Assembly (NCBI RefSeq): GCF_001718315.1
Contig: NZ_CP013363.1
Location: 2,294,001 to 2,358,000 of the forward strand
Direction: 5' to 3'
Source of the DNA: Burkholderia diffusa
GTDB taxonomy: Bacteria; Pseudomonadota; Gammaproteobacteria; Burkholderiales; Burkholderiaceae
Length of the DNA: 64,000 nt
A program made the position numbers and the translations under genes. Within the stretch, counting starts at the first letter, position 1. The number at the start of each line of letters is the position of its first letter. Of this stretch, positions 1 through 64,000 are shown piece after piece. The notes beneath the pieces were generated by a model that saw nothing but the letters and a program-made list of their open reading frames with translations, was not told the DNA's origin and ran no database searches.

Positions 1-1086
1 CGCGCGCGGCGCCGCCGCGATCACGAGACGCCCCTGCGCATGCCCCTGGATCCGCTCGATCCCGCCGTGCAGGAAGCGCACTGCCCCGCCGAGCTCCGCC
101 GCGAGCGCGCCGACGTCGGGCTCGCCGCCGCTCTCGCCCGTATAGCGGACGTCGAGCACGACTTGCGCGCCGTCGGGCAGCGCGGCCAGCTCGGGCAACG
201 GCCGCACGCGTGCAGCCAGTTCGGCAGGCAAGTCGTGCACGAGCGTGCTGAGCAGCGCGCGCGTCGCGCCGTGACGCGGATCGCCGAACACGCGCCACAC
301 CGGGCCCGTTTCGACGACCTCGCCCTGCTCGATCACCGCAACCGTGTCACACACTGCGCGGATCACCTCCATCTCGTGCGTGATCAACACGATGGTGAGC
401 CCGAGACGGCGATTGATGTCGGCGAGCAGCGCGAGGATCGATTGCGTCGTCTCGGGATCGAGCGCCGATGTCGCCTCGTCGCACAACAACACTTCCGGGT
501 CGTGCACCAGCGCCCGCGCGATGCCCACGCGCTGCTTCTGGCCGCCGGACAGGCTCGCCGGATACGCGTCGCGCTTCGCCGCGAGCCCGACGAGGTCGAG
601 CAACGCATCAACCTTCCGCGTGCGCTCCGCCTTCGGCACGCCGGCGATCTTCAGCGGCAGCGCGACGTTCTCGAACACCGTCTTCGCCGACAGCAGGTTG
701 AAATGCTGGAACACCATCCCGGTACGGCGGCGCAGTGCGACGAGCCCGTCCTCGTCGAGCGCGCCGACGTCGACGTCCTGCACGCGCACGCTGCCCGAAC
801 TCGGACGTTCGAGACCGTTGACTAGCCGCAGCAGCGTCGACTTGCCGGCACCGCTGCGGCCAATGATGCCGAACACCTCGCCGCGCCGAACCTCGAGCGT
901 CACGTCGCGCAGCGCGGCGGCCTGGCCGCGCGGCGTCGCGAATACCTTGCCGACATGCGCGAACGACACGGCGACACCGTCGGTGCGTGCGCCCGCTTCA
1001 TCATGCGCCGCATGTGCGTGCGCGCCTGCGCCGGCCCGCACGGCCGACGCCTCGATGAACCCCAGCGTATCGAACAGTTGCGTCAT
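1..1086 (-). CDS. metN: MetN-type methionine/organosulfur ABC transporter ATPase (3' end outside window)
   Basis: The reading frame is open from an ATG at 1086 to the window edge (362 codons). It carries the ABC ATPase signatures in order: Walker [11 protein letters not shown]-loop in MVFQHFNLL, signature LSGGQKQR, Walker [12 protein letters not shown], and the switch His in LITHEME. The C-terminal part has the layout of the NIL ligand-sensing domain found in MetN proteins. A GGAG lies 7 nt before the ATG. It starts 18 nt after the stop of the upstream monooxygenase gene, so the two are probably co-transcribed with the MetQ-like gene. By family role it energises import of methionine or a related sulfur compound at the inner membrane. 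A MetI permease would be expected just outside the window. The exact substrate is not shown. Confidence 0.9.
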
Positions 1087-1104
1087 CGCTTCGCTCCGTC
1101 ACGT

Positions 1105-2520
1105 TCATGCATGCGCGGGATGCGCGGGTTCCGTCACGGGCACGGCGGCAGGCCGATGCTGCGCGCCCGTGTGCCAGGCCGGCAGCCGCGCGCCGTCGCC
1201 GAACAGCTTCTCGCGCAGCGTCGGCGCCGGATCGTAGTCTTCCTTGTAGATGCCGCGGCTCTGCAGTTCCGGTACGACCCAGTCGACGAAATCCTCGAAC
1301 GACTCGGGCATCACGGTGCGCGTCAGGTTGAAGCCGTCGATGCCCGTCTCGTCGATCCATGACTGCAGTTCGTCGGCGACCTGCGACGGCGAGCCGACGA
1401 TCGGCGCATAGCGCCCGCCGAGCGACATCTGTTCGAGCATCCGTCGCACGGTCCACGTGCCGCTCGTGCTCTTCTTCGAAATCGCGTCGACGGCCGACTG
1501 GATCGAATCGGTCTTCACGTACGAGATCGGTTCGTCGAGACCGTACTTCGCGAAGTCGATGCCGGTCGAGCTCGCGAAATGCGCGAGACCGGCTTCCGGG
1601 CTCGCGTAGCGCCGGTATTCGTCGAACTTTTCGCGTGCGAGAAGTTCGGTCTCGGCGGTCACGACGCTCACGCCGGCAAAAATCCTGATCGATGCAGGAT
1701 CGCGCCCCTGCCGTGCGGCGGCCGCACGAATGTCGAGCGCGGCCGCGCGCGCGGCGGCCTTGCTCTGCCCGTTCACGAACACGCATTCCGCATGCCGTCC
1801 CGCGAACTCGACGCCGCGCGCGGACGAACCGGCCTGGTACAGCACCGGCGTGCGCTGCGGCGACGGCTCGCTCAGGTGGATCGCGTCGACCGAATAGAAC
1901 GGCCCGTCGTGCTTCACGCGCCGCACCTTGCCCGGCTGCGCGAACACGCGTGCGTGCGCATCGCGGATCACCGCATCGTCGTCCCAGCTCTGTTCCCACA
2001 GCTTGTAGACGACTTCCATGTAGTCGTCCGCGCGTTCGTAGCGGTCATCGTGGCCGATCTGCCGCGCGAGGCCCATCCCGCGCGCGGCGCTGTCCAGATA
2101 GCCGGTCACGATGTTCCAGCCGATGCGCCCCTTCGTCAGGTGGTCGAGCGTCGACATGCGGCGCGCGAACAGGTAAGGCGGCTCGTACGTCAGGTTCGCG
2201 GTCACGCCGAAGCCGAGATGTTGCGTGACCTGCGCCATCGCCGGCACGAGCAGCAACGGATCGTTCACGGGCACCTGCACCGATTCGCGCAGCGCTGCAT
2301 CCGGGCCGCCGCCGAACACGTCGTATACGCCGACGATGTCCGCGAGAAAGATTCCGTCGAACTTGCCGCGTTCGAGCGTCTTCGCGAGATCGGCCCAGTA
2401 GTCGAGATCGGTGTAGTGCGCGGAGCGGTCGCGCGGATGCGTCCACAGCCCGTGGTTGATGTGCCCGACGCAGTTCATGTTGAACGCGTTGAGCAGGATC
2501 TTCTTGCGGTTCGTCGTCAT
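1105..2520 (-). CDS. LLM-class FMN-dependent monooxygenase (NtaA/SnaA/DszA family)
   Basis: A 471-residue protein with the N-terminal pattern of the NtaA/SnaA/DszA branch of bacterial luciferase-like monooxygenases: LLNAFNMNCVGHINHGLW, then the conserved YWADLAKTLERGKFDGIFLAD. The segment GRIGWNIVTGYLDSAARG is the usual flavin-proximal motif. These enzymes use reduced FMN from a partner reductase to oxidise or cleave organosulfur or aminocarboxylate compounds. The gene lies between a MetQ-like binding protein gene (10 nt away) and metN (18 nt away). That suggests it attacks the compound brought in by this transporter and may release sulfur for assimilation, which is inference from context. 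No flavin reductase gene is visible here. Confidence 0.88.
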   Translation of the reverse strand: MTTNRKKILLNAFNMNCVGHINHGLWTHPRDRSAHYTDLDYWADLAKTLERGKFDGIFLADIVGVYDVFGGGPDAALRESVQVPVNDPLLLVPAMAQVTQHLGFGVTANLTYEPPYLFARRMSTLDHLTKGRIGWNIVTGYLDSAARGMGLARQIGHDDRYERADDYMEVVYKLWEQSWDDDAVIRDAHARVFAQPGKVRRVKHDGPFYSVDAIHLSEPSPQRTPVLYQAGSSARGVEFAGRHAECVFVNGQSKAAARAAALDIRAAAARQGRDPASIRIFAGVSVVTAETELLAREKFDEYRRYASPEAGLAHFASSTGIDFAKYGLDEPISYVKTDSIQSAVDAISKKSTSGTWTVRRMLEQMSLGGRYAPIVGSPSQVADELQSWIDETGIDGFNLTRTVMPESFEDFVDWVVPELQSRGIYKEDYDPAPTLREKLFGDGARLPAWHTGAQHRPAAVPVTEPAHPAHA

Positions 2521-2530
2521 GTCGCCTCCG

Positions 2531-3361
2531 TCACCACGCGATCGCGTACAGCGAGCCGAACGCGTTGTCGAGCGCCCGGCGCACCGCCGGCGAGTGCTGG
2601 TAGATCGCGATGAACTTGCGGATGCGCGCGTCGTTCACGCTCTCCGTCCGCACGACCCACTGGATCGCGAAATTCTTGTTCTCGGTGCCGTCGAACAGCA
2701 GCGCGCTGTTCGGGTCGGTCGTGCCGGCGAGCTTGATGAAGCTCGGGTAGCCCTGCGCGAGATCGACGTCGTCGAGTGAGCGCGCGAGCTGCGACGCCTC
2801 GAGCGGGATGATCTTCAGGTGCTTCGGGTTGGACACGATGTCGTGCGTCGTCGCGCGATAGTCGGCGCCCGGCTTCAGCGTGATGAGCCCCGCGCGCTGC
2901 AGCAGCAACAGCCCGCGCCCGCCGTTCACGGGATCGTTCGCGATCGCGACGCGTGCGCCGTCCTTCAGCTCGTCGAAGCGCTTCACCTTCTTCGAATAGA
3001 GGCCGATCTTCATGATCGTGCCGGGCGCGATCGATACGAAGTCGTAGCCGCCCTGCTTCTTCGCGTTCTCGAGAAATGGAATGTGCTGGAAGTAGTTGAC
3101 GTCGATGTCCTTGTTCGCCAGCGCCGCATTCGGCGTATTCCAGTCGGTGAACTCGACGATCCGCACGTCGAGGCCCTGCGCCTTCGCCTCCTTCGCGGCG
3201 ATCTTCAGCGCATCGATCTGCGGGCTCGTCGAGATGCCGACCTTCAGCGGCGCGGTGTCGGCGCGTGCGCCGTTCAGCATCGCGACGCCGAGCAACGCGG
3301 TTGCCAGCAGACGGGCCACGCGGCCGGAGGAAAAGCGGGCGGAAAAAACGGCATGCAGCAT
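2531..3361 (-). CDS. metQ: MetQ-like substrate-binding protein of a methionine/organosulfur ABC transporter
   Basis: The frame is open further upstream, but ATG 3361 is chosen because an AGGAG lies about 10 nt before it and a clear signal peptide follows (Arg-containing n-region, then LLATALLGVAMLNGARA). This gives 276 residues. The mature protein starts with LKVGISTSPQIDALKIAAKEA and contains DIDVNYFQHIPFLENAKKQ, which is the hallmark of the NlpA/MetQ family. There is no lipobox Cys, so it is predicted to be a soluble periplasmic protein rather than a lipoprotein. It is the first gene of the leftward operon with the monooxygenase and MetN. The substrate may be methionine or a related thioether or sulfonate. 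Confidence 0.88.
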   Translation of the reverse strand: MLHAVFSARFSSGRVARLLATALLGVAMLNGARADTAPLKVGISTSPQIDALKIAAKEAKAQGLDVRIVEFTDWNTPNAALANKDIDVNYFQHIPFLENAKKQGGYDFVSIAPGTIMKIGLYSKKVKRFDELKDGARVAIANDPVNGGRGLLLLQRAGLITLKPGADYRATTHDIVSNPKHLKIIPLEASQLARSLDDVDLAQGYPSFIKLAGTTDPNSALLFDGTENKNFAIQWVVRTESVNDARIRKFIAIYQHSPAVRRALDNAFGSLYAIAW

Positions 3362-3575
3362 GGAAACCACTCTCCTGTCCAAAGACGGTATCGACGGATG
3401 AGCGACGCCGCGGCGAACGCGCGGGCGTTCTCCGGACGGTCGTCGTCGCATCGGAAAAGGATCAGCCGATGATAGAGAGCGGCAGGAAGGCGGTCTACGA
3501 AGCGATTGTGCGAAGAAAATCGCGCGCAGCGATATGGCGCTCGATCCGCCGGGGCGAGCGCCCGGCCGGCCCGTT

Positions 3576-3622
3576 GGCCGAAATCTCGGCCTGGCCGGCG
3601 GGCGAATTCCGAAATCTCGGCC
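3576..3622. promoter_or_regulatory. Paired palindromes, candidate upstream activator sites
   Basis: The 12-mer CCGAAATCTCGG occurs twice, at 3578-3589 and 3609-3620, in the same orientation and 31 bp apart (about three helical turns). The first copy extends to a perfect palindrome GGCCGA-AATC-TCGGCC (3576-3591). The pair lies about 110-155 bp upstream of the predicted sigma-54 start site near 3732, where NtrC-family activators normally bind. The likely binder is the DctD-like regulator encoded at 7215-8579. Binding is inferred. Confidence 0.5.
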
Positions 3623-3705
3623 AGCCTGTGGCGGGAACCCTTTCCGCAGACGAAACAAATCCCTTATGAATCAATGCATTGAAAATATTCCGGCAGGCCG
3701 GAATT

Positions 3706-3722
3706 CTGGCACGGGGGTTGCG
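3706..3722 (+). promoter_or_regulatory. Sigma-54 promoter of the 2-hydroxycarboxylate transporter gene
   Basis: CTGGCACGGGGGTTGCG matches the -24/-12 consensus (YTGGCACG-N4-TTGC), with GG and GC exactly 12 bp apart. A perfect inverted repeat, ATTCCGG-CAGG-CCGGAAT (3687-3704), ends 2 bp upstream. Start of transcription is expected near 3732, about 50 bp before the transporter start. A sigma-54-dependent activator is encoded two genes downstream, which fits. Confidence 0.75.
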
Positions 3723-3782
3723 TAATAGACGGCACACGATGCCGCGAAGCCATGCAGGCATTCCAACATCAGGAGACACGTC

Positions 3783-5147
3783 TTGCAGACCTCAATTCCT
3801 ACCCAAACCCGCCCCGAGCCGATTGCCGAAGCCGGTCCCGCCACGCGCGAGCGCTTCTGGCCGGAAGGCTGGTGGAAGCTGATGGAAATCCGCGTCGGCA
3901 TCATCCCGCTGCCGGTCTACGTGATCCTGTTCGGGCTGATCGTCGGCTTCGCGGTGACGGGCAAGGTGCCCGGCGAGATCTCGATGGCGATCGCCGTGCT
4001 CGCGTTCTTCGGCTTCACCTGCGCCGAGCTCGGCAAGCGCCTGCCGCTGTTGCGCAACATCGGCGCGGCCGCGATCTTCGCGACCTTCGTGCCGTCGGCG
4101 CTCACCTACTATCACGTGCTGCCGAAGCCGGTGCTGAACCTCACCGTCGAGTTCACGAAGTCGACGAACTTCCTGTACCTGTTCATCGCGTCGATCATCG
4201 TCGGCAGCATCCTGAGCATGGACCGGCGCGTGCTGATCCAGGGCTTCGTGAAAATCTTCATTCCGCTCGCCGCCGGTTCGGTCGCCGCCGCGATCGTCGG
4301 CACGGCGGTCGGCACCGCGCTCGGCCTCGGCGCGCGCCACACGCTCCTTTACATCGTCGTGCCGATCATGGCGGGCGGCGTCGGTGAAGGCGCGATTCCG
4401 CTGTCGATCGGCTATTCGGAACTGATGCACCTGCCGCAGGGCGAGATGTTCGCGATGGTGCTGCCGCCGGTGATGCTCGGCAGCCTGACCGCGATCATCC
4501 TGTCGGGCGCGCTCGACATGCTCGGCAAGCGCCTGCCTCATCTGACCGGCAACGGCCGCCTGCAGGTCGGCGAAAGCGGCGACATGACGCCGGAAAGCGA
4601 GGAAATCCGCGGCCACGTCGACGTCACGCACATCGCGGGCGCCGGCATCACGGCGATCACGCTGTACCTCGTCGGCCTGATGGCGCACAAGCTGTTCGGC
4701 CTGCCCGCGCCGGTCGCGATGCTGTTCCTCGCGGTGCTGGTGAAACTCGCGCGCGCGGTGTCGCCGCCGCTGCAGGAAGGCGCGTTCGTCGTCTACAAGT
4801 TCTTCTCGACCGCCGTCACGTATCCGCTGCTGTTCGCGATCGGCGTCGCGATGACGCCGTGGGACAAGCTGACCGCCGCTTTCACGATCGTCAACGTCGT
4901 CACGATCGTGTCGACCGTCGCGACGCTGATGGGCACGGGTTTCGTGGTCGGCCGCCTGCTGAAGATGTACCCTATCGACACCGCAATCGTGAACGCCTGC
5001 CACAGCGGGCAAGGCGGCACCGGCGACGTCGCGATCCTGACCGCCGCGAACCGGATGCAACTGATGCCGTTCGCGCAGATCGCGACGCGCATCGGCGGCG
5101 CGATCGTCGTCACGGTGACGCTGATCCTGGTCGCGCACTTCGGTTGA
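3783..5147 (+). CDS. 2-hydroxycarboxylate transporter family (2HCT, CitS/MleP-like) symporter
   Basis: A 454-residue membrane protein with about eleven hydrophobic segments. Two GGxG-type signatures characteristic of the 2HCT family are visible: GGVGEGAIPLSIGY near residue 200 and HSGQGGTGDVAIL near residue 415. These form the two re-entrant loops that bind substrate. Known members carry citrate or malate with sodium or protons across the inner membrane. The start is a TTG at 3783 with AGGAG 7 nt upstream; no in-frame ATG gives an intact N-terminus. Expression is probably controlled by the sigma-54 promoter at 3706-3722 and the sensor/regulator pair that follows. The exact carboxylate cannot be told from sequence. 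Confidence 0.9.
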   Translation: MQTSIPTQTRPEPIAEAGPATRERFWPEGWWKLMEIRVGIIPLPVYVILFGLIVGFAVTGKVPGEISMAIAVLAFFGFTCAELGKRLPLLRNIGAAAIFATFVPSALTYYHVLPKPVLNLTVEFTKSTNFLYLFIASIIVGSILSMDRRVLIQGFVKIFIPLAAGSVAAAIVGTAVGTALGLGARHTLLYIVVPIMAGGVGEGAIPLSIGYSELMHLPQGEMFAMVLPPVMLGSLTAIILSGALDMLGKRLPHLTGNGRLQVGESGDMTPESEEIRGHVDVTHIAGAGITAITLYLVGLMAHKLFGLPAPVAMLFLAVLVKLARAVSPPLQEGAFVVYKFFSTAVTYPLLFAIGVAMTPWDKLTAAFTIVNVVTIVSTVATLMGTGFVVGRLLKMYPIDTAIVNACHSGQGGTGDVAILTAANRMQLMPFAQIATRIGGAIVVTVTLILVAHFG

Positions 5148-5224
5148 CACGCCGCTGCGCGCACCGTCGCGCAGGCTGCTTCGCACGCGCCGCCGCCGGC
5201 CCTGCCGGCGCGCGGCGCGCGTCG

Positions 5225-5314
5225 TTGCGGACGGCCGGTTGCGGACGACCGGTTGCGGAGGGCCGGTCGCGGAGGGCAGGTCGCGGACGACCGGTAGCGG
5301 ACGACCGGTAGCGG
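5225..5314 (+). repeat. 14-bp tandem repeat, about 6.4 copies
   Basis: Six consecutive 14-bp units of the form TNGCGGACGACCGG (variants: GACGGCC, GAGGGCC, GAGGGCA) start at 5225, 5239, 5253, 5267, 5281 and 5295, with a partial seventh unit to 5314. The array ends 6 bp before the start codon of the sensor kinase gene and occupies the place where a ribosome-binding site would be expected. The unit length is not a multiple of three and not a CRISPR spacing. Confidence 0.9.
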
Positions 5315-5320
5315 GCTTCG

Positions 5321-7225
5321 ATGAGGGCGAACGTGCAGAAGAGCTTCAAGGGAATCCCGTGGTGGGGATGGGCGTCGGCCGCCGTGGTGTATGTCGGCGT
5401 GGCGGGCGCGGCTGTCGATTTCGCGTGGGAGCGCGCGATCGACGCGCTCGAGGAAACCGGCGCGCACCGGCTCGACCTGTACGCGTCGAGCCTGAAGAGC
5501 GAACTCGGCCGATTCGAGATCCTGCCGGGCCTGGTCGCCCGCCAGGACGGCGTGCGCACGCTGCTGCGGGCCGCGCCGCAAGACCGGCCCGCGCTCACGC
5601 ACACCGTCAACACGTATCTCGAAGCCGTGAACCGCGACGCGGGCAGCGGCGCCGTCGACGTGATCGATCTGGAGGGCGAAGTGATCGCCGCCAGCAACTG
5701 GAACGAGACGATCAGCTTCGTCGGCACCAACGTGTCGTACCGGCCGTACTTCAAGGACGCCCTGGCACGCGGCAGCGGCCGCTTCTTCGGCATCGGCACG
5801 AACACCGGCGTGCCGGGCGTCTACTTCGCGAGCGCGGTGCGCGACGACGGCGTGCCGATCGGTGCGGCGGCCGTGAAGATCAGCGTCGATTCGCTGGAGT
5901 CTGCGTGGCGCGCGCCGGGCGTCGCCGCGATGGTGGTCGACAGCAACGGCGTGGTCGTGATCTCGACCGAGCCCGCGTGGAAGTTCACCGCGCTGCGCCC
6001 GATCACCGCCCAGCAGCAGCGCGACATTCAGGCATCGCGACAATACGCGGGGCGCACGGTGGACGTGCTGCCGTACCGCCACATCGGCGACCGCAGCGCC
6101 GCCGCGTGGTTCGGCACGTTCCCGGATCCGCGCCACGCCGGCCGCAACACGCGCTATCTGGTGATGTCGCGCCCCGCGCCGCAGGCAGGCGATTCGTTGA
6201 TGGTGCTGCTCGACATCGCCGGCGCGCGGCGCCAGCAGCAGATGGCGTTCGCGTTCGTCACCGGCGCATTCCTGATCGTCGCGCTGCTGGTCGGCTATGC
6301 GATCCAGCGCCGCCGGGCAATTCTCGCGCGGCTGAACGCGCAGGACGCGCTGCGCCGCGCGAACGACCGGCTCGAACTGACCGTCGCACAGCGCACGGCC
6401 GCGCTGACGGCCGCGAACGAACGGATGCAGCGCGAGATCGTCGAACGCGAACGCACCGAGCAACGGCTGCGCGATTCGCAGCAGGAAGTCGTGCACGCGG
6501 GCAAGCTCGCGGTGCTCGGGCAGATGGCGGCCGGTCTCACGCACGAGCTGAACCAGCCGCTCGTCGCGATCCGCACGCTCTGCGACAACGCGCGCACGTT
6601 CTTCGAGCGCGGCCAGCCCGCGCCGGCGTATGCGAATCTTGAACGGATCGGCAAGCTCGTCGACAGCATGGCCGTGCTCACCGGCGAATTGAAGACGTTT
6701 GCGCGCAAGCCGGACGTCGAGCGCGTCGCCGTATCGCTGAACGAAGCCGTCGCGCATGCGCGGCTTATCTACGAGGCGCGGATCCGTGACGAAGGCGTGC
6801 AGCTCGACGTAAACATCGCGCCGGGCATGACCGTATCCGCCGAGTCAAGCCAGTTGCAGCAGGTCATCGTGAACCTGCTCGGCAACGCGCTCGACGCGGT
6901 GCACGATGCGCCCGTGCGGCGCATCGTCATCGAAGCCGTCGAAGTGGAAGGCGCGGACGATGCGCGCGCCGCCGGCCGCGTGCGCTTCACCGTCGCAGAC
7001 AGTGGCGCCGGCATCGCGCCCGACGTGCTGCCGCATCTGTTCGAGCCGTTCGTCACGACCAAGCCGCGCGGCCAGGGGCTCGGGCTCGGCCTCGCGATCA
7101 CATCGCGCATCGTCGAGGCATTCGGCGCGAAGATTACCGCGACGAACCGCGACACGGGCGGCGCGCAGTTCACCATCGAATTCGCGGCGGCAACGCCGCA
7201 ACAAAGGACAGAGCATGGAAGATGA
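5321..7225 (+). CDS. DctB-like sensor histidine kinase
   Basis: 634 residues. One membrane helix lies near residues 12-32, then a periplasmic double-Cache-type sensor region of about 270 residues, then a second helix near 308-328 (FVTGAFLIVALLVGYAI). A coiled coil and the kinase core follow. The HisKA motif is GLTHELNQPL with the phospho-His near 408. The HATPase has the N box VIVNLLGNALDA, the G1 box DSGAGI and the G2 box GQGLGLGLAI. This is the architecture of DctB-type kinases that sense C4-dicarboxylates. Its 3' end overlaps the response-regulator gene by 11 nt. The ligand is probably the hydroxycarboxylate moved by the upstream transporter. No good Shine-Dalgarno is seen before ATG 5321, where a tandem repeat sits instead. 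Confidence 0.92.
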   Translation: MRANVQKSFKGIPWWGWASAAVVYVGVAGAAVDFAWERAIDALEETGAHRLDLYASSLKSELGRFEILPGLVARQDGVRTLLRAAPQDRPALTHTVNTYLEAVNRDAGSGAVDVIDLEGEVIAASNWNETISFVGTNVSYRPYFKDALARGSGRFFGIGTNTGVPGVYFASAVRDDGVPIGAAAVKISVDSLESAWRAPGVAAMVVDSNGVVVISTEPAWKFTALRPITAQQQRDIQASRQYAGRTVDVLPYRHIGDRSAAAWFGTFPDPRHAGRNTRYLVMSRPAPQAGDSLMVLLDIAGARRQQQMAFAFVTGAFLIVALLVGYAIQRRRAILARLNAQDALRRANDRLELTVAQRTAALTAANERMQREIVERERTEQRLRDSQQEVVHAGKLAVLGQMAAGLTHELNQPLVAIRTLCDNARTFFERGQPAPAYANLERIGKLVDSMAVLTGELKTFARKPDVERVAVSLNEAVAHARLIYEARIRDEGVQLDVNIAPGMTVSAESSQLQQVIVNLLGNALDAVHDAPVRRIVIEAVEVEGADDARAAGRVRFTVADSGAGIAPDVLPHLFEPFVTTKPRGQGLGLGLAITSRIVEAFGAKITATNRDTGGAQFTIEFAAATPQQRTEHGR

Positions 7226-8579
7226 AATTCGCGTGCTGGTCGTCGAGGACGATGAAAACGTCCGGATCGGCGTCGAGCAGGCCGTCGCGCTCGCCGGGTT
7301 TCCGGTCGATGCGTTCGCGTCGGCCGCCGACGCGCTTGCGCACGTCGCGCCCGGCGCGCCCATCGTGATCGTGTCGGACGTGCGAATGCCCGGCATCGAC
7401 GGGCTGCAGTTGCTCGAACGCGTGATGGCGGTCGACGCGCAGATTCCGGTCGTGCTGATCAGCGGTCACGCCGACATTTCGACGGCCGTCGGCGCGATGC
7501 ACGACGGTGCGTACGACTTCATCGAGAAGCCGTTTTCGTCGGACGTGATCGCGGGGCGCGTCGCGCGCGCGGTCGAGAAGCGCCGGCTCACGCTCGAGGT
7601 GCAGGGGCTGCGCGCGGCGCTCCACAACTGGCAGGGGATCGAGGCGCTCGTGCTCGGCAAGTCGCCCGCGATGGCCGATGTGCGCAAGAAGATCCTGCGC
7701 CTCGCCGATACGTCGGTGTCGGTGCTGATCACCGGGGAGACGGGCACCGGCAAGGAGTTGATCGCGCGCAGCCTGCACGACTTCGGCGGAAGGCGCGACG
7801 CGCATTTCGTCGCGTTGAATTGCGGCGGCCTGCCCGAGCAGGTGTTCGAGAGCGAGCTGTTCGGCCATGAGGCCGGCGCGTTTACGGGCGCGATCAAGAA
7901 GCGTATCGGCAAGATCGAATGGGCGCACGGCGGCACGCTGTTTCTCGACGAAATCGAAACGATGCCGATTCCGCTGCAGATCAAGATGTTGCGGGTGCTG
8001 CAAGAACGCGTGGTCGAACGGCTCGGCGCGAACGAGCTGATTCCGGTCGATTGCCGGATCGTTGCCGCGTCGAAAGCCGATCTCGCCGAACTGGCCGCCG
8101 ACGGGCGCTTTCGCGCGGACTTGCTGTATCGGCTCAACGTCGCGCAAATCGAGCTGCCGCCGCTACGCGAGCGCCGCGAGGACGTGCCGCTTCTGTTCGA
8201 GCATTTCGTGCTCGCGGCCGCGCGGCGCTTCGGGCAACCGGCGCCGGTCGTCACCGCTGCGCAGGTGTCCGAACTGATGACGCACGCATGGCCCGGCAAC
8301 GTGCGCGAACTGCAGAACGTGGCCGATCGCTTCGTGCTCGGCCTGACCGGCGACAGCCTGCTTTCGTCCGGCGGCGAACCGGCGGCAGGCGGCACGCTTG
8401 CCGAGCAGATGGCGTATTTCGAGCGGATGCTGATCGAGGACATGCTGCGGCGTCACAACGGCAACGTTGCGGACGCAAGCGTCGCGCTCGGCATGCCGAA
8501 GAAGACGCTCTATCACAAGCTGCGCAACCTGCGGATTCCCGCGCGCGGCGATGCGGGGGCTGACGGAACCGAAACATGA
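7215..8579 (+). CDS. DctD-like sigma-54-dependent response regulator
   Basis: 454 residues from ATG 7215, preceded by AAAGGA and overlapping the kinase stop. The receiver domain begins EIRVLVVEDDENV, with the phospho-acceptor Asp near 54 in VSDVRMPGIDG and the conserved Lys in IEKPF. The central AAA+ domain has Walker A GETGTGKE and an intact sigma-54 contact loop GAFTGA near residue 221. The C-terminus carries a Fis-type helix-turn-helix (NGNVADASVALGMPKKTLYHKL). It should activate the sigma-54 promoter at 3706-3722, binding upstream sites such as the palindromes at 3576-3622. The partner kinase is the gene just before it. Confidence 0.93.
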   Translation: MEDEIRVLVVEDDENVRIGVEQAVALAGFPVDAFASAADALAHVAPGAPIVIVSDVRMPGIDGLQLLERVMAVDAQIPVVLISGHADISTAVGAMHDGAYDFIEKPFSSDVIAGRVARAVEKRRLTLEVQGLRAALHNWQGIEALVLGKSPAMADVRKKILRLADTSVSVLITGETGTGKELIARSLHDFGGRRDAHFVALNCGGLPEQVFESELFGHEAGAFTGAIKKRIGKIEWAHGGTLFLDEIETMPIPLQIKMLRVLQERVVERLGANELIPVDCRIVAASKADLAELAADGRFRADLLYRLNVAQIELPPLRERREDVPLLFEHFVLAAARRFGQPAPVVTAAQVSELMTHAWPGNVRELQNVADRFVLGLTGDSLLSSGGEPAAGGTLAEQMAYFERMLIEDMLRRHNGNVADASVALGMPKKTLYHKLRNLRIPARGDAGADGTET

Positions 8580-8705
8580 TGCACACGGGCAGCGCGGTCA
8601 TGCGCGTGCTCGCCGTGCGGCAGAGCCGTCATCGCCGCCGCACGCGCATCGAGATCGAACACGGCGCGAAACCGCGGATGACGCGCGAACGAGGATAGTA
8701 CAGGG

Positions 8706-9017
8706 ATGGATCGCATCAACATAACCGACGGATGTCGGATCGACGGCTTCATCGTCAGGGGAATAACGCATGCGCGCAAGACATTCAGGCCAAGCGACTG
8801 GCCCGAGCGGCTCGCGGGTGTCATCACGCTGTTCGTCGGCGAAAAGCAGCCGAACTGCCGGAGCGCGCTGACGCGGCTCGCAACGCCGCTCGTCGTCGAC
8901 GGCGCCAAGTGCCTGCTCGTGTCGCGCGAGTTACAGGTCGTGTGCCCCGACGCATTCGAATTCGCGATGCAGTTCGCGCGCGCCAACGACCTGCCGGTCG
9001 ATGCGCGTCGTTACTGA
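8706..9017 (+). CDS. DUF3579 family small protein
   Basis: 103 residues with the pattern of the betaproteobacterial DUF3579 family: FIVRGITHARKTFRPSDWPERLAGV near the N-terminus, then VDGAKCLLVSRELQVVCPDAFEFAMQFARANDLPV. No signal peptide or membrane segment is seen, so it is probably cytosolic. Function unknown. Its 3' end overlaps by a few bases the convergent remnant of a fimbrial adhesin gene and marks the left border of the pilus island. Confidence 0.8.
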   Translation: MDRINITDGCRIDGFIVRGITHARKTFRPSDWPERLAGVITLFVGEKQPNCRSALTRLATPLVVDGAKCLLVSRELQVVCPDAFEFAMQFARANDLPVDARRY

Positions 9018-9690
9018 AACGTCACGCTGAAATTCGCATCGGCCGCTACCGTGCCGGCGCGCAACGCCCCGCCCGTCCGCACGTAATAAGCCTGCAACGG
9101 CAAAACCACGGTGCCGCCCACTGGCGCTCCCATCGAGAACGTGTTGTTCCTGCCAAAAGGTATATCCGTATTGGTTCTCCCGTTCCGGATCCGGAGCGCG
9201 ACACCGCTCGCCGTGCTGGTGCTCTTCAATGCGAGGTTCGGCCCGGTGTTGGCCGTATTCTGTGCGTCGATCAACGCAATGATCGGTTTCGCGTTGTTGC
9301 TGCAATCGCTCAACCTGATATTGAAAACCTTCAAGGCATGGACGCCTTGCCATCAGTCAACGTACGGATGCTGACTGCAGGTAAGGCCACCCCGATTCGA
9401 GGAGTATCCAGTTTACACGTGGGCGTGGGCGGTGGCTTGATTGGTGGATTCGCCCCTCCCGAACCGAAGAGCGAAGTACCCTGATTAACGTCGCATTCTT
9501 CGTTATTGATGAGCGCTCCATAGATACAACGTGACTCGAAGCTAAAAGCGTCGAGAACTGACAAACCGATACGTACTGCCGCGCCCGATACGCATCGTCG
9601 AGCGGAAGGGTCATCCAACGCAATCCCGATATTGGCCTCACCATCGTCGCGCACGACACTTCCGCGACGATGAAGTGCACGAGGCGTTCG
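9011..9690 (-). pseudogene. Remnant of a second fimbrial tip adhesin (5'-truncated and frameshifted)
   Basis: Two frames together resemble the 3' half of a FimH-like adhesin. The upstream frame (to about 9340) runs from just after the stop of the complete adhesin gene and includes a Pro-rich linker (GGANPPIKPPPTPTC) and the pilin-domain start CKLDTPRIGVALPAVSIRTL. The second frame continues with VHALKVFNIRLSDCSNN and ends NFSVTFQ, a typical donor-strand pilin C-terminus. A single-base shift near 9340-9350 separates them. There is no signal peptide or start for the first part, which is in frame with the neighbouring adhesin but beyond its stop codon. It appears to be a decayed second tip or minor subunit gene. 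A sequencing error could explain the frameshift but not the missing 5' end. Confidence 0.7.
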
Positions 9691-10755
9691 TCATTGATAT
9701 GAAAACGTGATCGTGCTGCGCGCCATGACACTCCCGCTCGATACCTTGGCCCCGGACTGCGCGTACTTAGCGACGAACGGCACGGCGACGCGCGCGCCGT
9801 TGAGCGGAGTTGTCGTGATGTACCACTGGTTTGGATTGCCAACGCTCGATGAGTCAGGCCCGTAACTGACGGGTGTCGAGCCGTTATCGCGCAAGATCCG
9901 GATGCCGACGCCGGATGCGGTCGATCCCGGCGCGAGCGTCAGAATGTCTGTGGTATTCGCCGGATCGCTGGCATCAGTCATCGTGGCGTGAAGTCGAATG
10001 TCTTCCTGGCAATCCAGCGTGATCGCAAATCGTTCGGCCGCTTGGGAGGAAACCGATCCGACACCACTGAAACTCGTGCCTGTCACCGGGGGCAAGTTGA
10101 CGACGGTATCAGCGCCGTCCACAACTTTGCAGACGCGCGCGGCGACGGTTACTTTCGCGGAGATAGAGCCAAACTTGCTATTGACCATCTCGGCACCGGA
10201 CGTTGTTCCAATTCCTCTAGCCGCTAGCAGATACGAACTGAACGAGTATGTGCCGGATTTGACAGGTCCGGTCACAACTAACACCCCGCGCGTCGAGATA
10301 GCGACGGAGTCGTAGCGACCTCGAACGCCATAGTCGAGGTTGGCTGTCAGCGGCTGCCAATTATCTACACCTTGTACGCCTCGGATCGCGACGGCGTAAC
10401 CGATCCCGGGAATGCTGGTCTCATAAACGGGATAGGCGACGCCGTTTTCCACATATTGCACTCCAGGTACCTGTGGCGACACCGGATCGAGCGTCACGCG
10501 GTACTGCTGATCGCTCGGTGGGCACGGTTGGCTTTGAACGATTTGCCAGAATATGTAGGGTGAAGACGTGATGAAACTGCCGATTGCGCTGCCCGGCGGA
10601 TAACCGCTGGACGGGCCGGAAATATTTTGTTGCCCAAACGAAATGCTACTGGATCCGGAAGCTATGGTGCACACGGCGGCATATGCCGTCCCGGAAAGCA
10701 ACCACAGCACAAATGGCGCCGCCATTAACATCTTTCTGAACGATTCTATTTTCAT
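9691..10755 (-). CDS. Type-1-like fimbrial tip adhesin
   Basis: 354 residues with a signal peptide (FVLWLLSGTAYA, cleavage before AVCTIASG). The N-terminal half should be a receptor-binding domain. The C-terminal half, from about residue 205 (ISAKVTVAARVCKVVDG), is a pilin domain with a Cys pair and the usual ending RSTITFSYQ. It is the last intact gene of the operon pilin-chaperone-usher-adhesin, 87 nt after the usher stop. It would be placed at the fibre tip through donor-strand exchange. The receptor is unknown. Confidence 0.85.
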   Translation of the reverse strand: MKIESFRKMLMAAPFVLWLLSGTAYAAVCTIASGSSSISFGQQNISGPSSGYPPGSAIGSFITSSPYIFWQIVQSQPCPPSDQQYRVTLDPVSPQVPGVQYVENGVAYPVYETSIPGIGYAVAIRGVQGVDNWQPLTANLDYGVRGRYDSVAISTRGVLVVTGPVKSGTYSFSSYLLAARGIGTTSGAEMVNSKFGSISAKVTVAARVCKVVDGADTVVNLPPVTGTSFSGVGSVSSQAAERFAITLDCQEDIRLHATMTDASDPANTTDILTLAPGSTASGVGIRILRDNGSTPVSYGPDSSSVGNPNQWYITTTPLNGARVAVPFVAKYAQSGAKVSSGSVMARSTITFSYQ

Positions 10756-10842
10756 ATTCGATTTGAATTGAAGTTAATTCACCGAGCATTGCTCACCGCA
10801 TGTCATGGAGTGCGTACCGCCCCGCTTGCATGGGCCCATTTG

Positions 10843-13452
10843 TCACAATCCGGCGGATCTCGAAACCACGGTCCTGCACGTCCCGCTGAATTGCTGATAA
10901 CCCGCTTTCTTCTTGCGTGGCGGCATCTCATACGAAATCGCACAGCTTTGCTCGTGTTCCTCGCCCCACACGACTTGCAGGGATCCCTTGTCATCGAGAC
11001 CGCGCGCAAGGATCTTCCCTGCCTGTCCCACGACACCGATCTGCTTGCCGTCGGCATTGCGCACCTCGGCCCCGAACGGAACCGGTCGGCCATCTGACTG
11101 ACGGGCGCGAATGAGCGCCGTGCGCCCCGAGACCGTCCCGAAACGGAGCATCGGCACCGCACCGGCTCGCGGCACGACCGGCATGCTCGTCTCCCTGAGC
11201 TCGACATCCGTCGAGAGTCCCTTCGGATCGAGTTCCACCGTATTCATGCTGTACGGCGTGAGATACGGCACGATCGCGAAGCCGCGACCATCGACCCGCA
11301 CGCCAGACGCGTTTGTCACGCGCGCACCCTTCGCGCCCGGCGCCTCGACGATCGCGAAGGTCTCCGACAATGGCTGCGCAAGCGTGACACCGCCGCGATG
11401 TGCAACCACCGCACCGTGCATGCCGACCGACGCCTGTTGATATCCCGAGCTTCCGCCTGCCGAAACATTGAGTTCCGCGAACGACCCGCGATAGGTCAGG
11501 TTGCCGCTGCCCTCGTTCGATGTTGCGCCGCCGCCGGACGCGTGATTTGCACTTACGCTGTACGACAGATTTCTGTCCGGTCCCGCCATACCCGAAAACG
11601 TCGACTGAATCTGCGTGCGTCCCGCTGTATCCCGGCTGAAATTGGTCGAGAGCGAGGTTGAATTCGACTTGCCGAGCGGAATCGACACGCTCGCGTAGTA
11701 CATCGTGCTCATCTGGCCGCCGAAGCTGCGTTGTCGCGATGCCGAAACCGAGTACGAAATGTTCCTGAACGTATTGCTGTAGCCGACGGAGTAACTCGTA
11801 TCGGAACCGTTCCGGTTCCAGTAGTCGGCCGCCGACGCCGTCACGCTCAGTTGACCGCCGCGATCGCCGAGGGTCTGGCTGAGCGTAAGCGATGCACGGT
11901 TGCGCTGTCGCCAGACCGAGTCCATGGACTCTCCGCGCTTGACTCGATCGCGGGTCAGCACCGCGTCGTTGAGCCCGAAATAGCCGCTTGTCGAATACCG
12001 GTACGCCGCCAGCGCGATATCGGTACGAGTCTCGGGAATCGACTTCGAATAGCTGAGACGGATGCTCGAGCCGTTATAGCGTCCGGCACCCGGCAAGGAG
12101 GTCACGGCCTGCGTAACATCCGCGCCGAATGCGCCCAGTCGCGTGGTCAGCGCGGCGCCGATCATCGCGGCTGCATAACCCGGCGAAAGCGAGACGCCCG
12201 CGTATCCTGTGAGCAGGTTGTTGAAGCCATGCTGCCACGTGGCCTGTGCGAACGGAGCACGACCGTCGAGTTGCTGATTCCTGACTAGTCCGGCCACGAA
12301 GTTGTAGCGATTGCGGCCGGGCCGAAGCGACAGCGGCACCGCCGCGTACGGCACGGAAAAACCATGCACGCTCCCGTCCGCCTCGGTAACGTCAACCCGG
12401 AGATCGCCGCCATATCCCGTCGGATACAGATCCGTGACTTCGAACGCACCGGGAGCAACGGTCGTCTCGTATATCGTCGTGCCATTCTGGCGAATCGTCA
12501 CTTTCGCATTGCTGTTCGCCACACCGCGGACGACCGGTGCGTATCCGCGCAACGAGTCCGGCAACATACGGTCGTCCGACGACAACTGTACGCCTCGGAA
12601 TGCAGTCGAATCGAACAATTCGCCGGAGGTATAGCTTTCGCCGATCAGCAATTGCGATGACAGCGATGGAATGTCGCGCTGTACGTAGGTCGCGATGTCC
12701 TGGTAACGATTCTCGCCATTCCCGGACCAGCTATACGAACCGTTGTGCCGAAAGTGCCAGTTTCCGATGTTGATGCCGGACGTCAAACCGACATACCCGT
12801 CCGTTTGCGCGGCACTGCCCTTGCTCTTCGACCGGTACACGTTCGCGTTGTAGCCGAGCATCGCGACCGGCACGCCAGTGCTCCATTGGTCCGGGCTCAC
12901 GGCGCCGCGCGCATTTCGCAGCAGCGATGCTTGCGGAATCGAGAGCGTCAGGCGGAGTTCGTTGAGGTTGAAATCCGCGCTGGCATCGCTCACGACCTGA
13001 CCGATACGCAGACAAGCGTCGTCCTGGTCGAGTTGCTCGACCACTTCCGGCGGCAACTTTCCGAAGTCGATGCCGATACGGTGCAACACGTCCTTGTCGA
13101 AGCACGGTTGTGCATCGGGCGTACCCTGCGCGGATTTGAACGGCACGTCGTAGCGACCAACCCAATCCTGACCGACATAGATGTCGACGCTATAGTCGCC
13201 AGCCGAAATGACGTTACCACGCCCGAAGCGCGAGAGGTCGACCGCGCGCCCGCCTCCGTTCACGCCGAAGCCGCTGTCGAACTCCACCTGCGCGAATTCG
13301 GTCTGCGCGAGTTGCAGTGCCGGCGCGGGTTGCTCCACTTCGGCAGCAAGACTGCCGACGGAGTATGCCGCCAATGTAGACAGCACAAAGCCTGACAGCG
13401 GCTTCAGCTGCGGAGGCGACACTGGGTTGACGTGATTGATCGGATTTGCCAT
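10843..13452 (-). CDS. Outer-membrane fimbrial usher (FimD/PapC family)
   Basis: 869 residues from ATG 13452; a TTG at 13500 in the same frame would add 16 residues, and neither has a strong ribosome-binding site. A signal peptide is present (LSGFVLSTLAAYSVGSLAA). The mature N-terminal domain reads QTEFAQVEFDSGFGVN...VDLSRFGRG, the usual chaperone-binding start. A long beta-barrel region follows with the plug motif PVVRGVANSNAKVTIRQNG. The C-terminal domain has the conserved G-A-x-V pattern (VPFGAEVRNADGKQIGVVG) and the Cys pair of CAISYEM...GTC. It secretes and assembles subunits of the type-1-like fimbria. It lies between the chaperone and adhesin genes. Confidence 0.93.
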   Translation of the reverse strand: MANPINHVNPVSPPQLKPLSGFVLSTLAAYSVGSLAAEVEQPAPALQLAQTEFAQVEFDSGFGVNGGGRAVDLSRFGRGNVISAGDYSVDIYVGQDWVGRYDVPFKSAQGTPDAQPCFDKDVLHRIGIDFGKLPPEVVEQLDQDDACLRIGQVVSDASADFNLNELRLTLSIPQASLLRNARGAVSPDQWSTGVPVAMLGYNANVYRSKSKGSAAQTDGYVGLTSGINIGNWHFRHNGSYSWSGNGENRYQDIATYVQRDIPSLSSQLLIGESYTSGELFDSTAFRGVQLSSDDRMLPDSLRGYAPVVRGVANSNAKVTIRQNGTTIYETTVAPGAFEVTDLYPTGYGGDLRVDVTEADGSVHGFSVPYAAVPLSLRPGRNRYNFVAGLVRNQQLDGRAPFAQATWQHGFNNLLTGYAGVSLSPGYAAAMIGAALTTRLGAFGADVTQAVTSLPGAGRYNGSSIRLSYSKSIPETRTDIALAAYRYSTSGYFGLNDAVLTRDRVKRGESMDSVWRQRNRASLTLSQTLGDRGGQLSVTASAADYWNRNGSDTSYSVGYSNTFRNISYSVSASRQRSFGGQMSTMYYASVSIPLGKSNSTSLSTNFSRDTAGRTQIQSTFSGMAGPDRNLSYSVSANHASGGGATSNEGSGNLTYRGSFAELNVSAGGSSGYQQASVGMHGAVVAHRGGVTLAQPLSETFAIVEAPGAKGARVTNASGVRVDGRGFAIVPYLTPYSMNTVELDPKGLSTDVELRETSMPVVPRAGAVPMLRFGTVSGRTALIRARQSDGRPVPFGAEVRNADGKQIGVVGQAGKILARGLDDKGSLQVVWGEEHEQSCAISYEMPPRKKKAGYQQFSGTCRTVVSRSAGL

Positions 13453-13637
13453 CTCATGCGGAAATTGGTCGGTGACCCGCAAGAATCGTTTGCGGCTCAA
13501 CGCATTAGGTAATCAAGGGAAGTGGCGAACTACCTTCGCGGCTCGTTCCAACACCGATCGAGGCTGACCATTCGGTGGATCAATTTCGATCCGCCGGCAC
13601 TGCAGTCACCTGTTCGCGAGAAAGGGAAGGAGGTCGC

Positions 13638-14393
13638 TTATTCAGCTTTCCCGCTGCGATGCACGGGAAGTTCGTAGGTGCGCGTACCGCCCCAATCGTC
13701 AATTGCACCGAACTTGACTGTGACGTTGTCGGCCGGCTGCGCAATTGCTTTTTCGACGTCGAAAGCGCTCGTGCTTCTCGGCAACACGTATCCCGGTTTA
13801 GCCTCGTATTCATTTCCCCCCGACTTCAACATGACGTATCCCAAGTTGACGACGTAGGGCGTCGGGTTCACTGCGCTCAACGTGTATCCGCCCGTACCCT
13901 TACGCGCGAAACTCCACTGCAATTCTGATGGCGCCGAACTTGCGGAACCTGGCAGTCCATCAGGGCGGTACATCATCTTTACTCGGGTCCGGAAGGCAAC
14001 CTGAAGCTTGTTCCGGCCATCTGCACGCGAGGCGCTCGGTGGAATTTCCAGCACGTTGAGCCAGAACAGCGATTCCTTGTCGCTTGGCAGCGTGTCACCG
14101 TCGCGAATGATGCGAAGCATCTGACCACGGCCGGGCTCCAGACGAAACATGCTGGGTGTCAACGTGAAGGGCACGTCGATCAGATCCGGAGATTCATTGA
14201 AGTTGCCCGTGTCGAACCATGCCTGGACCAACGCCGGCACCTTCCCTTCATTCGCCACCTTGACGGTCACCTCACGCTCTGCGCCGGAGAAGATCACGCG
14301 CGTTCCGGCCAGCACGACACCTGCCGACGCATTGGCACAAAGAAAGGTCGAGACGACGACGAGGAGTGTTGACAGGAGCTTCCTTTTCTTCAT
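13638..14393 (-). CDS. Periplasmic fimbrial chaperone (FimC/PapD family)
   Basis: 251 residues with a signal peptide (LLSTLLVVVSTFLCANASA). The family features are the start GVVLAGTRVIFSGAEREVTVKVAN, the motif LVQAWFDTG, and the signature LFWLNVLEIPP in the first Ig-like domain. The Arg near the start (GTR) and a downstream Lys (VRVKMMYRP) fit the subunit-anchoring residues of PapD-like proteins. GGAA lies just before ATG 14393. It folds and escorts the pilin and adhesin of this operon to the usher encoded next. Confidence 0.93.
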   Translation of the reverse strand: MKKRKLLSTLLVVVSTFLCANASAGVVLAGTRVIFSGAEREVTVKVANEGKVPALVQAWFDTGNFNESPDLIDVPFTLTPSMFRLEPGRGQMLRIIRDGDTLPSDKESLFWLNVLEIPPSASRADGRNKLQVAFRTRVKMMYRPDGLPGSASSAPSELQWSFARKGTGGYTLSAVNPTPYVVNLGYVMLKSGGNEYEAKPGYVLPRSTSAFDVEKAIAQPADNVTVKFGAIDDWGGTRTYELPVHRSGKAE

Positions 14394-14423
14394 AGATTCC
14401 TATATATTTTGAGATCCTAATGA

Positions 14424-14458
14424 ATTGGCGAAGTGTTATACGAACAATCTTCGCCAAT
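14424..14458 (-). promoter_or_regulatory. Hairpin between pilin and chaperone genes (first pilus operon)
   Basis: ATTGGCGAAG (14424-14433) and CTTCGCCAAT (14449-14458) are perfectly complementary arms around a 15-nt loop. The hairpin lies in the pilin-chaperone gap, where many fimbrial operons have a processing or partial termination site that keeps pilin mRNA in excess. No strong U-run follows, so mRNA stabilisation is as likely as termination. Confidence 0.5.
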
Positions 14459-14503
14459 ACGAAGAGTCGAGACCCCGCGCCGATTTGCGTCGCGGGCCGA
14501 ACG

Positions 14504-15061
14504 TTACTGGTAGTTCAGGGAGTACTGAACGCGCGTATTGACCGCACCGGCTTCAACGGCGCCCGTTGCAATATATTCGGCGTAGTAATCCATCTTGGCC
14601 TTGCCGTCCTTGCCAATGTCGACGAGCAGCGAATTCTGATCGCCCGCTGCCCCGACCTTCACCGGTTGCTGCTGTGCGTTCAACACCTGGAGTTCCACGT
14701 TCTTGGCGCCAGGCGCCTCGGTCGTCCCCGCATCGACGGTCAGGCGGCCCGTCGATTGATTGACGCTCGGGCCGGCTTCGAAGGTCACGGCAACCTTGGT
14801 CGGATTGCCCTCGCTGGTCGAGCATCCGGTCAGGGACAGACTGAACGGGGTCCGGCCTGCCGACTTGCCCGCCTCTCCCAGCGCGGTCGTGGACACCGGC
14901 GGCAGCGTCACCGTAAGGTCTGCGGGCCCGCCGTCGGGTTTGCAGGTCGACGCAATGACATTACCGTTGAACGTGATCGTGCCGTCGGATGCGTAAGCAG
15001 TCGCGGCGGAGAAGAAACCTGCCGAAACGAGCAAGATCGGGAGGAGTGCGTTTTTCTTCAT
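14504..15061 (-). CDS. Type-1-like major fimbrial subunit (FimA family)
   Basis: 185 residues from ATG 15061. The signal peptide starts MKKNAL and ends before SDGTITF. The mature protein has the FimA-type start GTITFNGNVIASTCK, the second Cys in SLTGCS, and the C-terminal donor-strand pattern TRVQYSLNYQ. The first six codons and the DNA just upstream are almost identical to those of the other pilin gene (23465-24115), although the mature proteins are unrelated. It is the first gene of the leftward operon pilin-chaperone-usher-adhesin, and expression is expected from the copied leader upstream. Confidence 0.9.
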   Translation of the reverse strand: MKKNALLPILLVSAGFFSAATAYASDGTITFNGNVIASTCKPDGGPADLTVTLPPVSTTALGEAGKSAGRTPFSLSLTGCSTSEGNPTKVAVTFEAGPSVNQSTGRLTVDAGTTEAPGAKNVELQVLNAQQQPVKVGAAGDQNSLLVDIGKDGKAKMDYYAEYIATGAVEAGAVNTRVQYSLNYQ

Positions 15062-15422
15062 GTCGAATGACTCATGGAAGTTAATCAAAGGATTCAGAAT
15101 GACCGGACAACAGCCCCTTTTCCTCGGGGACACATCTCTAGATCAGCTCTGACACCAACCGATGAGGCATTGAATTCCCTCATCGGGAACGGCTAAGCAA
15201 ATTGTCGCGATGTAAGCAAATTGAAACAATCGTACCCAGCATGAATGGCCAATCCTCCAGGCTCGTACCCGTACGAAAACGAATATTTGCCCAAAATCGT
15301 TTGACGTCCGAAATTGACTTCGCATCCTGATGCAAGGCCTTCCGCGGCGCTTTCATGTCGCTGGCAGATCGCCGGAATGCGGCGACGACGTGCGGCTTCG
15401 ACCCCGTTTATGAGTCGAGGCG
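15062..15422 (-). promoter_or_regulatory. Leader and promoter region of the first pilin gene (duplicated copy A)
   Basis: Nearly identical to 24116-24477, including everything from the pilin start codon outwards. It holds a C/G hairpin in the 5' untranslated region (CCCC...GGGG around 15114-15129) and two direct 11-mers, TAAGCAAATTG, at 15194-15204 and 15213-15223 with a 19-bp period. A clear sigma-70 -35/-10 pair could not be fixed. The 11-mers are candidate binding sites for the RcsB-like regulators of the island. Confidence 0.6.
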
Positions 15423-15769
15423 ATGCCAGTCAGCGAAAAAATCGGCATTGATATTGCCCGGCGCATTCAGTCCACCGCGTTGGACCGATGCGATAAGTGG
15501 CATCTCGACAAACAGGTGACAGCGATCAATGACAGAAGAACGGGCGTGCCAAGTGGTGGACCAGTCAGCCCGTGTATGACGGAAGGCGATGCGCCGCTAA
15601 AAGAGTACGCGCAGGAGAAACAACAGCTGCGCATGCGGACTTTTGAATCACGGGACGCAGCGACATGGAATCCGATGATGGATCGCCGTGCCGGACGCTC
15701 GGAAATGGAGAAGCACTTCGATTCTGGTCGCACGCCGCTCGACAACGCGACCGTGCCGCCCGGGATGGT
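15423..15769. other. Degraded copy of the small reading frame found at 24478-24699
   Basis: The first 28 codons (MPVSEKIGIDIARRIQS...) match those at 24478, after which the copy has small insertions and deletions and the frame is lost. Otherwise the stretch holds only duplicated intergenic DNA. Confidence 0.4.
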
Positions 15770-16124
15770 TCAATCGCTCGCCCCGGCATGACGCGATTCG
15801 TGATCCGTCGCGATCCGCTCGAGCACCGACGTCACATTGGTGCGCACCCCGGCGAGCGCATCGGACGCGTCTCTGCCGTCAACGGCCGGCGCGTGGCGAA
15901 TCACGTCCTCCAGCCGCAAACAGGCATCGATCACCGCCTGCTCGTGAATCATCGCAAATGCACCCTTGATCGAATGAACGCGCGAGCCTACGGTTTCCCA
16001 GTCGCCATGGGCCATCGCCTCGTCAATGGCCGACAGCGACTCGTCCAGGATCGAGAAATTCGCTCTTGATCAATGCGTTGGTCTGCGCGGCTTTGGCCCA
16101 GTCGATGAAAGCTTGATCTGTCAT
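15770..16124 (-). pseudogene. Hpt-domain fragment copied from the hybrid sensor kinase
   Basis: From about 16045 to 15770 the reading frame matches the last ~90 residues of the complete kinase (24816-27866) almost residue for residue. This includes the phosphotransfer motif [11 protein letters not shown] and the end HAGASD. Upstream, ATG 16124 opens MTDQAFIDWAKAAQTNALI in a different frame. A one-base shift near an A/T run (about 16060) would join the two into a stand-alone Hpt protein of about 118 residues. As it stands the phosphotransfer part has no good start. It is best read as a leftover of the duplication that also copied the pilin promoter; a once functional solo Hpt is possible. Confidence 0.65.
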
Positions 16125-16419
16125 GGTCGTCAAAACAAAACGAATCCTGGCGAGCCGCCGGGCGTTTGAACGGGGGCGAGAGTGGACGCATAATGTCACG
16201 CGTCTTGTTGCCGAGCGAACCGAGTTTTCGCAGCTGATCCCATGGCGCAGCTTCGGGCGTCGTCTCCGGCACAGTTTCTGCCTCGGATGCCTCCTGCTCT
16301 CGCTTTCGTCCGCATCCGCATTTCTCCGTCGTAAGCAGCACCGGCTCAGCACCGGCACCGGCGATTCGCAATTCCGACATCCGCTGCAGCGTGCTGTATG
16401 TGTCGCCATCGAACTTCAT
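15988..16419 (-). CDS. Doubtful hypothetical protein after the tip adhesin gene
   Basis: ATG 16419 lies 15 nt beyond the stop of the tip adhesin gene and opens a frame of 143 codons. The first 60 residues look protein-like (MKFDGDTYSTLQRMSELRI, then a Cys-Gly-Cys cluster and an acidic Glu/Thr/Pro stretch). The rest runs out of frame through the Hpt fragment and is Arg-rich, as expected of a shadow frame. The gene may have been cut by the duplication junction. I do not recognise it. Confidence 0.25.
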   Translation of the reverse strand: MKFDGDTYSTLQRMSELRIAGAGAEPVLLTTEKCGCGRKREQEASEAETVPETTPEAAPWDQLRKLGSLGNKTRDIMRPLSPPFKRPAARQDSFCFDDHDRSSFHRLGQSRADQRIDQERISRSWTSRCRPLTRRWPMATGKP

Positions 16420-16434
16420 TTCGACCACTGCGGG

Positions 16435-18006
16435 TCAGTTCCATTCGCCTTTCACGACGACTTCCCCCTTCGCCTCCACGGTGCCAACCCAGGCGTTGCC
16501 GGCCACGTCGAGGTTCAGTTCCTGCGGCGACAGCGGGAAGATCAGGTCCATATCAAGCGAAGCCTTATAGGGAAAGTCACCGCCGACGATCTCGCGCCAC
16601 TTCATCGACGCAATGTCGTAACTGATGCCGCTGCAATTGTCGGGCCGGTCGATCAACTCCGTGCCGCTGTGGAAACGCACGTTGGCGGGGATGCCGACCA
16701 CGGTCGCCCCCTGGTTGCCCACGAACTTGCAGCGGGGCCCCTGTGGCGTGGAGATGCTGTCAGCCACCACCTGGACCGACACCTTGGTGGCCTTCGACGC
16801 GCCGAACTGCCCGATTGTCAGTGGGATCATGATCTGGGGATCTTGTCCGACGCTGCCGGAATAGCGACCGAGCGCGGAAGAGTCGTGCTCGTCGATGGTG
16901 ACGCCAAACGTGAGACGCTTGAGTTGAACGTTCGAGAACAGCCCGAGCGGTCCGGTCAGTTGCGGCATCTGGTCGGGCGCCATCATGAGGGTCAGTGCAT
17001 CCAGCGAGACGGTATCCTGAGTGCCGAGCAAGCTCAACAGGTAGGCCCCCGTTGTGACCAGCGTGGTGTTCCCGAGCTGGCCGATGTCGACGCGATCGGT
17101 CTTCTGGCCGTCGACGAGCAGCCACGCCTGATTGGCATCGACGTTGTCCAGCTTCACCGTAAAGCCGCCGGGCACGGTGTTGACCCGGGTGCGGATCGGA
17201 CATTCCATGCGGTCGCCTTTGCTGATGCAAGCGTCGGGTACGCGATGAACGATGTTGCCCTGCGTGACTTCCACGGTCCCGGTGATCGGCTCGACTTCGA
17301 CTGCGAAGCGGGTCGGCTGGACATGTAGCAGGTGCAACACATAGCCTACCCCGTAGCCTACCTCACATGCGTACCGGGCCCATTCGGTTATGTACCAGTC
17401 TCTCCACTGGACCATTGCACCGATATCAAAAGGTCGACCATCGATGATGGCCGACGCGATCATCCTTCTCGCGCTGCCATCCATCACCTGTGTACCAATC
17501 GGGGACTTCCCGGCTGTCAACCCGATGTCACCCAATCTGGTGGCGAACAATCGCAGGCCGTTGTATGCACCGCCGCTGGCAGCATTTACGTTTTCGGGAC
17601 GGCTGAACGGCAACGCGGGATTGCGGATATCGGACGTGCGAGAAACGGACAGCGAAGCGACTTGGGCCGACGCGTCTGTCACCCAAAACCCGGCGGAGAC
17701 ACCACCAATCCAGACTGAATTTAATGTATTTGAAGGGAACGCCGCCGCCAGTTGCGATTGAGCCGGATTGCCCCGATCAATGTATCCAACGAGTGCGCCA
17801 TTTTCGATGAGGCCGTTGGTCGATAGATAGATCCGGTCGCCCGCCGCGACCTGAATCGGCTGGATGCTCGTCTCGTATCTCGACCGCTCCTGGCTCGCGG
17901 GACAGTTCGGCGGCAAGAACGGGTTGTAGGTTGCGAACGCATCGACTGCTGGAATGCCGGCCAGCGCGCTGGTGACGCAGATAAAGCGAAATATTCTTGA
18001 GAACAT
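16435..18006 (-). CDS. Tip adhesin of the alternative chaperone-usher pilus (EcpD-like)
   Basis: 523 residues with a signal peptide (ICVTSALAGIPAVDAFA). By eye the C-terminal third follows E. coli EcpD: a Cys-bearing stretch CKFVGNQGATVVGIPANVRF, then DNCSGISYDIASMKWRE and the end GNAWVGTVEAKGEVVVKGEW. The length is also close to EcpD (about 547). The N-terminal domains are much less conserved. It is the last gene of the pilin-chaperone-usher-chaperone-adhesin operon, 89 nt after the second chaperone. In E. coli the adhesin gene precedes the second chaperone gene, so the order is swapped here. It probably caps the fibre and binds host or matrix; the ligand is unknown. Confidence 0.8.
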   Translation of the reverse strand: MFSRIFRFICVTSALAGIPAVDAFATYNPFLPPNCPASQERSRYETSIQPIQVAAGDRIYLSTNGLIENGALVGYIDRGNPAQSQLAAAFPSNTLNSVWIGGVSAGFWVTDASAQVASLSVSRTSDIRNPALPFSRPENVNAASGGAYNGLRLFATRLGDIGLTAGKSPIGTQVMDGSARRMIASAIIDGRPFDIGAMVQWRDWYITEWARYACEVGYGVGYVLHLLHVQPTRFAVEVEPITGTVEVTQGNIVHRVPDACISKGDRMECPIRTRVNTVPGGFTVKLDNVDANQAWLLVDGQKTDRVDIGQLGNTTLVTTGAYLLSLLGTQDTVSLDALTLMMAPDQMPQLTGPLGLFSNVQLKRLTFGVTIDEHDSSALGRYSGSVGQDPQIMIPLTIGQFGASKATKVSVQVVADSISTPQGPRCKFVGNQGATVVGIPANVRFHSGTELIDRPDNCSGISYDIASMKWREIVGGDFPYKASLDMDLIFPLSPQELNLDVAGNAWVGTVEAKGEVVVKGEWN

Positions 18007-18095
18007 GTTCGATCAGTTTAGGTAAGGGTTGTGCCGCTTGCGCGTCGAGTTGACGTACTGGTTGTGCCGTTTGTGCGCTTTCCATGCGCGGCCCG

Positions 18096-18743
18096 TCACC
18101 ATGTGATTTCGAACTCCTCCATCTCGGCGCCGTTGGCGAGTACGACCCGAACCGACTCTCGCTTCTGCTCGAACTCGCCGAGTTCCAGGGATTCGCCCGG
18201 CGCCAGATAGCGATCGGTCATGCAGTGCTGCGCAATGGCGCAAGCGCCGCGAGCCGTGGCCAGCATGACCGTGTTGCCGTCGTTGATCAGGCGCGCGCCG
18301 TCGAGTCGATGGAATTGCCGAGGCTGGCGAGGTTGCACGACAAGCACCGTCTGGAGGCTCAATCTCGGTTTGACCGCCACGGCATCCACCTCCATCGCGA
18401 CCGCGCGCTCTTCGCGATAGATCACCTGGAAAAAGCGCGGCGTATCGTCGTTTTTCCCTTTGTAGTAAAGCCTGAGCCATCCGCTCTGCCCCGGCCGCAA
18501 GACCAGTTGCTTCGGCGCATACATCAGGTCGCCGCCTTTCGGTTTCCACGTTTTCGCGTCGCCATAGGGGGGCGCGCTTTCAACGACCGACACGCTGTAG
18601 ACGCGAGTCCGATCGCTGTCGTTGACCACTTCGCGCACCAGATAGTCCTGTCTGGCGTTCATGAAATACGTCATGTCGCCGACCGACAATGCCTGCGCGG
18701 AGCACGCCCAAATTGCCGTCAATAGCGCTATGCAATATCTCAA
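18096..18743 (-). CDS. Second periplasmic chaperone of the alternative pilus (EcpE-like)
   Basis: 215 residues with a short signal peptide (CIALLTAIWACSAQA). It shows the chaperone pattern of alternative chaperone-usher systems: MTYFMNARQDYLVREVVNDSDRTRVYSVSV, then LRPGQSGWLRLYYKGKNDDTPRFFQVIYRE. It is clearly related to the chaperone at 22671-23378 and keeps the YYxG motif. Two chaperones in one operon is the arrangement of the E. coli common pilus, where one serves the pilin and the other is thought to serve the tip adhesin. It lies directly before the adhesin gene, which supports that pairing. Confidence 0.85.
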   Translation of the reverse strand: MRYCIALLTAIWACSAQALSVGDMTYFMNARQDYLVREVVNDSDRTRVYSVSVVESAPPYGDAKTWKPKGGDLMYAPKQLVLRPGQSGWLRLYYKGKNDDTPRFFQVIYREERAVAMEVDAVAVKPRLSLQTVLVVQPRQPRQFHRLDGARLINDGNTVMLATARGACAIAQHCMTDRYLAPGESLELGEFEQKRESVRVVLANGAEMEEFEITW

Positions 18744-19069
18744 TTCATTTCCTCATTGGTTGGCCGGCTCTCCAGGCACTGGCGACGACGCTGGCGCCCG
18801 GAGAGCCAGAAAAAAGAGCGTGTTTCGATCTCGGTGAGCGCTTCCGTTTGAGCATGCGCGACTTGCGCGCGTTGCCCCGATTTCGATAGGCGTACGCCCT
18901 GAACATGCATGCCCGAAGGACGTCTCCAAGCGGCCAAACGCGACCTTCGGATGCTTCAGCAGGCTGGCACGCAGGTATGCGCCCGCACGCGGATCGATCG
19001 ACAGCAAACAAGCTCTATCCACCCAATCGGGACCGCAAAGCGCCTCGAACCGAGACGCCGCGCCATGAC

Positions 19070-22000
19070 TTAACCTTCCCGCTGACGCGGCACACTCGAC
19101 CGTGCAACGCTCTTGGGTTTGCATTCGACCTGATCGACCCAGAGCGCACCCTGCGCCTTGGTCAAATCGAAGTCGATTTCGCAAGTGCCGCCTGCATCGG
19201 TCTGGTACTGAATAGCCGGATACGCGGAGTCGACGTCGATCACGAATCCACCGTCGGCGGCAGTCGTCGCCTTGCCGATGTGATTGCGGATCTCCGTATT
19301 CGGCTTCACCGTACCGTTTTCCGTCAGCACGCCGAAGACGGTCACAAGACGACGCACCTTGGGTTGCATCGACGCGACGTTGCCCGGATAGAGCACAAGC
19401 TTTGCTTCGCCACCCTGGATATCGAAGTTCTCGGGCGTGTCGCGACGGGTCCGGATGTTGACCTTGTGCTCCTTGTAGCCGGTCAACGGCACGAAAGTGG
19501 ACCTCCCGTCGAGCGACTGAGTACCGCCGCTCGATATCATTTCCAGATTGCCGCGCGCCGTCTTGTCGACATTGACGATCACGCCGCTCTCGCCCTTCTT
19601 GCTGTTGAAGCCGATACCGCTCGTATTCCAGCCCACGCTGCCCTGCACCGCTGCCGTGCCATTTGCATCGCCGGTCTCGTCGACGTTGACGTTGCCTTGC
19701 CAGCCGAACCAGCGGTTGTGCCCCTGCGCGCCGAGATTCAGCTGTGTGCTGCTCGAGTTGCCGTATTGACTGCTATTCAACGACCGGGAACGATTCACGC
19801 CGGCCGACAGGTAATCCACACCGGCGATATGCGTCGGACGCCAGCCGACATGCGCGCCGATCTGTTCGCTGTCGAGCGAACGCGAATAGTCGATACCTGC
19901 GTCGCCCCACGAGAACGTCGCGTTCAGTCCGACGTAAAATGCGCTGTTCCATTTCCGGCCGCCGTTCCCGCTGCGGCTGAACATTTGCCCGCCGTTCAAG
20001 GTCATGCGCACCCACTTGTTGCTGTAGACGTCCTGGCTGTAGTCGATGCGGTAATCCTGGCTGCCGCCGTTATACAAGCTGCCGGACAGGTTCAGCGTCG
20101 CGTTGTTCTTCCACCCGAACATCCTTGCAATACTGATCGTCGAGCCGAAACTCGTCGTGCGCTGGTTGTAGATGCCGTTCTTCTCCGTGCTCCCGGTCGT
20201 CAACATATAGTTGGCCCAGGCGCCCAGCGGACCAATGTTGGCCGATCCGTTCGCGTTGAATCGATAGCCGCCATCCGTGGTGGCGCCGGTGTCGACGCCG
20301 ATCGTGCCGTGCTTGAAATCGCGCTGATAGCGCAGTTCCGCGGCAGCGAGCCCGTCGAAGTAGTAGCTGCTCCCGTAGAACGTGCCGAGTTTCGTGGCCT
20401 TCTTGCCGCTGACACCGAACATGGGCTGGCTGACCGAGCCCTGGCCACGGATATTGTTCGCGATGTATTGGCCGCCATAGACCTGAAACTGCGTATCGGC
20501 GCCGCCGCCACCATTGCTCGGCTTGTAGACCTGCTCGGTCTTGGACGACACGACACGCCCGTTGACCACCACGTCCACGCGAACCGTATAGCTGCCGACC
20601 GGCAGCGGGCGCGTATTGATTTCCTGATTCCCGAGCGGCAGTTGCTGGACATTGATCAGTTTGCCGTCACGGTAAAGCTGCACCTCGCCCGATGCAGGCA
20701 TGAACGCAAAGATCGGCGTACGTGCCAACGAACCGTCGTTGATCTCCGACCGGCTCGCATTACCGGCACTCACGCCGATAAAGCGCCCGCCCGGCAGGAA
20801 CGTCGTTTGTCCGAGCGCACTCATCGACCATGTGCTGAGATAACCGCCCGTGATCGCGAGGCCGCGATAGTCACGCTCGAGGCGCGCTTCATAGAGGTTG
20901 AAGTCGTCGCCGCTGCGGATATCGCCCTCGACATACGCGTGATTGACGCCGACACCGGTGACCGATTGCAGATGCAAATAGCCGTTCGCATCGGACCGAG
21001 CGTTCTTGACCACGGACACGTCGTAGTTCAACACGCCGCTCAGGTGCTGTTCGGTGCTGTCCGCGAGATTGTAGGAGCGTGCCTCGCCCTCGCTGGAATA
21101 CGCCGCTTTCGGCAATTGCGCGATCACTTCGAACGTGCGGAGATTGAACTCGGTGCGAATGCCATTCACATTCGCGCCGGCCGGCGACATTTCCGCCACG
21201 ACTTTAAGCGGTTTGCCGTAGCGGCTTGCGATCAGTTGCTTCGTTGCCTCAGTCAGCTTGATCTTGTTCAGCGCGAAGTCCGTCAGCGTCAGCGCGCCGT
21301 CGACATACTTGACGCTCGCCTTGCCCGCCTCTTCCGTTCCGTTTTCCGTCGTGATCCGTACCGGCACTTCAACGCCCTGCTCGAGTGCGCCCAACAGATT
21401 TTCCGGGAACGAATAGGTGCCGACGGTCAGCGCGCCGTCGCCTTTCGTCTCGCCATCGATGGCAATGGCATCCGCTTCCGGCATGCCCGAGGCTTCGGAC
21501 GCGGACGCATCAGCCTCACCGGAGGCAGGCAACACGGACGATGCAGCACGCGCGCCATTAACCGGCGTCTCGGCCCCCGTCACGGTTGACCCTTCGGCCG
21601 GATCCGTCTCCGCTGCCGGGAAAACCGTCTTCTGTGCAATCGGCTTCGCAAACGGATCATCAAGCGAGACCCTGGTTTTGACCATGCCCGGTCGAGCCAC
21701 GTCTCGCAATTCATCCATCGTCGTGCTCGACAGCGCATCGTTATGCACATTCACGGCCGACGAAACGCTGGCGACAGGACCGACCACGTCGACGTCTCGC
21801 GGAGAGCGAGCGTCGTCGCCGGACCACATTTTCTGCGCTTCCGTCACGGACGTGGCGGCGACATCGGCGACGCCGCGTACGACAGACGCTTCCGCGTCGA
21901 CGACCGGCTCTTCGAGCGATCCGCTTGACGGCTCATCCACCAGTCGAACCTGAGCGGTTCGCTCGTCAGGCGTATCGCGTTGATCCGCCTTCCATGCCGC

Positions 22001-22618
22001 CGCTTCCGATTTCAGACGTGCGATCGCGTCGTCATTCCGACGTTCCGGCTGCGCGCCATCGACTCGCGACGCCACGGATTTGCCGTCAACCAGCGCTGAC
22101 GGCACGCTGTCGGCACTGATGCTCGACGCGCCCCTTACCTCACCGGCGCGCGCGGCTTTCGATGCACCGACCGGCACGTCGAGCGACACGCGCGTCGCGA
22201 TTGCACGCTTGGCTTTCGCCCGGCCAAAGGCTCGCTGTTTGATCGCACCGGATGTCTTCGACGCGGCGCCGCCAGGTCTGATCCACTCGACACCACCAGG
22301 CGCGATAACGTCAGCCCGATCCGCCCGCACATGCCGGATGGCGGATTGCGGGGCGATCTGGCGCCAGCTCCCGGGGTGCCACCTTCCGTTCTCATCGAGC
22401 TGCCACGTACGGCGGACGGTACCAGCCCCCATGGGTGTCGCAGCCGGAGGCGCTGCCAGCGGAAAAATCGAATGTTTTGCATCCAGCTTCGCGAGCCCGA
22501 TCGGCAGCATGTCTTCACTGAACCGGATGGACTGATCCGATGCAAGCACATCTGACGACACCCACCCTCCCATCAGGGATATCGAAAGGCGAATGGCTGT
22601 CATTCCTTGCTCGTTCAT
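19070..22618 (-). CDS. Alternative-class outer-membrane usher with a long N-terminal insert (EcpC-like)
   Basis: 1182 residues from ATG 22618; a second ATG five codons in is also possible. A short hydrophobic signal-like segment (IRLSISLMGGWVSSDVLA) is followed by about 340 residues (roughly 55-395) of Ala/Ser/Asp/Glu/Val-rich, low-complexity sequence without recognisable fold. The usher proper begins near residue 399 (TVGTYSFPENLLGALEQG). It contains the Ig-like and barrel features of CfaC/EcpC ushers: EVQLYRDGKLINVQQLPLG, NTRPLPVGSYTVRVDV, and a C-terminal Cys pair (GGTCEIDFD...VECKP). The usher part alone (about 785 residues) is close to normal family size. It exports and assembles the alternative pilus. 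The insert is unusual and not explained. Confidence 0.88.
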   Translation of the reverse strand: MNEQGMTAIRLSISLMGGWVSSDVLASDQSIRFSEDMLPIGLAKLDAKHSIFPLAAPPAATPMGAGTVRRTWQLDENGRWHPGSWRQIAPQSAIRHVRADRADVIAPGGVEWIRPGGAASKTSGAIKQRAFGRAKAKRAIATRVSLDVPVGASKAARAGEVRGASSISADSVPSALVDGKSVASRVDGAQPERRNDDAIARLKSEAAAWKADQRDTPDERTAQVRLVDEPSSGSLEEPVVDAEASVVRGVADVAATSVTEAQKMWSGDDARSPRDVDVVGPVASVSSAVNVHNDALSSTTMDELRDVARPGMVKTRVSLDDPFAKPIAQKTVFPAAETDPAEGSTVTGAETPVNGARAASSVLPASGEADASASEASGMPEADAIAIDGETKGDGALTVGTYSFPENLLGALEQGVEVPVRITTENGTEEAGKASVKYVDGALTLTDFALNKIKLTEATKQLIASRYGKPLKVVAEMSPAGANVNGIRTEFNLRTFEVIAQLPKAAYSSEGEARSYNLADSTEQHLSGVLNYDVSVVKNARSDANGYLHLQSVTGVGVNHAYVEGDIRSGDDFNLYEARLERDYRGLAITGGYLSTWSMSALGQTTFLPGGRFIGVSAGNASRSEINDGSLARTPIFAFMPASGEVQLYRDGKLINVQQLPLGNQEINTRPLPVGSYTVRVDVVVNGRVVSSKTEQVYKPSNGGGGADTQFQVYGGQYIANNIRGQGSVSQPMFGVSGKKATKLGTFYGSSYYFDGLAAAELRYQRDFKHGTIGVDTGATTDGGYRFNANGSANIGPLGAWANYMLTTGSTEKNGIYNQRTTSFGSTISIARMFGWKNNATLNLSGSLYNGGSQDYRIDYSQDVYSNKWVRMTLNGGQMFSRSGNGGRKWNSAFYVGLNATFSWGDAGIDYSRSLDSEQIGAHVGWRPTHIAGVDYLSAGVNRSRSLNSSQYGNSSSTQLNLGAQGHNRWFGWQGNVNVDETGDANGTAAVQGSVGWNTSGIGFNSKKGESGVIVNVDKTARGNLEMISSGGTQSLDGRSTFVPLTGYKEHKVNIRTRRDTPENFDIQGGEAKLVLYPGNVASMQPKVRRLVTVFGVLTENGTVKPNTEIRNHIGKATTAADGGFVIDVDSAYPAIQYQTDAGGTCEIDFDLTKAQGALWVDQVECKPKSVARSSVPRQREG

Positions 22619-22670
22619 TCGGAGTCCAAATTTTAATACGGTTGAAATGAAGTAAGGAGGAAAGCTTCCT

Positions 22671-23378
22671 TTACTTGGCGACGATCCTGGTCGGCGTGGT
22701 ATGTGCCGGGAAATACTGGTAGTCGGTACCCTTCCAGATACCCACTCCATCGAGTGTGCGAATGCCGCTGCGTTTGCTCATGTCCATCGTCTCCCCAGGT
22801 AACAGGAAAGCCGACCGGCTGCATGCCTGAGGATCCTGGTTCCCCTTCTCCTCGCATTTCCCCGTGGCGGTCACGTGAATGAACGTATTGCCCGTGTTAC
22901 GCACGTTGCCCTTGCCGTCCTGTTCGAACGTGAAACGGATTGCACGCGGCCGAACAACGAGAATCGAGCTCAGGCGGATGCGCTGTTTCGCCGAAACACT
23001 GACACCACCCTTGAGCTGGGATTCGGACGAAACGGATTGCTCGATGAAGGAAAGCTGGTAATAGCGTTCCTTGTCGTCGCGTTCGCCCTGGTAGTAAATC
23101 TTGACATCGGCCTTTTGGTGCGGCGGAAGAAATACGGTTGCCGGCGAGACCAACACATCCTTCCTTTGCGCTGGCAGGACTTTGAGCGTTTTCGGGTCGC
23201 TGACCTGCTGAACCTCCGTCGACACAAACTTGGCTACCGAGTCGTCGTTTTGAATCTGCTTGACGACATAGAATTCCTTCTCTTGCATCTCGGTCGTCAA
23301 CGAACCAATGCCGATCGCGCCCGCCGGCGAAACACACGCCGCCGCAACCGCCAGCACAAGAATCTTCAGATTTTTCAT
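22671..23378 (-). CDS. Periplasmic chaperone of the alternative pilus (EcpB-like)
   Basis: 235 residues with a signal peptide (ILVLAVAAACVSPAGA). The mature protein reads IGIGSLTTEMQEKEFYVVKQIQNDD, then VFLPPHQKADVKIYYQGERDDKERYYQLSF, the typical first Ig domain of alternative-class chaperones. It has a Cys pair (GKCEEKGNQDPQACS). It lies between the pilin and usher genes, as in the ecp operon, and should stabilise the major pilin before usher docking. Confidence 0.88.
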   Translation of the reverse strand: MKNLKILVLAVAAACVSPAGAIGIGSLTTEMQEKEFYVVKQIQNDDSVAKFVSTEVQQVSDPKTLKVLPAQRKDVLVSPATVFLPPHQKADVKIYYQGERDDKERYYQLSFIEQSVSSESQLKGGVSVSAKQRIRLSSILVVRPRAIRFTFEQDGKGNVRNTGNTFIHVTATGKCEEKGNQDPQACSRSAFLLPGETMDMSKRSGIRTLDGVGIWKGTDYQYFPAHTTPTRIVAK

Positions 23379-23403
23379 CGCAAGCCCTCGAAGAAAATGA
23401 AAA

Positions 23404-23433
23404 TGCCGGACCTCAACCTTTCGAGATCCGGCA
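23404..23433 (-). promoter_or_regulatory. Hairpin between pilin and chaperone genes (second pilus operon)
   Basis: TGCCGGA (23404-23410) pairs with TCCGGCA (23427-23433), and an inner CTC/GAG extends the stem past one mismatch. It occupies the same place as the hairpin at 14424-14458 in the other operon, although the sequence is unrelated. A role in keeping pilin mRNA more abundant than the downstream genes is likely. Confidence 0.45.
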
Positions 23434-23464
23434 CCACCAGAGTTAGACCGGTATCGAAGCTTGC

Positions 23465-24115
23465 TTACGCGTCAGGCGTTTTCCAGCTGGCGACGAAACG
23501 CACTTCCACGTCGCCGTTGTACTTGCCATCCGCGACGTTGGCGAGATCCGCACCAGTGAGCTTTGCACCGGCGTTGTCCGTGCCTTCGGCGATCGAGAAC
23601 TTGACCGGCACGCCGTTCGCCTGGTGATACGAACCGTTCGGCGTCTTGTTCGCGCCGGCCTTCGACAGGTTCATGTTCTGCAGACCGTTGGCGGCGGTCG
23701 TCGGGGCGGTGTCACCTTTCGTGCCGGCCAGGATCTGGACCGGCGCGTCACCCAGCTCGATACCGCCGAGTTCCACGCCGACCTTCAGCGTGTCTTTCAC
23801 GCCGCCTGCCGCTGCGTTCAGCGTATTGCGGGTGACTTGCGCTTCGATCGAATAGCCTTCGCCGCCCTGGTATCCCGCCGCCATCACGGTCAGCGCGCGA
23901 TCCTGCGACGTGAATGCGTTGTTCGCGACGCTCCAGTCGAAGTCGAGGTTCGTGCTGCCTTCTGCATACACGCTCAGGGTCACGTCGGACTTCTTGACCA
24001 CCGAGGCGGTCCACTTCACGCGCGCTTCTTCGGTAGTGGTTGCCGCGATAGCCGGGGCGGCGATCGCGAAGGCCAGTGCGGATGCCGCGGCGAGACGGAG
24101 TGCGTTTTTCTTCAT
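23465..24115 (-). CDS. Major pilin of the alternative pilus (EcpA/Mat-like)
   Basis: 216 residues from ATG 24115. The signal peptide is MKKNALRLAAAS...APAIA. The mature protein starts ATTTEEARVKWTASVVKK and ends GKYNGDVEVRFVASWKTPDA. This follows the layout of E. coli EcpA (W-x-A near the start, G-x-x-S/N-G-D-V-x-V-x-F-x-A-x-W at the end). There are no Cys residues, as expected of this pilin class and unlike the FimA-type pilin at 14504-15061. It is the first gene of the second pilus operon. A relation to Burkholderia cable pilin is possible, but the gene order fits ecp better. Confidence 0.85.
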   Translation of the reverse strand: MKKNALRLAAASALAFAIAAPAIAATTTEEARVKWTASVVKKSDVTLSVYAEGSTNLDFDWSVANNAFTSQDRALTVMAAGYQGGEGYSIEAQVTRNTLNAAAGGVKDTLKVGVELGGIELGDAPVQILAGTKGDTAPTTAANGLQNMNLSKAGANKTPNGSYHQANGVPVKFSIAEGTDNAGAKLTGADLANVADGKYNGDVEVRFVASWKTPDA

Positions 24116-24477
24116 GTCGAATGACTCATGGAAGTTAATCAAAGGATTCAGAATGACCGGAAAACAGCCCCGTTTTCCTCGGGGATACATCTCTAGATCA
24201 GCTCTGACACCAACCGATGAGGCATTGAATTCCCTCATCCGGAACGGCTAAGCAAATTGTCGCGATGTAAGCAAATTGAAGCAATCGTACCCAGCATGAA
24301 TGGCCAATCCTCCAGGCTCGTACCCGTACGAAAACGAATATTTGCCCAAAAACGTTTGGTGTCCGAAATTGACTTCGCATCCTGATGCAAGGCCTTCCGC
24401 GGCGTTTTCATGTCGCTGGCAGGTCGCCGAAACGCGGCGACGACGTGCGGCTTCGACCCCGTTTATGAGTCGAGGCG
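24116..24477 (-). promoter_or_regulatory. Leader and promoter region of the second pilin gene (duplicated copy B)
   Basis: Counterpart of 15062-15422. It has the leader hairpin CCCCG-N7-CGGGG (around 24168-24185) and the direct 11-mers TAAGCAAATTG at 24249-24259 and 24268-24278, again 19 bp apart. The two copies differ at only scattered positions, so the repeats and hairpin are kept intact in both. No convincing sigma-70 elements could be fixed. Confidence 0.6.
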
Positions 24478-24699
24478 ATGCCAGTCAGCGAGAAAATCGG
24501 CATTGATATTGCCCGGCGCATTCAGTCCACGGCGTTGGACCGATGCGATAAGTGGCATCTCGTTAAAGGGAGCGATCGAGATCAGCGGGAAGAAGAGCTG
24601 GCGTGCCGCGTGATGGAGCAGTCAGCCCTAGTGCGAGAGAAAGCAATGCGCCGCTACAAAGAAACGCGGAAGAAACGACAGCCGCGCATGCAGCTTTGA
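24478..24699 (+). CDS. Small hypothetical protein (73 aa), uncertain
   Basis: ATG 24478 opens a frame for a 73-residue basic protein starting MPVSEKIGIDIARRIQS and ending in a Lys/Arg-rich helix (EKAMRRYKETRKKRQPRM). It lies divergently upstream of the alternative pilus operon, next to the kinase 3' end. The first 28 codons are preserved in the duplicated copy at 15423, where the rest is frameshifted. There is no strong ribosome-binding site (GAGG 3 nt upstream). It may be a real small protein whose second copy has decayed, or a chance frame. Confidence 0.3.
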   Translation: MPVSEKIGIDIARRIQSTALDRCDKWHLVKGSDRDQREEELACRVMEQSALVREKAMRRYKETRKKRQPRMQL

Positions 24700-24815
24700 A
24701 TCACTGGAAGCAGTGGCCCGGAATCCGATGACGGATCGTAGTGCCGCATCTCTCAGGAATGTGCTCCGATTCTGACAGCACGCCCGCTCGACAACACGAC
24801 CGTGCCCGTGACAGC

Positions 24816-27800
24816 TCAATCGCTCGCCCCGGCTTGATGCGATTCTTGATCCGTCACGATCCGCTCGAGCACCGACGTCACACTCGTGCGGACTCCGGCC
24901 AGCGCATCGGACGCCTCTCCGCCATCGACGTCCGGCGCGTGGCGAATCACGTCTTCCAGCCGCACACAGGCATCGACCACCGCCTGCTCGTGAATCATTG
25001 CGAATGCGCCCTTGATCGAATGAACGCGCGAGCCCACGGTCTCCCAGTCGCCATGGGCCATCGCCTCGTCGATGGCCAACAACGACTCTTCCGTGCGCTG
25101 GTCCAGCGCGGCCACGAGGCTTGGCGACAGCACGATCGACCGTTCGGCCGCGGCTACGATCGCCGCGGCGGCGTGCGGATCCGCAGCGAGCTTCAGGTGC
25201 TTGCGCGCAACCGCATCGATCGACGCAAGCGACATCGGCTTGAGCAGCACGCCCGAAATCCCCGCTTCCTGCGCGCGCCGCGTATTGGCCGCCGTGACAT
25301 CGGCGGTAATCGCGATGATCGGCGTGCGCGCGCCTTGAGCGCGCAGGCACGTCGCGAGCGTGTAGCCATCCATCGCCGGCATCGCCAGATCGGTCAACAC
25401 CAGGTCGTAATGCCGCTCATTGAAATAGCGCAGCGCGACGAGACCGTTCTCGACGATGTCGTACGTATAGCCGAGCGCGTCGAGCTGGTCGCGGATCAGT
25501 TCGCGATTGACTTCATGGTCCTCGGCCACGAGCACATGGATGCCGCGCAGGTCGGCGTCGTCATCCGGGGTGTCGACGTCCATTTCCACGTCAAGCGCCG
25601 TTTCGTCATCAGGCGATATCGGCACCGTCACGGTGAAGGTGCTGCCACGTCCGACCTCGCTGTCCACCGCGATCGCGCCGCCCATCGATTCGGCAATGCG
25701 CTTGCACAGCGCGAGGCCCAGCCCGGTGCCACCGAAGCGCCGCGTGATCGACACGTCTGCCTGATCGAATGCGTCGAAGATGTGCACCTGACGGTCGGCG
25801 GCAATGCCGATCCCCGTATCGGTCACATCGATGACGACCGGCGACGCAGAAAGTTCGCCCCCGCCTGCCCGCACGTCGATCGACACATGGCCGTCATCGG
25901 TGAACTTGATTGCATTTCCCACCAGGTTGACGACGATCTGCCGGATGCGCCCCGGGTCACCGACATAGTGACTCGGCAGCGCGGGATCGATCGACCAGGT
26001 GAGCGCGAGCCCCTTGCGTTGCGCGAGCGGCATGAGCATCGCGACCGCCTCCGAGATCAGGCGCGCCAGGTCGAACCTGATCGATTCGAAACTCATCTCG
26101 CCCGCCTCGACCTTCGAGAAATCGAGGATGTCGTTGAGAACGTCCAGCAACGCGCGCGACGACGACGCGACCGTGCGCACGCGCGCCGCGACGGGTGCTG
26201 CTTGCGGCAGGCGCTCCAGTAATTCGAGGTGGCCGAGAATCGCATTGAGCGGCGTGCGGATCTCGTGGCTCATCGCGGCGAGAAAGGCCGTCTTCGCCGC
26301 GTTCGCGCTGTCGGCCGCATGCTTGGCCGCGGTCAGCTGGCGAGCCAGCCGACGTTCGGCCGTCACGTCGGAAAATGCCGCGACCACCACCGGCCGCCCC
26401 TGATAGTGCGCCGGCGTCAGCTTGGCCGCGAGATCGATCATGCCACCGTCGTCGCCAGGCAGGCTCAGCTGGATGTCGGCCGTCGCCGCCTGGCTGCCGC
26501 GCTGCTCGAGGAACACTGCCGGCGCATGGCGCTTCAGCACGTCACCGATGAGCGTGCCGTCGCGCGCGCCGACACGGGCCTCGAGTGCCTGCATATGCGC
26601 GCTTTCGAGCAGCACGGTGTTGTCGCTCACGTTGACGAGCGCCAGCCCGACCGGCGCTGTCTCGATCAGCGTGCGACTCAGATGTTCGCTGTCGAACACG
26701 CGCTCCGAACGCTCGAACAGCGGCGCGACGACCTTGCGATTGAAGAGGAGGACGAACGTCCATAACAGCACGAGCGCGAGCGCGGTGGCGCTCGCGGTGC
26801 CGGCAATGCGCCGCGCCACCGTGTTCACGATGACATGCCGGGGCAATACGTAGACGAGCGACCATCCCGATCGGGCGAGCGGCATGGAAATCGTCATCGC
26901 GCCATCCGCATAGCGCTCGGTCAACTGCGACGACGACGCGTTCGCCCGCTGTTCCGCGAGCACCTGCCGGATTGTCGCGCTGCCAAGCGGCGGGGCCGAC
27001 GTGCTCACCACGGGCACGCCGCGCGCATCGACGATCATGTACGTACCGGCAAACGAACCCGGAACGAGCGACTCGATCAGCCTTTCCGGCATGTACTGCC
27101 CGACGACGACACCGAAGGGCCGGCTGCCCTCGAACATCCCGGCGGCGACGCGATAGTACGTCTGCCCGGTCACCGGATCCGGCTCCGGTGGCAACCAACG
27201 GAGCTCGCGCGCGCTTTCCCGCGGGACGGCCCACTGATCGAAATTGTCGAGACCGGCCAGGTAATAGCGGGCCAGGCGCGCCCGATCGGCAATGGCGCGA
27301 GCCACGCGCGGATCGGACAACTGAGGCAGCGGGCTGATGCCGACTACCGACATCGAAGGGAAGACCACGTACCCCATCGCCTGCCACGACATATATTGCG
27401 CTTCGCTCTGCGATTTCATCTGGTGCCGGGAAAAGCCGGCAGGGCCTTTCGCGTACATCAGAATACGACGCAGCTCGTCGTCCGGACTCCGCGGAGCGCC
27501 CGGCAGACGGAGCAACAACGGCAGGTTCACATCCGCCGTGGACGGAAAGACCATTTGACCGCCATGTGCGTCGAACCGCCGCCGCATCTCGGGATCGGCA
27601 AGGCCGGAAGCTTCCCAGGCGGTCTCGCCCTGCACGGCAGCGAGCCGCACGCGGACCGCGCTGACGTAGACCCTGTCGAGCACCAGCGCCTGGTCGCGAC
27701 TGAACGTCTGCCGCTCGTCACCGAGGTAGCTACGCAAGGCCCCGGTCAGGCTTAGCGCGAACGTGAGCAGGATGAAGAACGTCAGTACCCCGGCGCCCGA

Positions 27801-27866
27801 GAACAACAGGATCTGCTGATGGGTGCGAAAACGGCTGAGCAGGTTGAGCGACGGGGTCACACGCAT
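24816..27866 (-). CDS. Unorthodox hybrid sensor kinase (HisKA-HATPase-REC-Hpt) of the pilus island
   Basis: 1016 residues. Membrane helix near 20-45, a periplasmic sensor region of about 310 residues, and a second helix near 350-375. A PAS-like region follows, then HisKA with [13 protein letters not shown] (His near 534) and HATPase boxes [12 protein letters not shown] and [10 protein letters not shown]. The receiver has its Asp near 825 in [11 protein letters not shown] and the Hpt domain its His near 949 in [11 protein letters not shown]. This is the RcsC/BarA/EvgS type of phosphorelay kinase. It lies upstream of, and in line with, the alternative pilus operon and divergent from two RcsB-like regulators, its likely partners. 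The last ~90 codons are duplicated at 15770-16045. The signal is unknown. Confidence 0.93.
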
Positions 27867-28096
27867 GGTGGGCCTTGACGTAAGCGAGTTCGGGAACAGT
27901 ATCGAGCTTCAGTATCGCGACCGCGACGCACACCGGCACGCAAGCGACGATGCGCGTTCACCGGCGCGCGGCTCACTGCCGGCCAAACAAGACGAGTATG
28001 ATCCATACTTCGCTCCCTTCGGGATGCCGGCGCCGGGGCCGCCGCATCGTCGAATGGCGAGCGACCACAATATCCGGGGCGGCAATCGCGAACAAC

Positions 28097-28765
28097 ATGA
28101 ACCAGTTTTCGATACGAGTGGTTATCGCGGACGATCATCCGACGGTGCTGGGTGGGCTCGTCCACACGCTGGAGCCGATTAGCACCGTCAAGGTCGTCGC
28201 GACGTGCGGGAACGCGACCGAACTCATCAAGACACTCGAGCGGCAGCCCTGCGACATAATCGTCTCCGACTATGCGATGCCGGGCGGCGAATACGCCGAC
28301 GGTCTCGCGCTCTTCGAGTACCTGCAGCGGCATTATCCGGACATTGGCCTCATTGCGTTGACGGTAATGGACAGCCCCGTCGTGATCCGCTCGCTGATGT
28401 CGATCGGCATTTCGTCGATCCTGAGCAAATCCGATGCGACCGGCCATATCGTCACCGCGATTCATGCACGTTATGCGGGCGGTGCGTATTTATCGCCGAT
28501 CATCGAAGCGATCGTCAAGCAGGCGGAGATCGATTCGCCGGGCGCCGCACAACCGCTGTCGCCACGCGAACACGAAGTGGTCCGGCTGTTCGCATCCGGC
28601 CTGTCGACGACCGAAATCAGCAAGCGCCTGAACCGCAGCAAGCAAACGGTGAGCACGCAGAAGGCGGCGGCAATGCGCAAGCTCGGCGTCGCGAACGACG
28701 TGGAATTGATCCGCTACGCGATCGACGCGAAACTGATTCCCGCCTCCCCTCGCAACACAGAATGA
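28097..28765 (+). CDS. RcsB-like response regulator (NarL/FixJ type), first copy
   Basis: 222 residues from ATG 28097. The receiver starts IRVVIADDHPTVLGGL, and the phospho-acceptor Asp is near 58 in VSDYAMPGGEYADGLAL, strikingly like RcsB. The C-terminal LuxR-type helix-turn-helix reads LSPREHEVVRLFASGLSTTEISKRLNRSKQTVSTQK. It is divergent from the hybrid kinase gene with a 230-bp gap. It probably receives phosphate from that kinase's Hpt domain and controls one or both pilus operons; RcsB also acts on the ecp operon in E. coli. It is clearly paralogous to the next gene. Confidence 0.9.
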   Translation: MNQFSIRVVIADDHPTVLGGLVHTLEPISTVKVVATCGNATELIKTLERQPCDIIVSDYAMPGGEYADGLALFEYLQRHYPDIGLIALTVMDSPVVIRSLMSIGISSILSKSDATGHIVTAIHARYAGGAYLSPIIEAIVKQAEIDSPGAAQPLSPREHEVVRLFASGLSTTEISKRLNRSKQTVSTQKAAAMRKLGVANDVELIRYAIDAKLIPASPRNTE

Positions 28766-29345
28766 GTCCGGCCGCGTAACGGCGGGGCAACGCCCCCCGC
28801 GCACGCCCGGCGCCCTGCTTGCGGGTCGGAAAATTCAGAAGACAAGAAGACATCTTGTCTCAGCTCGGCCGAGCGTTGCGTGACCACATTCCCTCAAGCA
28901 TCTGCACATCCGGCTCGAACGCCTCGCGGCCATACGCGAGGCGCTCGTGAAAATCGGCGCTTGCATCGTCGATTGGCCGCGCCTTGAAAACGCGTTCAGC
29001 CACGGCATCCTGAGCAGCCGAGCCATTGTCCGATCGAGATTTCGTACATGTACGACGTCATCTTCCCCTACGTCGATCACGCATACGATACCGGCCACAC
29101 CGCAATCTCACTAGACTTTCCAGTGCCCTTTCCCGACGCGCATCTTCATCGGATGGCGAGCGAGTTCGCAACGAGCGATCGCGCTCGCCATCCCGGATCG
29201 ATGACGATCCGGCACCGGCCGACAAGGTCCCGCGCCGCCGTTTGACGCGCGGCGAACCGGTCGGACGCGCAGCGACGTCTTCGGCGTTCGATCGCCATGG
29301 TTTGGGAAACGCCCTTTGCCCAGTCGTTCACCGGATAACCCTCGA
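28766..29345. other. 580-bp gap between the two response-regulator genes, with an inverted repeat
   Basis: No credible gene is seen. The notable element is a perfect inverted repeat AGACAAGA (28840-28847) / TCTTGTCT (28853-28860) with a 5-nt spacer, 75 bp after the first regulator gene. It could be a transcription end signal without a U-run or a binding site. The rest should contain the promoter of the second regulator gene, which I could not place. Confidence 0.4.
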
Positions 29346-29996
29346 ATGAAGAAATTCGCCATACGCGTCGTGATTGCCGACGACCATCCCGCCGTGCTAT
29401 TCGGTTTGCAACAGATCCTCGAAACCGTCGACACGTTTCGGCTTGTCGGCGTCTGCCAGAACTCGACGGAACTGATCTCGACGCTGCGACGCACACCGTG
29501 CGACGTCGTGCTGTCCGACTATACGATGCCGCCTGGCGAATACGGCGACGGGCTGGCCCTGTTCGGCTACCTGCAGCGGCATTTCCCCGACGTCGGGCTG
29601 GTCGTGTTCACGATGATGTCCAATCCCGTGGTGATCCGTTCGCTCATTACGCAAGGCGTGTCATCGGTACTGAGCAAGGCGGATCCGATCGGGCACATCA
29701 TCACGGCGATTCACGCGAGCTACGCAAGCGGCAAGTACACGTCGCCGAGCATCAGCGCCCTCCTTGCCAACGCGCAACTCAGCGCGCCCGGTCCGATGCA
29801 CGATCTTTCTCCGCGCGAGGCAGAGGTGTTGCGGCTTCTGGTCTCCGGACAGTCCGTCGCCGACATCGCGAGGCACTTGAGGCGCAGCAAGCAGACGGTC
29901 AGCACGCAGAAACGCAGCGTGATGCGCAAGTTCGGCGCGGCGACCGACATGGAACTGATCAAGTTCGCATTGGAAGCCACCGATCAGCGTAAGTGA
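29346..29996 (+). CDS. RcsB-like response regulator, second copy
   Basis: 216 residues from ATG 29346. The receiver starts IRVVIADDHPAVLFGL, with the phospho-acceptor Asp near 58 in LSDYTMPPGEYGDGLAL. The DNA-binding domain is LSPREAEVLRLLVSGQSVADIARHLRRSKQTVSTQK. It resembles the first copy along its whole length but differs in the DNA-recognition region, so the two may bind different or half-overlapping sites or form heterodimers. It is the last gene of the pilus island. Confidence 0.9.
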   Translation: MKKFAIRVVIADDHPAVLFGLQQILETVDTFRLVGVCQNSTELISTLRRTPCDVVLSDYTMPPGEYGDGLALFGYLQRHFPDVGLVVFTMMSNPVVIRSLITQGVSSVLSKADPIGHIITAIHASYASGKYTSPSISALLANAQLSAPGPMHDLSPREAEVLRLLVSGQSVADIARHLRRSKQTVSTQKRSVMRKFGAATDMELIKFALEATDQRK

Positions 29997-30389
29997 GACG
30001 CTGCAAATAGGCGACTCACATGCATCACCGATGAGTCGGCTTCGCAATGGAACCTCAACCGCCGAAGCCGACACATTCCGGGACGCGCCGCTCTGCCACG
30101 TTTGACGTTTCACCGCCCAACCGTCGGGTGCAAATCGACCAGCCGGGCGACCTTACATCGGCGTTCCGCCGCGCAACCAACCGGCCGTTTTCTCTTTGAA
30201 ATCGGCGCCTTATGCCGTAATACCCCGAACGTTTCACGAATCCCGCCGCCTCCCACCGCTTCTCCCATGGGCGTTTCGCCGTGTTGCTATCAATAAAATT
30301 GATCGTGACGATGAAAATTATGCGTTTTCCTTGCAGCTTGCCGTGAGGCATAGTTGCGACGTGATGACGCACCCATTGAGTTTTCAGTC
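29997..30389. other. 393-bp gap at the right edge of the pilus island
   Basis: No gene, repeat or RNA is seen. The part from about 30285 to 30345 is clearly more AT-rich than the surroundings and is the likely promoter area of the downstream hydrolase gene. Confidence 0.4.
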
Positions 30390-31241
30390 ATGAACATGCG
30401 AATCGAGCCGTCGGTGCTCGCGAACCCCGACCTGCAATTTGCGACGCTGTCGTCAGGCATCAGCCTGCCGTATGTCGAGCGGGGCAGCGGCGCGCCGATG
30501 GTGTTCGTGCACGGATCGTTGTGCGACTACCGCTACTGGGAACCGCAACTCGCGTCGCTGTCGGCGCACTACCGCTGCATCGCGCCGAGCTTGAGCCACT
30601 ACTGGCCGGCCGTCGAAGCCGGGATCCAGGACGAATTCAGCTGGCAGAACCACGTCGACGAGCTCGCCGAATTCATCGATGCACTCGATCTTGGCCCCGT
30701 GCATCTCGTCGGCCACTCGCGGGGCGGCAGCGTCGCGTTCAACGTCGCCCGTCAGCATCCGCAGCTCGTCGACACGCTGACGCTCGCGGATCCGGGCGGT
30801 CCGCTGCAACAGCCGGGCGTGCGCGAAGCCGCGCTGCCGGCCGCCGCGATCGCACTGCGCACGAAGGCCGTGACCCTGATCGGGCAAGGCGAAGTGGAAG
30901 CCGGCCTGGAGATGTTCGTCGATTCGGTCAGCCTGCCCGGCGCCTGGAAGAAGAGCACGTCGCGCTTTCGCACGATGGCGATCGACAACGCGAGCACGCT
31001 GCCGAAGCAGCTTCAGGATCCGCTGCCCGCGTATTCGCAGCACACGGCGTCGGATATCGCATGCCGCACGCTGCTGATCGACGGCCAGCGCAGCCCGAAG
31101 ATGTTCCGCAACAACGTCGAAACGCTGTCGCAGTGGATCGGCGACGTGCACCGGCAGACCGTCGCCGGTGCATCGCACGGGATGAACGCGGCCAATCCGG
31201 CTGCATTCAACGGCTACGTCCACGAGTTCATCTCGACCTGA
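30390..31241 (+). CDS. Alpha/beta hydrolase
   Basis: 283 residues from ATG 30390; a second ATG lies two codons later. The alpha/beta hydrolase features are MVFVHGSLCDYRYWEPQ (oxyanion HG), the nucleophile elbow GHSRGG with Ser near 110, and a C-terminal catalytic His in GASHGMN. There is no signal peptide. The family covers esterases, dehalogenases and C-C hydrolases, and nothing here fixes the substrate. It stands alone on the plus strand and ends about 220 bp before the convergent isomerase-like gene. Confidence 0.85.
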   Translation: MNMRIEPSVLANPDLQFATLSSGISLPYVERGSGAPMVFVHGSLCDYRYWEPQLASLSAHYRCIAPSLSHYWPAVEAGIQDEFSWQNHVDELAEFIDALDLGPVHLVGHSRGGSVAFNVARQHPQLVDTLTLADPGGPLQQPGVREAALPAAAIALRTKAVTLIGQGEVEAGLEMFVDSVSLPGAWKKSTSRFRTMAIDNASTLPKQLQDPLPAYSQHTASDIACRTLLIDGQRSPKMFRNNVETLSQWIGDVHRQTVAGASHGMNAANPAAFNGYVHEFIST

Positions 31242-31465
31242 TCACGATGTGATTTCGTCAAGCGTGCGTCGCCGCGAATGCGGAGAGGTGCGGTGACGAA
31301 CAGACGGCGCACGCCGGCCGTTTTGCATTCGTAGCACCAGATCCCCATTTCGTTTCATATGCGGTCCGCGCCTGCCGATAACCATCCGGACGCCTGCCCG
31401 TTTGGCGCTTGCATCGCGGAGCCCTCAGGCGAAACCGCATCGGGAAGAACACGATCAGTCGTGCG

Positions 31466-32548
31466 TCACAAGCGCGTGTCGAACACACGCTGCGCGAGTT
31501 CCCGCAACTCGCTGAGAACCGAGCGCACATATACGATCTGGTCGATCGCCCAGCGTTCCTCCCCGTCCATCATCTGCTCGACAGTGAAACCGGCCGGCAG
31601 CGGCGTATCGCTCATCTCGCGATAGGGAATGAACGGGTCGACCTCTTCATCGCGCATCCGGAACGCTGGCGCGGGGTAGTGGTTTTCCTGTTCGAGAATG
31701 AACGCGGTCACCTGCGGCGCATCCTCACCCAGCATCAGCAATTCGAACAGCATGCGCGCGCCTGGCAACTCGTCGTCGGCACTGCCCTGCAGCACGCCGT
31801 AATGACCGAATCCGCCAACTTCAGGCACGACACGCACGCCTTTCATGTGTACTTGGCGAATGTGCGGCGCCAGGTTCCGCAATGCACTCAGCGGCTGCTC
31901 GCATGCGTTGATCATGTTGCCGAAGTCGAACAGCGCATTGATGCGGGGATGGTTTACGCGGCGCAGCAGTGCGGCGATTTCCGCGCTCTTCAGTTCTTCG
32001 TGCTGTTCGAAGTCGACGTGGAGGTCGAAACGTTCGGCCAGTTGCGCGACATAGCGCAGATCCGCCTCGATTTTCGTCATGACCGAGGACAGCCGGCCCT
32101 CATAGCGCGAATAGACCCGCAGATCGTGCACGCCCATCACCTCCGCGATACGTGCCGCCTCGTCCACATCGGCGCGAGCGGTGCTGCTCAGTTCCAGATG
32201 GAGCGCCAGGCCCAGCGTTTGCGCTCGCTCGGCGACCGCACGCAAACCATCGTCCGGCATTCGGGCGAGACTGTTGACGTCGCCGTCGAGGACATGAATG
32301 CACATGCCGTCCAGCTCGTGACGCCACGCGAAATCGAGCAGATCGATCGGCCGATAGCGACCATGCGTCAGATTGGTCAGCAACGGGTATGCGTGGCCGA
32401 ACAATCGCACCTTGTCGAGCCGGTCAAGCAGTTTCTGGGCGAGCGCCCGCGTAAGAGCGGGCACTGGCCATTGCGACGGGTCGGGCACGTTGTGGTTCAA
32501 CAGCGCATCGAACCGGTCATGAAGGGGATGCAACGATGACATGCTCAT
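31466..32548 (-). CDS. TIM-barrel sugar-phosphate isomerase/epimerase-like protein
   Basis: 360 residues with the xylose-isomerase-like TIM-barrel pattern (AP endonuclease 2 superfamily). Candidate metal ligands are the Glu in LHLELSS, His/Glu in DFEQHEEL, Asp in NALFDFGNM, His in QVHMKGV and a late Glu in FILEQENH. ATG 32548 or the ATG two codons later can serve as start. It follows the GntR-type regulator gene by 48 nt and is probably co-transcribed with it. The substrate is probably a sugar or polyol handled by the divergent transporter operon; this is inferred from position. Confidence 0.82.
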   Translation of the reverse strand: MSMSSLHPLHDRFDALLNHNVPDPSQWPVPALTRALAQKLLDRLDKVRLFGHAYPLLTNLTHGRYRPIDLLDFAWRHELDGMCIHVLDGDVNSLARMPDDGLRAVAERAQTLGLALHLELSSTARADVDEAARIAEVMGVHDLRVYSRYEGRLSSVMTKIEADLRYVAQLAERFDLHVDFEQHEELKSAEIAALLRRVNHPRINALFDFGNMINACEQPLSALRNLAPHIRQVHMKGVRVVPEVGGFGHYGVLQGSADDELPGARMLFELLMLGEDAPQVTAFILEQENHYPAPAFRMRDEEVDPFIPYREMSDTPLPAGFTVEQMMDGEERWAIDQIVYVRSVLSELRELAQRVFDTRL

Positions 32549-32596
32549 TTTCTTGATGAAGGGACGTAAGTGATGGGCGACGGATCGGGCCGGCGT

Positions 32597-33343
32597 TCAT
32601 GCAGTATCCTCACCACCCCACGGCTGGTCCGCCTGGCTGTCGACAGAAATGCGAACCGCGTCGTGGCGCCAGTATTCGTGGTCGCAGTCAACCAGCATGC
32701 CGTGCTGGTCGAAATTGACCCGCGTGATCATCAGGATCGGACTGCCGGGCGTGACGTTCAACTGCTGGGCGACGTCACCGCGCGCGGCCGATGGATAGAT
32801 CTCGAATCGCGAGCGGGAAAAGTGCAGGCCGTAGCACTGTTCATAAGTCTGCGTCAGCGATTTCGAAAAATCGTGCTCGAGAATGCCGGGAAAGCGCTCC
32901 GGCTTGAGGAAATGCTCGACGTACGACACTCTGCGACCGTCCAGATAGCGTAAGCGGCGTATCTGGTACAAGCGCGTGAGCGGCGCAAGCGCCATTTCCT
33001 TGCACAGGAGCGCGTTCGCGACGACGTGCCCGATACCGACGACCTTCGTCTCCACCTGACGCTTCTGCATCGTGACCATGCGCTGAAAATACGTGCGGTA
33101 GAGCGGGTTGTAGTTCAGTCGCGGATAGGCGACGAACCAGCCACGCCGTTCTTCCCGGTAGATCAGGCCTTCGGCCTCGAGCGCCAGCAGCGCGTCCTTG
33201 AGCGTGATGCGGGTCGTGCCGAACAGTTCGCAGAGTTCACGTTCGGACGGCAGCTTCGCACCGGGAGCAAGCAGGCCGCTGTCGATCTGGCCGGTAAGCG
33301 CTTGCCGGATTTGCATGATCTGGGTTGGAGGGCGGTCGTTCAT
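32597..33343 (-). CDS. GntR-family repressor with UTRA ligand domain (HutC/PhnF subfamily)
   Basis: 248 residues. The N-terminal winged helix reads GLLAPGAKLPSERELCELFGTTRITLKDALLALEAEGLIYREERRG, a classic GntR DNA-binding domain. Residues from about 95 form a UTRA domain (YVEHFLKPERFPGILEHDF, ... GSPILMITRVNFDQHGMLV). UTRA proteins are usually repressors released by the substrate or a phosphorylated form of it. The gene is divergent from the ABC transporter operon. A GACTAGTC palindrome lies 6 bp upstream of its own start and another just before the transporter operon, suggesting it represses both directions. Confidence 0.9.
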   Translation of the reverse strand: MNDRPPTQIMQIRQALTGQIDSGLLAPGAKLPSERELCELFGTTRITLKDALLALEAEGLIYREERRGWFVAYPRLNYNPLYRTYFQRMVTMQKRQVETKVVGIGHVVANALLCKEMALAPLTRLYQIRRLRYLDGRRVSYVEHFLKPERFPGILEHDFSKSLTQTYEQCYGLHFSRSRFEIYPSAARGDVAQQLNVTPGSPILMITRVNFDQHGMLVDCDHEYWRHDAVRISVDSQADQPWGGEDTA

Positions 33344-33347
33344 GCGA

Positions 33348-33358
33348 TGACTAGTCCA
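33348..33358. promoter_or_regulatory. Predicted operator for the GntR/UTRA repressor (own gene)
   Basis: TGACTAGTCCA with the palindromic core GACTAGTC (33349-33356), lying 5 bp before the regulator's start codon. The same 11-mer recurs at 33544-33554 in front of the divergent operon. The position suggests autorepression. Confidence 0.5.
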
Positions 33359-33543
33359 ATTGTGCTGTTTCTCGGATGCCGCCTTTTTGCCAAAGCTTGA
33401 TGACGGCTTTATGACATCACGATGATCAGCAGTGCAGCGTATTGACGGCTCATTTCACGATGTCCCTTCGAGACTCTGAATAAATTGCAAGCACCGAGAC
33501 GTAAAACTGACATATTCGGCGTCTAATATTCGCGCTGTTTTTT

Positions 33544-33554
33544 TGACTAGTCCA
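33544..33554. promoter_or_regulatory. Predicted operator for the GntR/UTRA repressor (transporter operon)
   Basis: Second exact copy of TGACTAGTCCA (core 33545-33552), 13 bp before the start codon of the binding-protein gene and next to the ribosome-binding site. Binding here would block transcription or early elongation of the operon. Confidence 0.5.
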
Positions 33555-33567
33555 GAGGACGACCACC

Positions 33568-34617
33568 ATGCGCACCCTGATCGCCGGTTGCATCGCCGGC
33601 GCCCTGAGCCTGACCATCTCCGCCGCATTCGCGCAAAATATCGACGGCCTCATCGGCGCCGCGAAAAAAGAAGGCGCGGTCAACAGCCTCGGCATGCCGG
33701 CCGACTGGGCCAACTGGCAGGACACGTGGACCCAGCTTTCACGGAAATACGGGCTAAAGCACCAGGACACCGACCTGAGCTCCGCCGAGGAGATCGCAAA
33801 GTTCGACGCCGAGAAGACCAATGCGAGCGGCGACATCGGCGACGTCGGCTATACGTTCGCGCCGATCGCCGTGAAAAAGGGCGTGACCCAGCCGTACAAG
33901 CCGACCACCTGGAACCAGATTCCAGCGTGGGCAAAAGACAACGACGGCCAATGGGCAGTGTCGTACACCGGCACGATCGCCTTCATCGTCAACAACAAGC
34001 TGGTGAAGAATCCGCCGAAGACATGGGCCGATCTGCTGAAGGGCAAATACAAGGTCGCGCTCGGTGACGTCGGCACGTCGGCGCGCGCGAGCAGTGCGGT
34101 GCTTGCCGCCGCCTATGCACTCGGCGGCAACGAGAAGAACCTGAAGCCGGCGCTCGACCTGTTCGCTGAGCTCGCGAAGCAGGGGCGGCTGACCCTGAAC
34201 GACCCGAACATCGCGAATCTCGAAAAAGGTGAGGTAGAGGTCGGCATTCAGTGGGATTTCAACGCACTCGCGTATCGTGACAAGATCGACTCGTCGCGTT
34301 TCGACGTGCTGATCCCGCAGGACGGTTCGCTGACTTACGGTTACTCGACGATCATCAACAAGTATGCAAAGCACCCGAACGCGGCGATGCTGGCACGTGA
34401 ATACATTCTGAGCGACGCCGGCCAGGTCAACCTGGCGCGCGGCTATGCGCGTCCGATCCGCGCCGACGTGAAGATTCCGCAGGACGTCGTCGCGAAACTG
34501 CTGCCGGCGTCGCAGTATCGCGTCGCAAAGCCCATCGGCGACATCGCTGCCTGGGAAGTCGCGCAGAAGCAATTGCCGCGCGCATGGCAGGAGCAGGTGA
34601 TCGTCAACATGCAGTGA
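33568..34617 (+). CDS. ABC transporter substrate-binding protein (ferric/polyamine/phosphonate-type fold)
   Basis: 349 residues with a signal peptide (LIAGCIAGALSLTISAAFA) and no lipobox. The mature protein has the pattern of class-II binding proteins of the Fe3+/putrescine/2-aminoethylphosphonate type: IDGLIGAAKKEGAVNSLGMP, then SYTGTIAFIVNNKLVKNPPKTWADLL, and a C-terminal helix pattern AMLAREYILSDAGQ. It heads an operon with two permeases, an ATPase and a HAD phosphatase. The HutC/PhnF-type repressor nearby would fit a phosphonate- or phosphate-ester-type solute, but that is a guess. A stable double hairpin follows the gene. Confidence 0.88.
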   Translation: MRTLIAGCIAGALSLTISAAFAQNIDGLIGAAKKEGAVNSLGMPADWANWQDTWTQLSRKYGLKHQDTDLSSAEEIAKFDAEKTNASGDIGDVGYTFAPIAVKKGVTQPYKPTTWNQIPAWAKDNDGQWAVSYTGTIAFIVNNKLVKNPPKTWADLLKGKYKVALGDVGTSARASSAVLAAAYALGGNEKNLKPALDLFAELAKQGRLTLNDPNIANLEKGEVEVGIQWDFNALAYRDKIDSSRFDVLIPQDGSLTYGYSTIINKYAKHPNAAMLAREYILSDAGQVNLARGYARPIRADVKIPQDVVAKLLPASQYRVAKPIGDIAAWEVAQKQLPRAWQEQVIVNMQ

Positions 34618-34626
34618 GGCTGCGTC

Positions 34627-34697
34627 GCGCAACCCCGGGGTTCCGCAGGAATGCGGCAACCCCCGTTGCGCAAGCAGCCCGTGCCCGCACGGGCTGC
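34627..34697 (+). promoter_or_regulatory. Double hairpin between binding-protein and permease genes
   Basis: The first structure has an outer stem GCGCAAC (34627-34633) / GTTGCGC (34665-34671) enclosing GGGGTTCCGCA / TGCGG-C-AACCCC. The second is GCAGCCCGTGC (34674-34684) / GCACGGGCTGC (34687-34697). No U-run follows. Such elements often stabilise the upstream mRNA so that the binding protein is made in excess over the membrane subunits. Confidence 0.5.
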
Positions 34698-34723
34698 CGC
34701 AAGCCCTGCGGAGCCTCAATCCA

Positions 34724-35620
34724 ATGAATACTTCCGTCCCCCCGCCGCTGCCGCTTCCGATGGCGACCAGCATCGCGTCCGCCCCCAAGCGTCTTGCGCT
34801 TCACTGGCGCTCGGCGCTGCTGCTCGTACCGATGCTTGCACTGTTGACGCTGTTTTGCCTCGCGCCGATGGGCTGGGTGCTCGCGCACAGTGTCGCGGGC
34901 GAACACGGCCTGTCGTTCGAGAACTTCAGCGCGATCGCCGGCTCGCCGTTCTATCGCCAGGCCTTCGGCAACAGTCTGATCGTTTCGCTCCATTCGAGCG
35001 TGCTGGCGCTGCTGATCACGCTGCCCGGTGCGGTTTCCCTGCGCCGCGTAGGCGGGCGCTTCCGTAACGCCGTGATCGCACTGACCAACATGACCGGCAA
35101 TCTGTCCGGCGTGCCGCTCGCATTCGCTTTCGTTATCCTGATCGGCACCAACGGCACGCTCACGCTGATGCTGCGCGAATGGGGCTGGCTGCAGGATTTC
35201 CGTCTGTATTCGCGCGACGGGCTGATCCTGCTGTACACGTACTTCCAGTTGCCGCTCGGTTTGCTGCTGCTCTATCCGGCGCTCGACGCGCTCGACGACC
35301 ACTGGCAGGATGCAGCGGCACTGCTCGGCGCGGGCCATTGCGCGTACTGGCGTCATGTCGCGCTACCGGTGCTGGCACCGGCGCTGCTCGGCACATTCAT
35401 CCTGCTGCTCGCGAACGCGATGGGCGCCTATGCGACTGCGTTCGCGCTGACGTCGGGCAACTTCAACCTCGTGACCGTGCGGATCGCAAGTCTCGTATCC
35501 GGCAACATCGATCTGCAGCCGGGCCTGGCCGCCGCGATGTCGGTGATGCTCGTCGGACTGCTCGCGCTCGTCGCCGCTGTCAACCAGTGGCTGCTGAAGA
35601 GGAGCTACCATGCGCGCTGA
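34724..35620 (+). CDS. ABC transporter permease, first subunit
   Basis: 298 residues with six predicted membrane helices. The EAA-type motif contacting the ATPase is DAAALLGAGHCAYWRHVALPVLAPALLG near residues 188-215. It is the upstream permease of the pair, as in Fe3+/putrescine/phosphonate-type importers. It overlaps the next permease gene by 11 nt, indicating translational coupling. Confidence 0.88.
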   Translation: MNTSVPPPLPLPMATSIASAPKRLALHWRSALLLVPMLALLTLFCLAPMGWVLAHSVAGEHGLSFENFSAIAGSPFYRQAFGNSLIVSLHSSVLALLITLPGAVSLRRVGGRFRNAVIALTNMTGNLSGVPLAFAFVILIGTNGTLTLMLREWGWLQDFRLYSRDGLILLYTYFQLPLGLLLLYPALDALDDHWQDAAALLGAGHCAYWRHVALPVLAPALLGTFILLLANAMGAYATAFALTSGNFNLVTVRIASLVSGNIDLQPGLAAAMSVMLVGLLALVAAVNQWLLKRSYHAR

Positions 35621-36389
35621 CCGTTTCCATCGCGGGGTCGTCGGGTTGCTGAGCGTGCTGCTCGTCGCGCCCGTCGTCGCAACGCTGCTCTACTCGCTCT
35701 CGCGGCACTGGGAGGCGACGATCCTGCCCGAAGGGCTGACGTTCGACTGGTACGCGCGGCTCTGGCACGACACCCGATTTCTCATCGCGTTCGGACATTC
35801 GCTGCTGCTGTGCGTCGGCACGCTGCTGCTCGCGACACTCACGATCGTGCCGGCCGCATTCGTCGTCTGCTACCGCTTTCCACGGCTCGACCGCTGGATG
35901 AACGTGCTGATCCTGATTCCGTTCTCGATGCCCCCGGTGGTCGCATCCGTCGGATTGCTGCAGTTGTTCGCCGACGGGCCGCTGCCGCTCGTCGGCACGC
36001 CGTGGATCCTGCTCGGCAGCTATTTCACCATCGTATTGCCGTTTGTCTATCGCGCACTGGCCGACAGCCTGCGCTCGCTCGATGTGACAAGCCTGATGGA
36101 CGCCGCCTACCTGCTGGGCGCCGATACACCACAAGCGTTCGTCCGTGTGATCCTGCCGAATCTGCGCAAAGGCCTGACAGCGTCGCTGTTGTTGTCCTTC
36201 TCCCTCCTGCTCGGCGAATTCGTGTTTGCGAACATGCTCGCCGGCGCGCGCTACGAGACGCTGCAGGTTTATCTGTACGGCCTCAACGCCGGCAGCGGCC
36301 ATCTGACCAGCGCGCTCGTGATGAGCTACTTTCTCTCTACCCTCGTGCTGACCGGGTTCGCGACCCGGCTCGGCCATTCAAGCAAATAA
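35610..36389 (+). CDS. ABC transporter permease, second subunit
   Basis: 259 residues with six predicted membrane helices. The EAA-type loop is DAAYLLGADTPQAFVRVILPNLRKG near residues 165-190. It forms the membrane channel with the preceding permease. It ends 12 nt before the ATPase gene. Confidence 0.88.
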   Translation: MRADRFHRGVVGLLSVLLVAPVVATLLYSLSRHWEATILPEGLTFDWYARLWHDTRFLIAFGHSLLLCVGTLLLATLTIVPAAFVVCYRFPRLDRWMNVLILIPFSMPPVVASVGLLQLFADGPLPLVGTPWILLGSYFTIVLPFVYRALADSLRSLDVTSLMDAAYLLGADTPQAFVRVILPNLRKGLTASLLLSFSLLLGEFVFANMLAGARYETLQVYLYGLNAGSGHLTSALVMSYFLSTLVLTGFATRLGHSSK

Positions 36390-36401
36390 AGAGGCTGCGC
36401 C

Positions 36402-37418
36402 ATGTCTCATGTGGAAATCGATGGTCTGACCAAGCGTTACGGCGCGACGACCATCTTCGAAGACATCCGGCTCGTCCTGCGGCAAGGCGAGTTCGTCACG
36501 CTGCTCGGTCCGAGCGGCTGCGGAAAATCAACGCTGCTGCGCTGTCTCGCAGGCCTGACCGGCGTGGATAGCGGATGCATTCGCGTCGACGGCCAGGACA
36601 TCACCACGCTCGCGCCACAGCGGCGCGGCATAGGCATGGTGTTCCAGAACTACGCACTGTTCCCGAACATGACCGTCGCGGACAATATCGCATTCGGCCT
36701 CAAGATGCAGAAGCGTACAGCTGACGACGTCGCGCGCCGCGTGGCCGACGTGATTCGCCTCGTCGAGTTGACCGGCATGGAGGCGCGTTATCCGCACGCA
36801 CTGTCCGGCGGACAGCGTCAGCGCGTCGCGCTCGCACGCGCCCTCGTCGTGGAGCCGCGCATTCTGCTGCTCGACGAGCCGCTTTCAGCGCTCGACGCGC
36901 GCATTCGCCGCAACTTGCGCGAGCAGATCCGAGACATCCAGCGACGTCTCGGCCTGACTACCGTATTCGTCACGCACGACCAGGAGGAAGCACTCACGCT
37001 GTCGGACCGGATCTTCGTGATGAATCGCGGTCGCATCGTGCAGGAAGGGGCCGCCGAGACAATCTATACCGAACCGGCCAGTGAGTTCGTCGCACGCTTC
37101 ATGGGCAACTACAACCTGCTGTCTTCAGCCGAAGCGAAACGGCTGCTGGGGATCACGCTGACCGGACATCTGGCGATTCGCCCCGAATCGATCCTGCTGT
37201 GCGAACCGGGCGCGCGGCATCCCCTTCACCCGGACCCACCGGTGCCCGCGATCATTCGCGGTCGCCAGTTGCTCGGCAATATCGTCCGCTACGAAGTCGA
37301 CGCCGAAGGCGTAGGCCTGCGTGTCGACCACCTGAACCGAAGCGCCGACGATTTGCTGCCGACCGGCAGCGCGATCGGGGTATCGATCGATCGCCGTCAG
37401 ATGCGGGAGGTGCACTGA
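36402..37418 (+). CDS. ABC transporter ATPase (PotA/FbpC-like)
   Basis: 338 residues. Motifs in order: Walker A GPSGCGKST, Q-loop MVFQNYALFPNMTV, signature LSGGQRQR, Walker B LLLDEPLSALD, and switch His in FVTHDQEEA. A C-terminal TOBE-like domain follows (LAIRPESILL, then IIRGRQLLGNIVRYEVDAEG). This is the spermidine/iron/phosphonate class of importer ATPase. It powers the two permeases encoded just upstream. The stop abuts the start of the HAD gene. Confidence 0.9.
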   Translation: MSHVEIDGLTKRYGATTIFEDIRLVLRQGEFVTLLGPSGCGKSTLLRCLAGLTGVDSGCIRVDGQDITTLAPQRRGIGMVFQNYALFPNMTVADNIAFGLKMQKRTADDVARRVADVIRLVELTGMEARYPHALSGGQRQRVALARALVVEPRILLLDEPLSALDARIRRNLREQIRDIQRRLGLTTVFVTHDQEEALTLSDRIFVMNRGRIVQEGAAETIYTEPASEFVARFMGNYNLLSSAEAKRLLGITLTGHLAIRPESILLCEPGARHPLHPDPPVPAIIRGRQLLGNIVRYEVDAEGVGLRVDHLNRSADDLLPTGSAIGVSIDRRQMREVH

Positions 37419-38087
37419 ATGGCGCTCGCGATCTTCGACATGGACGACACGCTGATCGACGGCGACAGTTCGAACCTGTGGCTGCGGTTTCAGGTTGAAC
37501 ATGGTCTCGCGCCATTCGACATGCTGCCGCACGAAGCCGCATTGCTGCGGGATTACCATGCAGGCACGCTCGCAATGGAAGACTACATGGACTATACGCT
37601 CGCGCCGTTGCAGGGCATCGCGTGCGACGTGGTCGGCGCATGGATCGACCGCTTCATCGAAGCCGTGATCGTACCGCGCGTATTCCCTGACGCGTGGCGT
37701 CGGCTTGCGCTGCATCGCGAGCGCGGCGATCGCTTGCTTGTCATCTCGGCGTCGGGTGAGCATCTGGTCGGACCGATCGCGCGGCGGCTCGGTGTCGCCG
37801 ACGTGATCGCGATCAGGCTGGAAACGACCGGCGACGTATACAGCGGCCGGACATGCGGCGTACTCAGCTATCGCGAAGGCAAGGTCACACGACTGCGGGA
37901 ATGGCTGGCGCAGCACGGCGAATCGCTCGACGGCAGCCATGGTTATAGCGACTCACTGAACGATATGCCATTGCTGCAGTCGGTACGGCATGCGCATGTC
38001 GTGAATCCGAACGACGCGCTGCGCAATGAAGCAATCCGCAGACAATGGGTCGAGCTGAACTGGCGACGCGTACTGGCGGACGCCTGA
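37419..38087 (+). CDS. HAD-IB family phosphatase
   Basis: 222 residues starting directly after the ATPase stop. Motif I is FDMDDTLIDGDS (nucleophile Asp in DxDxT), motif II is LLVISASGEH, and motif III/IV is YSDSLNDMPLL with conserved Asp residues. The length and order match the SerB-like HAD-IB group. As the last gene of the importer operon it probably dephosphorylates the imported or phosphorylated solute; this is inferred from position. No membrane segments are seen. Confidence 0.87.
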   Translation: MALAIFDMDDTLIDGDSSNLWLRFQVEHGLAPFDMLPHEAALLRDYHAGTLAMEDYMDYTLAPLQGIACDVVGAWIDRFIEAVIVPRVFPDAWRRLALHRERGDRLLVISASGEHLVGPIARRLGVADVIAIRLETTGDVYSGRTCGVLSYREGKVTRLREWLAQHGESLDGSHGYSDSLNDMPLLQSVRHAHVVNPNDALRNEAIRRQWVELNWRRVLADA

Positions 38088-38355
38088 GTGAGAACGACAT
38101 ACTCGTGTCGACCGCGAATACGGCGGAGCTGGCGCATGTATCCGCACATGCCGGAACAGACCGGGCTTCGCAAAGCGAGCACCCAACGAAGCGATTCGCC
38201 GACAGCGGGCGACAGTCGATGGAGCACGACCGTCGGGATTGACCGGTAGTTCGGCGCTGACACAACCGGCAACCGGAATCCCGGCCGCGCAACACTCGTC
38301 GCGCGCCGGGGTTCGACTTTGCGAGGGCGACGGCAGCATCGCCCGCCGACCACGC
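38088..38355. other. Gap between HAD phosphatase and opcM ends (no gene seen)
   Basis: About 270 bp between convergent genes. I see no credible coding region and no strong terminator. Confidence 0.35.
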
Positions 38356-39888
38356 TCACCGCGCGGCGACATCCTCCTTGTGCGCCGCATCGCCGATCGC
38401 CGCCGGCGCCGCGCCCCACCCGCCGCCCAGCGCGCGGATCAGGTTCACGGTCGACACGGCCTGCGCACCGGTCAGCTGGTTCGCCTGCAATTGCGACTGC
38501 AGCACCGAACGCTCGCTGTCGATCACGTCAAGATAGGCCACCTCGCCTTCCTGATACTGCGTACGCGACAGCGTCGCCGCGCGACGCGACGCATTGACGG
38601 CCGCATCCTGCGCGCGAATCTGATCGTCGAGCAGGCGCAGATCGGCGAGATTGTCCTCGACCTCGCGGAACGCGACGAGCACCTGCTGCCGGTAGTTCGC
38701 GACCTGCTCGTCGTACTGCGCACGTGCCTGCTGCACGCCGGCCGCACGGCGGCCGCCGTCGAACAGCGGCAACGTCAGCGCTGTGCCGGCGAACGGCCCG
38801 AGCAGGAACGTGCGGCTCGACCACATGAACAGGTTGCCGAGCGTCGACGCCTCATAACCGAATGCACCCGTGATATCGAGCTTCGGGAAATACGCCGACT
38901 TCGCAAGGCCGATCCGCGCATTCGCGGCGGCCATCGCGCGCTCGGCCGCCGACACGTCCGGGCGGCGTTCGAGCAGCGCCGACGGCAGGCCCGGCGGCAC
39001 CTTCACCGCGACCGGCACGATCGGCGTCTCCTTGAACGCGAAATCCGCGGGTGCCTTGCCGAGCAGGATCGCGAGCGCATGCTCGGACGCCGCGCGCCGG
39101 CGCGTGACGCCGACCGCATCGGCCTGCGCGGTCGCCAGTTCGTTCTTCGCGCGCGACACGTCGAGCTCGCTGATGTCGCCTTCGTTGAAGCGGCGCTGCA
39201 CGAGCTTCAGCGCTTCCTCGCGCAGTTCGACCGTGCGACGGTACAGGTCCTGGTCCGAATCGAGCTGGCGCAGTTCGAAGTAATTCTGCGCGACGTCCGC
39301 CTGCAGCGCGAGCTGCACCGAACGGAACAGCGCTTCGCTCTGCGCCTGATCGGCACGCGACGCCTCGACGTTGCGGCTCACGCGGCCGAACAGGTCGGCC
39401 TCGTACGATACCGTGCCCTGCGCGCGCCACAGCGTCGCGGTCGTCGGGCCCGTGCCCTGCGGCTGGAATTGCGACGCCGACGACAGCCCTTCCCGTGTCG
39501 GCCCGAACCCAGCGCCGATCTGCGGGAACCACTGCGAGCGCGCGGTGCGCGTGGCAGCACGCGCTTCCTCGACGCGCGCCGCCGCGGCCTTCAGGTTCTG
39601 GTTCGCGGCGAGCGCCTGCGACTCGAGCGAGTCGAGCACCGGATCGCCGAATACTTTCCACCATTCACCGCGATGCTCGCCGTCCGCCGGCTCGGCCGTC
39701 TTCCACGTGCCGGCCTGTTCGCCGGCCGCGAGCGTCGGCGCTTCCTTGAACGCCGCGGGCGTCGACACGTCCGGGCGCTTGTAGTCGGGCCCCACCGCGC
39801 ACGCGGCGAGTAGCGTCGCGAGCAGGGTGCTCGCGGCCGCCACCTTCGCAAAGCGCATCAGGCCATTCGAGTTGTGCATGTTGTCCAT
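38356..39888 (-). CDS. opcM: OpcM-type outer-membrane efflux lipoprotein of the Ceo pump
   Basis: 510 residues from ATG 39888 (GAGGAAA upstream). A lipoprotein signal with lipobox LAAC is near residue 30, then the NodT-type start AVGPDYKRPDVSTPAAF. Two outer-membrane efflux repeats of about 200 residues follow, with typical helical stretches (AARVEEARAATRTARSQWFPQIGAGF; QARAQYDEQVANYRQQVLVAFREVEDNL). It forms the trimeric outer-membrane exit duct of the tripartite pump and is the last gene of the leftward llpE-ceoA-ceoB-opcM operon, 10 nt after ceoB. The same unit is called oprC in the B. pseudomallei bpeEF system. Confidence 0.9.
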   Translation of the reverse strand: MDNMHNSNGLMRFAKVAAASTLLATLLAACAVGPDYKRPDVSTPAAFKEAPTLAAGEQAGTWKTAEPADGEHRGEWWKVFGDPVLDSLESQALAANQNLKAAAARVEEARAATRTARSQWFPQIGAGFGPTREGLSSASQFQPQGTGPTTATLWRAQGTVSYEADLFGRVSRNVEASRADQAQSEALFRSVQLALQADVAQNYFELRQLDSDQDLYRRTVELREEALKLVQRRFNEGDISELDVSRAKNELATAQADAVGVTRRRAASEHALAILLGKAPADFAFKETPIVPVAVKVPPGLPSALLERRPDVSAAERAMAAANARIGLAKSAYFPKLDITGAFGYEASTLGNLFMWSSRTFLLGPFAGTALTLPLFDGGRRAAGVQQARAQYDEQVANYRQQVLVAFREVEDNLADLRLLDDQIRAQDAAVNASRRAATLSRTQYQEGEVAYLDVIDSERSVLQSQLQANQLTGAQAVSTVNLIRALGGGWGAAPAAIGDAAHKEDVAAR

Positions 39889-39898
39889 CTTGTTTTCC

Positions 39899-42800
39899 TC
39901 AAGCATCCGAAGCCGGCACGCCCGGTGCAGGCACGCCATAACCGGCGGAGTCCTTGCCTGCGACGTGGATCTTGCCGCCTGCGAGCGTGCGCAGCACGAC
40001 GTAGAACACCGGCGTCAGCATCAGCCCGAACAGCGTCACGCCGAGCATCCCGAAGAACACCGCGACGCCCATCGCATGTCGCATCTCGGAGCCCGCGCCC
40101 GTCGACGTGACGAGCGGCACGACGCCCATGATGAACGCGATCGACGTCATCAGGATCGGGCGCAGCCGCATCCGGCTCGCCTCGATCGCGGCCTCGAGCG
40201 GCGTCCTGCCGTCATGCTCCAGTTCGCGTGCGAATTCGACGATCAGGATCGCGTTCTTCGCCGACAGCCCCACCAGCACCATCAGGCCGATCTGCGTGAA
40301 GATGTTGTTGTCGCCCTGCGTGAGCCACACACCCGTCAGCGCCGACAGAATGCTCATCGGCACGATCAGGATCACCGCGAGCGGCAGCGTCAGGCTTTCA
40401 TACAACGCGGCGAGCACGAGGAACACGAGTAGCACGCTGATCGGGAACACCCACATCGCCGAGTCACCCGCGAGGATCTGCTGGTACGTGAGGTCGGTCC
40501 ATTCGAACCGCACGCCACGCGGCAGCGTTTCATGCGCGATGCGCTCGATCGCGGCCTGCGCCTGCCCCGACGAGAAACCCGGCGCCGGGCCGCCGTTGAT
40601 GTCGGCTGCCGTGTAGCCGTTGTAGCGCACGACCATTTCCGGACCGAATGTCGGCGTCACCGTGACGAGCGACGACAGTGGCACCATCTCGCCACGGTCG
40701 TTGCGCGTCTTCAGCTGCAGGATGTCGTCCGCGCGCTGACGGAACGGCGCATCGGCCTGCACGCGCACCTGGTACACGCGCCCGAAGCGGTTGAAGTCGT
40801 TCACGTACAACGAGCCGAGATACACCTGCATCGTGTTGAACACGTCGGTGACGGGCACGCCGAGCTGCTTCGCCTTCACGCGGTCGAGATCGACGTTGAG
40901 CTGCGGCACGTTGATCTGGTAGCTCGTGAACAACGGGCCGAGCTCCGGCGCCTGCTGTGCGCGCTTGATGAAGTCGTTGGTCGCGTCCGACAGTTTCGCG
41001 TAACCGACCGCGCCGCGATCCTCGATCTGCATCTTGAACCCGCCGAGCGTGCCGAGGCCGAGTACCGGCGGCGGCGGGAACACCGCGACGAACGAGTCCT
41101 TGATCGCCCCGTACTGCTGGTTCAGCGCGCCGGCGATCGCACCGGCCGACAGCGCCTTGCCGTGCCGTTCCGAAAACGGCTTGAGGGTCACGAACACGAT
41201 GCCCGCGCTCGAGCTGTTGGTGAAGCCGTTCACCGACAGCCCCGGGAACGCGACCGCGCTCTCGACGCCCGGCTGCTTCAGCGCGATCGAGCCCATGTCA
41301 CGGATCACCTTCTCGGTGCGGTCGAGCGACGCGCCGTTCGGCAGCTGTGCGAACGCGATCAGGTATTCCTTGTCCTGCGCGGGCACGAAGCCGCCCGGCA
41401 CGACCTTCGACACGAGCACGGTCGCACCCACCAGCACGAGGTACACGCCGAGCATCAGCGTCTTGCGCGACAGCACGCCGCGCACGCCGCGGCCGTAGTT
41501 CTCCGCGCCGCGATGGAACACCTTGTTGAAGCCCTTGAAGAAGCCGCCGAGCACGCGATTCATCACGCGCGTGAGCCAGTCTTCCTTGTCGCCATGACCC
41601 TTCAGCAGGATCGCGGACAGCGCCGGCGACAGCGTCAACGAGTTGAACGCCGAAATCACCGTCGAGATCGCGATCGTCATCGCGAACTGCTTGTAGAACT
41701 GGCCGGTCAGGCCCGACATGAACGCGAGCGGCACGAACACGGCGACGAGCGTCAGCGCGATCGCGATGATCGGCCCGCTCACTTCCTGCATCGCCTTGTA
41801 GGTCGCCTGCCGTGCATTCATCCCGCTTTCGATGTTGCGCTCGACGTTCTCGACGACCACGATCGCATCGTCGACCACGATACCGATCGCGAGCACCATC
41901 CCGAACAGCGACAACGCATTGATCGAATAGCCGAAACCGAGCAACAGCGAGAACGTGCCGATGATCGACACCGGCACCGCGATCAGCGGAATCAGCGATG
42001 CGCGCCAGGTCTGCAGGAACACGATCACGACGATCACGACCAGTGCGATCGCCTCGAGCAGCGTGTGCACCACGGCCTTGATCGACGAGCGCACGAACTG
42101 CGTCGGGTCATAGACGATCTTGTAGTCGACGCCGGCCGGCATGTCCTGCTTCAGCTCGGCCATCGTCTTGCGCACTTCGTCGGAGATCTGCAGCGAGTTC
42201 GCGCCCGGCGACTGGTTGATCGCCATCGCGACGGCCGGCTTGTTGTCGAGCAGCGAGCGCAGCCCGTATTCGGATGCATCGAGCTCGATGCGCGCGATGT
42301 CACGCAGGTGCGTGACGCCGCCGTCCGGCGTCGTCTTCACGACGATGTCGCCGAACTCGTCTTCCGTCTGCAGACGGCCGCGCGCGTTCACCGACAACTG
42401 CAGCGGCGTGCCCGGCAGCGAAGGCGATGCGCCGATCACGCCCGCCGCGACCTGCACGTTCTGCTCGCGGATCGCCTGCACGACGTCCTCGGCCGACAGC
42501 CCGCGCTGCGCGACCTTCTGCGGATCGAGCCACACGCGCATCGCATAGTCGCCCGAACCCCACAACTGCACCTGGCCGACGCCCTGGATCCGCGACAGGC
42601 GATCCTTCACGTTGATCAGCGCGTAGTTGCGCAGGTAGGTCATGTCGTAGCGGTTGTCCGGCGAGATCAGGTGGACGACCATCGTCAGCGTCGGCGAGCT
42701 CTTCACCGTGGTGATGCCGAGCCGCTGCACGTCTTCCGGCAGGCGCGGCAGCGCCTGGTTCACGCGGTTCTGCACGAGCTGCGTGGCCTTGTCCGGATCG

Positions 42801-43099
42801 GTGCCCAGCTTGAACGTGACGGTGATCGTCATGTTGCCGTCGCTGTTCGCCTGCGACTGCATGTAGAGCATGTCCTCGACGCCGTTGATCTGCTCCTCGA
42901 GCGGCGACGCGACCGTCTCGGCGATCACTTTCGGGTTGGCGCCGGGATACTGCGCCTTCACGATCACGGAAGGCGGCACGACTTCCGGATACTCCGAAAT
43001 CGGCAGCAGGAACATCGCGATCACCCCGCCGAGCAGGATGATCACCGATAGGACTCCTGCAAAGATCGGCCGGTCGATAAAGAATTTGGAAATGTTCAT
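39899..43099 (-). CDS. ceoB: CeoB/MexF-type RND multidrug efflux transporter
   Basis: 1066 residues, normal for HAE1 RND pumps. It starts MNISKFFIDRPIFAGVLS, the usual MexF/BpeF/CeoB N-terminus. The fourth helix carries the proton-relay Asp pair in GMVLAIGIVVDDAIVVVENVER. The relay Lys is in GLSAKNAILIVEFA. Two large periplasmic loops with porter and docking features are present. It drives proton-coupled export of drugs. The known Ceo pump of the B. cepacia complex exports chloramphenicol, trimethoprim and fluoroquinolones and responds to salicylate. Adaptor and outer-membrane partners flank it. Confidence 0.95.
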   Translation of the reverse strand: MNISKFFIDRPIFAGVLSVIILLGGVIAMFLLPISEYPEVVPPSVIVKAQYPGANPKVIAETVASPLEEQINGVEDMLYMQSQANSDGNMTITVTFKLGTDPDKATQLVQNRVNQALPRLPEDVQRLGITTVKSSPTLTMVVHLISPDNRYDMTYLRNYALINVKDRLSRIQGVGQVQLWGSGDYAMRVWLDPQKVAQRGLSAEDVVQAIREQNVQVAAGVIGASPSLPGTPLQLSVNARGRLQTEDEFGDIVVKTTPDGGVTHLRDIARIELDASEYGLRSLLDNKPAVAMAINQSPGANSLQISDEVRKTMAELKQDMPAGVDYKIVYDPTQFVRSSIKAVVHTLLEAIALVVIVVIVFLQTWRASLIPLIAVPVSIIGTFSLLLGFGYSINALSLFGMVLAIGIVVDDAIVVVENVERNIESGMNARQATYKAMQEVSGPIIAIALTLVAVFVPLAFMSGLTGQFYKQFAMTIAISTVISAFNSLTLSPALSAILLKGHGDKEDWLTRVMNRVLGGFFKGFNKVFHRGAENYGRGVRGVLSRKTLMLGVYLVLVGATVLVSKVVPGGFVPAQDKEYLIAFAQLPNGASLDRTEKVIRDMGSIALKQPGVESAVAFPGLSVNGFTNSSSAGIVFVTLKPFSERHGKALSAGAIAGALNQQYGAIKDSFVAVFPPPPVLGLGTLGGFKMQIEDRGAVGYAKLSDATNDFIKRAQQAPELGPLFTSYQINVPQLNVDLDRVKAKQLGVPVTDVFNTMQVYLGSLYVNDFNRFGRVYQVRVQADAPFRQRADDILQLKTRNDRGEMVPLSSLVTVTPTFGPEMVVRYNGYTAADINGGPAPGFSSGQAQAAIERIAHETLPRGVRFEWTDLTYQQILAGDSAMWVFPISVLLVFLVLAALYESLTLPLAVILIVPMSILSALTGVWLTQGDNNIFTQIGLMVLVGLSAKNAILIVEFARELEHDGRTPLEAAIEASRMRLRPILMTSIAFIMGVVPLVTSTGAGSEMRHAMGVAVFFGMLGVTLFGLMLTPVFYVVLRTLAGGKIHVAGKDSAGYGVPAPGVPASDA

Positions 43100-43144
43100 G
43101 TCTGGCTCTGTCTGGTTGAACGCGGAAACGAAGCGGCGGGCCGC

Positions 43145-44362
43145 TTACGATTCCGCCTTCGCCGGTGCGGCCGGCTTCGCGTTGTCCGCGAGCGGCGCGG
43201 ACGGCTCGTCGCCGCCCGTCATCGGGACCATGTGCGGCTTCACCTGCTCGCCCGGCCGCACGCGCTGCGTGCCGTTCACGATCACGCGATCGCCGGCGGA
43301 CAAGCCGCTCACGATCACGCGCCGATTGCCGTGCTGCATGCCCTGCTGCACTTCGCGATACGACACGCGGCCCTGCTGGTCGACGACGAACACGAACTTC
43401 TTGTCCTGGTCGGTGTTGATTGCCGCGTCGTCGACGAGCAGTGCCTGGTGCGGCGCGCTGCCGCCCACCTTCACGCGTGCGTAGAGGCCCGGGACGAGCG
43501 TGCCGTCCGCGTTGTCGAAACGCGCGCGCACGCGGATCGTGCCGGACGACGTGTCGAGCCGGTTGTCCACCGAGTCGATCTCGCCGCTGCGCGAATAGCC
43601 GGTTTCATTCGCGAGGCCGAGCTCGACCGGCACCTTGCGGCCGTTGCGCGCGCCGTTGATGTATTGCAGGTAGGTCTGCTCGTCCGCGTCGAACGATGCG
43701 TAGATCGGCGACACCGACACCAGCGTCGTCAGCGGCGCGGCCGATGCACCGGCAGACACGACGTTGCCGAGCGTGATTTCCGCCCGCGACACGCGGCCCG
43801 ACACAGGTGCGGTGATACGCGTGTAGCCGAGATTGATGCGCGCCGTCTCCAGCGCGGCTTCGGCGGCCTTCAGGTTCGCACTGGCCTCGCGCGCGGCGTT
43901 CTGCTTCTCGTCGTAGTCGCGCTTCGCGATCGCGTTGTCGCCGATCAGCCGCTGCGCGCGCTGCCAGTCGCTCTGCGCGTAGCCGTTGCGGGCCTGCGCG
44001 GCGGCGAGCTGCGCGGCCGCACGATCGACTTCCGCCTGGTACGGGCGCGGGTCGATCACGAACAGCACGTCGCCCTTCTTCACGAGCGCGCCGTCCTTGA
44101 AGTTCACGGCGACGATCGTGCCGGACACCTGCGGGCGCACGTCGACTTTCTCGACCGCTTCGAGGCGGCCCGAATAGCTTTGCCAGTCGGTAACGGTCTG
44201 CGGCACGACGGTCGCGACGTCGACTTCCGGCAGCGGCGGCGCCGCCTTCTCGGGCGCGTTCGCGTTCACGCGCATCGCGCCGAACGTGCCGATGCCGACG
44301 ACGGCGAGCGTCACGATCGCCGCCGTCGCGATTCGGGAACGGGAGGTGCGTAGGATGGCCAT
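43145..44362 (-). CDS. ceoA: CeoA-type periplasmic adaptor of the RND pump
   Basis: 405 residues from ATG 44362. One N-terminal membrane or signal segment (IATAAIVTLAVVGIGTFGAM) is followed by the barrel-sandwich start SYSGRLEAVEKVDVRPQVSGTIVAVNFKDGALVKKGDVLFVIDPRPY. An alpha-hairpin and the second lipoyl half follow (VSGRVSRAEITLGNVVSAG), then the beta-barrel. It links the RND transporter to the outer-membrane duct. It lies between llpE and ceoB. Confidence 0.93.
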   Translation of the reverse strand: MAILRTSRSRIATAAIVTLAVVGIGTFGAMRVNANAPEKAAPPLPEVDVATVVPQTVTDWQSYSGRLEAVEKVDVRPQVSGTIVAVNFKDGALVKKGDVLFVIDPRPYQAEVDRAAAQLAAAQARNGYAQSDWQRAQRLIGDNAIAKRDYDEKQNAAREASANLKAAEAALETARINLGYTRITAPVSGRVSRAEITLGNVVSAGASAAPLTTLVSVSPIYASFDADEQTYLQYINGARNGRKVPVELGLANETGYSRSGEIDSVDNRLDTSSGTIRVRARFDNADGTLVPGLYARVKVGGSAPHQALLVDDAAINTDQDKKFVFVVDQQGRVSYREVQQGMQHGNRRVIVSGLSAGDRVIVNGTQRVRPGEQVKPHMVPMTGGDEPSAPLADNAKPAAPAKAES

Positions 44363-44393
44363 GTGGATCTCCAATAAGCGTGGATTGGTCTGG

Positions 44394-45254
44394 TTATTCG
44401 GTACGGTTCGGCTGGCGCGCCTGGAAGCGGCACTGGAAGAAGCGCACGGCTTCCTCGAGCGCGGCTTCGTGCGTCGCGAGCGCCGCATGCGTCACGTCCG
44501 GGTAGCGGATCACCTGCGTGAGCACGCCCGATGAAATCAGGCAGCCCGCATATTTCTCCGCTTCGACGTGCAGCACGTCGTTCTGCGCGGTGACGACGAG
44601 CGTCGGCGGCAGGCCCGCGAGGCGCACCGATTCGAGCGGTGCCGCGTACGGATGCATGCGCTGCGCCGCCTGCGGCAGATAGGCGCGATAACAGGCCGCG
44701 CATTCGCGCGCGGTGATGTCCGATGAAAGGCGTTCGGCGTCGCCGATACGCGTCATGCTCGGGTCGAGCATCGGCCCGAACAGCGCCTGCGCGGCGATCG
44801 ACACTTCACCGCGATCGCGCGCGATGAACGCGAGACAGTTCGCGAGCTGGCCGCCTGCATCGTGCCCCGCGACGCCGATCTTCTTCGGATTGCCTCCGAA
44901 CGCGCGGGCGCGCGTCGCGGCCCATACGGCGGCGCGATACGCATCCTCCGGCGCGGCCGGAAAAGGAAATGCCGGCGCAAGCGAATAATCGACCGACACT
45001 ACGAGAGCTGGTAAGCGTTCTGCTAAAAAGCGCGCGGCGAAGTCGGCGTCATCGAGCGTGCCGCGCACGAAACCGCCGCCGTGGAAATAAAGCACTACCG
45101 GCAATCCGGTCTTGTCGGCGCGGCGATAGACGCGCAACGCAATGTCCTGCGCGTAGCCTGGGATTTCCACCTCCGCGACCGTCAGCGCCGCGCCGGCTCT
45201 GGCTTCGGCGGGCAATGCGGCTTTCAGGAATTTGCTGAATTCAGAAGCGTCCAT
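44394..45254 (-). CDS. llpE: LlpE-type alpha/beta hydrolase-fold protein with altered nucleophile
   Basis: 286 residues from ATG 45254. It has the hormone-sensitive-lipase fold: oxyanion motif LYFHGGGFVRG, and the sequence KKIGVAGHDAGGQLANC at the nucleophile elbow. The family consensus is GDSAGG, so both the Asp and the catalytic Ser are replaced (GHDAGG), leaving no obvious nucleophile. The other two triad positions look present (Asp in TAQNDVLH, His in DVTHAAL). It is the first gene of the Ceo efflux operon, as llpE is in the known ceo and bpeEF-oprC loci. With the Ser missing it may be inactive as an esterase and act as a binding protein, or use another residue. Confidence 0.85.
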   Translation of the reverse strand: MDASEFSKFLKAALPAEARAGAALTVAEVEIPGYAQDIALRVYRRADKTGLPVVLYFHGGGFVRGTLDDADFAARFLAERLPALVVSVDYSLAPAFPFPAAPEDAYRAAVWAATRARAFGGNPKKIGVAGHDAGGQLANCLAFIARDRGEVSIAAQALFGPMLDPSMTRIGDAERLSSDITARECAACYRAYLPQAAQRMHPYAAPLESVRLAGLPPTLVVTAQNDVLHVEAEKYAGCLISSGVLTQVIRYPDVTHAALATHEAALEEAVRFFQCRFQARQPNRTE

Positions 45255-45427
45255 GACGATGCAGCATCCATTTCGAGATGGAACGAATTCTGGGTCCGGC
45301 AGACATCCGGATAAATGCCTATAATCCGGCAACACAATTCAACGCCCCCGAACAATCCCAGGCTGCGCTTGCCCACCAGGTAGCGCAGCCTCTTTGTTCG
45401 CGGGCTCATTAGATTGCGGAGGTTGTG

Positions 45428-46432
45428 ATGGACCGGCTTCAGGCCATGCAGGTGTTTACTCGCGTCGTCGATACAAGCAGCTTCACCAAGGCAGCAGAAA
45501 CGCTCAGCTTGCCGCGGGCGTCCGTCACGACGATCATCCAGAATCTCGAAGCATTCCTCGGCGTGCGCCTGATGCACCGGACCACGCGCCGGCTGTCGCT
45601 GACGCCTGACGGCGCTGCGTACTACGAACGCTGCGTGCGGATCCTCGCCGATGTCGAGGAAACCGAAGCGAGCTTCCAGAACAACAACCGGAAGCCGCAC
45701 GGAAAGTTGCGTATCGACATGCCGGGCTCGATCGGGCGGCTGCTCGTGATCCCGTCGCTGTGCGAATTCCACACGCGCTATCCGGACATCGACCTGCAAC
45801 TCGGCCTGTCCGACCGACCGGTCGACCTGCTGCAGGAGGGCGTCGACTGCGTGATCCGCGTCGGTGCGCTGCAGGACTCGTCGCTGGTCGCGCGCCGCGT
45901 CGGCCTGTTCGAATGCGTGTCGGTCGCGTCGCCCGCGTATCTCGAGAAGCACGGCGAGCCGCACACGATCGAGGACCTGAGCGACCACAAGGCCGTCAAC
46001 TACTTCTCGAGCCGCACGGGCCGCACGATCGACTGGACCTTCCTCACGGACGGCAAGGAAGTCGAGGTGAAGATGAACGCGATCGTGTCGGTCAACGACG
46101 CCGACGCATACGTGACCTGCGGGCTCGAAGGCTTCGGCCTGATCCAGCCGCCGCTGTTCATGGTGCTGCCGCACCTGCGCGACGGCCGGCTCAAGGAAGT
46201 GCTGCCCGGCCTGAAACCGCTGCCGATGCCGATCTCGGTCGTCTATCCGCACAGCCGGCACCTGTCGCCGAAGGTGCGCGTGTTCGTCGACTGGATCGCC
46301 GAGGTGTTCGACCGCTGCCCGCTGCTGAGCGGCAAGGGCAGCCTCGACGCGACGTGCAGCAAGCGCACGTTCGAGGAAGCCGAGCGTGCACCCGCGCTCG
46401 ACACGCCGGTCATCAACGAGTGGGTCGCGTAA
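45428..46432 (+). CDS. ceoR: LysR-type regulator of the Ceo efflux operon (CeoR/BpeT-like)
   Basis: 334 residues from ATG 45428 (an in-frame GTG sits just before it). N-terminal helix-turn-helix: AMQVFTRVVDTSSFTKAAETLSLPRASVTTIIQNLEAFLGVRLMHRTTRRLSLT (residues about 6-60). A LysR effector domain follows. It is divergent from llpE with a 170-bp spacer, as bpeT and ceoR are in the related loci. It probably activates the pump operon on binding an aromatic effector such as salicylate. A GC-rich hairpin follows at 46446-46473. Confidence 0.88.
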   Translation: MDRLQAMQVFTRVVDTSSFTKAAETLSLPRASVTTIIQNLEAFLGVRLMHRTTRRLSLTPDGAAYYERCVRILADVEETEASFQNNNRKPHGKLRIDMPGSIGRLLVIPSLCEFHTRYPDIDLQLGLSDRPVDLLQEGVDCVIRVGALQDSSLVARRVGLFECVSVASPAYLEKHGEPHTIEDLSDHKAVNYFSSRTGRTIDWTFLTDGKEVEVKMNAIVSVNDADAYVTCGLEGFGLIQPPLFMVLPHLRDGRLKEVLPGLKPLPMPISVVYPHSRHLSPKVRVFVDWIAEVFDRCPLLSGKGSLDATCSKRTFEEAERAPALDTPVINEWVA

Positions 46433-46445
46433 TCGTCTGAATCGC

Positions 46446-46473
46446 GGCGCGCGGGCTGCCCGGCCCGCGCGCC
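46446..46473 (+). terminator. Hairpin after the LysR gene
   Basis: GGCGCGCGGGC (46446-46456) and GCCCGCGCGCC (46463-46473) form a perfect 11-bp stem with a 6-nt loop, 13 bp beyond the stop. There is only a short TTT further on, so it is a weak or hairpin-only terminator. Confidence 0.45.
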
Positions 46474-46847
46474 GTCCCGCCTTTGTGCCGCTTCGGTGTC
46501 ACCTTCGTGTCACCTTCCTTGCCGCGCACATCGCCTTTTCCGAATCCGCACCACACCTTTGCGCCGCGCGTGGCAATCGTCCGCGCACGTCGTCGCGCGA
46601 GCGGCTGCACACCACGCGAAGCCCGCTGCAGGCGGCTGCGAGCGATTTCGACATCACGCTGACGACGTTGCGGATCGCGATTGTTCCTCGATCACGACAA
46701 ATCAATTCGCGTCTGCCGCATTTATCGCGTCCGAACAGATACCTAGAGTAAACCCTGTCGCGCACCTCGTTGCGCATCGAACAGCCCGTTTGACGGGACC
46801 GGAGCGAGCGCTCGCGCGCCAACTCCGACCAACACAGGAGTTACGTC
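46474..46847. other. Gap before the DUF4148 gene
   Basis: About 370 bp with no credible gene, repeat or RNA. The part from 46680 to 46750 is more AT-rich and probably holds the promoter of the next gene. Confidence 0.35.
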
Positions 46848-47144
46848 ATGAACCGCCGCCATCTTCTCTCCGCCGTTGCCCTTGCCCTCGCCGTGTCCGC
46901 ACCGGCCTTCGCCGATACGAACACCCCGCACGCCGGCGATTACGGCAACACGTCGTGGTACACGCAGCACAACAACGGCCCGCGCACGCGCGCCGAAGTC
47001 AGCGCCGAAGTCGAGCAGGCACGCCGCGACGGCACGCTCGCGTACCTGCGCAAGGCGACTTCGTATCCGCAAGGACTCGAACTCGCGCAAGGCCCGTATC
47101 GCTCGATGCCCGAAAGCAACCAGCTCGCAGGCGGTGGCCGATAA
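46848..47144 (+). CDS. DUF4148 small secreted protein
   Basis: 98 residues with a signal peptide (LLSAVALALAVSAPAFA). The mature part carries the DUF4148 pattern: TRAEVSAEVEQARRDGTLAYLRKATSYPQGLELAQ. CAGGAG lies 7 nt upstream of the ATG. Such proteins are numerous in Burkholderiales and are periplasmic or exported; their function is unknown. A hairpin (47162-47194) follows. Confidence 0.85.
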   Translation: MNRRHLLSAVALALAVSAPAFADTNTPHAGDYGNTSWYTQHNNGPRTRAEVSAEVEQARRDGTLAYLRKATSYPQGLELAQGPYRSMPESNQLAGGGR

Positions 47145-47161
47145 CCGTCGGTAAACGTGCA

Positions 47162-47194
47162 ACGCCGCGCAGAGGATGATCCACCGCGCGGCGT
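47162..47194 (+). terminator. Hairpin after the DUF4148 gene
   Basis: ACGCCGCGC (47162-47170) pairs perfectly with GCGCGGCGT (47186-47194) around a 15-nt loop, 17 bp past the stop. No U-run follows. Confidence 0.35.
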
Positions 47195-47246
47195 CGCGAT
47201 ACCGCCGTCGAACACTCGATTAGTCAGTTAGTTGCAGGAGTCTGTG

Positions 47247-47336
47247 ATGAACGACCAACTTCCTTCGCCGCTCGATCACTGGGACGACACCACGCCGGTG
47301 TGGACGCCGTTCCGTTCCGCGCCGCAATCGCATTGA
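47247..47336 (+). CDS. Candidate 29-residue small protein
   Basis: ATG 47247 is preceded by GCAGGAG with a 6-nt gap, a better ribosome-binding site than many neighbours have. It opens a 29-codon frame (MNDQLPSPLDHWDDTTPVW...), rich in Pro, Asp and Trp, ending TGA at 47336. It has no signal or membrane segment. It lies between the DUF4148 gene and the convergent NUP gene. It is too short to judge by composition; I do not recognise it. Confidence 0.4.
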   Translation: MNDQLPSPLDHWDDTTPVWTPFRSAPQSH

Positions 47337-47372
47337 CGTTCGCGTCGACGTCTCGTCGACAGCGGCCGGCCG

Positions 47373-48452
47373 TCAGCGGCGCGGCACCCCGTCGCGCCAT
47401 TCGCCCCAGTGCGTGACGATGTCCTGCACGAGCGGGTTGCCGGCTCGATACAGGTTTTCGGTCGCCGGTGCGAAGCCGCCCTGGTCCGCGTAGTTCAGCA
47501 GGTTGTCGGCGCTCGTCTGCCCCGCATACGGCCGGTCGAAGTCGGACCCCGTGCGCAGCACCGCGACGCGCGACAGGTCGACCCGCTTCACGCTCGCCGC
47601 ACGCTTGAGCGCTTCATATGTCGCGTTGTCTTCCTGCGCGGTCATGCAATACGTGCCCTTGCCGTCGGTCAGGATCTTCGTCCACTGACGCGCGCGCTCG
47701 CCGATCAGCGTGCCGGAGAACCACGTGTTGCCCGATGACGTGTCGCACTGGATCACCGTCGGCGGCCGGTTCGCGGGCGCGTAGGTGAACTTCGCGCGCG
47801 CGGCCTGCGCCTGCACGCTGTCGGCAAGCACGACGTTGCGCGACAACGCATAGGCGGCGTCCGTCAGCTGCGGGTTGAGCTGGAACACTTCGGTGCGATA
47901 GTCGAGCGGCGGCTTGTCGTTCGGGCTCTTCGTATTGATGCCGAGATAGCCGGTGTTCCAGCCGGCGGGAATCTCGCGCGCATCGAGTTCCCACTGCAGG
48001 CTGAAGTCGACCAGGTACTTCGACCACGCGGCCGAACCGACCGTGCCTTGCGCGGGGTCGACGCCCGCAATGCCCGAGATCAGGAAGTATGTTCGACGCA
48101 GGTCGAAACGCTGCGAGAACGTGAGCGCCATGATCGTCGCCGACGCGTTCGCGTAGCCCATGCCGGTCGTCACCACGCACACGTCCTGCTTGTTGCAGTG
48201 AACGTTCGGGTAGTCGGGCGACAGGCCCGGCACGGCGATGTCGCGCCACGGGCCGATCCGGTCGAGCCATGCCTGGCCCTCCGGCCCGAACATCGTGATG
48301 ATCATGACCTTGACCGGGCGGCCCTGTGCACCGGTCTCGGCGAATGCCGTATTGCCCGCGTTGTTGCCCTGGTTGTCCTGCGCGATCGACGGTGCGGTCG
48401 CACAGGCGGCAAGCGAGAATGCAGCTGCGGAAAGGATGGAGCGAGTCAGCAT
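47373..48452 (-). CDS. NUP-family (purine nucleoside permease/phosphorylase-like) lipoprotein
   Basis: 359 residues from ATG 48452. The signal ends in a lipobox (SLAAC near residue 16), so the mature protein is probably membrane-anchored in the periplasm. The rest follows the NUP family: VKVMIITMFGPEGQAWLDRIG, PNVHCNKQDVCVVTTGMGYANASATIMAL, FLISGIAGVDPAQGTVGSAAWSKYLVDFSL, and TSADNLLNYADQGGFAPATENLYRAG. The G-M-G and GIAGVDP motifs resemble nucleoside phosphorylases. Yeast and fungal members are linked to purine nucleoside uptake, but bacterial function is not established. No operon partner is seen. Confidence 0.8.
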   Translation of the reverse strand: MLTRSILSAAAFSLAACATAPSIAQDNQGNNAGNTAFAETGAQGRPVKVMIITMFGPEGQAWLDRIGPWRDIAVPGLSPDYPNVHCNKQDVCVVTTGMGYANASATIMALTFSQRFDLRRTYFLISGIAGVDPAQGTVGSAAWSKYLVDFSLQWELDAREIPAGWNTGYLGINTKSPNDKPPLDYRTEVFQLNPQLTDAAYALSRNVVLADSVQAQAARAKFTYAPANRPPTVIQCDTSSGNTWFSGTLIGERARQWTKILTDGKGTYCMTAQEDNATYEALKRAASVKRVDLSRVAVLRTGSDFDRPYAGQTSADNLLNYADQGGFAPATENLYRAGNPLVQDIVTHWGEWRDGVPRR

Positions 48453-48804
48453 CGGCGTTCCTTGTTTCGGTGATGTTGGGTGAGAACGGCTCTCGGAGAC
48501 TGCGCGAGGAGTATAGAACGCACGTGCGCGATGCGGAACCCGACTACGAAACGGGCGGAAGTATTCGCGGCGCCCGGATACGCGCGAAGCGCTCGACGGA
48601 ATCCACATTCGCGTCGCGCAATGACGTCAGGAATACTATCGATTTATCGGAGCCCCGACCAACGCCGATGCACATTACGGCACGCAAACGGCGACGAGCC
48701 TCGCATGGTCCTCGCCCCACTGCCCGAACAGAAAATCGTTCATCCATCGTCGATGCCTTCGAGAGAAGGCATCGTTAGCAGCGATCCGGCATGAAAAAAA
48801 CGCG
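48453..48804. other. Gap between selD and the NUP gene, with a hairpin
   Basis: About 350 bp without a credible gene. It must contain the promoter of the NUP gene. The only clear element is the hairpin at 48751-48774. Confidence 0.4.
48751..48774 (-). terminator. Hairpin downstream of selD
   Basis: CGATGCCTTC (48751-48760), GAGA loop, GAAGGCATCG (48765-48774): a perfect 10-bp stem, 31 bp beyond the selD stop. There is no immediate U-run on the minus strand, so termination efficiency is uncertain. Confidence 0.5.
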
Positions 48805-49878
48805 TCAGGCGACGTCCACGCGCGCGGGCCCGTCCACCATCTCGCCGATCACGGCCGCACGGTCGAAACCGTCGGCGCGGAAGCACGCGAGCACGTCGTC
48901 GACTGCGTCCGGCGCACATGCGACCAGCAGGCCGCCGGATGTCTGCGGATCGGTCAGCAGCGCCTGCGCGACCGGCGGCAGCCCGTCGGCGAGCCGCACG
49001 TCGGCACCATACGCGGCCCAGTTGCGGCCCGATGCGCCGGTGAACACGCCGTCGGCGACGAACGCCTCGACGCCCGCCAGCCACGGCAGCGACGCGTAAT
49101 GCACGCGCGCGGTGAGATTCGCGCCGCGCGCCAGTTCGAGCGTGTGGCCGAGCAGCCCGAAGCCCGTGACGTCGGTCAGCGCATGCACGCCCGGCAGCGC
49201 GGCGAGTTCGGCGCCCGGCCGGTTCAGCTTGGTGGTCGTCGCAACCATCTGTGCGTAGCCCGCGTCGTCGAGCTGGTTCTTCTTCAGTGCGGCCGACAGC
49301 ACGCCGACGCCGAGCGGCTTGCCGAGCACGAGCACGTCGCCCGCGCGCGCGGCCGCGTTGCGCTTCACGCGCGACGGATGCACGACACCGATCGCCGCGA
49401 GCCCGTAGATCGGCTCGACCGAATCGATCGAGTGGCCGCCCGCGACCGGAATGCCGGCATCCGCGCACACCGATTCGCCGCCGCGCAGCACGGCCGCGAT
49501 CGTCTCGTGCGGCAGCACGTTGATCGGCATCCCGACCAGCGCGAGCGCGAGAATCGGCTTGCCGCCCATCGCGTAGACGTCGGACAGCGCGTTGGTTGCC
49601 GCGATGCGGCCGAAGTCGAACGGATCGTCGACGATCGGCATGAAGAAGTCGGTGGTCGCGACGATCGCCTGCTCGTCGTTCAATCGATAGACGGCCGCGT
49701 CGTCGGAGGTCTCGGTGCCGACCAGCAGGTCCGGAAACAGCGCCGGCGGCGTCGCGCGCTTCAGCAGCTCGGACAGCACGCCCGGCGCGATCTTGCAGCC
49801 GCAGCCGCCCCCGTGCGACAGGCTCGTGAGGCGCGGAACGGCGGGCGGGGTGAGGGTGGCTTCGGTCATCGTCGGCAT
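48805..49878 (-). CDS. selD: Selenide, water dikinase (selenophosphate synthase)
   Basis: 357 residues (an ATG three codons in is also possible). The active-site loop is LSHGGGCGCK, with Cys rather than selenocysteine and the essential Lys. Other SelD motifs are VGTETSDDAAVYRL, TTDFFMPIVDDPFDFGRIAATNALSDVYAMGG (metal and ATP binding) and LTDPQTSGGLL. It makes selenophosphate from selenide and ATP for selenocysteine or selenouridine synthesis. No selA, selB or selU is in the window. It is divergent from the EamA transporter gene. A hairpin follows the stop. Confidence 0.93.
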   Translation of the reverse strand: MPTMTEATLTPPAVPRLTSLSHGGGCGCKIAPGVLSELLKRATPPALFPDLLVGTETSDDAAVYRLNDEQAIVATTDFFMPIVDDPFDFGRIAATNALSDVYAMGGKPILALALVGMPINVLPHETIAAVLRGGESVCADAGIPVAGGHSIDSVEPIYGLAAIGVVHPSRVKRNAAARAGDVLVLGKPLGVGVLSAALKKNQLDDAGYAQMVATTTKLNRPGAELAALPGVHALTDVTGFGLLGHTLELARGANLTARVHYASLPWLAGVEAFVADGVFTGASGRNWAAYGADVRLADGLPPVAQALLTDPQTSGGLLVACAPDAVDDVLACFRADGFDRAAVIGEMVDGPARVDVA

Positions 49879-49983
49879 CCGGTGAATAACAACGCTCCAT
49901 TATCGACAATTCCGCGCGAGCGCGCCGGATACCCACATAATTGACGGCGCTTGCCGCTCCCCTGCCCGTCCGTCCCTTCGTTC

Positions 49984-50820
49984 ATGGATCACCTGTTCAT
50001 CGGCCTCGTGCTGTGCTCCGCGTTGCTGCACGCGATCTGGAATGCCTTCCTCCATGTCAGCGAAGACCGGCTCGTCCAGATCGGCACGATGTCGCTGCCG
50101 TATCTCGCGTTCGGCATCGCCGGCGCCGTGCTGCTGCCCGCGCCGGCGCCCGCCGCCTGGCCGTATGTCGCGGCGTCGGCGGTGCTCGAGGTTGCGTACT
50201 GCTTCACGCTGGCGCGCGCGTACCGCAACGGCGAGTTCGGGCAGATCTATCCGATCGCGCGCGGGATCTCGCCACTGCTCGTGTCGATGCTGGCGCTCGC
50301 GCTGCTGCACGAGCGGCCGACGCCGGTCGGCTTCGCGGGCATCGCGCTCGTGTCGTTCGGGATCATGTCGCTCGCGCTGCGGCGCGGCTTCCGGTTCTCC
50401 GGCGAAGGCGTGCCGTACGCGCTGCTCACGGGGGTGTTCATCGCCGCGTATTCGATCTGCGACGGGATCGGCTCGCGCGTGTCCGGCAGCGCGCTCGGCT
50501 ACATCGCGTGGGTGTATCTGCTGTGGAGCGTGCCGCAGCTCGTGCTCGTCTGCGTGCTGCGCGGCGGCCCGCGCGCGGTGCTCGCGTCGCGCACCGCGCT
50601 CACGCACGGCGCGATCGCCGGCACGATCTCGCTTGCCGCATACGGGATCGTGATCCTCGCATACCGGCACCTGCCGGTCGCGACGGTGTCGGCACTGCGC
50701 GAGACGAGCTCGATCTTCGCGGTCGCGATCGGCTGGTTCGTGATGCGCGAGCGGCCCGGCGCGCAGCGGCTCGCCGCGTGCGTGCTGGTGGTCGCGGGCG
50801 CGGCGTTGATTCGGCTGTAG
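49984..50820 (+). CDS. EamA/DMT-family transporter
   Basis: 278 residues from ATG 49984, with about ten predicted membrane helices in two EamA-like halves. Typical features: LCSALLHAIWNAFLH in the first helix, ARAYRNGEFGQIYPIARGISPLLVSML, and in the second half YRHLPVATVSALRETSSIFAVAIGWFVMRE. Family members export amino acids, metabolites or drugs; the substrate is not evident. It is divergent from selD with about 105 bp between. Confidence 0.85.
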   Translation: MDHLFIGLVLCSALLHAIWNAFLHVSEDRLVQIGTMSLPYLAFGIAGAVLLPAPAPAAWPYVAASAVLEVAYCFTLARAYRNGEFGQIYPIARGISPLLVSMLALALLHERPTPVGFAGIALVSFGIMSLALRRGFRFSGEGVPYALLTGVFIAAYSICDGIGSRVSGSALGYIAWVYLLWSVPQLVLVCVLRGGPRAVLASRTALTHGAIAGTISLAAYGIVILAYRHLPVATVSALRETSSIFAVAIGWFVMRERPGAQRLAACVLVVAGAALIRL

Positions 50821-50916
50821 CGCACGCCAACGATCGATTCCCGCCGCGGAAGCGATCGTCAGGTCCACTACCGGCGCCCCACCTCGCAGCGCGCGCATGC
50901 CCCCGTCCGGCTCGCT

Positions 50917-52425
50917 TCAGACCGTCGCGGCCACCTGGTCGAACGCCCGCTCGTCGATCGCCTCGGCCAACGTCGCGAACGCCGTCGCGATCTCGTCCTC
51001 CGGCACGCACGCGTAACCGAGCAGCAAGCCCGACTCCGCACGTTCGCGCTGCGCGTAATAGCCGGACAACGGCCGCACGACGATGTTGCGTTCGAGCGCG
51101 GCCTGCGCGACCGCGCGATCGTCGACACCGTCCGGCAGCCGCGTGACGAGATGCAGCCCGGCGTCGCTGCCGAGCGCCTGCAGCGTGTCGCCATAGCGGC
51201 GTGCGACCGCATCGAGCAGCACCTCGCGGCGCTGCCCGTACAGCGTGCGCATCTTGCGGATGTGCGACACGAAGTGCCCTTCCGCGATGAATTCCGCAAG
51301 CACCGCCTGCTGCAGCAGCTGACCTTCGCGATACAGCTCGGCGCTCGCGGTCGCGAAGCTCTCCGCGAGCGGCTCCGGCGCGACGAGATATCCGACCCGC
51401 AGCCCCGGAAACAGCGTCTTGCCGAAGCTGCCGACGTAGATCACCTGCCCGGCCGTATCGAGCCCCTGCAGCGACGCGAGCGGCCGGCTGCCGTAGCGGA
51501 ATTCGCTGTCGTAGTCGTCCTCGATGATCCAGCAGCCGTGCTGGCGTGCGTATTCGAGCAGCATCCGGCGCCGCGCGAGGCTCATCACCATCCCGAGCGG
51601 ATACTGGTGCGACGGCGTGACGAGCATCAGCTTCGGCGGCTCGGCGAGATCGGCGGCCGACGGCGCGATCCCTTCGTCGTCTACCGGAATCGGCCGCGTG
51701 GTCAGCCCCGACACGTTCAGCACGCTGCGCACGCCCCAGTAGCACGGATCCTCGGTCCAGATCACGTCGCCCGGATCGGTCAGCAGCCGCACCGCAAGGT
51801 CGATCGACTGGTGGATCCCCGTCGTGATGACGATCTGCTCGGGCGTGCAGCGCACCGAGCGCGACGTGCGCAGATAGTCGGCCAGCGCCTCGCGCAACAA
51901 CGCGAGCCCGCCGCCCGGCGCGTAGGTCAGCAGGTCCGGGCGCAGGCGCCGCCAATACTTGTTGTGCAGCCGCGTCCACACGCGCGCCGGAAAGCGCGAT
52001 ACATCGGGCACGCCCGGCATGAACGCGCCGCCCTGCCGCTTCGACACGCCCGCCCCCTCGACGAGCCGCGTGCCGCGCGCGGACAGCCGCCGCGCGGAAG
52101 AAGGCACCACCGCCGGCCCGGCGCCCGCGTCGGCCGGCGCGCCGACGATCTCGTCCGGCGCGCTGTCGGCGACGAACGTGCCGCGCCCCGTCGCCGAGTT
52201 CACGTAGCCTTCGAGCGCAAGCTGTTCGTAAACCTGCGTGACCGTGTTGCGGGCGATCCCGAGCTCGGCCGCGAGCAGCCGCGACGACGGCACGCGCGTG
52301 CCGGCCGGCAGCTCGCGCGACAGGATCGCCTGCTGCAGCAGCCGGTGCAGCTGCCGGTAGATCGGCTGTTCGCCGCCGCGCACGAGGCGTTGCGCCAGCC
52401 AGTCCGACAACACGCTTGCGCGCAT
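50917..52425 (-). CDS. gabR: GabR-like MocR-family regulator (GntR HTH fused to aminotransferase fold)
   Basis: 502 residues from ATG 52425, preceded by AGGAG. The N-terminal winged helix (about residues 18-85) reads PAGTRVPSSRLLAAELGIARNTVTQVYEQLALEGYV. The remainder is a type-I aminotransferase fold with the PLP-binding Lys in VGSFGKTLFPGLRVG and the SxHQYPxG-type loop TPSHQYPLGMVMSLARR. It is divergent from gabT, so by analogy with Bacillus GabR it binds PLP and GABA and activates gabT/gabD while repressing itself. A perfect inverted repeat lies in the shared spacer (52452-52472). Confidence 0.9.
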   Translation of the reverse strand: MRASVLSDWLAQRLVRGGEQPIYRQLHRLLQQAILSRELPAGTRVPSSRLLAAELGIARNTVTQVYEQLALEGYVNSATGRGTFVADSAPDEIVGAPADAGAGPAVVPSSARRLSARGTRLVEGAGVSKRQGGAFMPGVPDVSRFPARVWTRLHNKYWRRLRPDLLTYAPGGGLALLREALADYLRTSRSVRCTPEQIVITTGIHQSIDLAVRLLTDPGDVIWTEDPCYWGVRSVLNVSGLTTRPIPVDDEGIAPSAADLAEPPKLMLVTPSHQYPLGMVMSLARRRMLLEYARQHGCWIIEDDYDSEFRYGSRPLASLQGLDTAGQVIYVGSFGKTLFPGLRVGYLVAPEPLAESFATASAELYREGQLLQQAVLAEFIAEGHFVSHIRKMRTLYGQRREVLLDAVARRYGDTLQALGSDAGLHLVTRLPDGVDDRAVAQAALERNIVVRPLSGYYAQRERAESGLLLGYACVPEDEIATAFATLAEAIDERAFDQVAATV

Positions 52426-52451
52426 GATTGGCTCCTGAATATTTATTGAAA

Positions 52452-52472
52452 TGGCTCTGATTGCCAGAGCCA
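52452..52472. promoter_or_regulatory. Predicted GabR-type operator between gabR and gabT
   Basis: TGGCTCTG (52452-52459), 5-nt spacer, CAGAGCCA (52465-52472): a perfect inverted repeat in the divergent spacer. A consensus TATAAT on the minus strand lies just beyond it (52479-52484) and could be the gabR -10, so a protein bound here would cover the gabR start. Confidence 0.5.
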
Positions 52473-52551
52473 AATGTGATTATAGTCGCCTCCATGGGCT
52501 GCCAACGCGGCCAATTTTTATCCCACCGGACAAAACATCAAGGAGATGACC

Positions 52552-53835
52552 GTGAAGAATGCCGACCTGCAGGCCCGCAAGAACGCCGCCACCCCGCGCG
52601 GCGTCGGCGTGATGTGCGATTTCTACGCAGCCCGCGCCGAGAACGCGGAACTGTGGGATGTCGAAGGCCGCCGCTTCATCGATTTCGCCGCCGGCATCGC
52701 GGTGCTGAACACGGGTCACCGCCACCCGAAGATCGTCAAGGCGATCGCGGATCAGCTGAACAGCTTCACGCACACCGCTTACCAGATCGTCCCGTACGCG
52801 TCGTACGTCGAGCTGGCCGAAAAGATCAACGAACGCGCGCCGGGCGACTTCCCGAAGAAGACGGCGTTCTTCACGACCGGCGCCGAAGCCGTCGAAAACG
52901 CGATCAAGATCGCACGCGCGGCAACCGGCCGTCCGGGCGTCATCGCGTTCTCGGGCGGCTTCCACGGCCGCACGATGATGGGCATGGCGCTGACCGGCAA
53001 GGTCGCCCCGTACAAGCTGAACTTCGGCCCGTTCCCGGGCGACGTGTTCCACGCCCCGTACCCGAACGCGCTGCACGGCGTGACGACGGCCGACTCGATC
53101 AAGGCCATCGAAATGCTGTTCAAGGCCGACATCGATCCGAAGCGCGTCGCGGCGATCATTTTCGAACCGGTCCAGGGCGAAGGCGGCTTCAATCCGGCGC
53201 CGGCCGAATTCGTGCGCGCGCTGCGCAAGATCTGTAACGAGCACGGCATCCTGCTGATCGCCGACGAAGTGCAGACGGGCTTCGCGCGTACCGGCAAGCT
53301 GTTCGCGATGCAGCACTACGATGTGCTCGCCGACCTGATCACGATGGCGAAGAGCCTCGCGGGCGGCATGCCGCTGTCGGGCGTCGTCGGCCGTGCGGAC
53401 GTGATGGACGCGGCAGCCCCCGGCGGCCTCGGCGGCACGTACGCGGGCAACCCGCTGGCCGTCGCGTCGGCGCACGCGGTGCTCGAGATCATCGACGAAG
53501 AAAAGCTGTGCGAACGCGCGACGCAACTCGGCGACGTGCTGAAGGCGAAGCTGAATTCGCTGCAGGCCGACGTGCCGCAGATCGCCGACGTGCGCGGCCC
53601 GGGCGCGATGATCGCGGTCGAGTTCCTGAAGCCGGGTTCGGGCGAGCCGGACGCGGAATTCACGAAGCGCGTGCAGGCGCGTGCGCTCGAGCGCGGGCTG
53701 CTGCTGCTCGTGTGCGGCGTGTACTCGAACGTCGTGCGCTTCCTGTTCCCGCTGACGATCCCGCAGGCCGTGTTCGACGAAGCGCTCGTGATCCTCGAGG
53801 AAGTGCTGAAGGAAACGGTCGGCGTGCCGGCCTGA
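52552..53835 (+). CDS. gabT: 4-aminobutyrate aminotransferase
   Basis: 427 residues. AAGGAG (52540-52545) touches the ATG at 52546, so the GTG at 52552, 6 nt after it, is the better start. Class-III aminotransferase features: TGAEAVENAIKIARAATGRPGVIAFSGGFHGRT, EPVQGEGGFNPAP, LLIADEVQTGFARTGKLFA, and the PLP Lys near 267 in TMAKSLAGGMPLSG. It converts GABA and 2-oxoglutarate to succinate semialdehyde and glutamate. The product is used by GabD encoded downstream. Control by the divergent GabR is expected. Confidence 0.95.
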   Translation: MKNADLQARKNAATPRGVGVMCDFYAARAENAELWDVEGRRFIDFAAGIAVLNTGHRHPKIVKAIADQLNSFTHTAYQIVPYASYVELAEKINERAPGDFPKKTAFFTTGAEAVENAIKIARAATGRPGVIAFSGGFHGRTMMGMALTGKVAPYKLNFGPFPGDVFHAPYPNALHGVTTADSIKAIEMLFKADIDPKRVAAIIFEPVQGEGGFNPAPAEFVRALRKICNEHGILLIADEVQTGFARTGKLFAMQHYDVLADLITMAKSLAGGMPLSGVVGRADVMDAAAPGGLGGTYAGNPLAVASAHAVLEIIDEEKLCERATQLGDVLKAKLNSLQADVPQIADVRGPGAMIAVEFLKPGSGEPDAEFTKRVQARALERGLLLLVCGVYSNVVRFLFPLTIPQAVFDEALVILEEVLKETVGVPA

Positions 53836-53860
53836 GTTCCCGTCCGCTTCAACTGAATGT

Positions 53861-53895
53861 GCCGCCGCCGTCGTAAAGACGGCGGCGGCCGTTTT
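53861..53895 (+). terminator. Rho-independent terminator between gabT and gabD
   Basis: GCCGCCGCCGTC (53861-53872), GTAAA loop, GACGGCGGCGGC (53878-53889), then CGTTTT. A 12-bp perfect stem with a short T-run. It would end or attenuate gabT transcripts, so gabD may be read at a lower level or from its own promoter. Confidence 0.7.
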
Positions 53896-53934
53896 CACCC
53901 GTCCTTACCGTCCTTTTCAAAGCAGGCGATGCAT

Positions 53935-55404
53935 ATGAGCACTGTTCAGGAAACCCTGGCACTGAAAGACCCGTCGCTGTTCCGCCAGCAGGCGTACGTC
54001 AACGGCGAATGGCAAGGCGCGGCCAACGGCGAATCGTTCGAAGTCCGCAACCCGGCAACCGGCGGCCTGCTCGGCACCGTGCCGGCGATGGGCGCGGTCG
54101 AGACGCGTCACGCGATCGAAGCCGCGAACGCCGCATGGCCGGCGTGGCGCAAGAAGACCGCGAAGGAACGCGCGGCAATCCTGCGCAAGTGGCACGGCCT
54201 GATGATGGAAAACGCCGACGATCTCGCGCTGATCCTGACCACCGAGCAGGGCAAGTCGCTGGCCGAAGCGAAGGGCGAGATCGGCTACGCGGCGTCGTTC
54301 CTCGAATGGTTCGCGGAGGAAGGCAAGCGCGTGTACGGCGACACGATCCCGACGCCGGCGAGCGACAAGCGCATCGTCGTGACGAAGGAAGCGATCGGCG
54401 TGTGCGCGGCGATCACGCCGTGGAACTTCCCGGCGGCGATGATTACCCGCAAGGTCGGCCCGGCGCTCGCGGCAGGCTGCCCGATCGTCGTGAAGCCGGC
54501 CGAAGCGACGCCGTTCTCGGCGCTCGCGATGGCCGTGCTGGCCGAGCGCGCGGGCGTGCCGGCCGGCGTGTTCAGCGTCGTCACGGGCGACCCGAAGGCG
54601 ATCGGCGGCGAACTGACGTCGAACCCGATCGTGCGCAAGCTGTCGTTCACCGGCTCGACGCCGGTCGGCCGCCTGCTGATGTCGCAATGCGCGGCGACGG
54701 TCAAGAAGGTGTCGCTGGAGCTCGGCGGCAACGCCCCGTTCATCGTGTTCGACGATGCCGATCTCGATGCGGCCGTGCAGGGCGCGATCGCGTCGAAGTA
54801 CCGCAACAGCGGCCAGACGTGCGTGTGCACGAACCGCTTCTACGTGCATGAAGCCGTGTACGACCAGTTCGCGCAGAAGCTCGCGGCGGCGGTCGGCCAG
54901 CTGAAGGTCGGCCGCGGCACCGAGCCGGGCGTCACGCAAGGCCCGCTGATCAACGAAGCGGCCGTGCTGAAGGTCGAGGCGCACATCGAGGACGCGCTCG
55001 CGAAGGGCGCGACCGTCGTGACGGGCGGCAAGCGCCACGCGCTCGGCCACGGCTTCTTCGAGCCGACCGTGCTGACGGGCGTCACGCCGGCGATGAAGGT
55101 CGCGAAGGAAGAGACGTTCGGGCCGCTCGCGCCGTTGTTCAAGTTCGGCAGCGACGACGAGGTGATCCGCCTCGCGAACGACACCGAGTTCGGCCTCGCC
55201 GCGTATTTCTACAGCCGCGACATCGGCCGCGTGTGGAAGGTCGCCGAGGCGCTCGAATACGGGATGGTCGGCGTCAACACGGGCCTGATCTCGAACGAAG
55301 TCGCGCCGTTCGGCGGCGTCAAGCAGTCCGGCCTCGGCCGCGAAGGCTCGCACTACGGCATCGACGATTACGTCGTGATCAAGTACCTCTGCCTCGCCGT
55401 CTGA
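53935..55404 (+). CDS. gabD: Succinate-semialdehyde dehydrogenase (NADP+)
   Basis: 489 residues from ATG 53935; an ATG two codons earlier (53929) is possible. It aligns by eye along its length with E. coli GabD: SLFRQQAYVNGEW, TPWNFPAAMITRK (the conserved Asn), KLSFTGSTPVGR, catalytic Glu near 262 in LELGGNAPF, catalytic Cys near 296 in GQTCVC, and the end GLGREGSHYGIDDYVVIKYLC. It oxidises succinate semialdehyde to succinate, completing GABA breakdown with GabT. A terminator-like hairpin separates it from gabT. Confidence 0.95.
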   Translation: MSTVQETLALKDPSLFRQQAYVNGEWQGAANGESFEVRNPATGGLLGTVPAMGAVETRHAIEAANAAWPAWRKKTAKERAAILRKWHGLMMENADDLALILTTEQGKSLAEAKGEIGYAASFLEWFAEEGKRVYGDTIPTPASDKRIVVTKEAIGVCAAITPWNFPAAMITRKVGPALAAGCPIVVKPAEATPFSALAMAVLAERAGVPAGVFSVVTGDPKAIGGELTSNPIVRKLSFTGSTPVGRLLMSQCAATVKKVSLELGGNAPFIVFDDADLDAAVQGAIASKYRNSGQTCVCTNRFYVHEAVYDQFAQKLAAAVGQLKVGRGTEPGVTQGPLINEAAVLKVEAHIEDALAKGATVVTGGKRHALGHGFFEPTVLTGVTPAMKVAKEETFGPLAPLFKFGSDDEVIRLANDTEFGLAAYFYSRDIGRVWKVAEALEYGMVGVNTGLISNEVAPFGGVKQSGLGREGSHYGIDDYVVIKYLCLAV

Positions 55405-55411
55405 CGGTTCG

Positions 55412-55463
55412 GGGCCTGTCGCGTCCGTGACAGGCCCTGACCGCCCGGCCGGAACCGGGCGGT
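55412..55463 (+). terminator. Two consecutive hairpins after gabD
   Basis: GGGCCTGTC/GACAGGCCC (55412-55420/55429-55437), followed at once by ACCGCCCGG/CCGGGCGGT (55440-55448/55455-55463). Both stems are perfect 9-mers. No T-run follows, but the pair is placed as expected for a transcription end. Confidence 0.5.
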
Positions 55464-55468
55464 CCCGA

Positions 55469-55508
55469 CGCGGGCCGGTGCCCCTCTCCGCCGCGCCCGC
55501 GTCACCTC
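55469..55508 (+). repeat. 40-bp direct repeat, left copy
   Basis: A 40-bp sequence identical to 56742-56781. The two copies flank a 1.2-kb segment that carries one gene of unknown function. The right copy lies only 13 bp from the end of the aer gene, so the ancestral arrangement may have been gabD, one copy, aer. Confidence 0.85.
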
Positions 55509-55770
55509 TACGCGCGCGATGTCGACGCGCCTGCCGAGCGCGACGTCGATGCCGCATCGGCCAAACGTCATCCCGTTCGGCAATTTCGGTCAAGTCTCAT
55601 TTCTCGTTCCGCGGCCAACCGCTAGATTGAGCGTTCCACCTCGATCCGGTTTGCCCGCGCATGAACACGTCTCCCGTCCGCCCGACCTGCTTCTTCGCCA
55701 CGCGCCTCTTCCCCGCGCGGCTTCCTCGCATCCGCCCCCGCATCGCAATTTGCACGCAGGGAGTCCACGC
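55509..55770. other. Upstream region of the orphan gene in the repeat-bounded cassette
   Basis: About 260 bp between the left 40-bp repeat and the orphan gene. The sequence around 55575-55635 is less GC-rich and is the likely promoter. No further gene is seen. Confidence 0.3.
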
Positions 55771-56718
55771 ATGATCGTGAAAACCTCCGATCGCCGGGTG
55801 CCGCCGCTGGCGGGCAGGCCGGGCGGCACGACCAATCACCAGCCGTTCAACGTCGTCTACGACGGGCCCGCGCTCGGCGAGCACCGGATGGACGTGCGTG
55901 ACCTCGCGCCGGTGCTGCTCGCGATCGCCGATCTGTTCTCGTCCGCCAACAAGGAACTCAATGGCGAGCGCTCGGAAGTTCGCCTCGAGGTCAGGGGCAG
56001 CTTCAAGGCCGGCTCGTTCCATGCCGAACTGATCTTCGTCCAGTCGCTCGCGAGCCAGATCCGCGATCTGTTCGCGGGGCCGAACGCCAATGCGTTCAGC
56101 AACGCGCTGACGATCCTCGCCGCGCTGGGGATCGTCGGCGGCGGTGGCCTGATCGGCCTCATTCGAACGCTGCGCGGACGCAAACCGCATCGCACCGAAC
56201 CCGATGGAACGAACGTCAGGATCTGGACGTCGGAGCAGGAATGCTTCGTCGTCGATGAATCCATCGTCCGGCTGTATCGGAACCGGGCCGTTCGCGTCAG
56301 TCTGCAGAAAGTGCTGTCGCCGCTCGAACGCGAAGGCATCGACAGCTTTGGCATCATGCGCGACGACACCGTCGAACTTTCGATCGAGCGCGATGAAGTG
56401 CCTACGTTCTCGAGCAGCGACGATCCCGGGGAAGTGGTCACCGACACCATCGCGCGCAAGATGCTGACGCTCGAATCCGTGGTGTTCAAGGACGGCAACA
56501 AATGGCGCGTGCACGACGGCACATCCGCGTTCTTTGCGTCACTGGACGACGAACAGTTCATCGCGAAGGTCGATGCCGGCGAACGCTTCGGCAAAGGCGA
56601 CGTACTGGTCGTCGATCTGCGTCAAACGCAGATCATCGTCGACGACGGGCTTCGCAACGAATACCGGATCGTCAAGGTTCGCGAACACCGTGCGCCGCTG
56701 CAACCGGTGCTGATCTGA
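55771..56718 (+). CDS. Orphan protein of unknown function with one hydrophobic segment
   Basis: 315 residues from ATG 55771, with AGGGAG 7 nt upstream. The frame is open further upstream, but that part reads as non-coding. The N-terminal third contains FNVVYDGPALGEHRMDVRDLAPVLLAIADLFSSANKELNGERSEVRLEVRGSFKAGSFHAELIF. A single hydrophobic stretch lies near residues 110-130 (ALTILAALGIVGGGGLIGLI), followed by RTLRGRKP, which suggests the C-terminal half faces the cytosol. That half is acidic and has no catalytic motif I recognise. I have seen similar unnamed proteins on accessory elements, but no function is known to me. It is bounded by 40-bp direct repeats and has no operon partner. Confidence 0.8.
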   Translation: MIVKTSDRRVPPLAGRPGGTTNHQPFNVVYDGPALGEHRMDVRDLAPVLLAIADLFSSANKELNGERSEVRLEVRGSFKAGSFHAELIFVQSLASQIRDLFAGPNANAFSNALTILAALGIVGGGGLIGLIRTLRGRKPHRTEPDGTNVRIWTSEQECFVVDESIVRLYRNRAVRVSLQKVLSPLEREGIDSFGIMRDDTVELSIERDEVPTFSSSDDPGEVVTDTIARKMLTLESVVFKDGNKWRVHDGTSAFFASLDDEQFIAKVDAGERFGKGDVLVVDLRQTQIIVDDGLRNEYRIVKVREHRAPLQPVLI

Positions 56719-56741
56719 GCTTCGCCCGCATAACGGTAACG

Positions 56742-56781
56742 CGCGGGCCGGTGCCCCTCTCCGCCGCGCCCGCGTCACCTC
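56742..56781 (+). repeat. 40-bp direct repeat, right copy
   Basis: Identical to 55469-55508 and in the same orientation. It lies between the stop of the orphan gene and the convergent stop of the aer gene. Confidence 0.85.
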
Positions 56782-56794
56782 CCTTCCCCCGCCT

Positions 56795-58339
56795 TCAACG
56801 AAACACGTTCACCGCATCGACAAGCCGCGTCGCCTGCTGCTTCAGGCTTTCCGACGCCGCCGCGCTCTGCTCGACCAGCGCCGCATTCTGCTGCGTGATG
56901 TTGTCCAGATGCACGACCGCCTGGTCCACCTGCGCGACGCCCGTGCTCTGCTCGGCCGTCGACGAGCTGATCTCCGCGATCAGGTCCGACACGCGCTTCA
57001 CTTGCGTGACGATGTCCTCCATCGTCTTGCCCGCGCCGTCGACAATCCGCGCGCCCGATTCGACCCGTTCGACGCTCGCGCCGATCAGCGTCTTGATTTC
57101 CTTTGCCGCGTTCGCACTGCGCTGCGCGAGCGCTCGCACCTCGCCGGCGACCACCGCGAAACCGCGCCCCTGGTCACCCGCGCGCGCCGCCTCGACCGCC
57201 GCGTTCAGCGCGAGGATGTTGGTCTGGAACGCGATCCCGTCGATCACGCCGATGATGTCGGAAATCTTGCGCGAACTCTCCGTGATGTCATGCATCGTCG
57301 TGACAACCTCGCTCACCGCCTGCCCGCCGCGCTCGGCTGCCTCGCTCGCGGAAACCGACAACTGGTTCGCCTGCAGCGCCGTCTCCGCATTGCTCGACAC
57401 GGTCGCCGTCATCTCGGCCATCGACGCGGCCGTCTGCTGCACGCTGGTCGACGCCTGCTCGGTCCGTGCGCTCAGGTCATTGTTGCCTTGCGCGATCTCG
57501 TTGCTCGCGCGCTGCACGTTGTGCACCTGCTCGCTGACGTCATCGACGAGCCAGCGGAACATCAGCCCGAGCTGGTTGATCGTGCGCAGCGTCATGCCGA
57601 TCTCGTCGACGCGGTTCATCGCCACGCCCGTGCGGCTCTCGCCGGTCGCGACGCGCAATGCCTGGTCGCGCAACTGCATCAGCGGCCGAGCGATCTGCGC
57701 ATCGAGCCACAGGCCGGCGGCAATCGACACCCCGGCCGTCGCGGCGGCAAACGCGGCGAGCCCGCCGCCGGCCAGCCCGCATGCCCAGCCCGCGCCGACA
57801 ACCGCCGGCGCCAGCACGCACAGCGTCGAATGCAGCCGCGCGCGCACCGACATCGTCTGGAACAGCGACGCGACGCCCAGCAGCCCGGTCCGGACGATCA
57901 ACCCCTTGTGGAATCGGCGCTGGCCGGCCTTGCCTTCGCGGAACGCGCGATACAGCGCGTCGGCCGCCGCGATCTCGTCGCGCGACGCCTTCGTGCGCAC
58001 CGACATGTAGCCGGTCGGCTGCCCGTTGCGCATCACCGGCACCGTATTCGAACGGACCCAGTAGTGATCGCCGTTCTTGCGGCGATTCTTCACGAGCGCG
58101 GTCCATGGTTCGCCGTTCTTCAGCGTCGCCCACATGTCGGCGAACGCCTCCTTCGGCATATCCGGGTGCCGCACGACGTTGTGCGGCTGACCTTCGATCT
58201 CTTCGGGGGAAAATCCGCTGACCTGAATGAACGCGGCATTCGCGTATTTGATGTAACTGTCAGCATCGGTAGTCGACATCAGCGTCGCGTCATCGGGAAA
58301 TTCGAATTCGCGTTGCGTGACAGGCTGGTTATTGCGCAT
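56795..58339 (-). CDS. aer: Aer-like PAS chemoreceptor, downstream copy
   Basis: 514 residues from ATG 58339. It follows E. coli Aer closely: an N-terminal PAS domain with [21 protein letters not shown] and [12 protein letters not shown] (FAD-binding and surrounding residues), a cytosolic linker, one hydrophobic membrane hairpin (residues about 175-205), a HAMP-like segment, and the signalling tip [41 protein letters not shown]. There is no periplasmic domain and no C-terminal pentapeptide for CheR binding. By homology it senses redox state or oxygen and signals through CheA/CheW. It is a tandem duplicate of the next gene; most differences are in the PAS core. A sigma-28-like promoter lies at 58440-58466. 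Confidence 0.93.
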
Positions 58340-58439
58340 GGTATGGAGTTCCCGGTTGCGGATCTTGCGCCCGCTTGTGAATTGGATCGAGACCGTACGC
58401 ATCGCGGTCGCCCTGCATGCGTTCGATCAGACTCCTGCG

Positions 58440-58466
58440 CTTTCGGCAAATCTGGCGAAAACATTA
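58440..58466 (-). promoter_or_regulatory. Sigma-28 (FliA)-like promoter of the downstream aer gene
   Basis: On the minus strand: TAATGTTT, 11-nt spacer, GCCGAAAG, close to the FliA consensus TAAAGTTT-N11-GCCGATAA. It ends about 100 bp before the start codon. The same arrangement stands in front of the other aer copy at the same distance, which raises confidence. Confidence 0.5.
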
Positions 58467-58735
58467 TGCCGGCTACGGGTAAATATGCATCTATTTCGCA
58501 TCATCTTGATTCAGCCGAAAACTTTGTTTATACGTGAATCAAACTCCCGTTTTATCAAATTACCCGGCGATCAATTGTCTTATCAATTGAAGCATTTCCC
58601 CCGCCCGGATTAGCCAATAAATCCGGATCCGGAAATGAGAACCCATCTCGTTTCATACATTCGAATCAAATCGGAAAGCGAAGATGCAAGCGGCTCGCCG
58701 CGATGGCGCGCGCAAGTGCGCGCGCCCCTTTCGGA
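58467..58735. other. Rest of the spacer between the two aer genes
   Basis: About 270 bp, clearly more AT-rich than its surroundings, between the predicted promoter of one aer copy and the stop of the other. No gene or clear terminator is seen. Confidence 0.35.
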
Positions 58736-60280
58736 TTACCGAAACACGTTCACCGCATCGACAAGCCGCGTCGCCTGCTGCTTCAGGCTTTCCGACGCCG
58801 CCGCGCTCTGCTCGACCAGCGCCGCATTCTGCTGCGTGATGTTGTCCAGATGCACGACCGCCTGGTCCACCTGCGCGACGCCCGTGCTCTGCTCGGCCGT
58901 CGACGAGCTGATCTCCGCGATCAGGTCCGACACGCGCTTCACTTGCGTGACGATGTCCTCCATCATCCTGCCCGCATCGTCGACCCGCCGCGCGCCCGAG
59001 TCGACCCGCTCGACGCTCGCGCCGATCAGCGTCTTGATTTCCTTTGCCGCGTTCGCGCTGCGCTGCGCGAGCGCCCGCACCTCGCCGGCGACCACCGCGA
59101 AGCCGCGCCCCTGTTCGCCCGCGCGCGCCGCCTCGACCGCCGCGTTCAGCGCGAGGATGTTGGTCTGGAACGCGATCCCGTCGATCACGCCGATGATGTC
59201 CGAAATCTTGCGCGAACTCGCCGTGATGTCGTTCATCGTCGTAACGACCTCGCTCACCGCCTGCCCGCCGCGCTCGGCCGCCTCGCTCGCGGAAACCGAC
59301 AACTGGTTCGCCTGCAGCGCCGTCTCCGCATTGCTCGACACGGTCGCCGTCATCTCGGCCATCGACGCGGCGGTTTCCTGCACGCTCGACGCGGCCTGTT
59401 CGGTGCGCGCGCTCAGGTCGTTGTTGCCTTGCGCGATCTCGTTGCTCGCGCGCTGCACGTTGTGCACCTGCTCGCTGACGTCGTCGACGAGCCAGCGGAA
59501 CATCAGCCCGAGCTGGTTGATCGTGCGCAGCGTCATGCCGATCTCGTCGACGCGATTCATTCGCACGCCGCGGCGGCTTTCGCCGGTCGCGACGTTCAGC
59601 GCCTGATCGCGCAGTCGCTTCAGCGGCCGCACGATCTGCGCATCGAGCCACAGGCCGGCGGCAATCGACACCCCGGCCGTCGCGGCAGCAAACGCCGCGA
59701 GCCCTCCGCCGGCCAGCCCGCATGCCCAGCCCGCGCCGACAACCGCCGGCGCCAGCACGCACAGCGTCGAATGCACGCGCGCGCGCACCGACATCGTCTG
59801 CGGCAGCGACACGATCCTCAACAGCCCGGTCCGGACAATCAACCCCTTGTGGAATCGGCGCTGGCCGGCCTTGCCTTCGCGGAACGCGCGATACAGCGCG
59901 TCGGCCGCCGCGATCTCGTCGCGCGGCGCCTTCGTGCGCACCGACAGGTAGCCGTGCGGCACGCCGTCGCGCATCACCGGCACCGCGTTCGCGCGCACCC
60001 AGTAGTGGTCGCCGTTCCTGCGGCGGTTCTTGACGAGCGCGGTCCACGGCTCGCCGTTCTTCAGCGTCGCCCACATGTCGGCGAACGCCTCCTTCGGCAT
60101 ATCCGGGTGCCGCACGACGTTGTGCGGCTGGCCGACGAGTTCGTCGTTCGAGAAGCCGCTCACGTACGCGAATGTCGTGTTCGCGTACGTGATGATGCTG
60201 TCGGCATCGGTGGTCGACATCAGCGTGACGTCGTCGGGAAATTCGAATTCTTGTTGGGTGACAGGTTGGTTGTTGCGCAT
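58736..60280 (-). CDS. aer: Aer-like PAS chemoreceptor, upstream copy
   Basis: 514 residues with the same architecture and length as the copy at 56795-58339. The signalling half is almost identical between the two. The PAS core differs ([18 protein letters not shown] here, [18 protein letters not shown] there), while the VRHPDMP and DHYWVR motifs are kept. This pattern points to a recent tandem duplication with divergence, or conversion of the shared part, and to a changed sensing range. A sigma-28-like promoter is at 60383-60409. Confidence 0.93.
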
Positions 60281-60765
60281 GCAAGGCTCCGAAAGGCGGG
60301 TCCGCTGCGGGATCCGCGCGGCGCGAAAATCACGCTCAGTAGCCGAAAAACGGTTTATCGCTTTACGACGGTCTCGTCCTTGCTGTCGGCAATCACCGTG
60401 AAATCCTTAGTCCGGAAAGCGAACGAAATATCGAATTCCGCCATCGACATGATTTCGATCAAGTAATCCCGCAATAATCGCGTCCAACACTTTTCGGATG
60501 CAGCCCGATGCTCTATGGGATTACGTCAGGCGACGCGTCGGTTCAGACAATCATTGCGCACAGCGAAACGATTCTGTCGGATCGACTCAACTCAACCGGC
60601 ATTTGAATTCGATGAAAAATTCCGGCGATCAATGGAATCGGTCGTACCGGAATGCGGCAACGAACATGCCGCCCGGCGCAAGATCGTCCGTCATCCGTGT
60701 GCGCGCGAACGCGGCCCGCGCGTAGAATTTCCGCTTGCTCAACCCCGTCCGCACGGAGAACGACA
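60281..60765. other. Spacer between aer and the DUF523 gene
   Basis: About 485 bp. Apart from the sigma-28-like promoter at 60383-60409 I see no gene, RNA or repeat. The promoter of the DUF523 gene should lie in the right half. Confidence 0.4.
60383..60409 (-). promoter_or_regulatory. Sigma-28 (FliA)-like promoter of the upstream aer gene
   Basis: On the minus strand: TAAGGATT, 11-nt spacer, GCCGACAG, ending about 103 bp before the start codon. Compare TAAAGTTT-N11-GCCGATAA. It matches the arrangement found before the other copy. Confidence 0.5.
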
Positions 60766-61290
60766 TTGCAGAATGCGTCGCAGCCGCCGGCCTCGCCGAA
60801 GATCCTCGTCAGCATGTGCGTGCTCGGTCACCCCGTCCGTTACAACGGCTCGGCGAAGACCGCCGCGCATGAAACGCTCGCACGCTGGCAGCGCGAAGGG
60901 CGCCTGGTGCCCGTCTGTCCGGAACTGGCAGGAGGATTGAGCGTGCCGCGTCCGCCCGCCGAAATCGCGGACGGGGAATCGGGGCAACGCGTTCTGTCGG
61001 GTGCCGCGCGTATCGTCGACGTGCACGGCACCGACGTGACGGCGCCGTTCGTCGATGGCGCGCGCACCGCGCTCGCGCTGGCTCGCACGCACGATTGCCG
61101 CTACGCGATCCTGGCGGACGGAAGTCCGTCGTGCGGAAGCAGTTTCATTTACGACGGGAATTTTGCGGGCCGGCGGCATGCCGGCGCCGGCGTGACGGCG
61201 GCGCTGCTGCGCCAGCATGGCATCGAGGTATTCGCGGACAGCGAGATCGACGCGCTCGTCGCACGCCTCGCGCAACGATCGCCAAGCTGA
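60766..61290 (+). CDS. DUF523 family protein
   Basis: 174 residues from a TTG at 60766, preceded by GGAG with a 7-nt gap; there is no suitable ATG before the conserved region. The family pattern is clear: ILVSMCVLGHPVRYNGSAK at the start, LVPVCPELAGGLSVPRPPAEI, and LADGSPSCGSSFIYDG with conserved Cys residues, which hints at metal or thiol chemistry. Function unknown. It stands alone between the divergent aer gene and the convergent pcaF gene. Confidence 0.85.
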   Translation: MQNASQPPASPKILVSMCVLGHPVRYNGSAKTAAHETLARWQREGRLVPVCPELAGGLSVPRPPAEIADGESGQRVLSGAARIVDVHGTDVTAPFVDGARTALALARTHDCRYAILADGSPSCGSSFIYDGNFAGRRHAGAGVTAALLRQHGIEVFADSEIDALVARLAQRSPS

Positions 61291-61390
61291 ATGACGAAGT
61301 GGCCGGCACGACGATCGCGCGCCGGCCACATCGTTCGGACGGGGAAGCCGGTGAAGCGGCGTGAGTCTTGCCGCTCCCCGGATGACGCGA

Positions 61391-62593
<1,203 letters not shown>

Positions 62594-62671
62594 CAGTGTC
62601 TCCGGTCTCATGCAAGGCTGGGAAGAAGATGGAACGCGCCCCTTGCATTGCCCGCCGGGATGCGCTTAAAT

Positions 62672-62709
62672 GTTCTATATACGAACATAAGATCGTGTAT
62701 CGAACGTTC
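62672..62709. promoter_or_regulatory. Candidate PcaR-type binding region
   Basis: In the divergent spacer of pcaF and the IclR gene: GTTC-TATATAC-GAAC (62672-62686), then CGTGTATCGAAC (62694-62705), whose reverse reads GTTCGATACACG, and a GAACGTTC palindrome (62702-62709). The GTTCGATA element resembles the repeat known from PcaR/PcaU sites. The region is AT-richer than its surroundings and lies about 80-120 bp before pcaF. Confidence 0.45.
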
Positions 62710-62820
62710 AACGCATCATAGGGAGTGCGGGGACGACCTGTCAAGCGCGCGGTCCGCGGTGCGGTTGGCGTGTCAGGCCCCATGCGCTATCTTCTCGGCT
62801 GCACGACAATCCGACCGTTC

Positions 62821-63609
62821 ATGACAACCGAAGACATCCAGACGAAACCGGGCGACTCCTATGTGCAGTCGTTCGCGCGCGGCCTCGCGGTGATCCGCGC
62901 ATTCGACGCCCAGCGGCCGGAGCAAACGCTCACCGAGGTTGCGTCGGCCACCGGGCTCACGCGCGCCGGCGCGCGCCGGATCCTGCTGACGCTGCAGACG
63001 CTCGGCTATGTCGAGGCCGACGGCCGCCTGTTCCGGCTCACGCCGAAGATTCTCGAGCTCGGTTTCGCGTATCTGACGTCGATGCCGTTCTGGAATCTCG
63101 CCGATCCGGTGATGGAGCAGCTGTCCGCGCAGATCCACGAAAGCTGCTCGGCCGCCGTGCTCGACCGCACCGAGATCGTCTACGTGCTGCGCGTGCCGAC
63201 CCACAAGATCATGACGATCAACCTGTCGATCGGCAGCCGCCTGCCCGCGTATTGCACGTCGATGGGCCGCGTGCTGCTGTCCGCGCTCGACGACGCGACG
63301 CTCGACGAAACGCTCGCGCAGAGCGGCATCCGCGCGCATACACCGCGCACGATCACCGACATCGGCGAGCTGAAGGCGACGATCGCACAGGTGCGCCAGC
63401 AAGGCTGGGCCGTGGTCGACCAGGAGCTCGAAGTGGGCTTGATGTCGATCTCGGCGCCGATCCGCAACCGGCGCGGGCAGGTGATCGCCGCGATGAACAT
63501 CAGCGGCAACGCGCAGCGGCACACTGCGAAGCAGATGGTGAAGGAGTTTCTCGGGCCGCTGCAGCAAGCCGCGCAGACGGTGTCCGAGCTGGTGGCACGG
63601 CGCGGGTGA
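62821..63609 (+). CDS. IclR-family regulator (PcaR/PobR type)
   Basis: 262 residues from ATG 62821. Helix-turn-helix at about residues 20-75: YVQSFARGLAVIRAFDAQRPEQTLTEVASATGLTRAGARRILLTLQTLGYVEADG. The IclR effector domain follows with LPAYCTSMGRVLLSALDD and QGWAVVDQELEVGLMSISAPIRN, as in PcaR/PcaU/PobR. It is divergent from pcaF and probably activates it when beta-ketoadipate or protocatechuate is present. Confidence 0.9.
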   Translation: MTTEDIQTKPGDSYVQSFARGLAVIRAFDAQRPEQTLTEVASATGLTRAGARRILLTLQTLGYVEADGRLFRLTPKILELGFAYLTSMPFWNLADPVMEQLSAQIHESCSAAVLDRTEIVYVLRVPTHKIMTINLSIGSRLPAYCTSMGRVLLSALDDATLDETLAQSGIRAHTPRTITDIGELKATIAQVRQQGWAVVDQELEVGLMSISAPIRNRRGQVIAAMNISGNAQRHTAKQMVKEFLGPLQQAAQTVSELVARRG

Positions 63610-63812
63610 GCGCACGGCGCGACGGCCGTTCATTCGCAGACACAAAGACGACGGGCGGCACCGAGCCGCCCGCTCACTGCCCCGACTCCGCTTCTCCCTT
63701 CCCGCCGAACACGGAGCGCACTCCGCGCCGCCCGGTTTCGTGGCGCGGCAAAGCCTGATCAATTCGACCAAAACAAAATTGCGCGGTGCCCCCCGGACAC
63801 CGTGCCCGCCGC

Positions 63813-64000
63813 TTACGCACCGAGCAACATCCCCGTGCGCACCGGCACCGTCCCCGTCACGCGGCCGAGCGGTGCGCCTGCCGTCACGAAACGGATCGCG
63901 CGGCGCATGTATAACACGCCGTCGGTGCCGCTCGACACCGTCGTGATCGCGTCGGTCAGCGGATCGACGATGTCGAACAACGGATCGCCGGCACGAATCG
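63813..64000 (-). CDS. C-terminal part of a succinylglutamate desuccinylase/aspartoacylase-family protein
   Basis: The minus-strand frame enters from the right edge and ends TAA at 63813-63815 (62 codons visible). It reads AGDPLFDIVDPLTDAITTVSSGTDGVLY...GAPLGRVTGTVPVRTGMLLG, which resembles the C-terminal beta-domain of AstE/aspartoacylase-like M14 zinc hydrolases. The catalytic zinc motif would lie outside the window. The assignment rests on this short tail only. Confidence 0.6.
   Translation of the reverse strand, partial: IRAGDPLFDIVDPLTDAITTVSSGTDGVLYMRRAIRFVTAGAPLGRVTGTVPVRTGMLLGA

Follow-up and report, generated by a model that had tools for sequence, protein, structure and literature searches.

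Two unrelated pilus operons behind duplicated copies of a kinase-tail and leader block in Burkholderia diffusa

The window analysed here is a stretch of 64,000 nucleotides of Burkholderia diffusa contig NZ_CP013363.1 (2,294,001 to 2,358,000), from a genome of 6.86 Mb in three contigs, and all coordinates are window positions. The locus carries a hybrid sensor kinase, two response regulators and two chaperone-usher pilus operons, each operon behind one copy of a block of about 1 kb. The features are as follows.

29316..29996 (+), response regulator 2 ORF, RcsB-like (Pfam; PDB phmmer; NCBIfam)
29041..29056 (+), operator-like 7-2-7 inverted repeat upstream of response regulator 2 (exact TTCGTACNNGTACGA match)
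27950..28765 (+), response regulator 1 ORF, RcsB-like (Pfam Response_reg and GerE)
24816..27866 (-), hybrid sensor kinase HisKA-HATPase-REC-Hpt, 1016 aa (Pfam)
24097..25092 (-), block copy 1: six pilin codons, leader, spacer and true 3' end of the kinase gene (BLASTN against copy 2)
24487..24561 (+), IS6-family transposase fossil, copy 1 (tblastn, 18/25 residues, E 6e-6)
24116..24528 (-), leader of copy 1, probably homogenised (400/412 aligned bases as in copy 2)
24317..24332 (-), operator-like 7-2-7 inverted repeat, roughly 200 bp before ecpA (exact TTCGTACNNGTACGA match)
23465..24115 (-), ecpA-like major pilin (MatB PF16449 above cut-off; NCBIfam EcpA below cut-off; PDB 3qs2)
22671..23378 (-), ecpB-like chaperone (EcpB_C above cut-off)
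19070..22750 (-), ecpC-like usher ORF (TcfC and CooC_C above cut-off)
18096..18743 (-), second ECP chaperone, ecpE-like, TTG start
16435..18006 (-), ecpD-like tip adhesin
16047..16434 (no strand), junction of decayed DNA that separates the ECP operon from the detached kinase tail
15043..16046 (-), block copy 2: six pilin codons, leader, spacer and detached 92-codon kinase tail (BLASTN against copy 1)
15770..16046 (-), detached kinase tail (Hpt region), reading frame open (comparison with the kinase 3' end)
15432..15539 (+), IS6-family transposase fossil, copy 2 (tblastn, 22/36 identical, E 1e-8)
15062..15473 (-), leader of copy 2, probably homogenised (400/412 aligned bases as in copy 1)
15262..15277 (-), operator-like 7-2-7 inverted repeat, roughly 200 bp before fimA (exact TTCGTACNNGTACGA match)
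14504..15061 (-), fimA-like major pilin (FimA and Fimbrial above Pfam cut-off, stretch from codon 2)
13638..14393 (-), fimbrial chaperone (Pfam PapD_N, PapD_C)
10843..13500 (-), fimbrial usher (Pfam Usher, PapC_N, PapC_C)
9691..10755 (-), fimbrial tip protein (Pfam Fimbrial domain, residues 200-354)
9011..9654 (-), last minor pilin, apparently broken into two halves that lie in different frames (B. territorii shares its 3' end)

The operon behind the 15.0 kb copy encodes a FimA-type pilin, a PapD-type chaperone, a PapC-type usher and a fimbrial tip protein, all above Pfam cut-offs, which places it among the type-1-like (PapC/FimD usher) pili. The operon behind the 24.1 kb copy encodes an EcpA/MatB-like pilin, an EcpB-like chaperone, a TcfC/CooC_C usher, a second chaperone and an EcpD-like tip. 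Its pilin and first chaperone belong to the ECP/Mat class by MatB and EcpB_C matches above the Pfam cut-offs; the pilin also matched NCBIfam EcpA (2.5e-19, 69.8 of 200 bits, short of the equivalog cut-off) and PDB 3qs2 (7e-6). The second chaperone matched EcpB_C weakly (0.018), and the tip protein matched NCBIfam EcpD at 1.7e-6, far below the cut-off, with no Pfam match and no related solved structure in the Pfam and PDB searches. The usher query, 19070-22648, started inside its ORF and served as a search stretch only; the true start is probably near 22618. In the E. coli common pilus (Mat/ECP), the last two genes are ordered ecpD-ecpE. The window operon resembles that system in its EcpA/MatB, EcpB C-terminal and weak EcpD matches and in its layout of pilin, chaperone and usher plus a second chaperone and tip, but its last two genes stand in reverse order and its regulation presumably runs through a phosphorelay.

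An ECP usher was found in one of 65 genomes of the genus (E 1e-20), and ecpB in one of 398 genomes of the family (E 1e-30). A second ECP operon, at locus C3, has a pilin 67% and an usher 69% identical to those of the window operon, a gene at the same place 60% identical to the second chaperone, and a 44% identical tip paralogue. A recent copy from C3 was ruled out by the pilin and usher identities and by the lack of the leader and the palindrome there (0 sites at up to two mismatches). No plasmid record covering 80% of the query was found with either the region or the C3 locus as query.

The pilus genes adjoin a hybrid kinase with an Hpt domain and two RcsB/NarL-type regulators, as assigned from Pfam, NCBIfam and PDB matches, with NCBIfam RcsB the best model for both regulators but below its cut-off. 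Regulator 1 was searched as stretch 28070-28765, which starts inside its ORF; the protein probably starts near 28097. The best PDB phmmer match of regulator 2 was RcsB (3e-42). Loci in which a two-component system controls chaperone-usher pili are known, and the new part here is the probable capture of a second pilus class. In Pseudomonas aeruginosa PA14, cupD on PAPI-1 is controlled by RcsCB/PvrSR; as in the window, a chaperone-usher operon adjoins genes for an RcsC hybrid kinase with Hpt and for an RcsB-type regulator, whose control over it is predicted for the window as well (PMC2696094, PMC3842833). The cupD cluster lies between direct repeats and is thought to be horizontally acquired, and a putative RcsB site in its pilin promoter is needed for activity (PMC2696094, PMC3842833). 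In the available portions of these reports, cupD differs in having one pilus operon with repeats flanking the whole cluster and an RcsB site likened to an RcsAB box at about -75, not the window palindrome, and no second pilus class behind a copied leader is described (PMC2696094, PMC3842833). In Burkholderia thailandensis, bfmSR activates the linked chaperone-usher promoter of csuFABCDE and is itself under the same promoter (PMC12124856). As in the window, a two-component system is linked to a pilus, and repeats and RecA recombination matter there, but the pilus is archaic, regulator dose rises through a 208.6-kb duplication between IS elements, and the case is not one of two pilus classes behind duplicated leaders (PMC12124856).

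The first-pass annotation had proposed that a block of about 1 kb, with the kinase tail and promoter region, stands twice in the same orientation before two pilus classes, and the alignment and domain matches bear this out. Positions 15043-16046 and 24097-25092 gave one BLASTN alignment in the same orientation (897/1010, 89%, E 0.0), which rules out chance similarity. Each copy runs from ATGAAGAAAAACGCACTC (MKKNAL, both pilin starts) through the leader and spacer to the last 92 kinase codons, and the block was present at just two places in the genome (search at E 0.001). An assembly artefact was set aside as improbable, since the copies differ by 11% and the genome is in three contigs.

Copy-to-copy identity was about 97% in the leader (400/412), about 91% in the kinase tail (250/276) and about 76% in the spacer (216/284), with Fisher values of 7.6e-18 for leader against spacer and 4.8e-4 for leader against tail. 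When Burkholderia territorii was included, the leader copies agreed at 214/220 positions with each other but at 166/219 and 168/218 with that species (76-77%), whereas the spacer copies were as distant from each other (100/134) as each was from B. territorii (97/133 and 102/136). The near-identical leader beside such distant spacers suggests that the leader was probably homogenised later, most likely by gene conversion. Strong purifying selection on the promoter alone, without homogenisation, would agree with the operator and leader parts conserved in B. territorii, but it would also have held the leader of that species similarly close, and the 97% tract takes in part of the IS6 fossil and reaches the first pilin codons; we regard it as improbable. 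As a history, simple duplication, the origin first suggested, falls short, since similarity is far higher in the leader than on either side of it.

Each leader holds a 7-2-7 inverted repeat, TTCGTAC-NN-GTACGA. The exact pattern TTCGTACNNGTACGA occurs three times in the 6.86-Mb genome, once in each leader and once upstream of the second RcsB-like regulator, and twice in the 7.0 Mb of B. territorii, in its leader and upstream of regulator 2; a reversed-pattern control gave one and zero matches, respectively. Because two of the three sites in the 6.86-Mb genome belong to copies of a single block, the independent support comes from the regulator-2 site and the other species. At up to two mismatches, eight orthologous loci (205,254 bases) gave 10 sites, all upstream of a pilin or regulator gene and none at G040, compared with one site in 377,029 bases of 44 other loci, a set from which six loci overlapping others were left out. 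Similar sites stand before pilin or regulator genes in five of the six further genomes examined, those of G063 and G064 being near-identical and hardly independent. Looser sites alone prove little, since the window held 6 at up to two mismatches on both strands and five window shuffles gave 0 to 4; at one mismatch, the reversed control matched at least as often in four of eight genomes.

Neither leader gave a sigma-70 match on the operon strand in promoter scans. A terminator-like stem lies at 24184-24168 in the copy-1 leader, between the site and ecpA (two such stems in the region against 0.8 expected). The stretch from the ECP operon to fimA yielded no terminator-like site, so fimA could also be transcribed from the ECP promoter. 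An Rfam search of 9000-31000 at E up to 1 gave a single match, to a microRNA model, which scored far under the gathering threshold and lies at 25148-25234, outside both leaders; with no match inside them, a structured RNA leader was dropped. The co-regulation suggested earlier gains indirect support from the palindrome, present in each leader as well as upstream of regulator 2, and from the related sites at orthologous loci; judged from these sites, the two pili are probably switched on together.

The B. territorii LMG 28158 locus (L016, L062) has orthologous flanks at 94% and 91%, the two regulators, the kinase (91%) and the same exact palindromes. However, its slot holds a third, different type-1-like operon (usher 38%) and a putative haemagglutinin-like ORF, its single leader has no IS6 fossil, and its genome gave no match to the ECP usher or ecpB. 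A regulator pair duplicated to match two operons was ruled out because B. territorii has both regulators with one operon. Exactly at the end of collinearity, a remnant of the last minor pilin of the window type (residues 32-107, 91%) survives in B. territorii as a scar. The flanking synteny and this scar suggest that the type-1-like operon was there first and that the ECP-like operon arrived later.

Part of the small frame in the block is a decayed IS6-family transposase: the query behind the tblastn matches carries DDE_Tnp_IS240, and 15444-15560 is 73% identical to an annotated IS6 transposase. By tblastn, the block contains no intact IS6-family transposase, only matches of 25 and 36 residues. 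The junction (16047-16434) has no alignment to the kinase, and its part 16297-16435 is 73% identical to intergenic DNA of another genome, G005. Its decayed, foreign-looking sequence would suit an assembly from two donors, in which a segment of kinase tail, leader and type-1 operon originated as an allele in another strain and became attached downstream of a locus with kinase, leader and ECP operon; the tail would then be an allele and not an in-place copy. The spacer distances fit this as well, as do the tail differences pooled over copies, which favour synonymous change (14/25, P 0.0018). We nevertheless consider it rather unlikely: the two tails resemble each other somewhat more than either resembles that of B. 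territorii (240/276 and 245/276), the copy-2 branch polarised with B. territorii is compatible with in-place drift (4/10 synonymous, P 0.26), and the scar puts the type-1-like operon already at the site. Constraint on the copy-2 tail, suggested by an unpolarised codon comparison, was dropped after this polarisation. It is very improbable that translation of the detached tail gives a free-standing Hpt protein feeding the phosphorelay; an 81-codon ORF (15770-16015) keeps the His-containing Hpt stretch with GAGG just 5' of its ATG, but the drift-compatible changes on its branch, the lack of an identified promoter and the tail length, expected from duplication anyway, argue against it.

In E. coli, DNA repeats adjoin the type-1 pilin promoter at the fim invertible switch. 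The window also has DNA repeats next to a type-1-like pilin promoter, but they are direct and about 9 kb apart, not the inverted repeats at the promoter of a phase-variable switch, so inversion between them is impossible and an inversion switch was ruled out. The first-pass annotation had also raised recombination between the copies as a means for cells to change fibre type. As direct repeats of some 1 kb that share a 412-bp core at 97%, the copies could recombine, and RecA recombination between repeats in B. thailandensis is described as duplicating a region with a pilus and its two-component system (PMC12124856). In the same orientation, however, the copies would yield deletion of about 9.05 kb, leaving the kinase, leader and type-1 operon, or amplification; loss of the circle would be irreversible, and the divergence of tail and spacer suggests that the arrangement has persisted. 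Since direct repeats allow only deletion or amplification, reversible switching is unsupported, and we give it little credence.

We consider it likely that the locus is a pilus slot under an RcsC/RcsB-like phosphorelay of one hybrid kinase and two NarL/RcsB-type regulators, into which an ECP-like operon was captured behind a copied operator-leader. The phosphorylated regulator would bind the palindrome and activate the second regulator gene and the pilus operon. The ECP-like operon would have landed between kinase and resident type-1-like operon, in a join that left a second copy of the kinase 3' end and operator-leader so that each operon stands behind its own copy, and the leaders would have been homogenised afterwards, probably by gene conversion, of which the direction too is inferred. 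The outcome would be two unrelated pili under one input.

ECP, type-1-like and, in B. territorii, a third operon are met behind the operator-leader. More tentatively, the operator-leader and kinase 3' end may form a docking module behind which unrelated pilus operons are exchanged or stacked, with stacked copies kept alike by gene conversion. No title or abstract in the literature searched describes this locus. From the private palindrome follows a prediction of regulator targets for two-component systems of Burkholderia and related genera, for which no description was found in that literature. If the docking-module reading is true, a foreign pilus would be gained under existing control in one recombination step. 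The locus itself offers a testable case of how a horizontally acquired surface organelle can be wired into an existing circuit, through a copied operator-leader instead of its own evolved sites.

The first-pass annotation had placed a block of about 1 kb in two copies ahead of two pilus operons, and pairwise alignment bore this out. Positions 15043-16046 (copy 2) and 24097-25092 (copy 1) aligned end to end in the same orientation, with 897 of 1010 positions identical, and not as scattered similarity. These were the only two places of the block in the organism's own genome (6.86 Mb, three contigs, E 0.001). The locus is arranged as follows.

27866-24816, minus strand: hybrid kinase with HisKA, HATPase, REC and Hpt
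24115-16435, minus strand: ECP-like operon, after copy 1
388 bp, between the ECP-like operon and the detached kinase tail: decayed DNA
Between the decayed DNA and the type-1-like operon, minus strand: detached kinase tail and copy 2
15061 to about 9011, minus strand: type-1-like operon, after copy 2

Two response regulators were encoded divergently from the kinase; RcsB was the best curated model for both, below its cut-off, and the closest solved relative of regulator 2. EcpA, EcpB and the usher were identified by Pfam matches above cut-off, and the tip and second chaperone by weaker ones. The ECP-like usher ORF (19070-22750) was unusually long, at 1226 aa, with Pfam matches starting at residue 677. 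Its paralogue on contig C3 of the same genome (1036-aa ORF) matched only weakly (31%) up to residue 368 of the search stretch and at 69% from there on. In the type-1-like operon, the final minor-pilin gene (9011-9654) was apparently interrupted: its two halves were in different frames. Elsewhere, two adjoining chemotaxis-receptor-like genes (56795-60280; PAS and signalling region, by eye) were 92% identical over 1545 bp, and a perfect 40-bp repeat stood nearby at 55469 and 56742.

Among 65 genus genomes, 11 including the organism's own contained any match to the block. The only strong match outside it (E 5e-120) was in genome G060, taken to be B. territorii LMG 28158, where identity was 84% across the kinase end and 77% across a portion of the leader. 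Genome G040 came next (8e-10). The leader alone matched in 11 of 398 family genomes (E 0.001). Its operator part matched strongly only in the own genome and B. territorii among these 398, and six other leader matches (genomes G272, G377, G385 and G330) fell in an IS6 fossil. Small-frame parts 15432-15539 and 24487-24561 shared 22/36 and 18/25 residues with an IS6-type transposase (DDE_Tnp_IS240), and 15444-15560 was 73% identical to an annotated IS6 transposase of Paraburkholderia fungorum. By this similarity, that part of the frame is an IS6-type transposase fossil common to both copies. The B. territorii leader had a gap at this position, and the fossil part of the query was without a match there.

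Identity between the copies was uneven: 250/276 aligned bases in the kinase tail, 216/284 in the spacer and 400/412 in the leader, with a jump at about 15473/24528 and an end six codons into the pilins. Spacer distances were star-like (copy to copy 100/134; B. territorii to copy 1 97/133 and to copy 2 102/136). The two tails shared slightly more bases with each other (250/276) than with B. territorii (240/276 and 245/276). Between the leaders, agreement reached 214/220; against B. territorii it was only 166/219 and 168/218. Had selection alone been at work, the leader of B. territorii should have stayed about as close, so homogenisation of the leaders probably followed the split. The ECP pilin on C3 was 67% identical and also begins with ATGAAGAAAAACGCA, without a leader match upstream. 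This favours an ECP origin for the first codons now common to fimA, and therefore conversion with copy 1 as donor and copy 2 as recipient. Both points are suggestive only, since MKK protein starts are common.

Pooled tail differences were synonymous at 14 of 25 sites (P 0.0018 vs neutrality). After polarisation with B. territorii, one ambiguous site being dropped, 10 of 15 were synonymous in copy 1 (P 0.0014) and only 4 of 10 in copy 2 (P 0.26); the copy 2 tail is possibly drifting in place. The detached tail kept an 81-codon open frame (15770-16015) with the Hpt histidine stretch and GAGG ahead of ATG.

B. territorii had orthologues of both flanks (94% over 5587-9242, 91% over 24707-30030). 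Between them B. territorii carried another type-1-like operon (usher 38%) and, by reading of the sequence, a haemagglutinin-like ORF. At the collinearity edge it kept a remnant (residues 32-107, 91%) of the last minor pilin of the window type, so the window-type type-1 operon was probably present before the two lineages parted. The ECP-like operon is probably the newcomer, because its usher (1 of 65 genus genomes, E 1e-20) and first chaperone (1 of 398 family genomes, E 1e-30) were found only in the own genome, in two copies each. Among the best 15 of 42 plasmid-collection records, the nearest ecpB relatives were about 33% identical or less. The second ECP-like operon (locus L061 on C3, 6758-17634) had regulator and hybrid-kinase matches of its own behind it, and neither the palindrome nor the leader.

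Orthologous kinases (at least 57% identity, E 1e-220) were present in 8 of 398 family genomes, own included. A type-1-like operon followed the kinase in B. territorii, G064 and G063; in G292 and G112 it lay on the far side of regulator 2. G365 had weak pilin matches only, and the stretch fetched from G040 had none. Separately, at least 12 of 65 genus genomes carried two hybrid kinases, oriented alike and separated by about 19-29 kb, at 36-39% identity to the window's kinase.

Each leader carried a palindrome about 200 bp ahead of the pilin start, in the 7-2-7 layout that is the geometry of NarL-type dimers. Exact matches to TTCGTACNNGTACGA numbered three in the whole own genome (one per leader and one upstream of regulator 2) and two in B. 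territorii (its leader and upstream of regulator 2), against one and none for the reversed pattern. By symmetric 7-2-7 score with at most two mismatches, the eight orthologous loci held 10 sites in 205,254 bases: three in the window, two in B. territorii, one each in G292, G112, G365, G064 and G063, and none in G040. Every one of the 10 preceded a pilin or regulator gene; for G064 and G063, apparently close relatives, the gene in question was a regulator beyond the pilus operon. At the same threshold, 44 other loci held one site in 377,029 bases, and the ECP operon on C3 none. Excluded from this background were the L017/L062 duplicates, loci shorter than 2.9 kb, those that the palindrome searches had added, and any locus overlapping an orthologous locus, the C3 locus or another background locus. 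Window shuffles gave 0 to 4 sites on both strands vs 6 observed, and sites with three mismatches were near chance level. Of eight genomes, four (own, B. territorii, G063 and G292) had more one-mismatch sites genome-wide than the reversed control and four did not; weight therefore attaches only to sites that are exact or linked to the locus. Five of these one-mismatch sites belonged to the orthologous loci of G063, G064, G365, G292 and G112. In both G064 and G063 a one-mismatch palindrome also preceded, by roughly 125 bp, a more distantly related kinase paralogue (G064:C2:2040027, G063:C3:146238), perhaps reflecting a wider regulator family.

The promoter scan found no sigma-70-like promoter on the operon strand of either leader, which is compatible with an activator-dependent promoter and is not evidence for one. 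A terminator-like stem (24184-24168) lay between site and ecpA in the copy 1 leader only; two such stems were found, and 0.8 would be expected at random. A genuine stem would imply attenuation or else a flaw in the proposed reading. Read-through from the ECP operon may add to fimA expression, as no terminator-like site was found between them.

The system whose logic comes closest is cupD of P. aeruginosa, controlled by RcsB/RcsC/PvrSR; this cluster lies between direct repeats, was reportedly acquired horizontally, and needs a putative RcsB site in its pilin promoter (PMC2696094, PMC3842833). In B. thailandensis, the bfmSR two-component system controls the linked csu pilus (PMC12124856). Unlike the window, neither system is described in the available text of these papers as having two unrelated pilus classes behind duplicated leaders. 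Burkholderia receives a single mention, within a list, in the available text of a survey of E. coli fimbriae (PMC3559732).

Most likely, the kinase would phosphorylate the RcsB-like regulators through its REC and Hpt domains; once phosphorylated, these regulators would bind the palindrome and switch on regulator 2 as well as both pilus promoters. Of the two outcomes first envisaged, recombination-based switching between fibre types is unlikely, and co-regulation of both pilus operons is likely.
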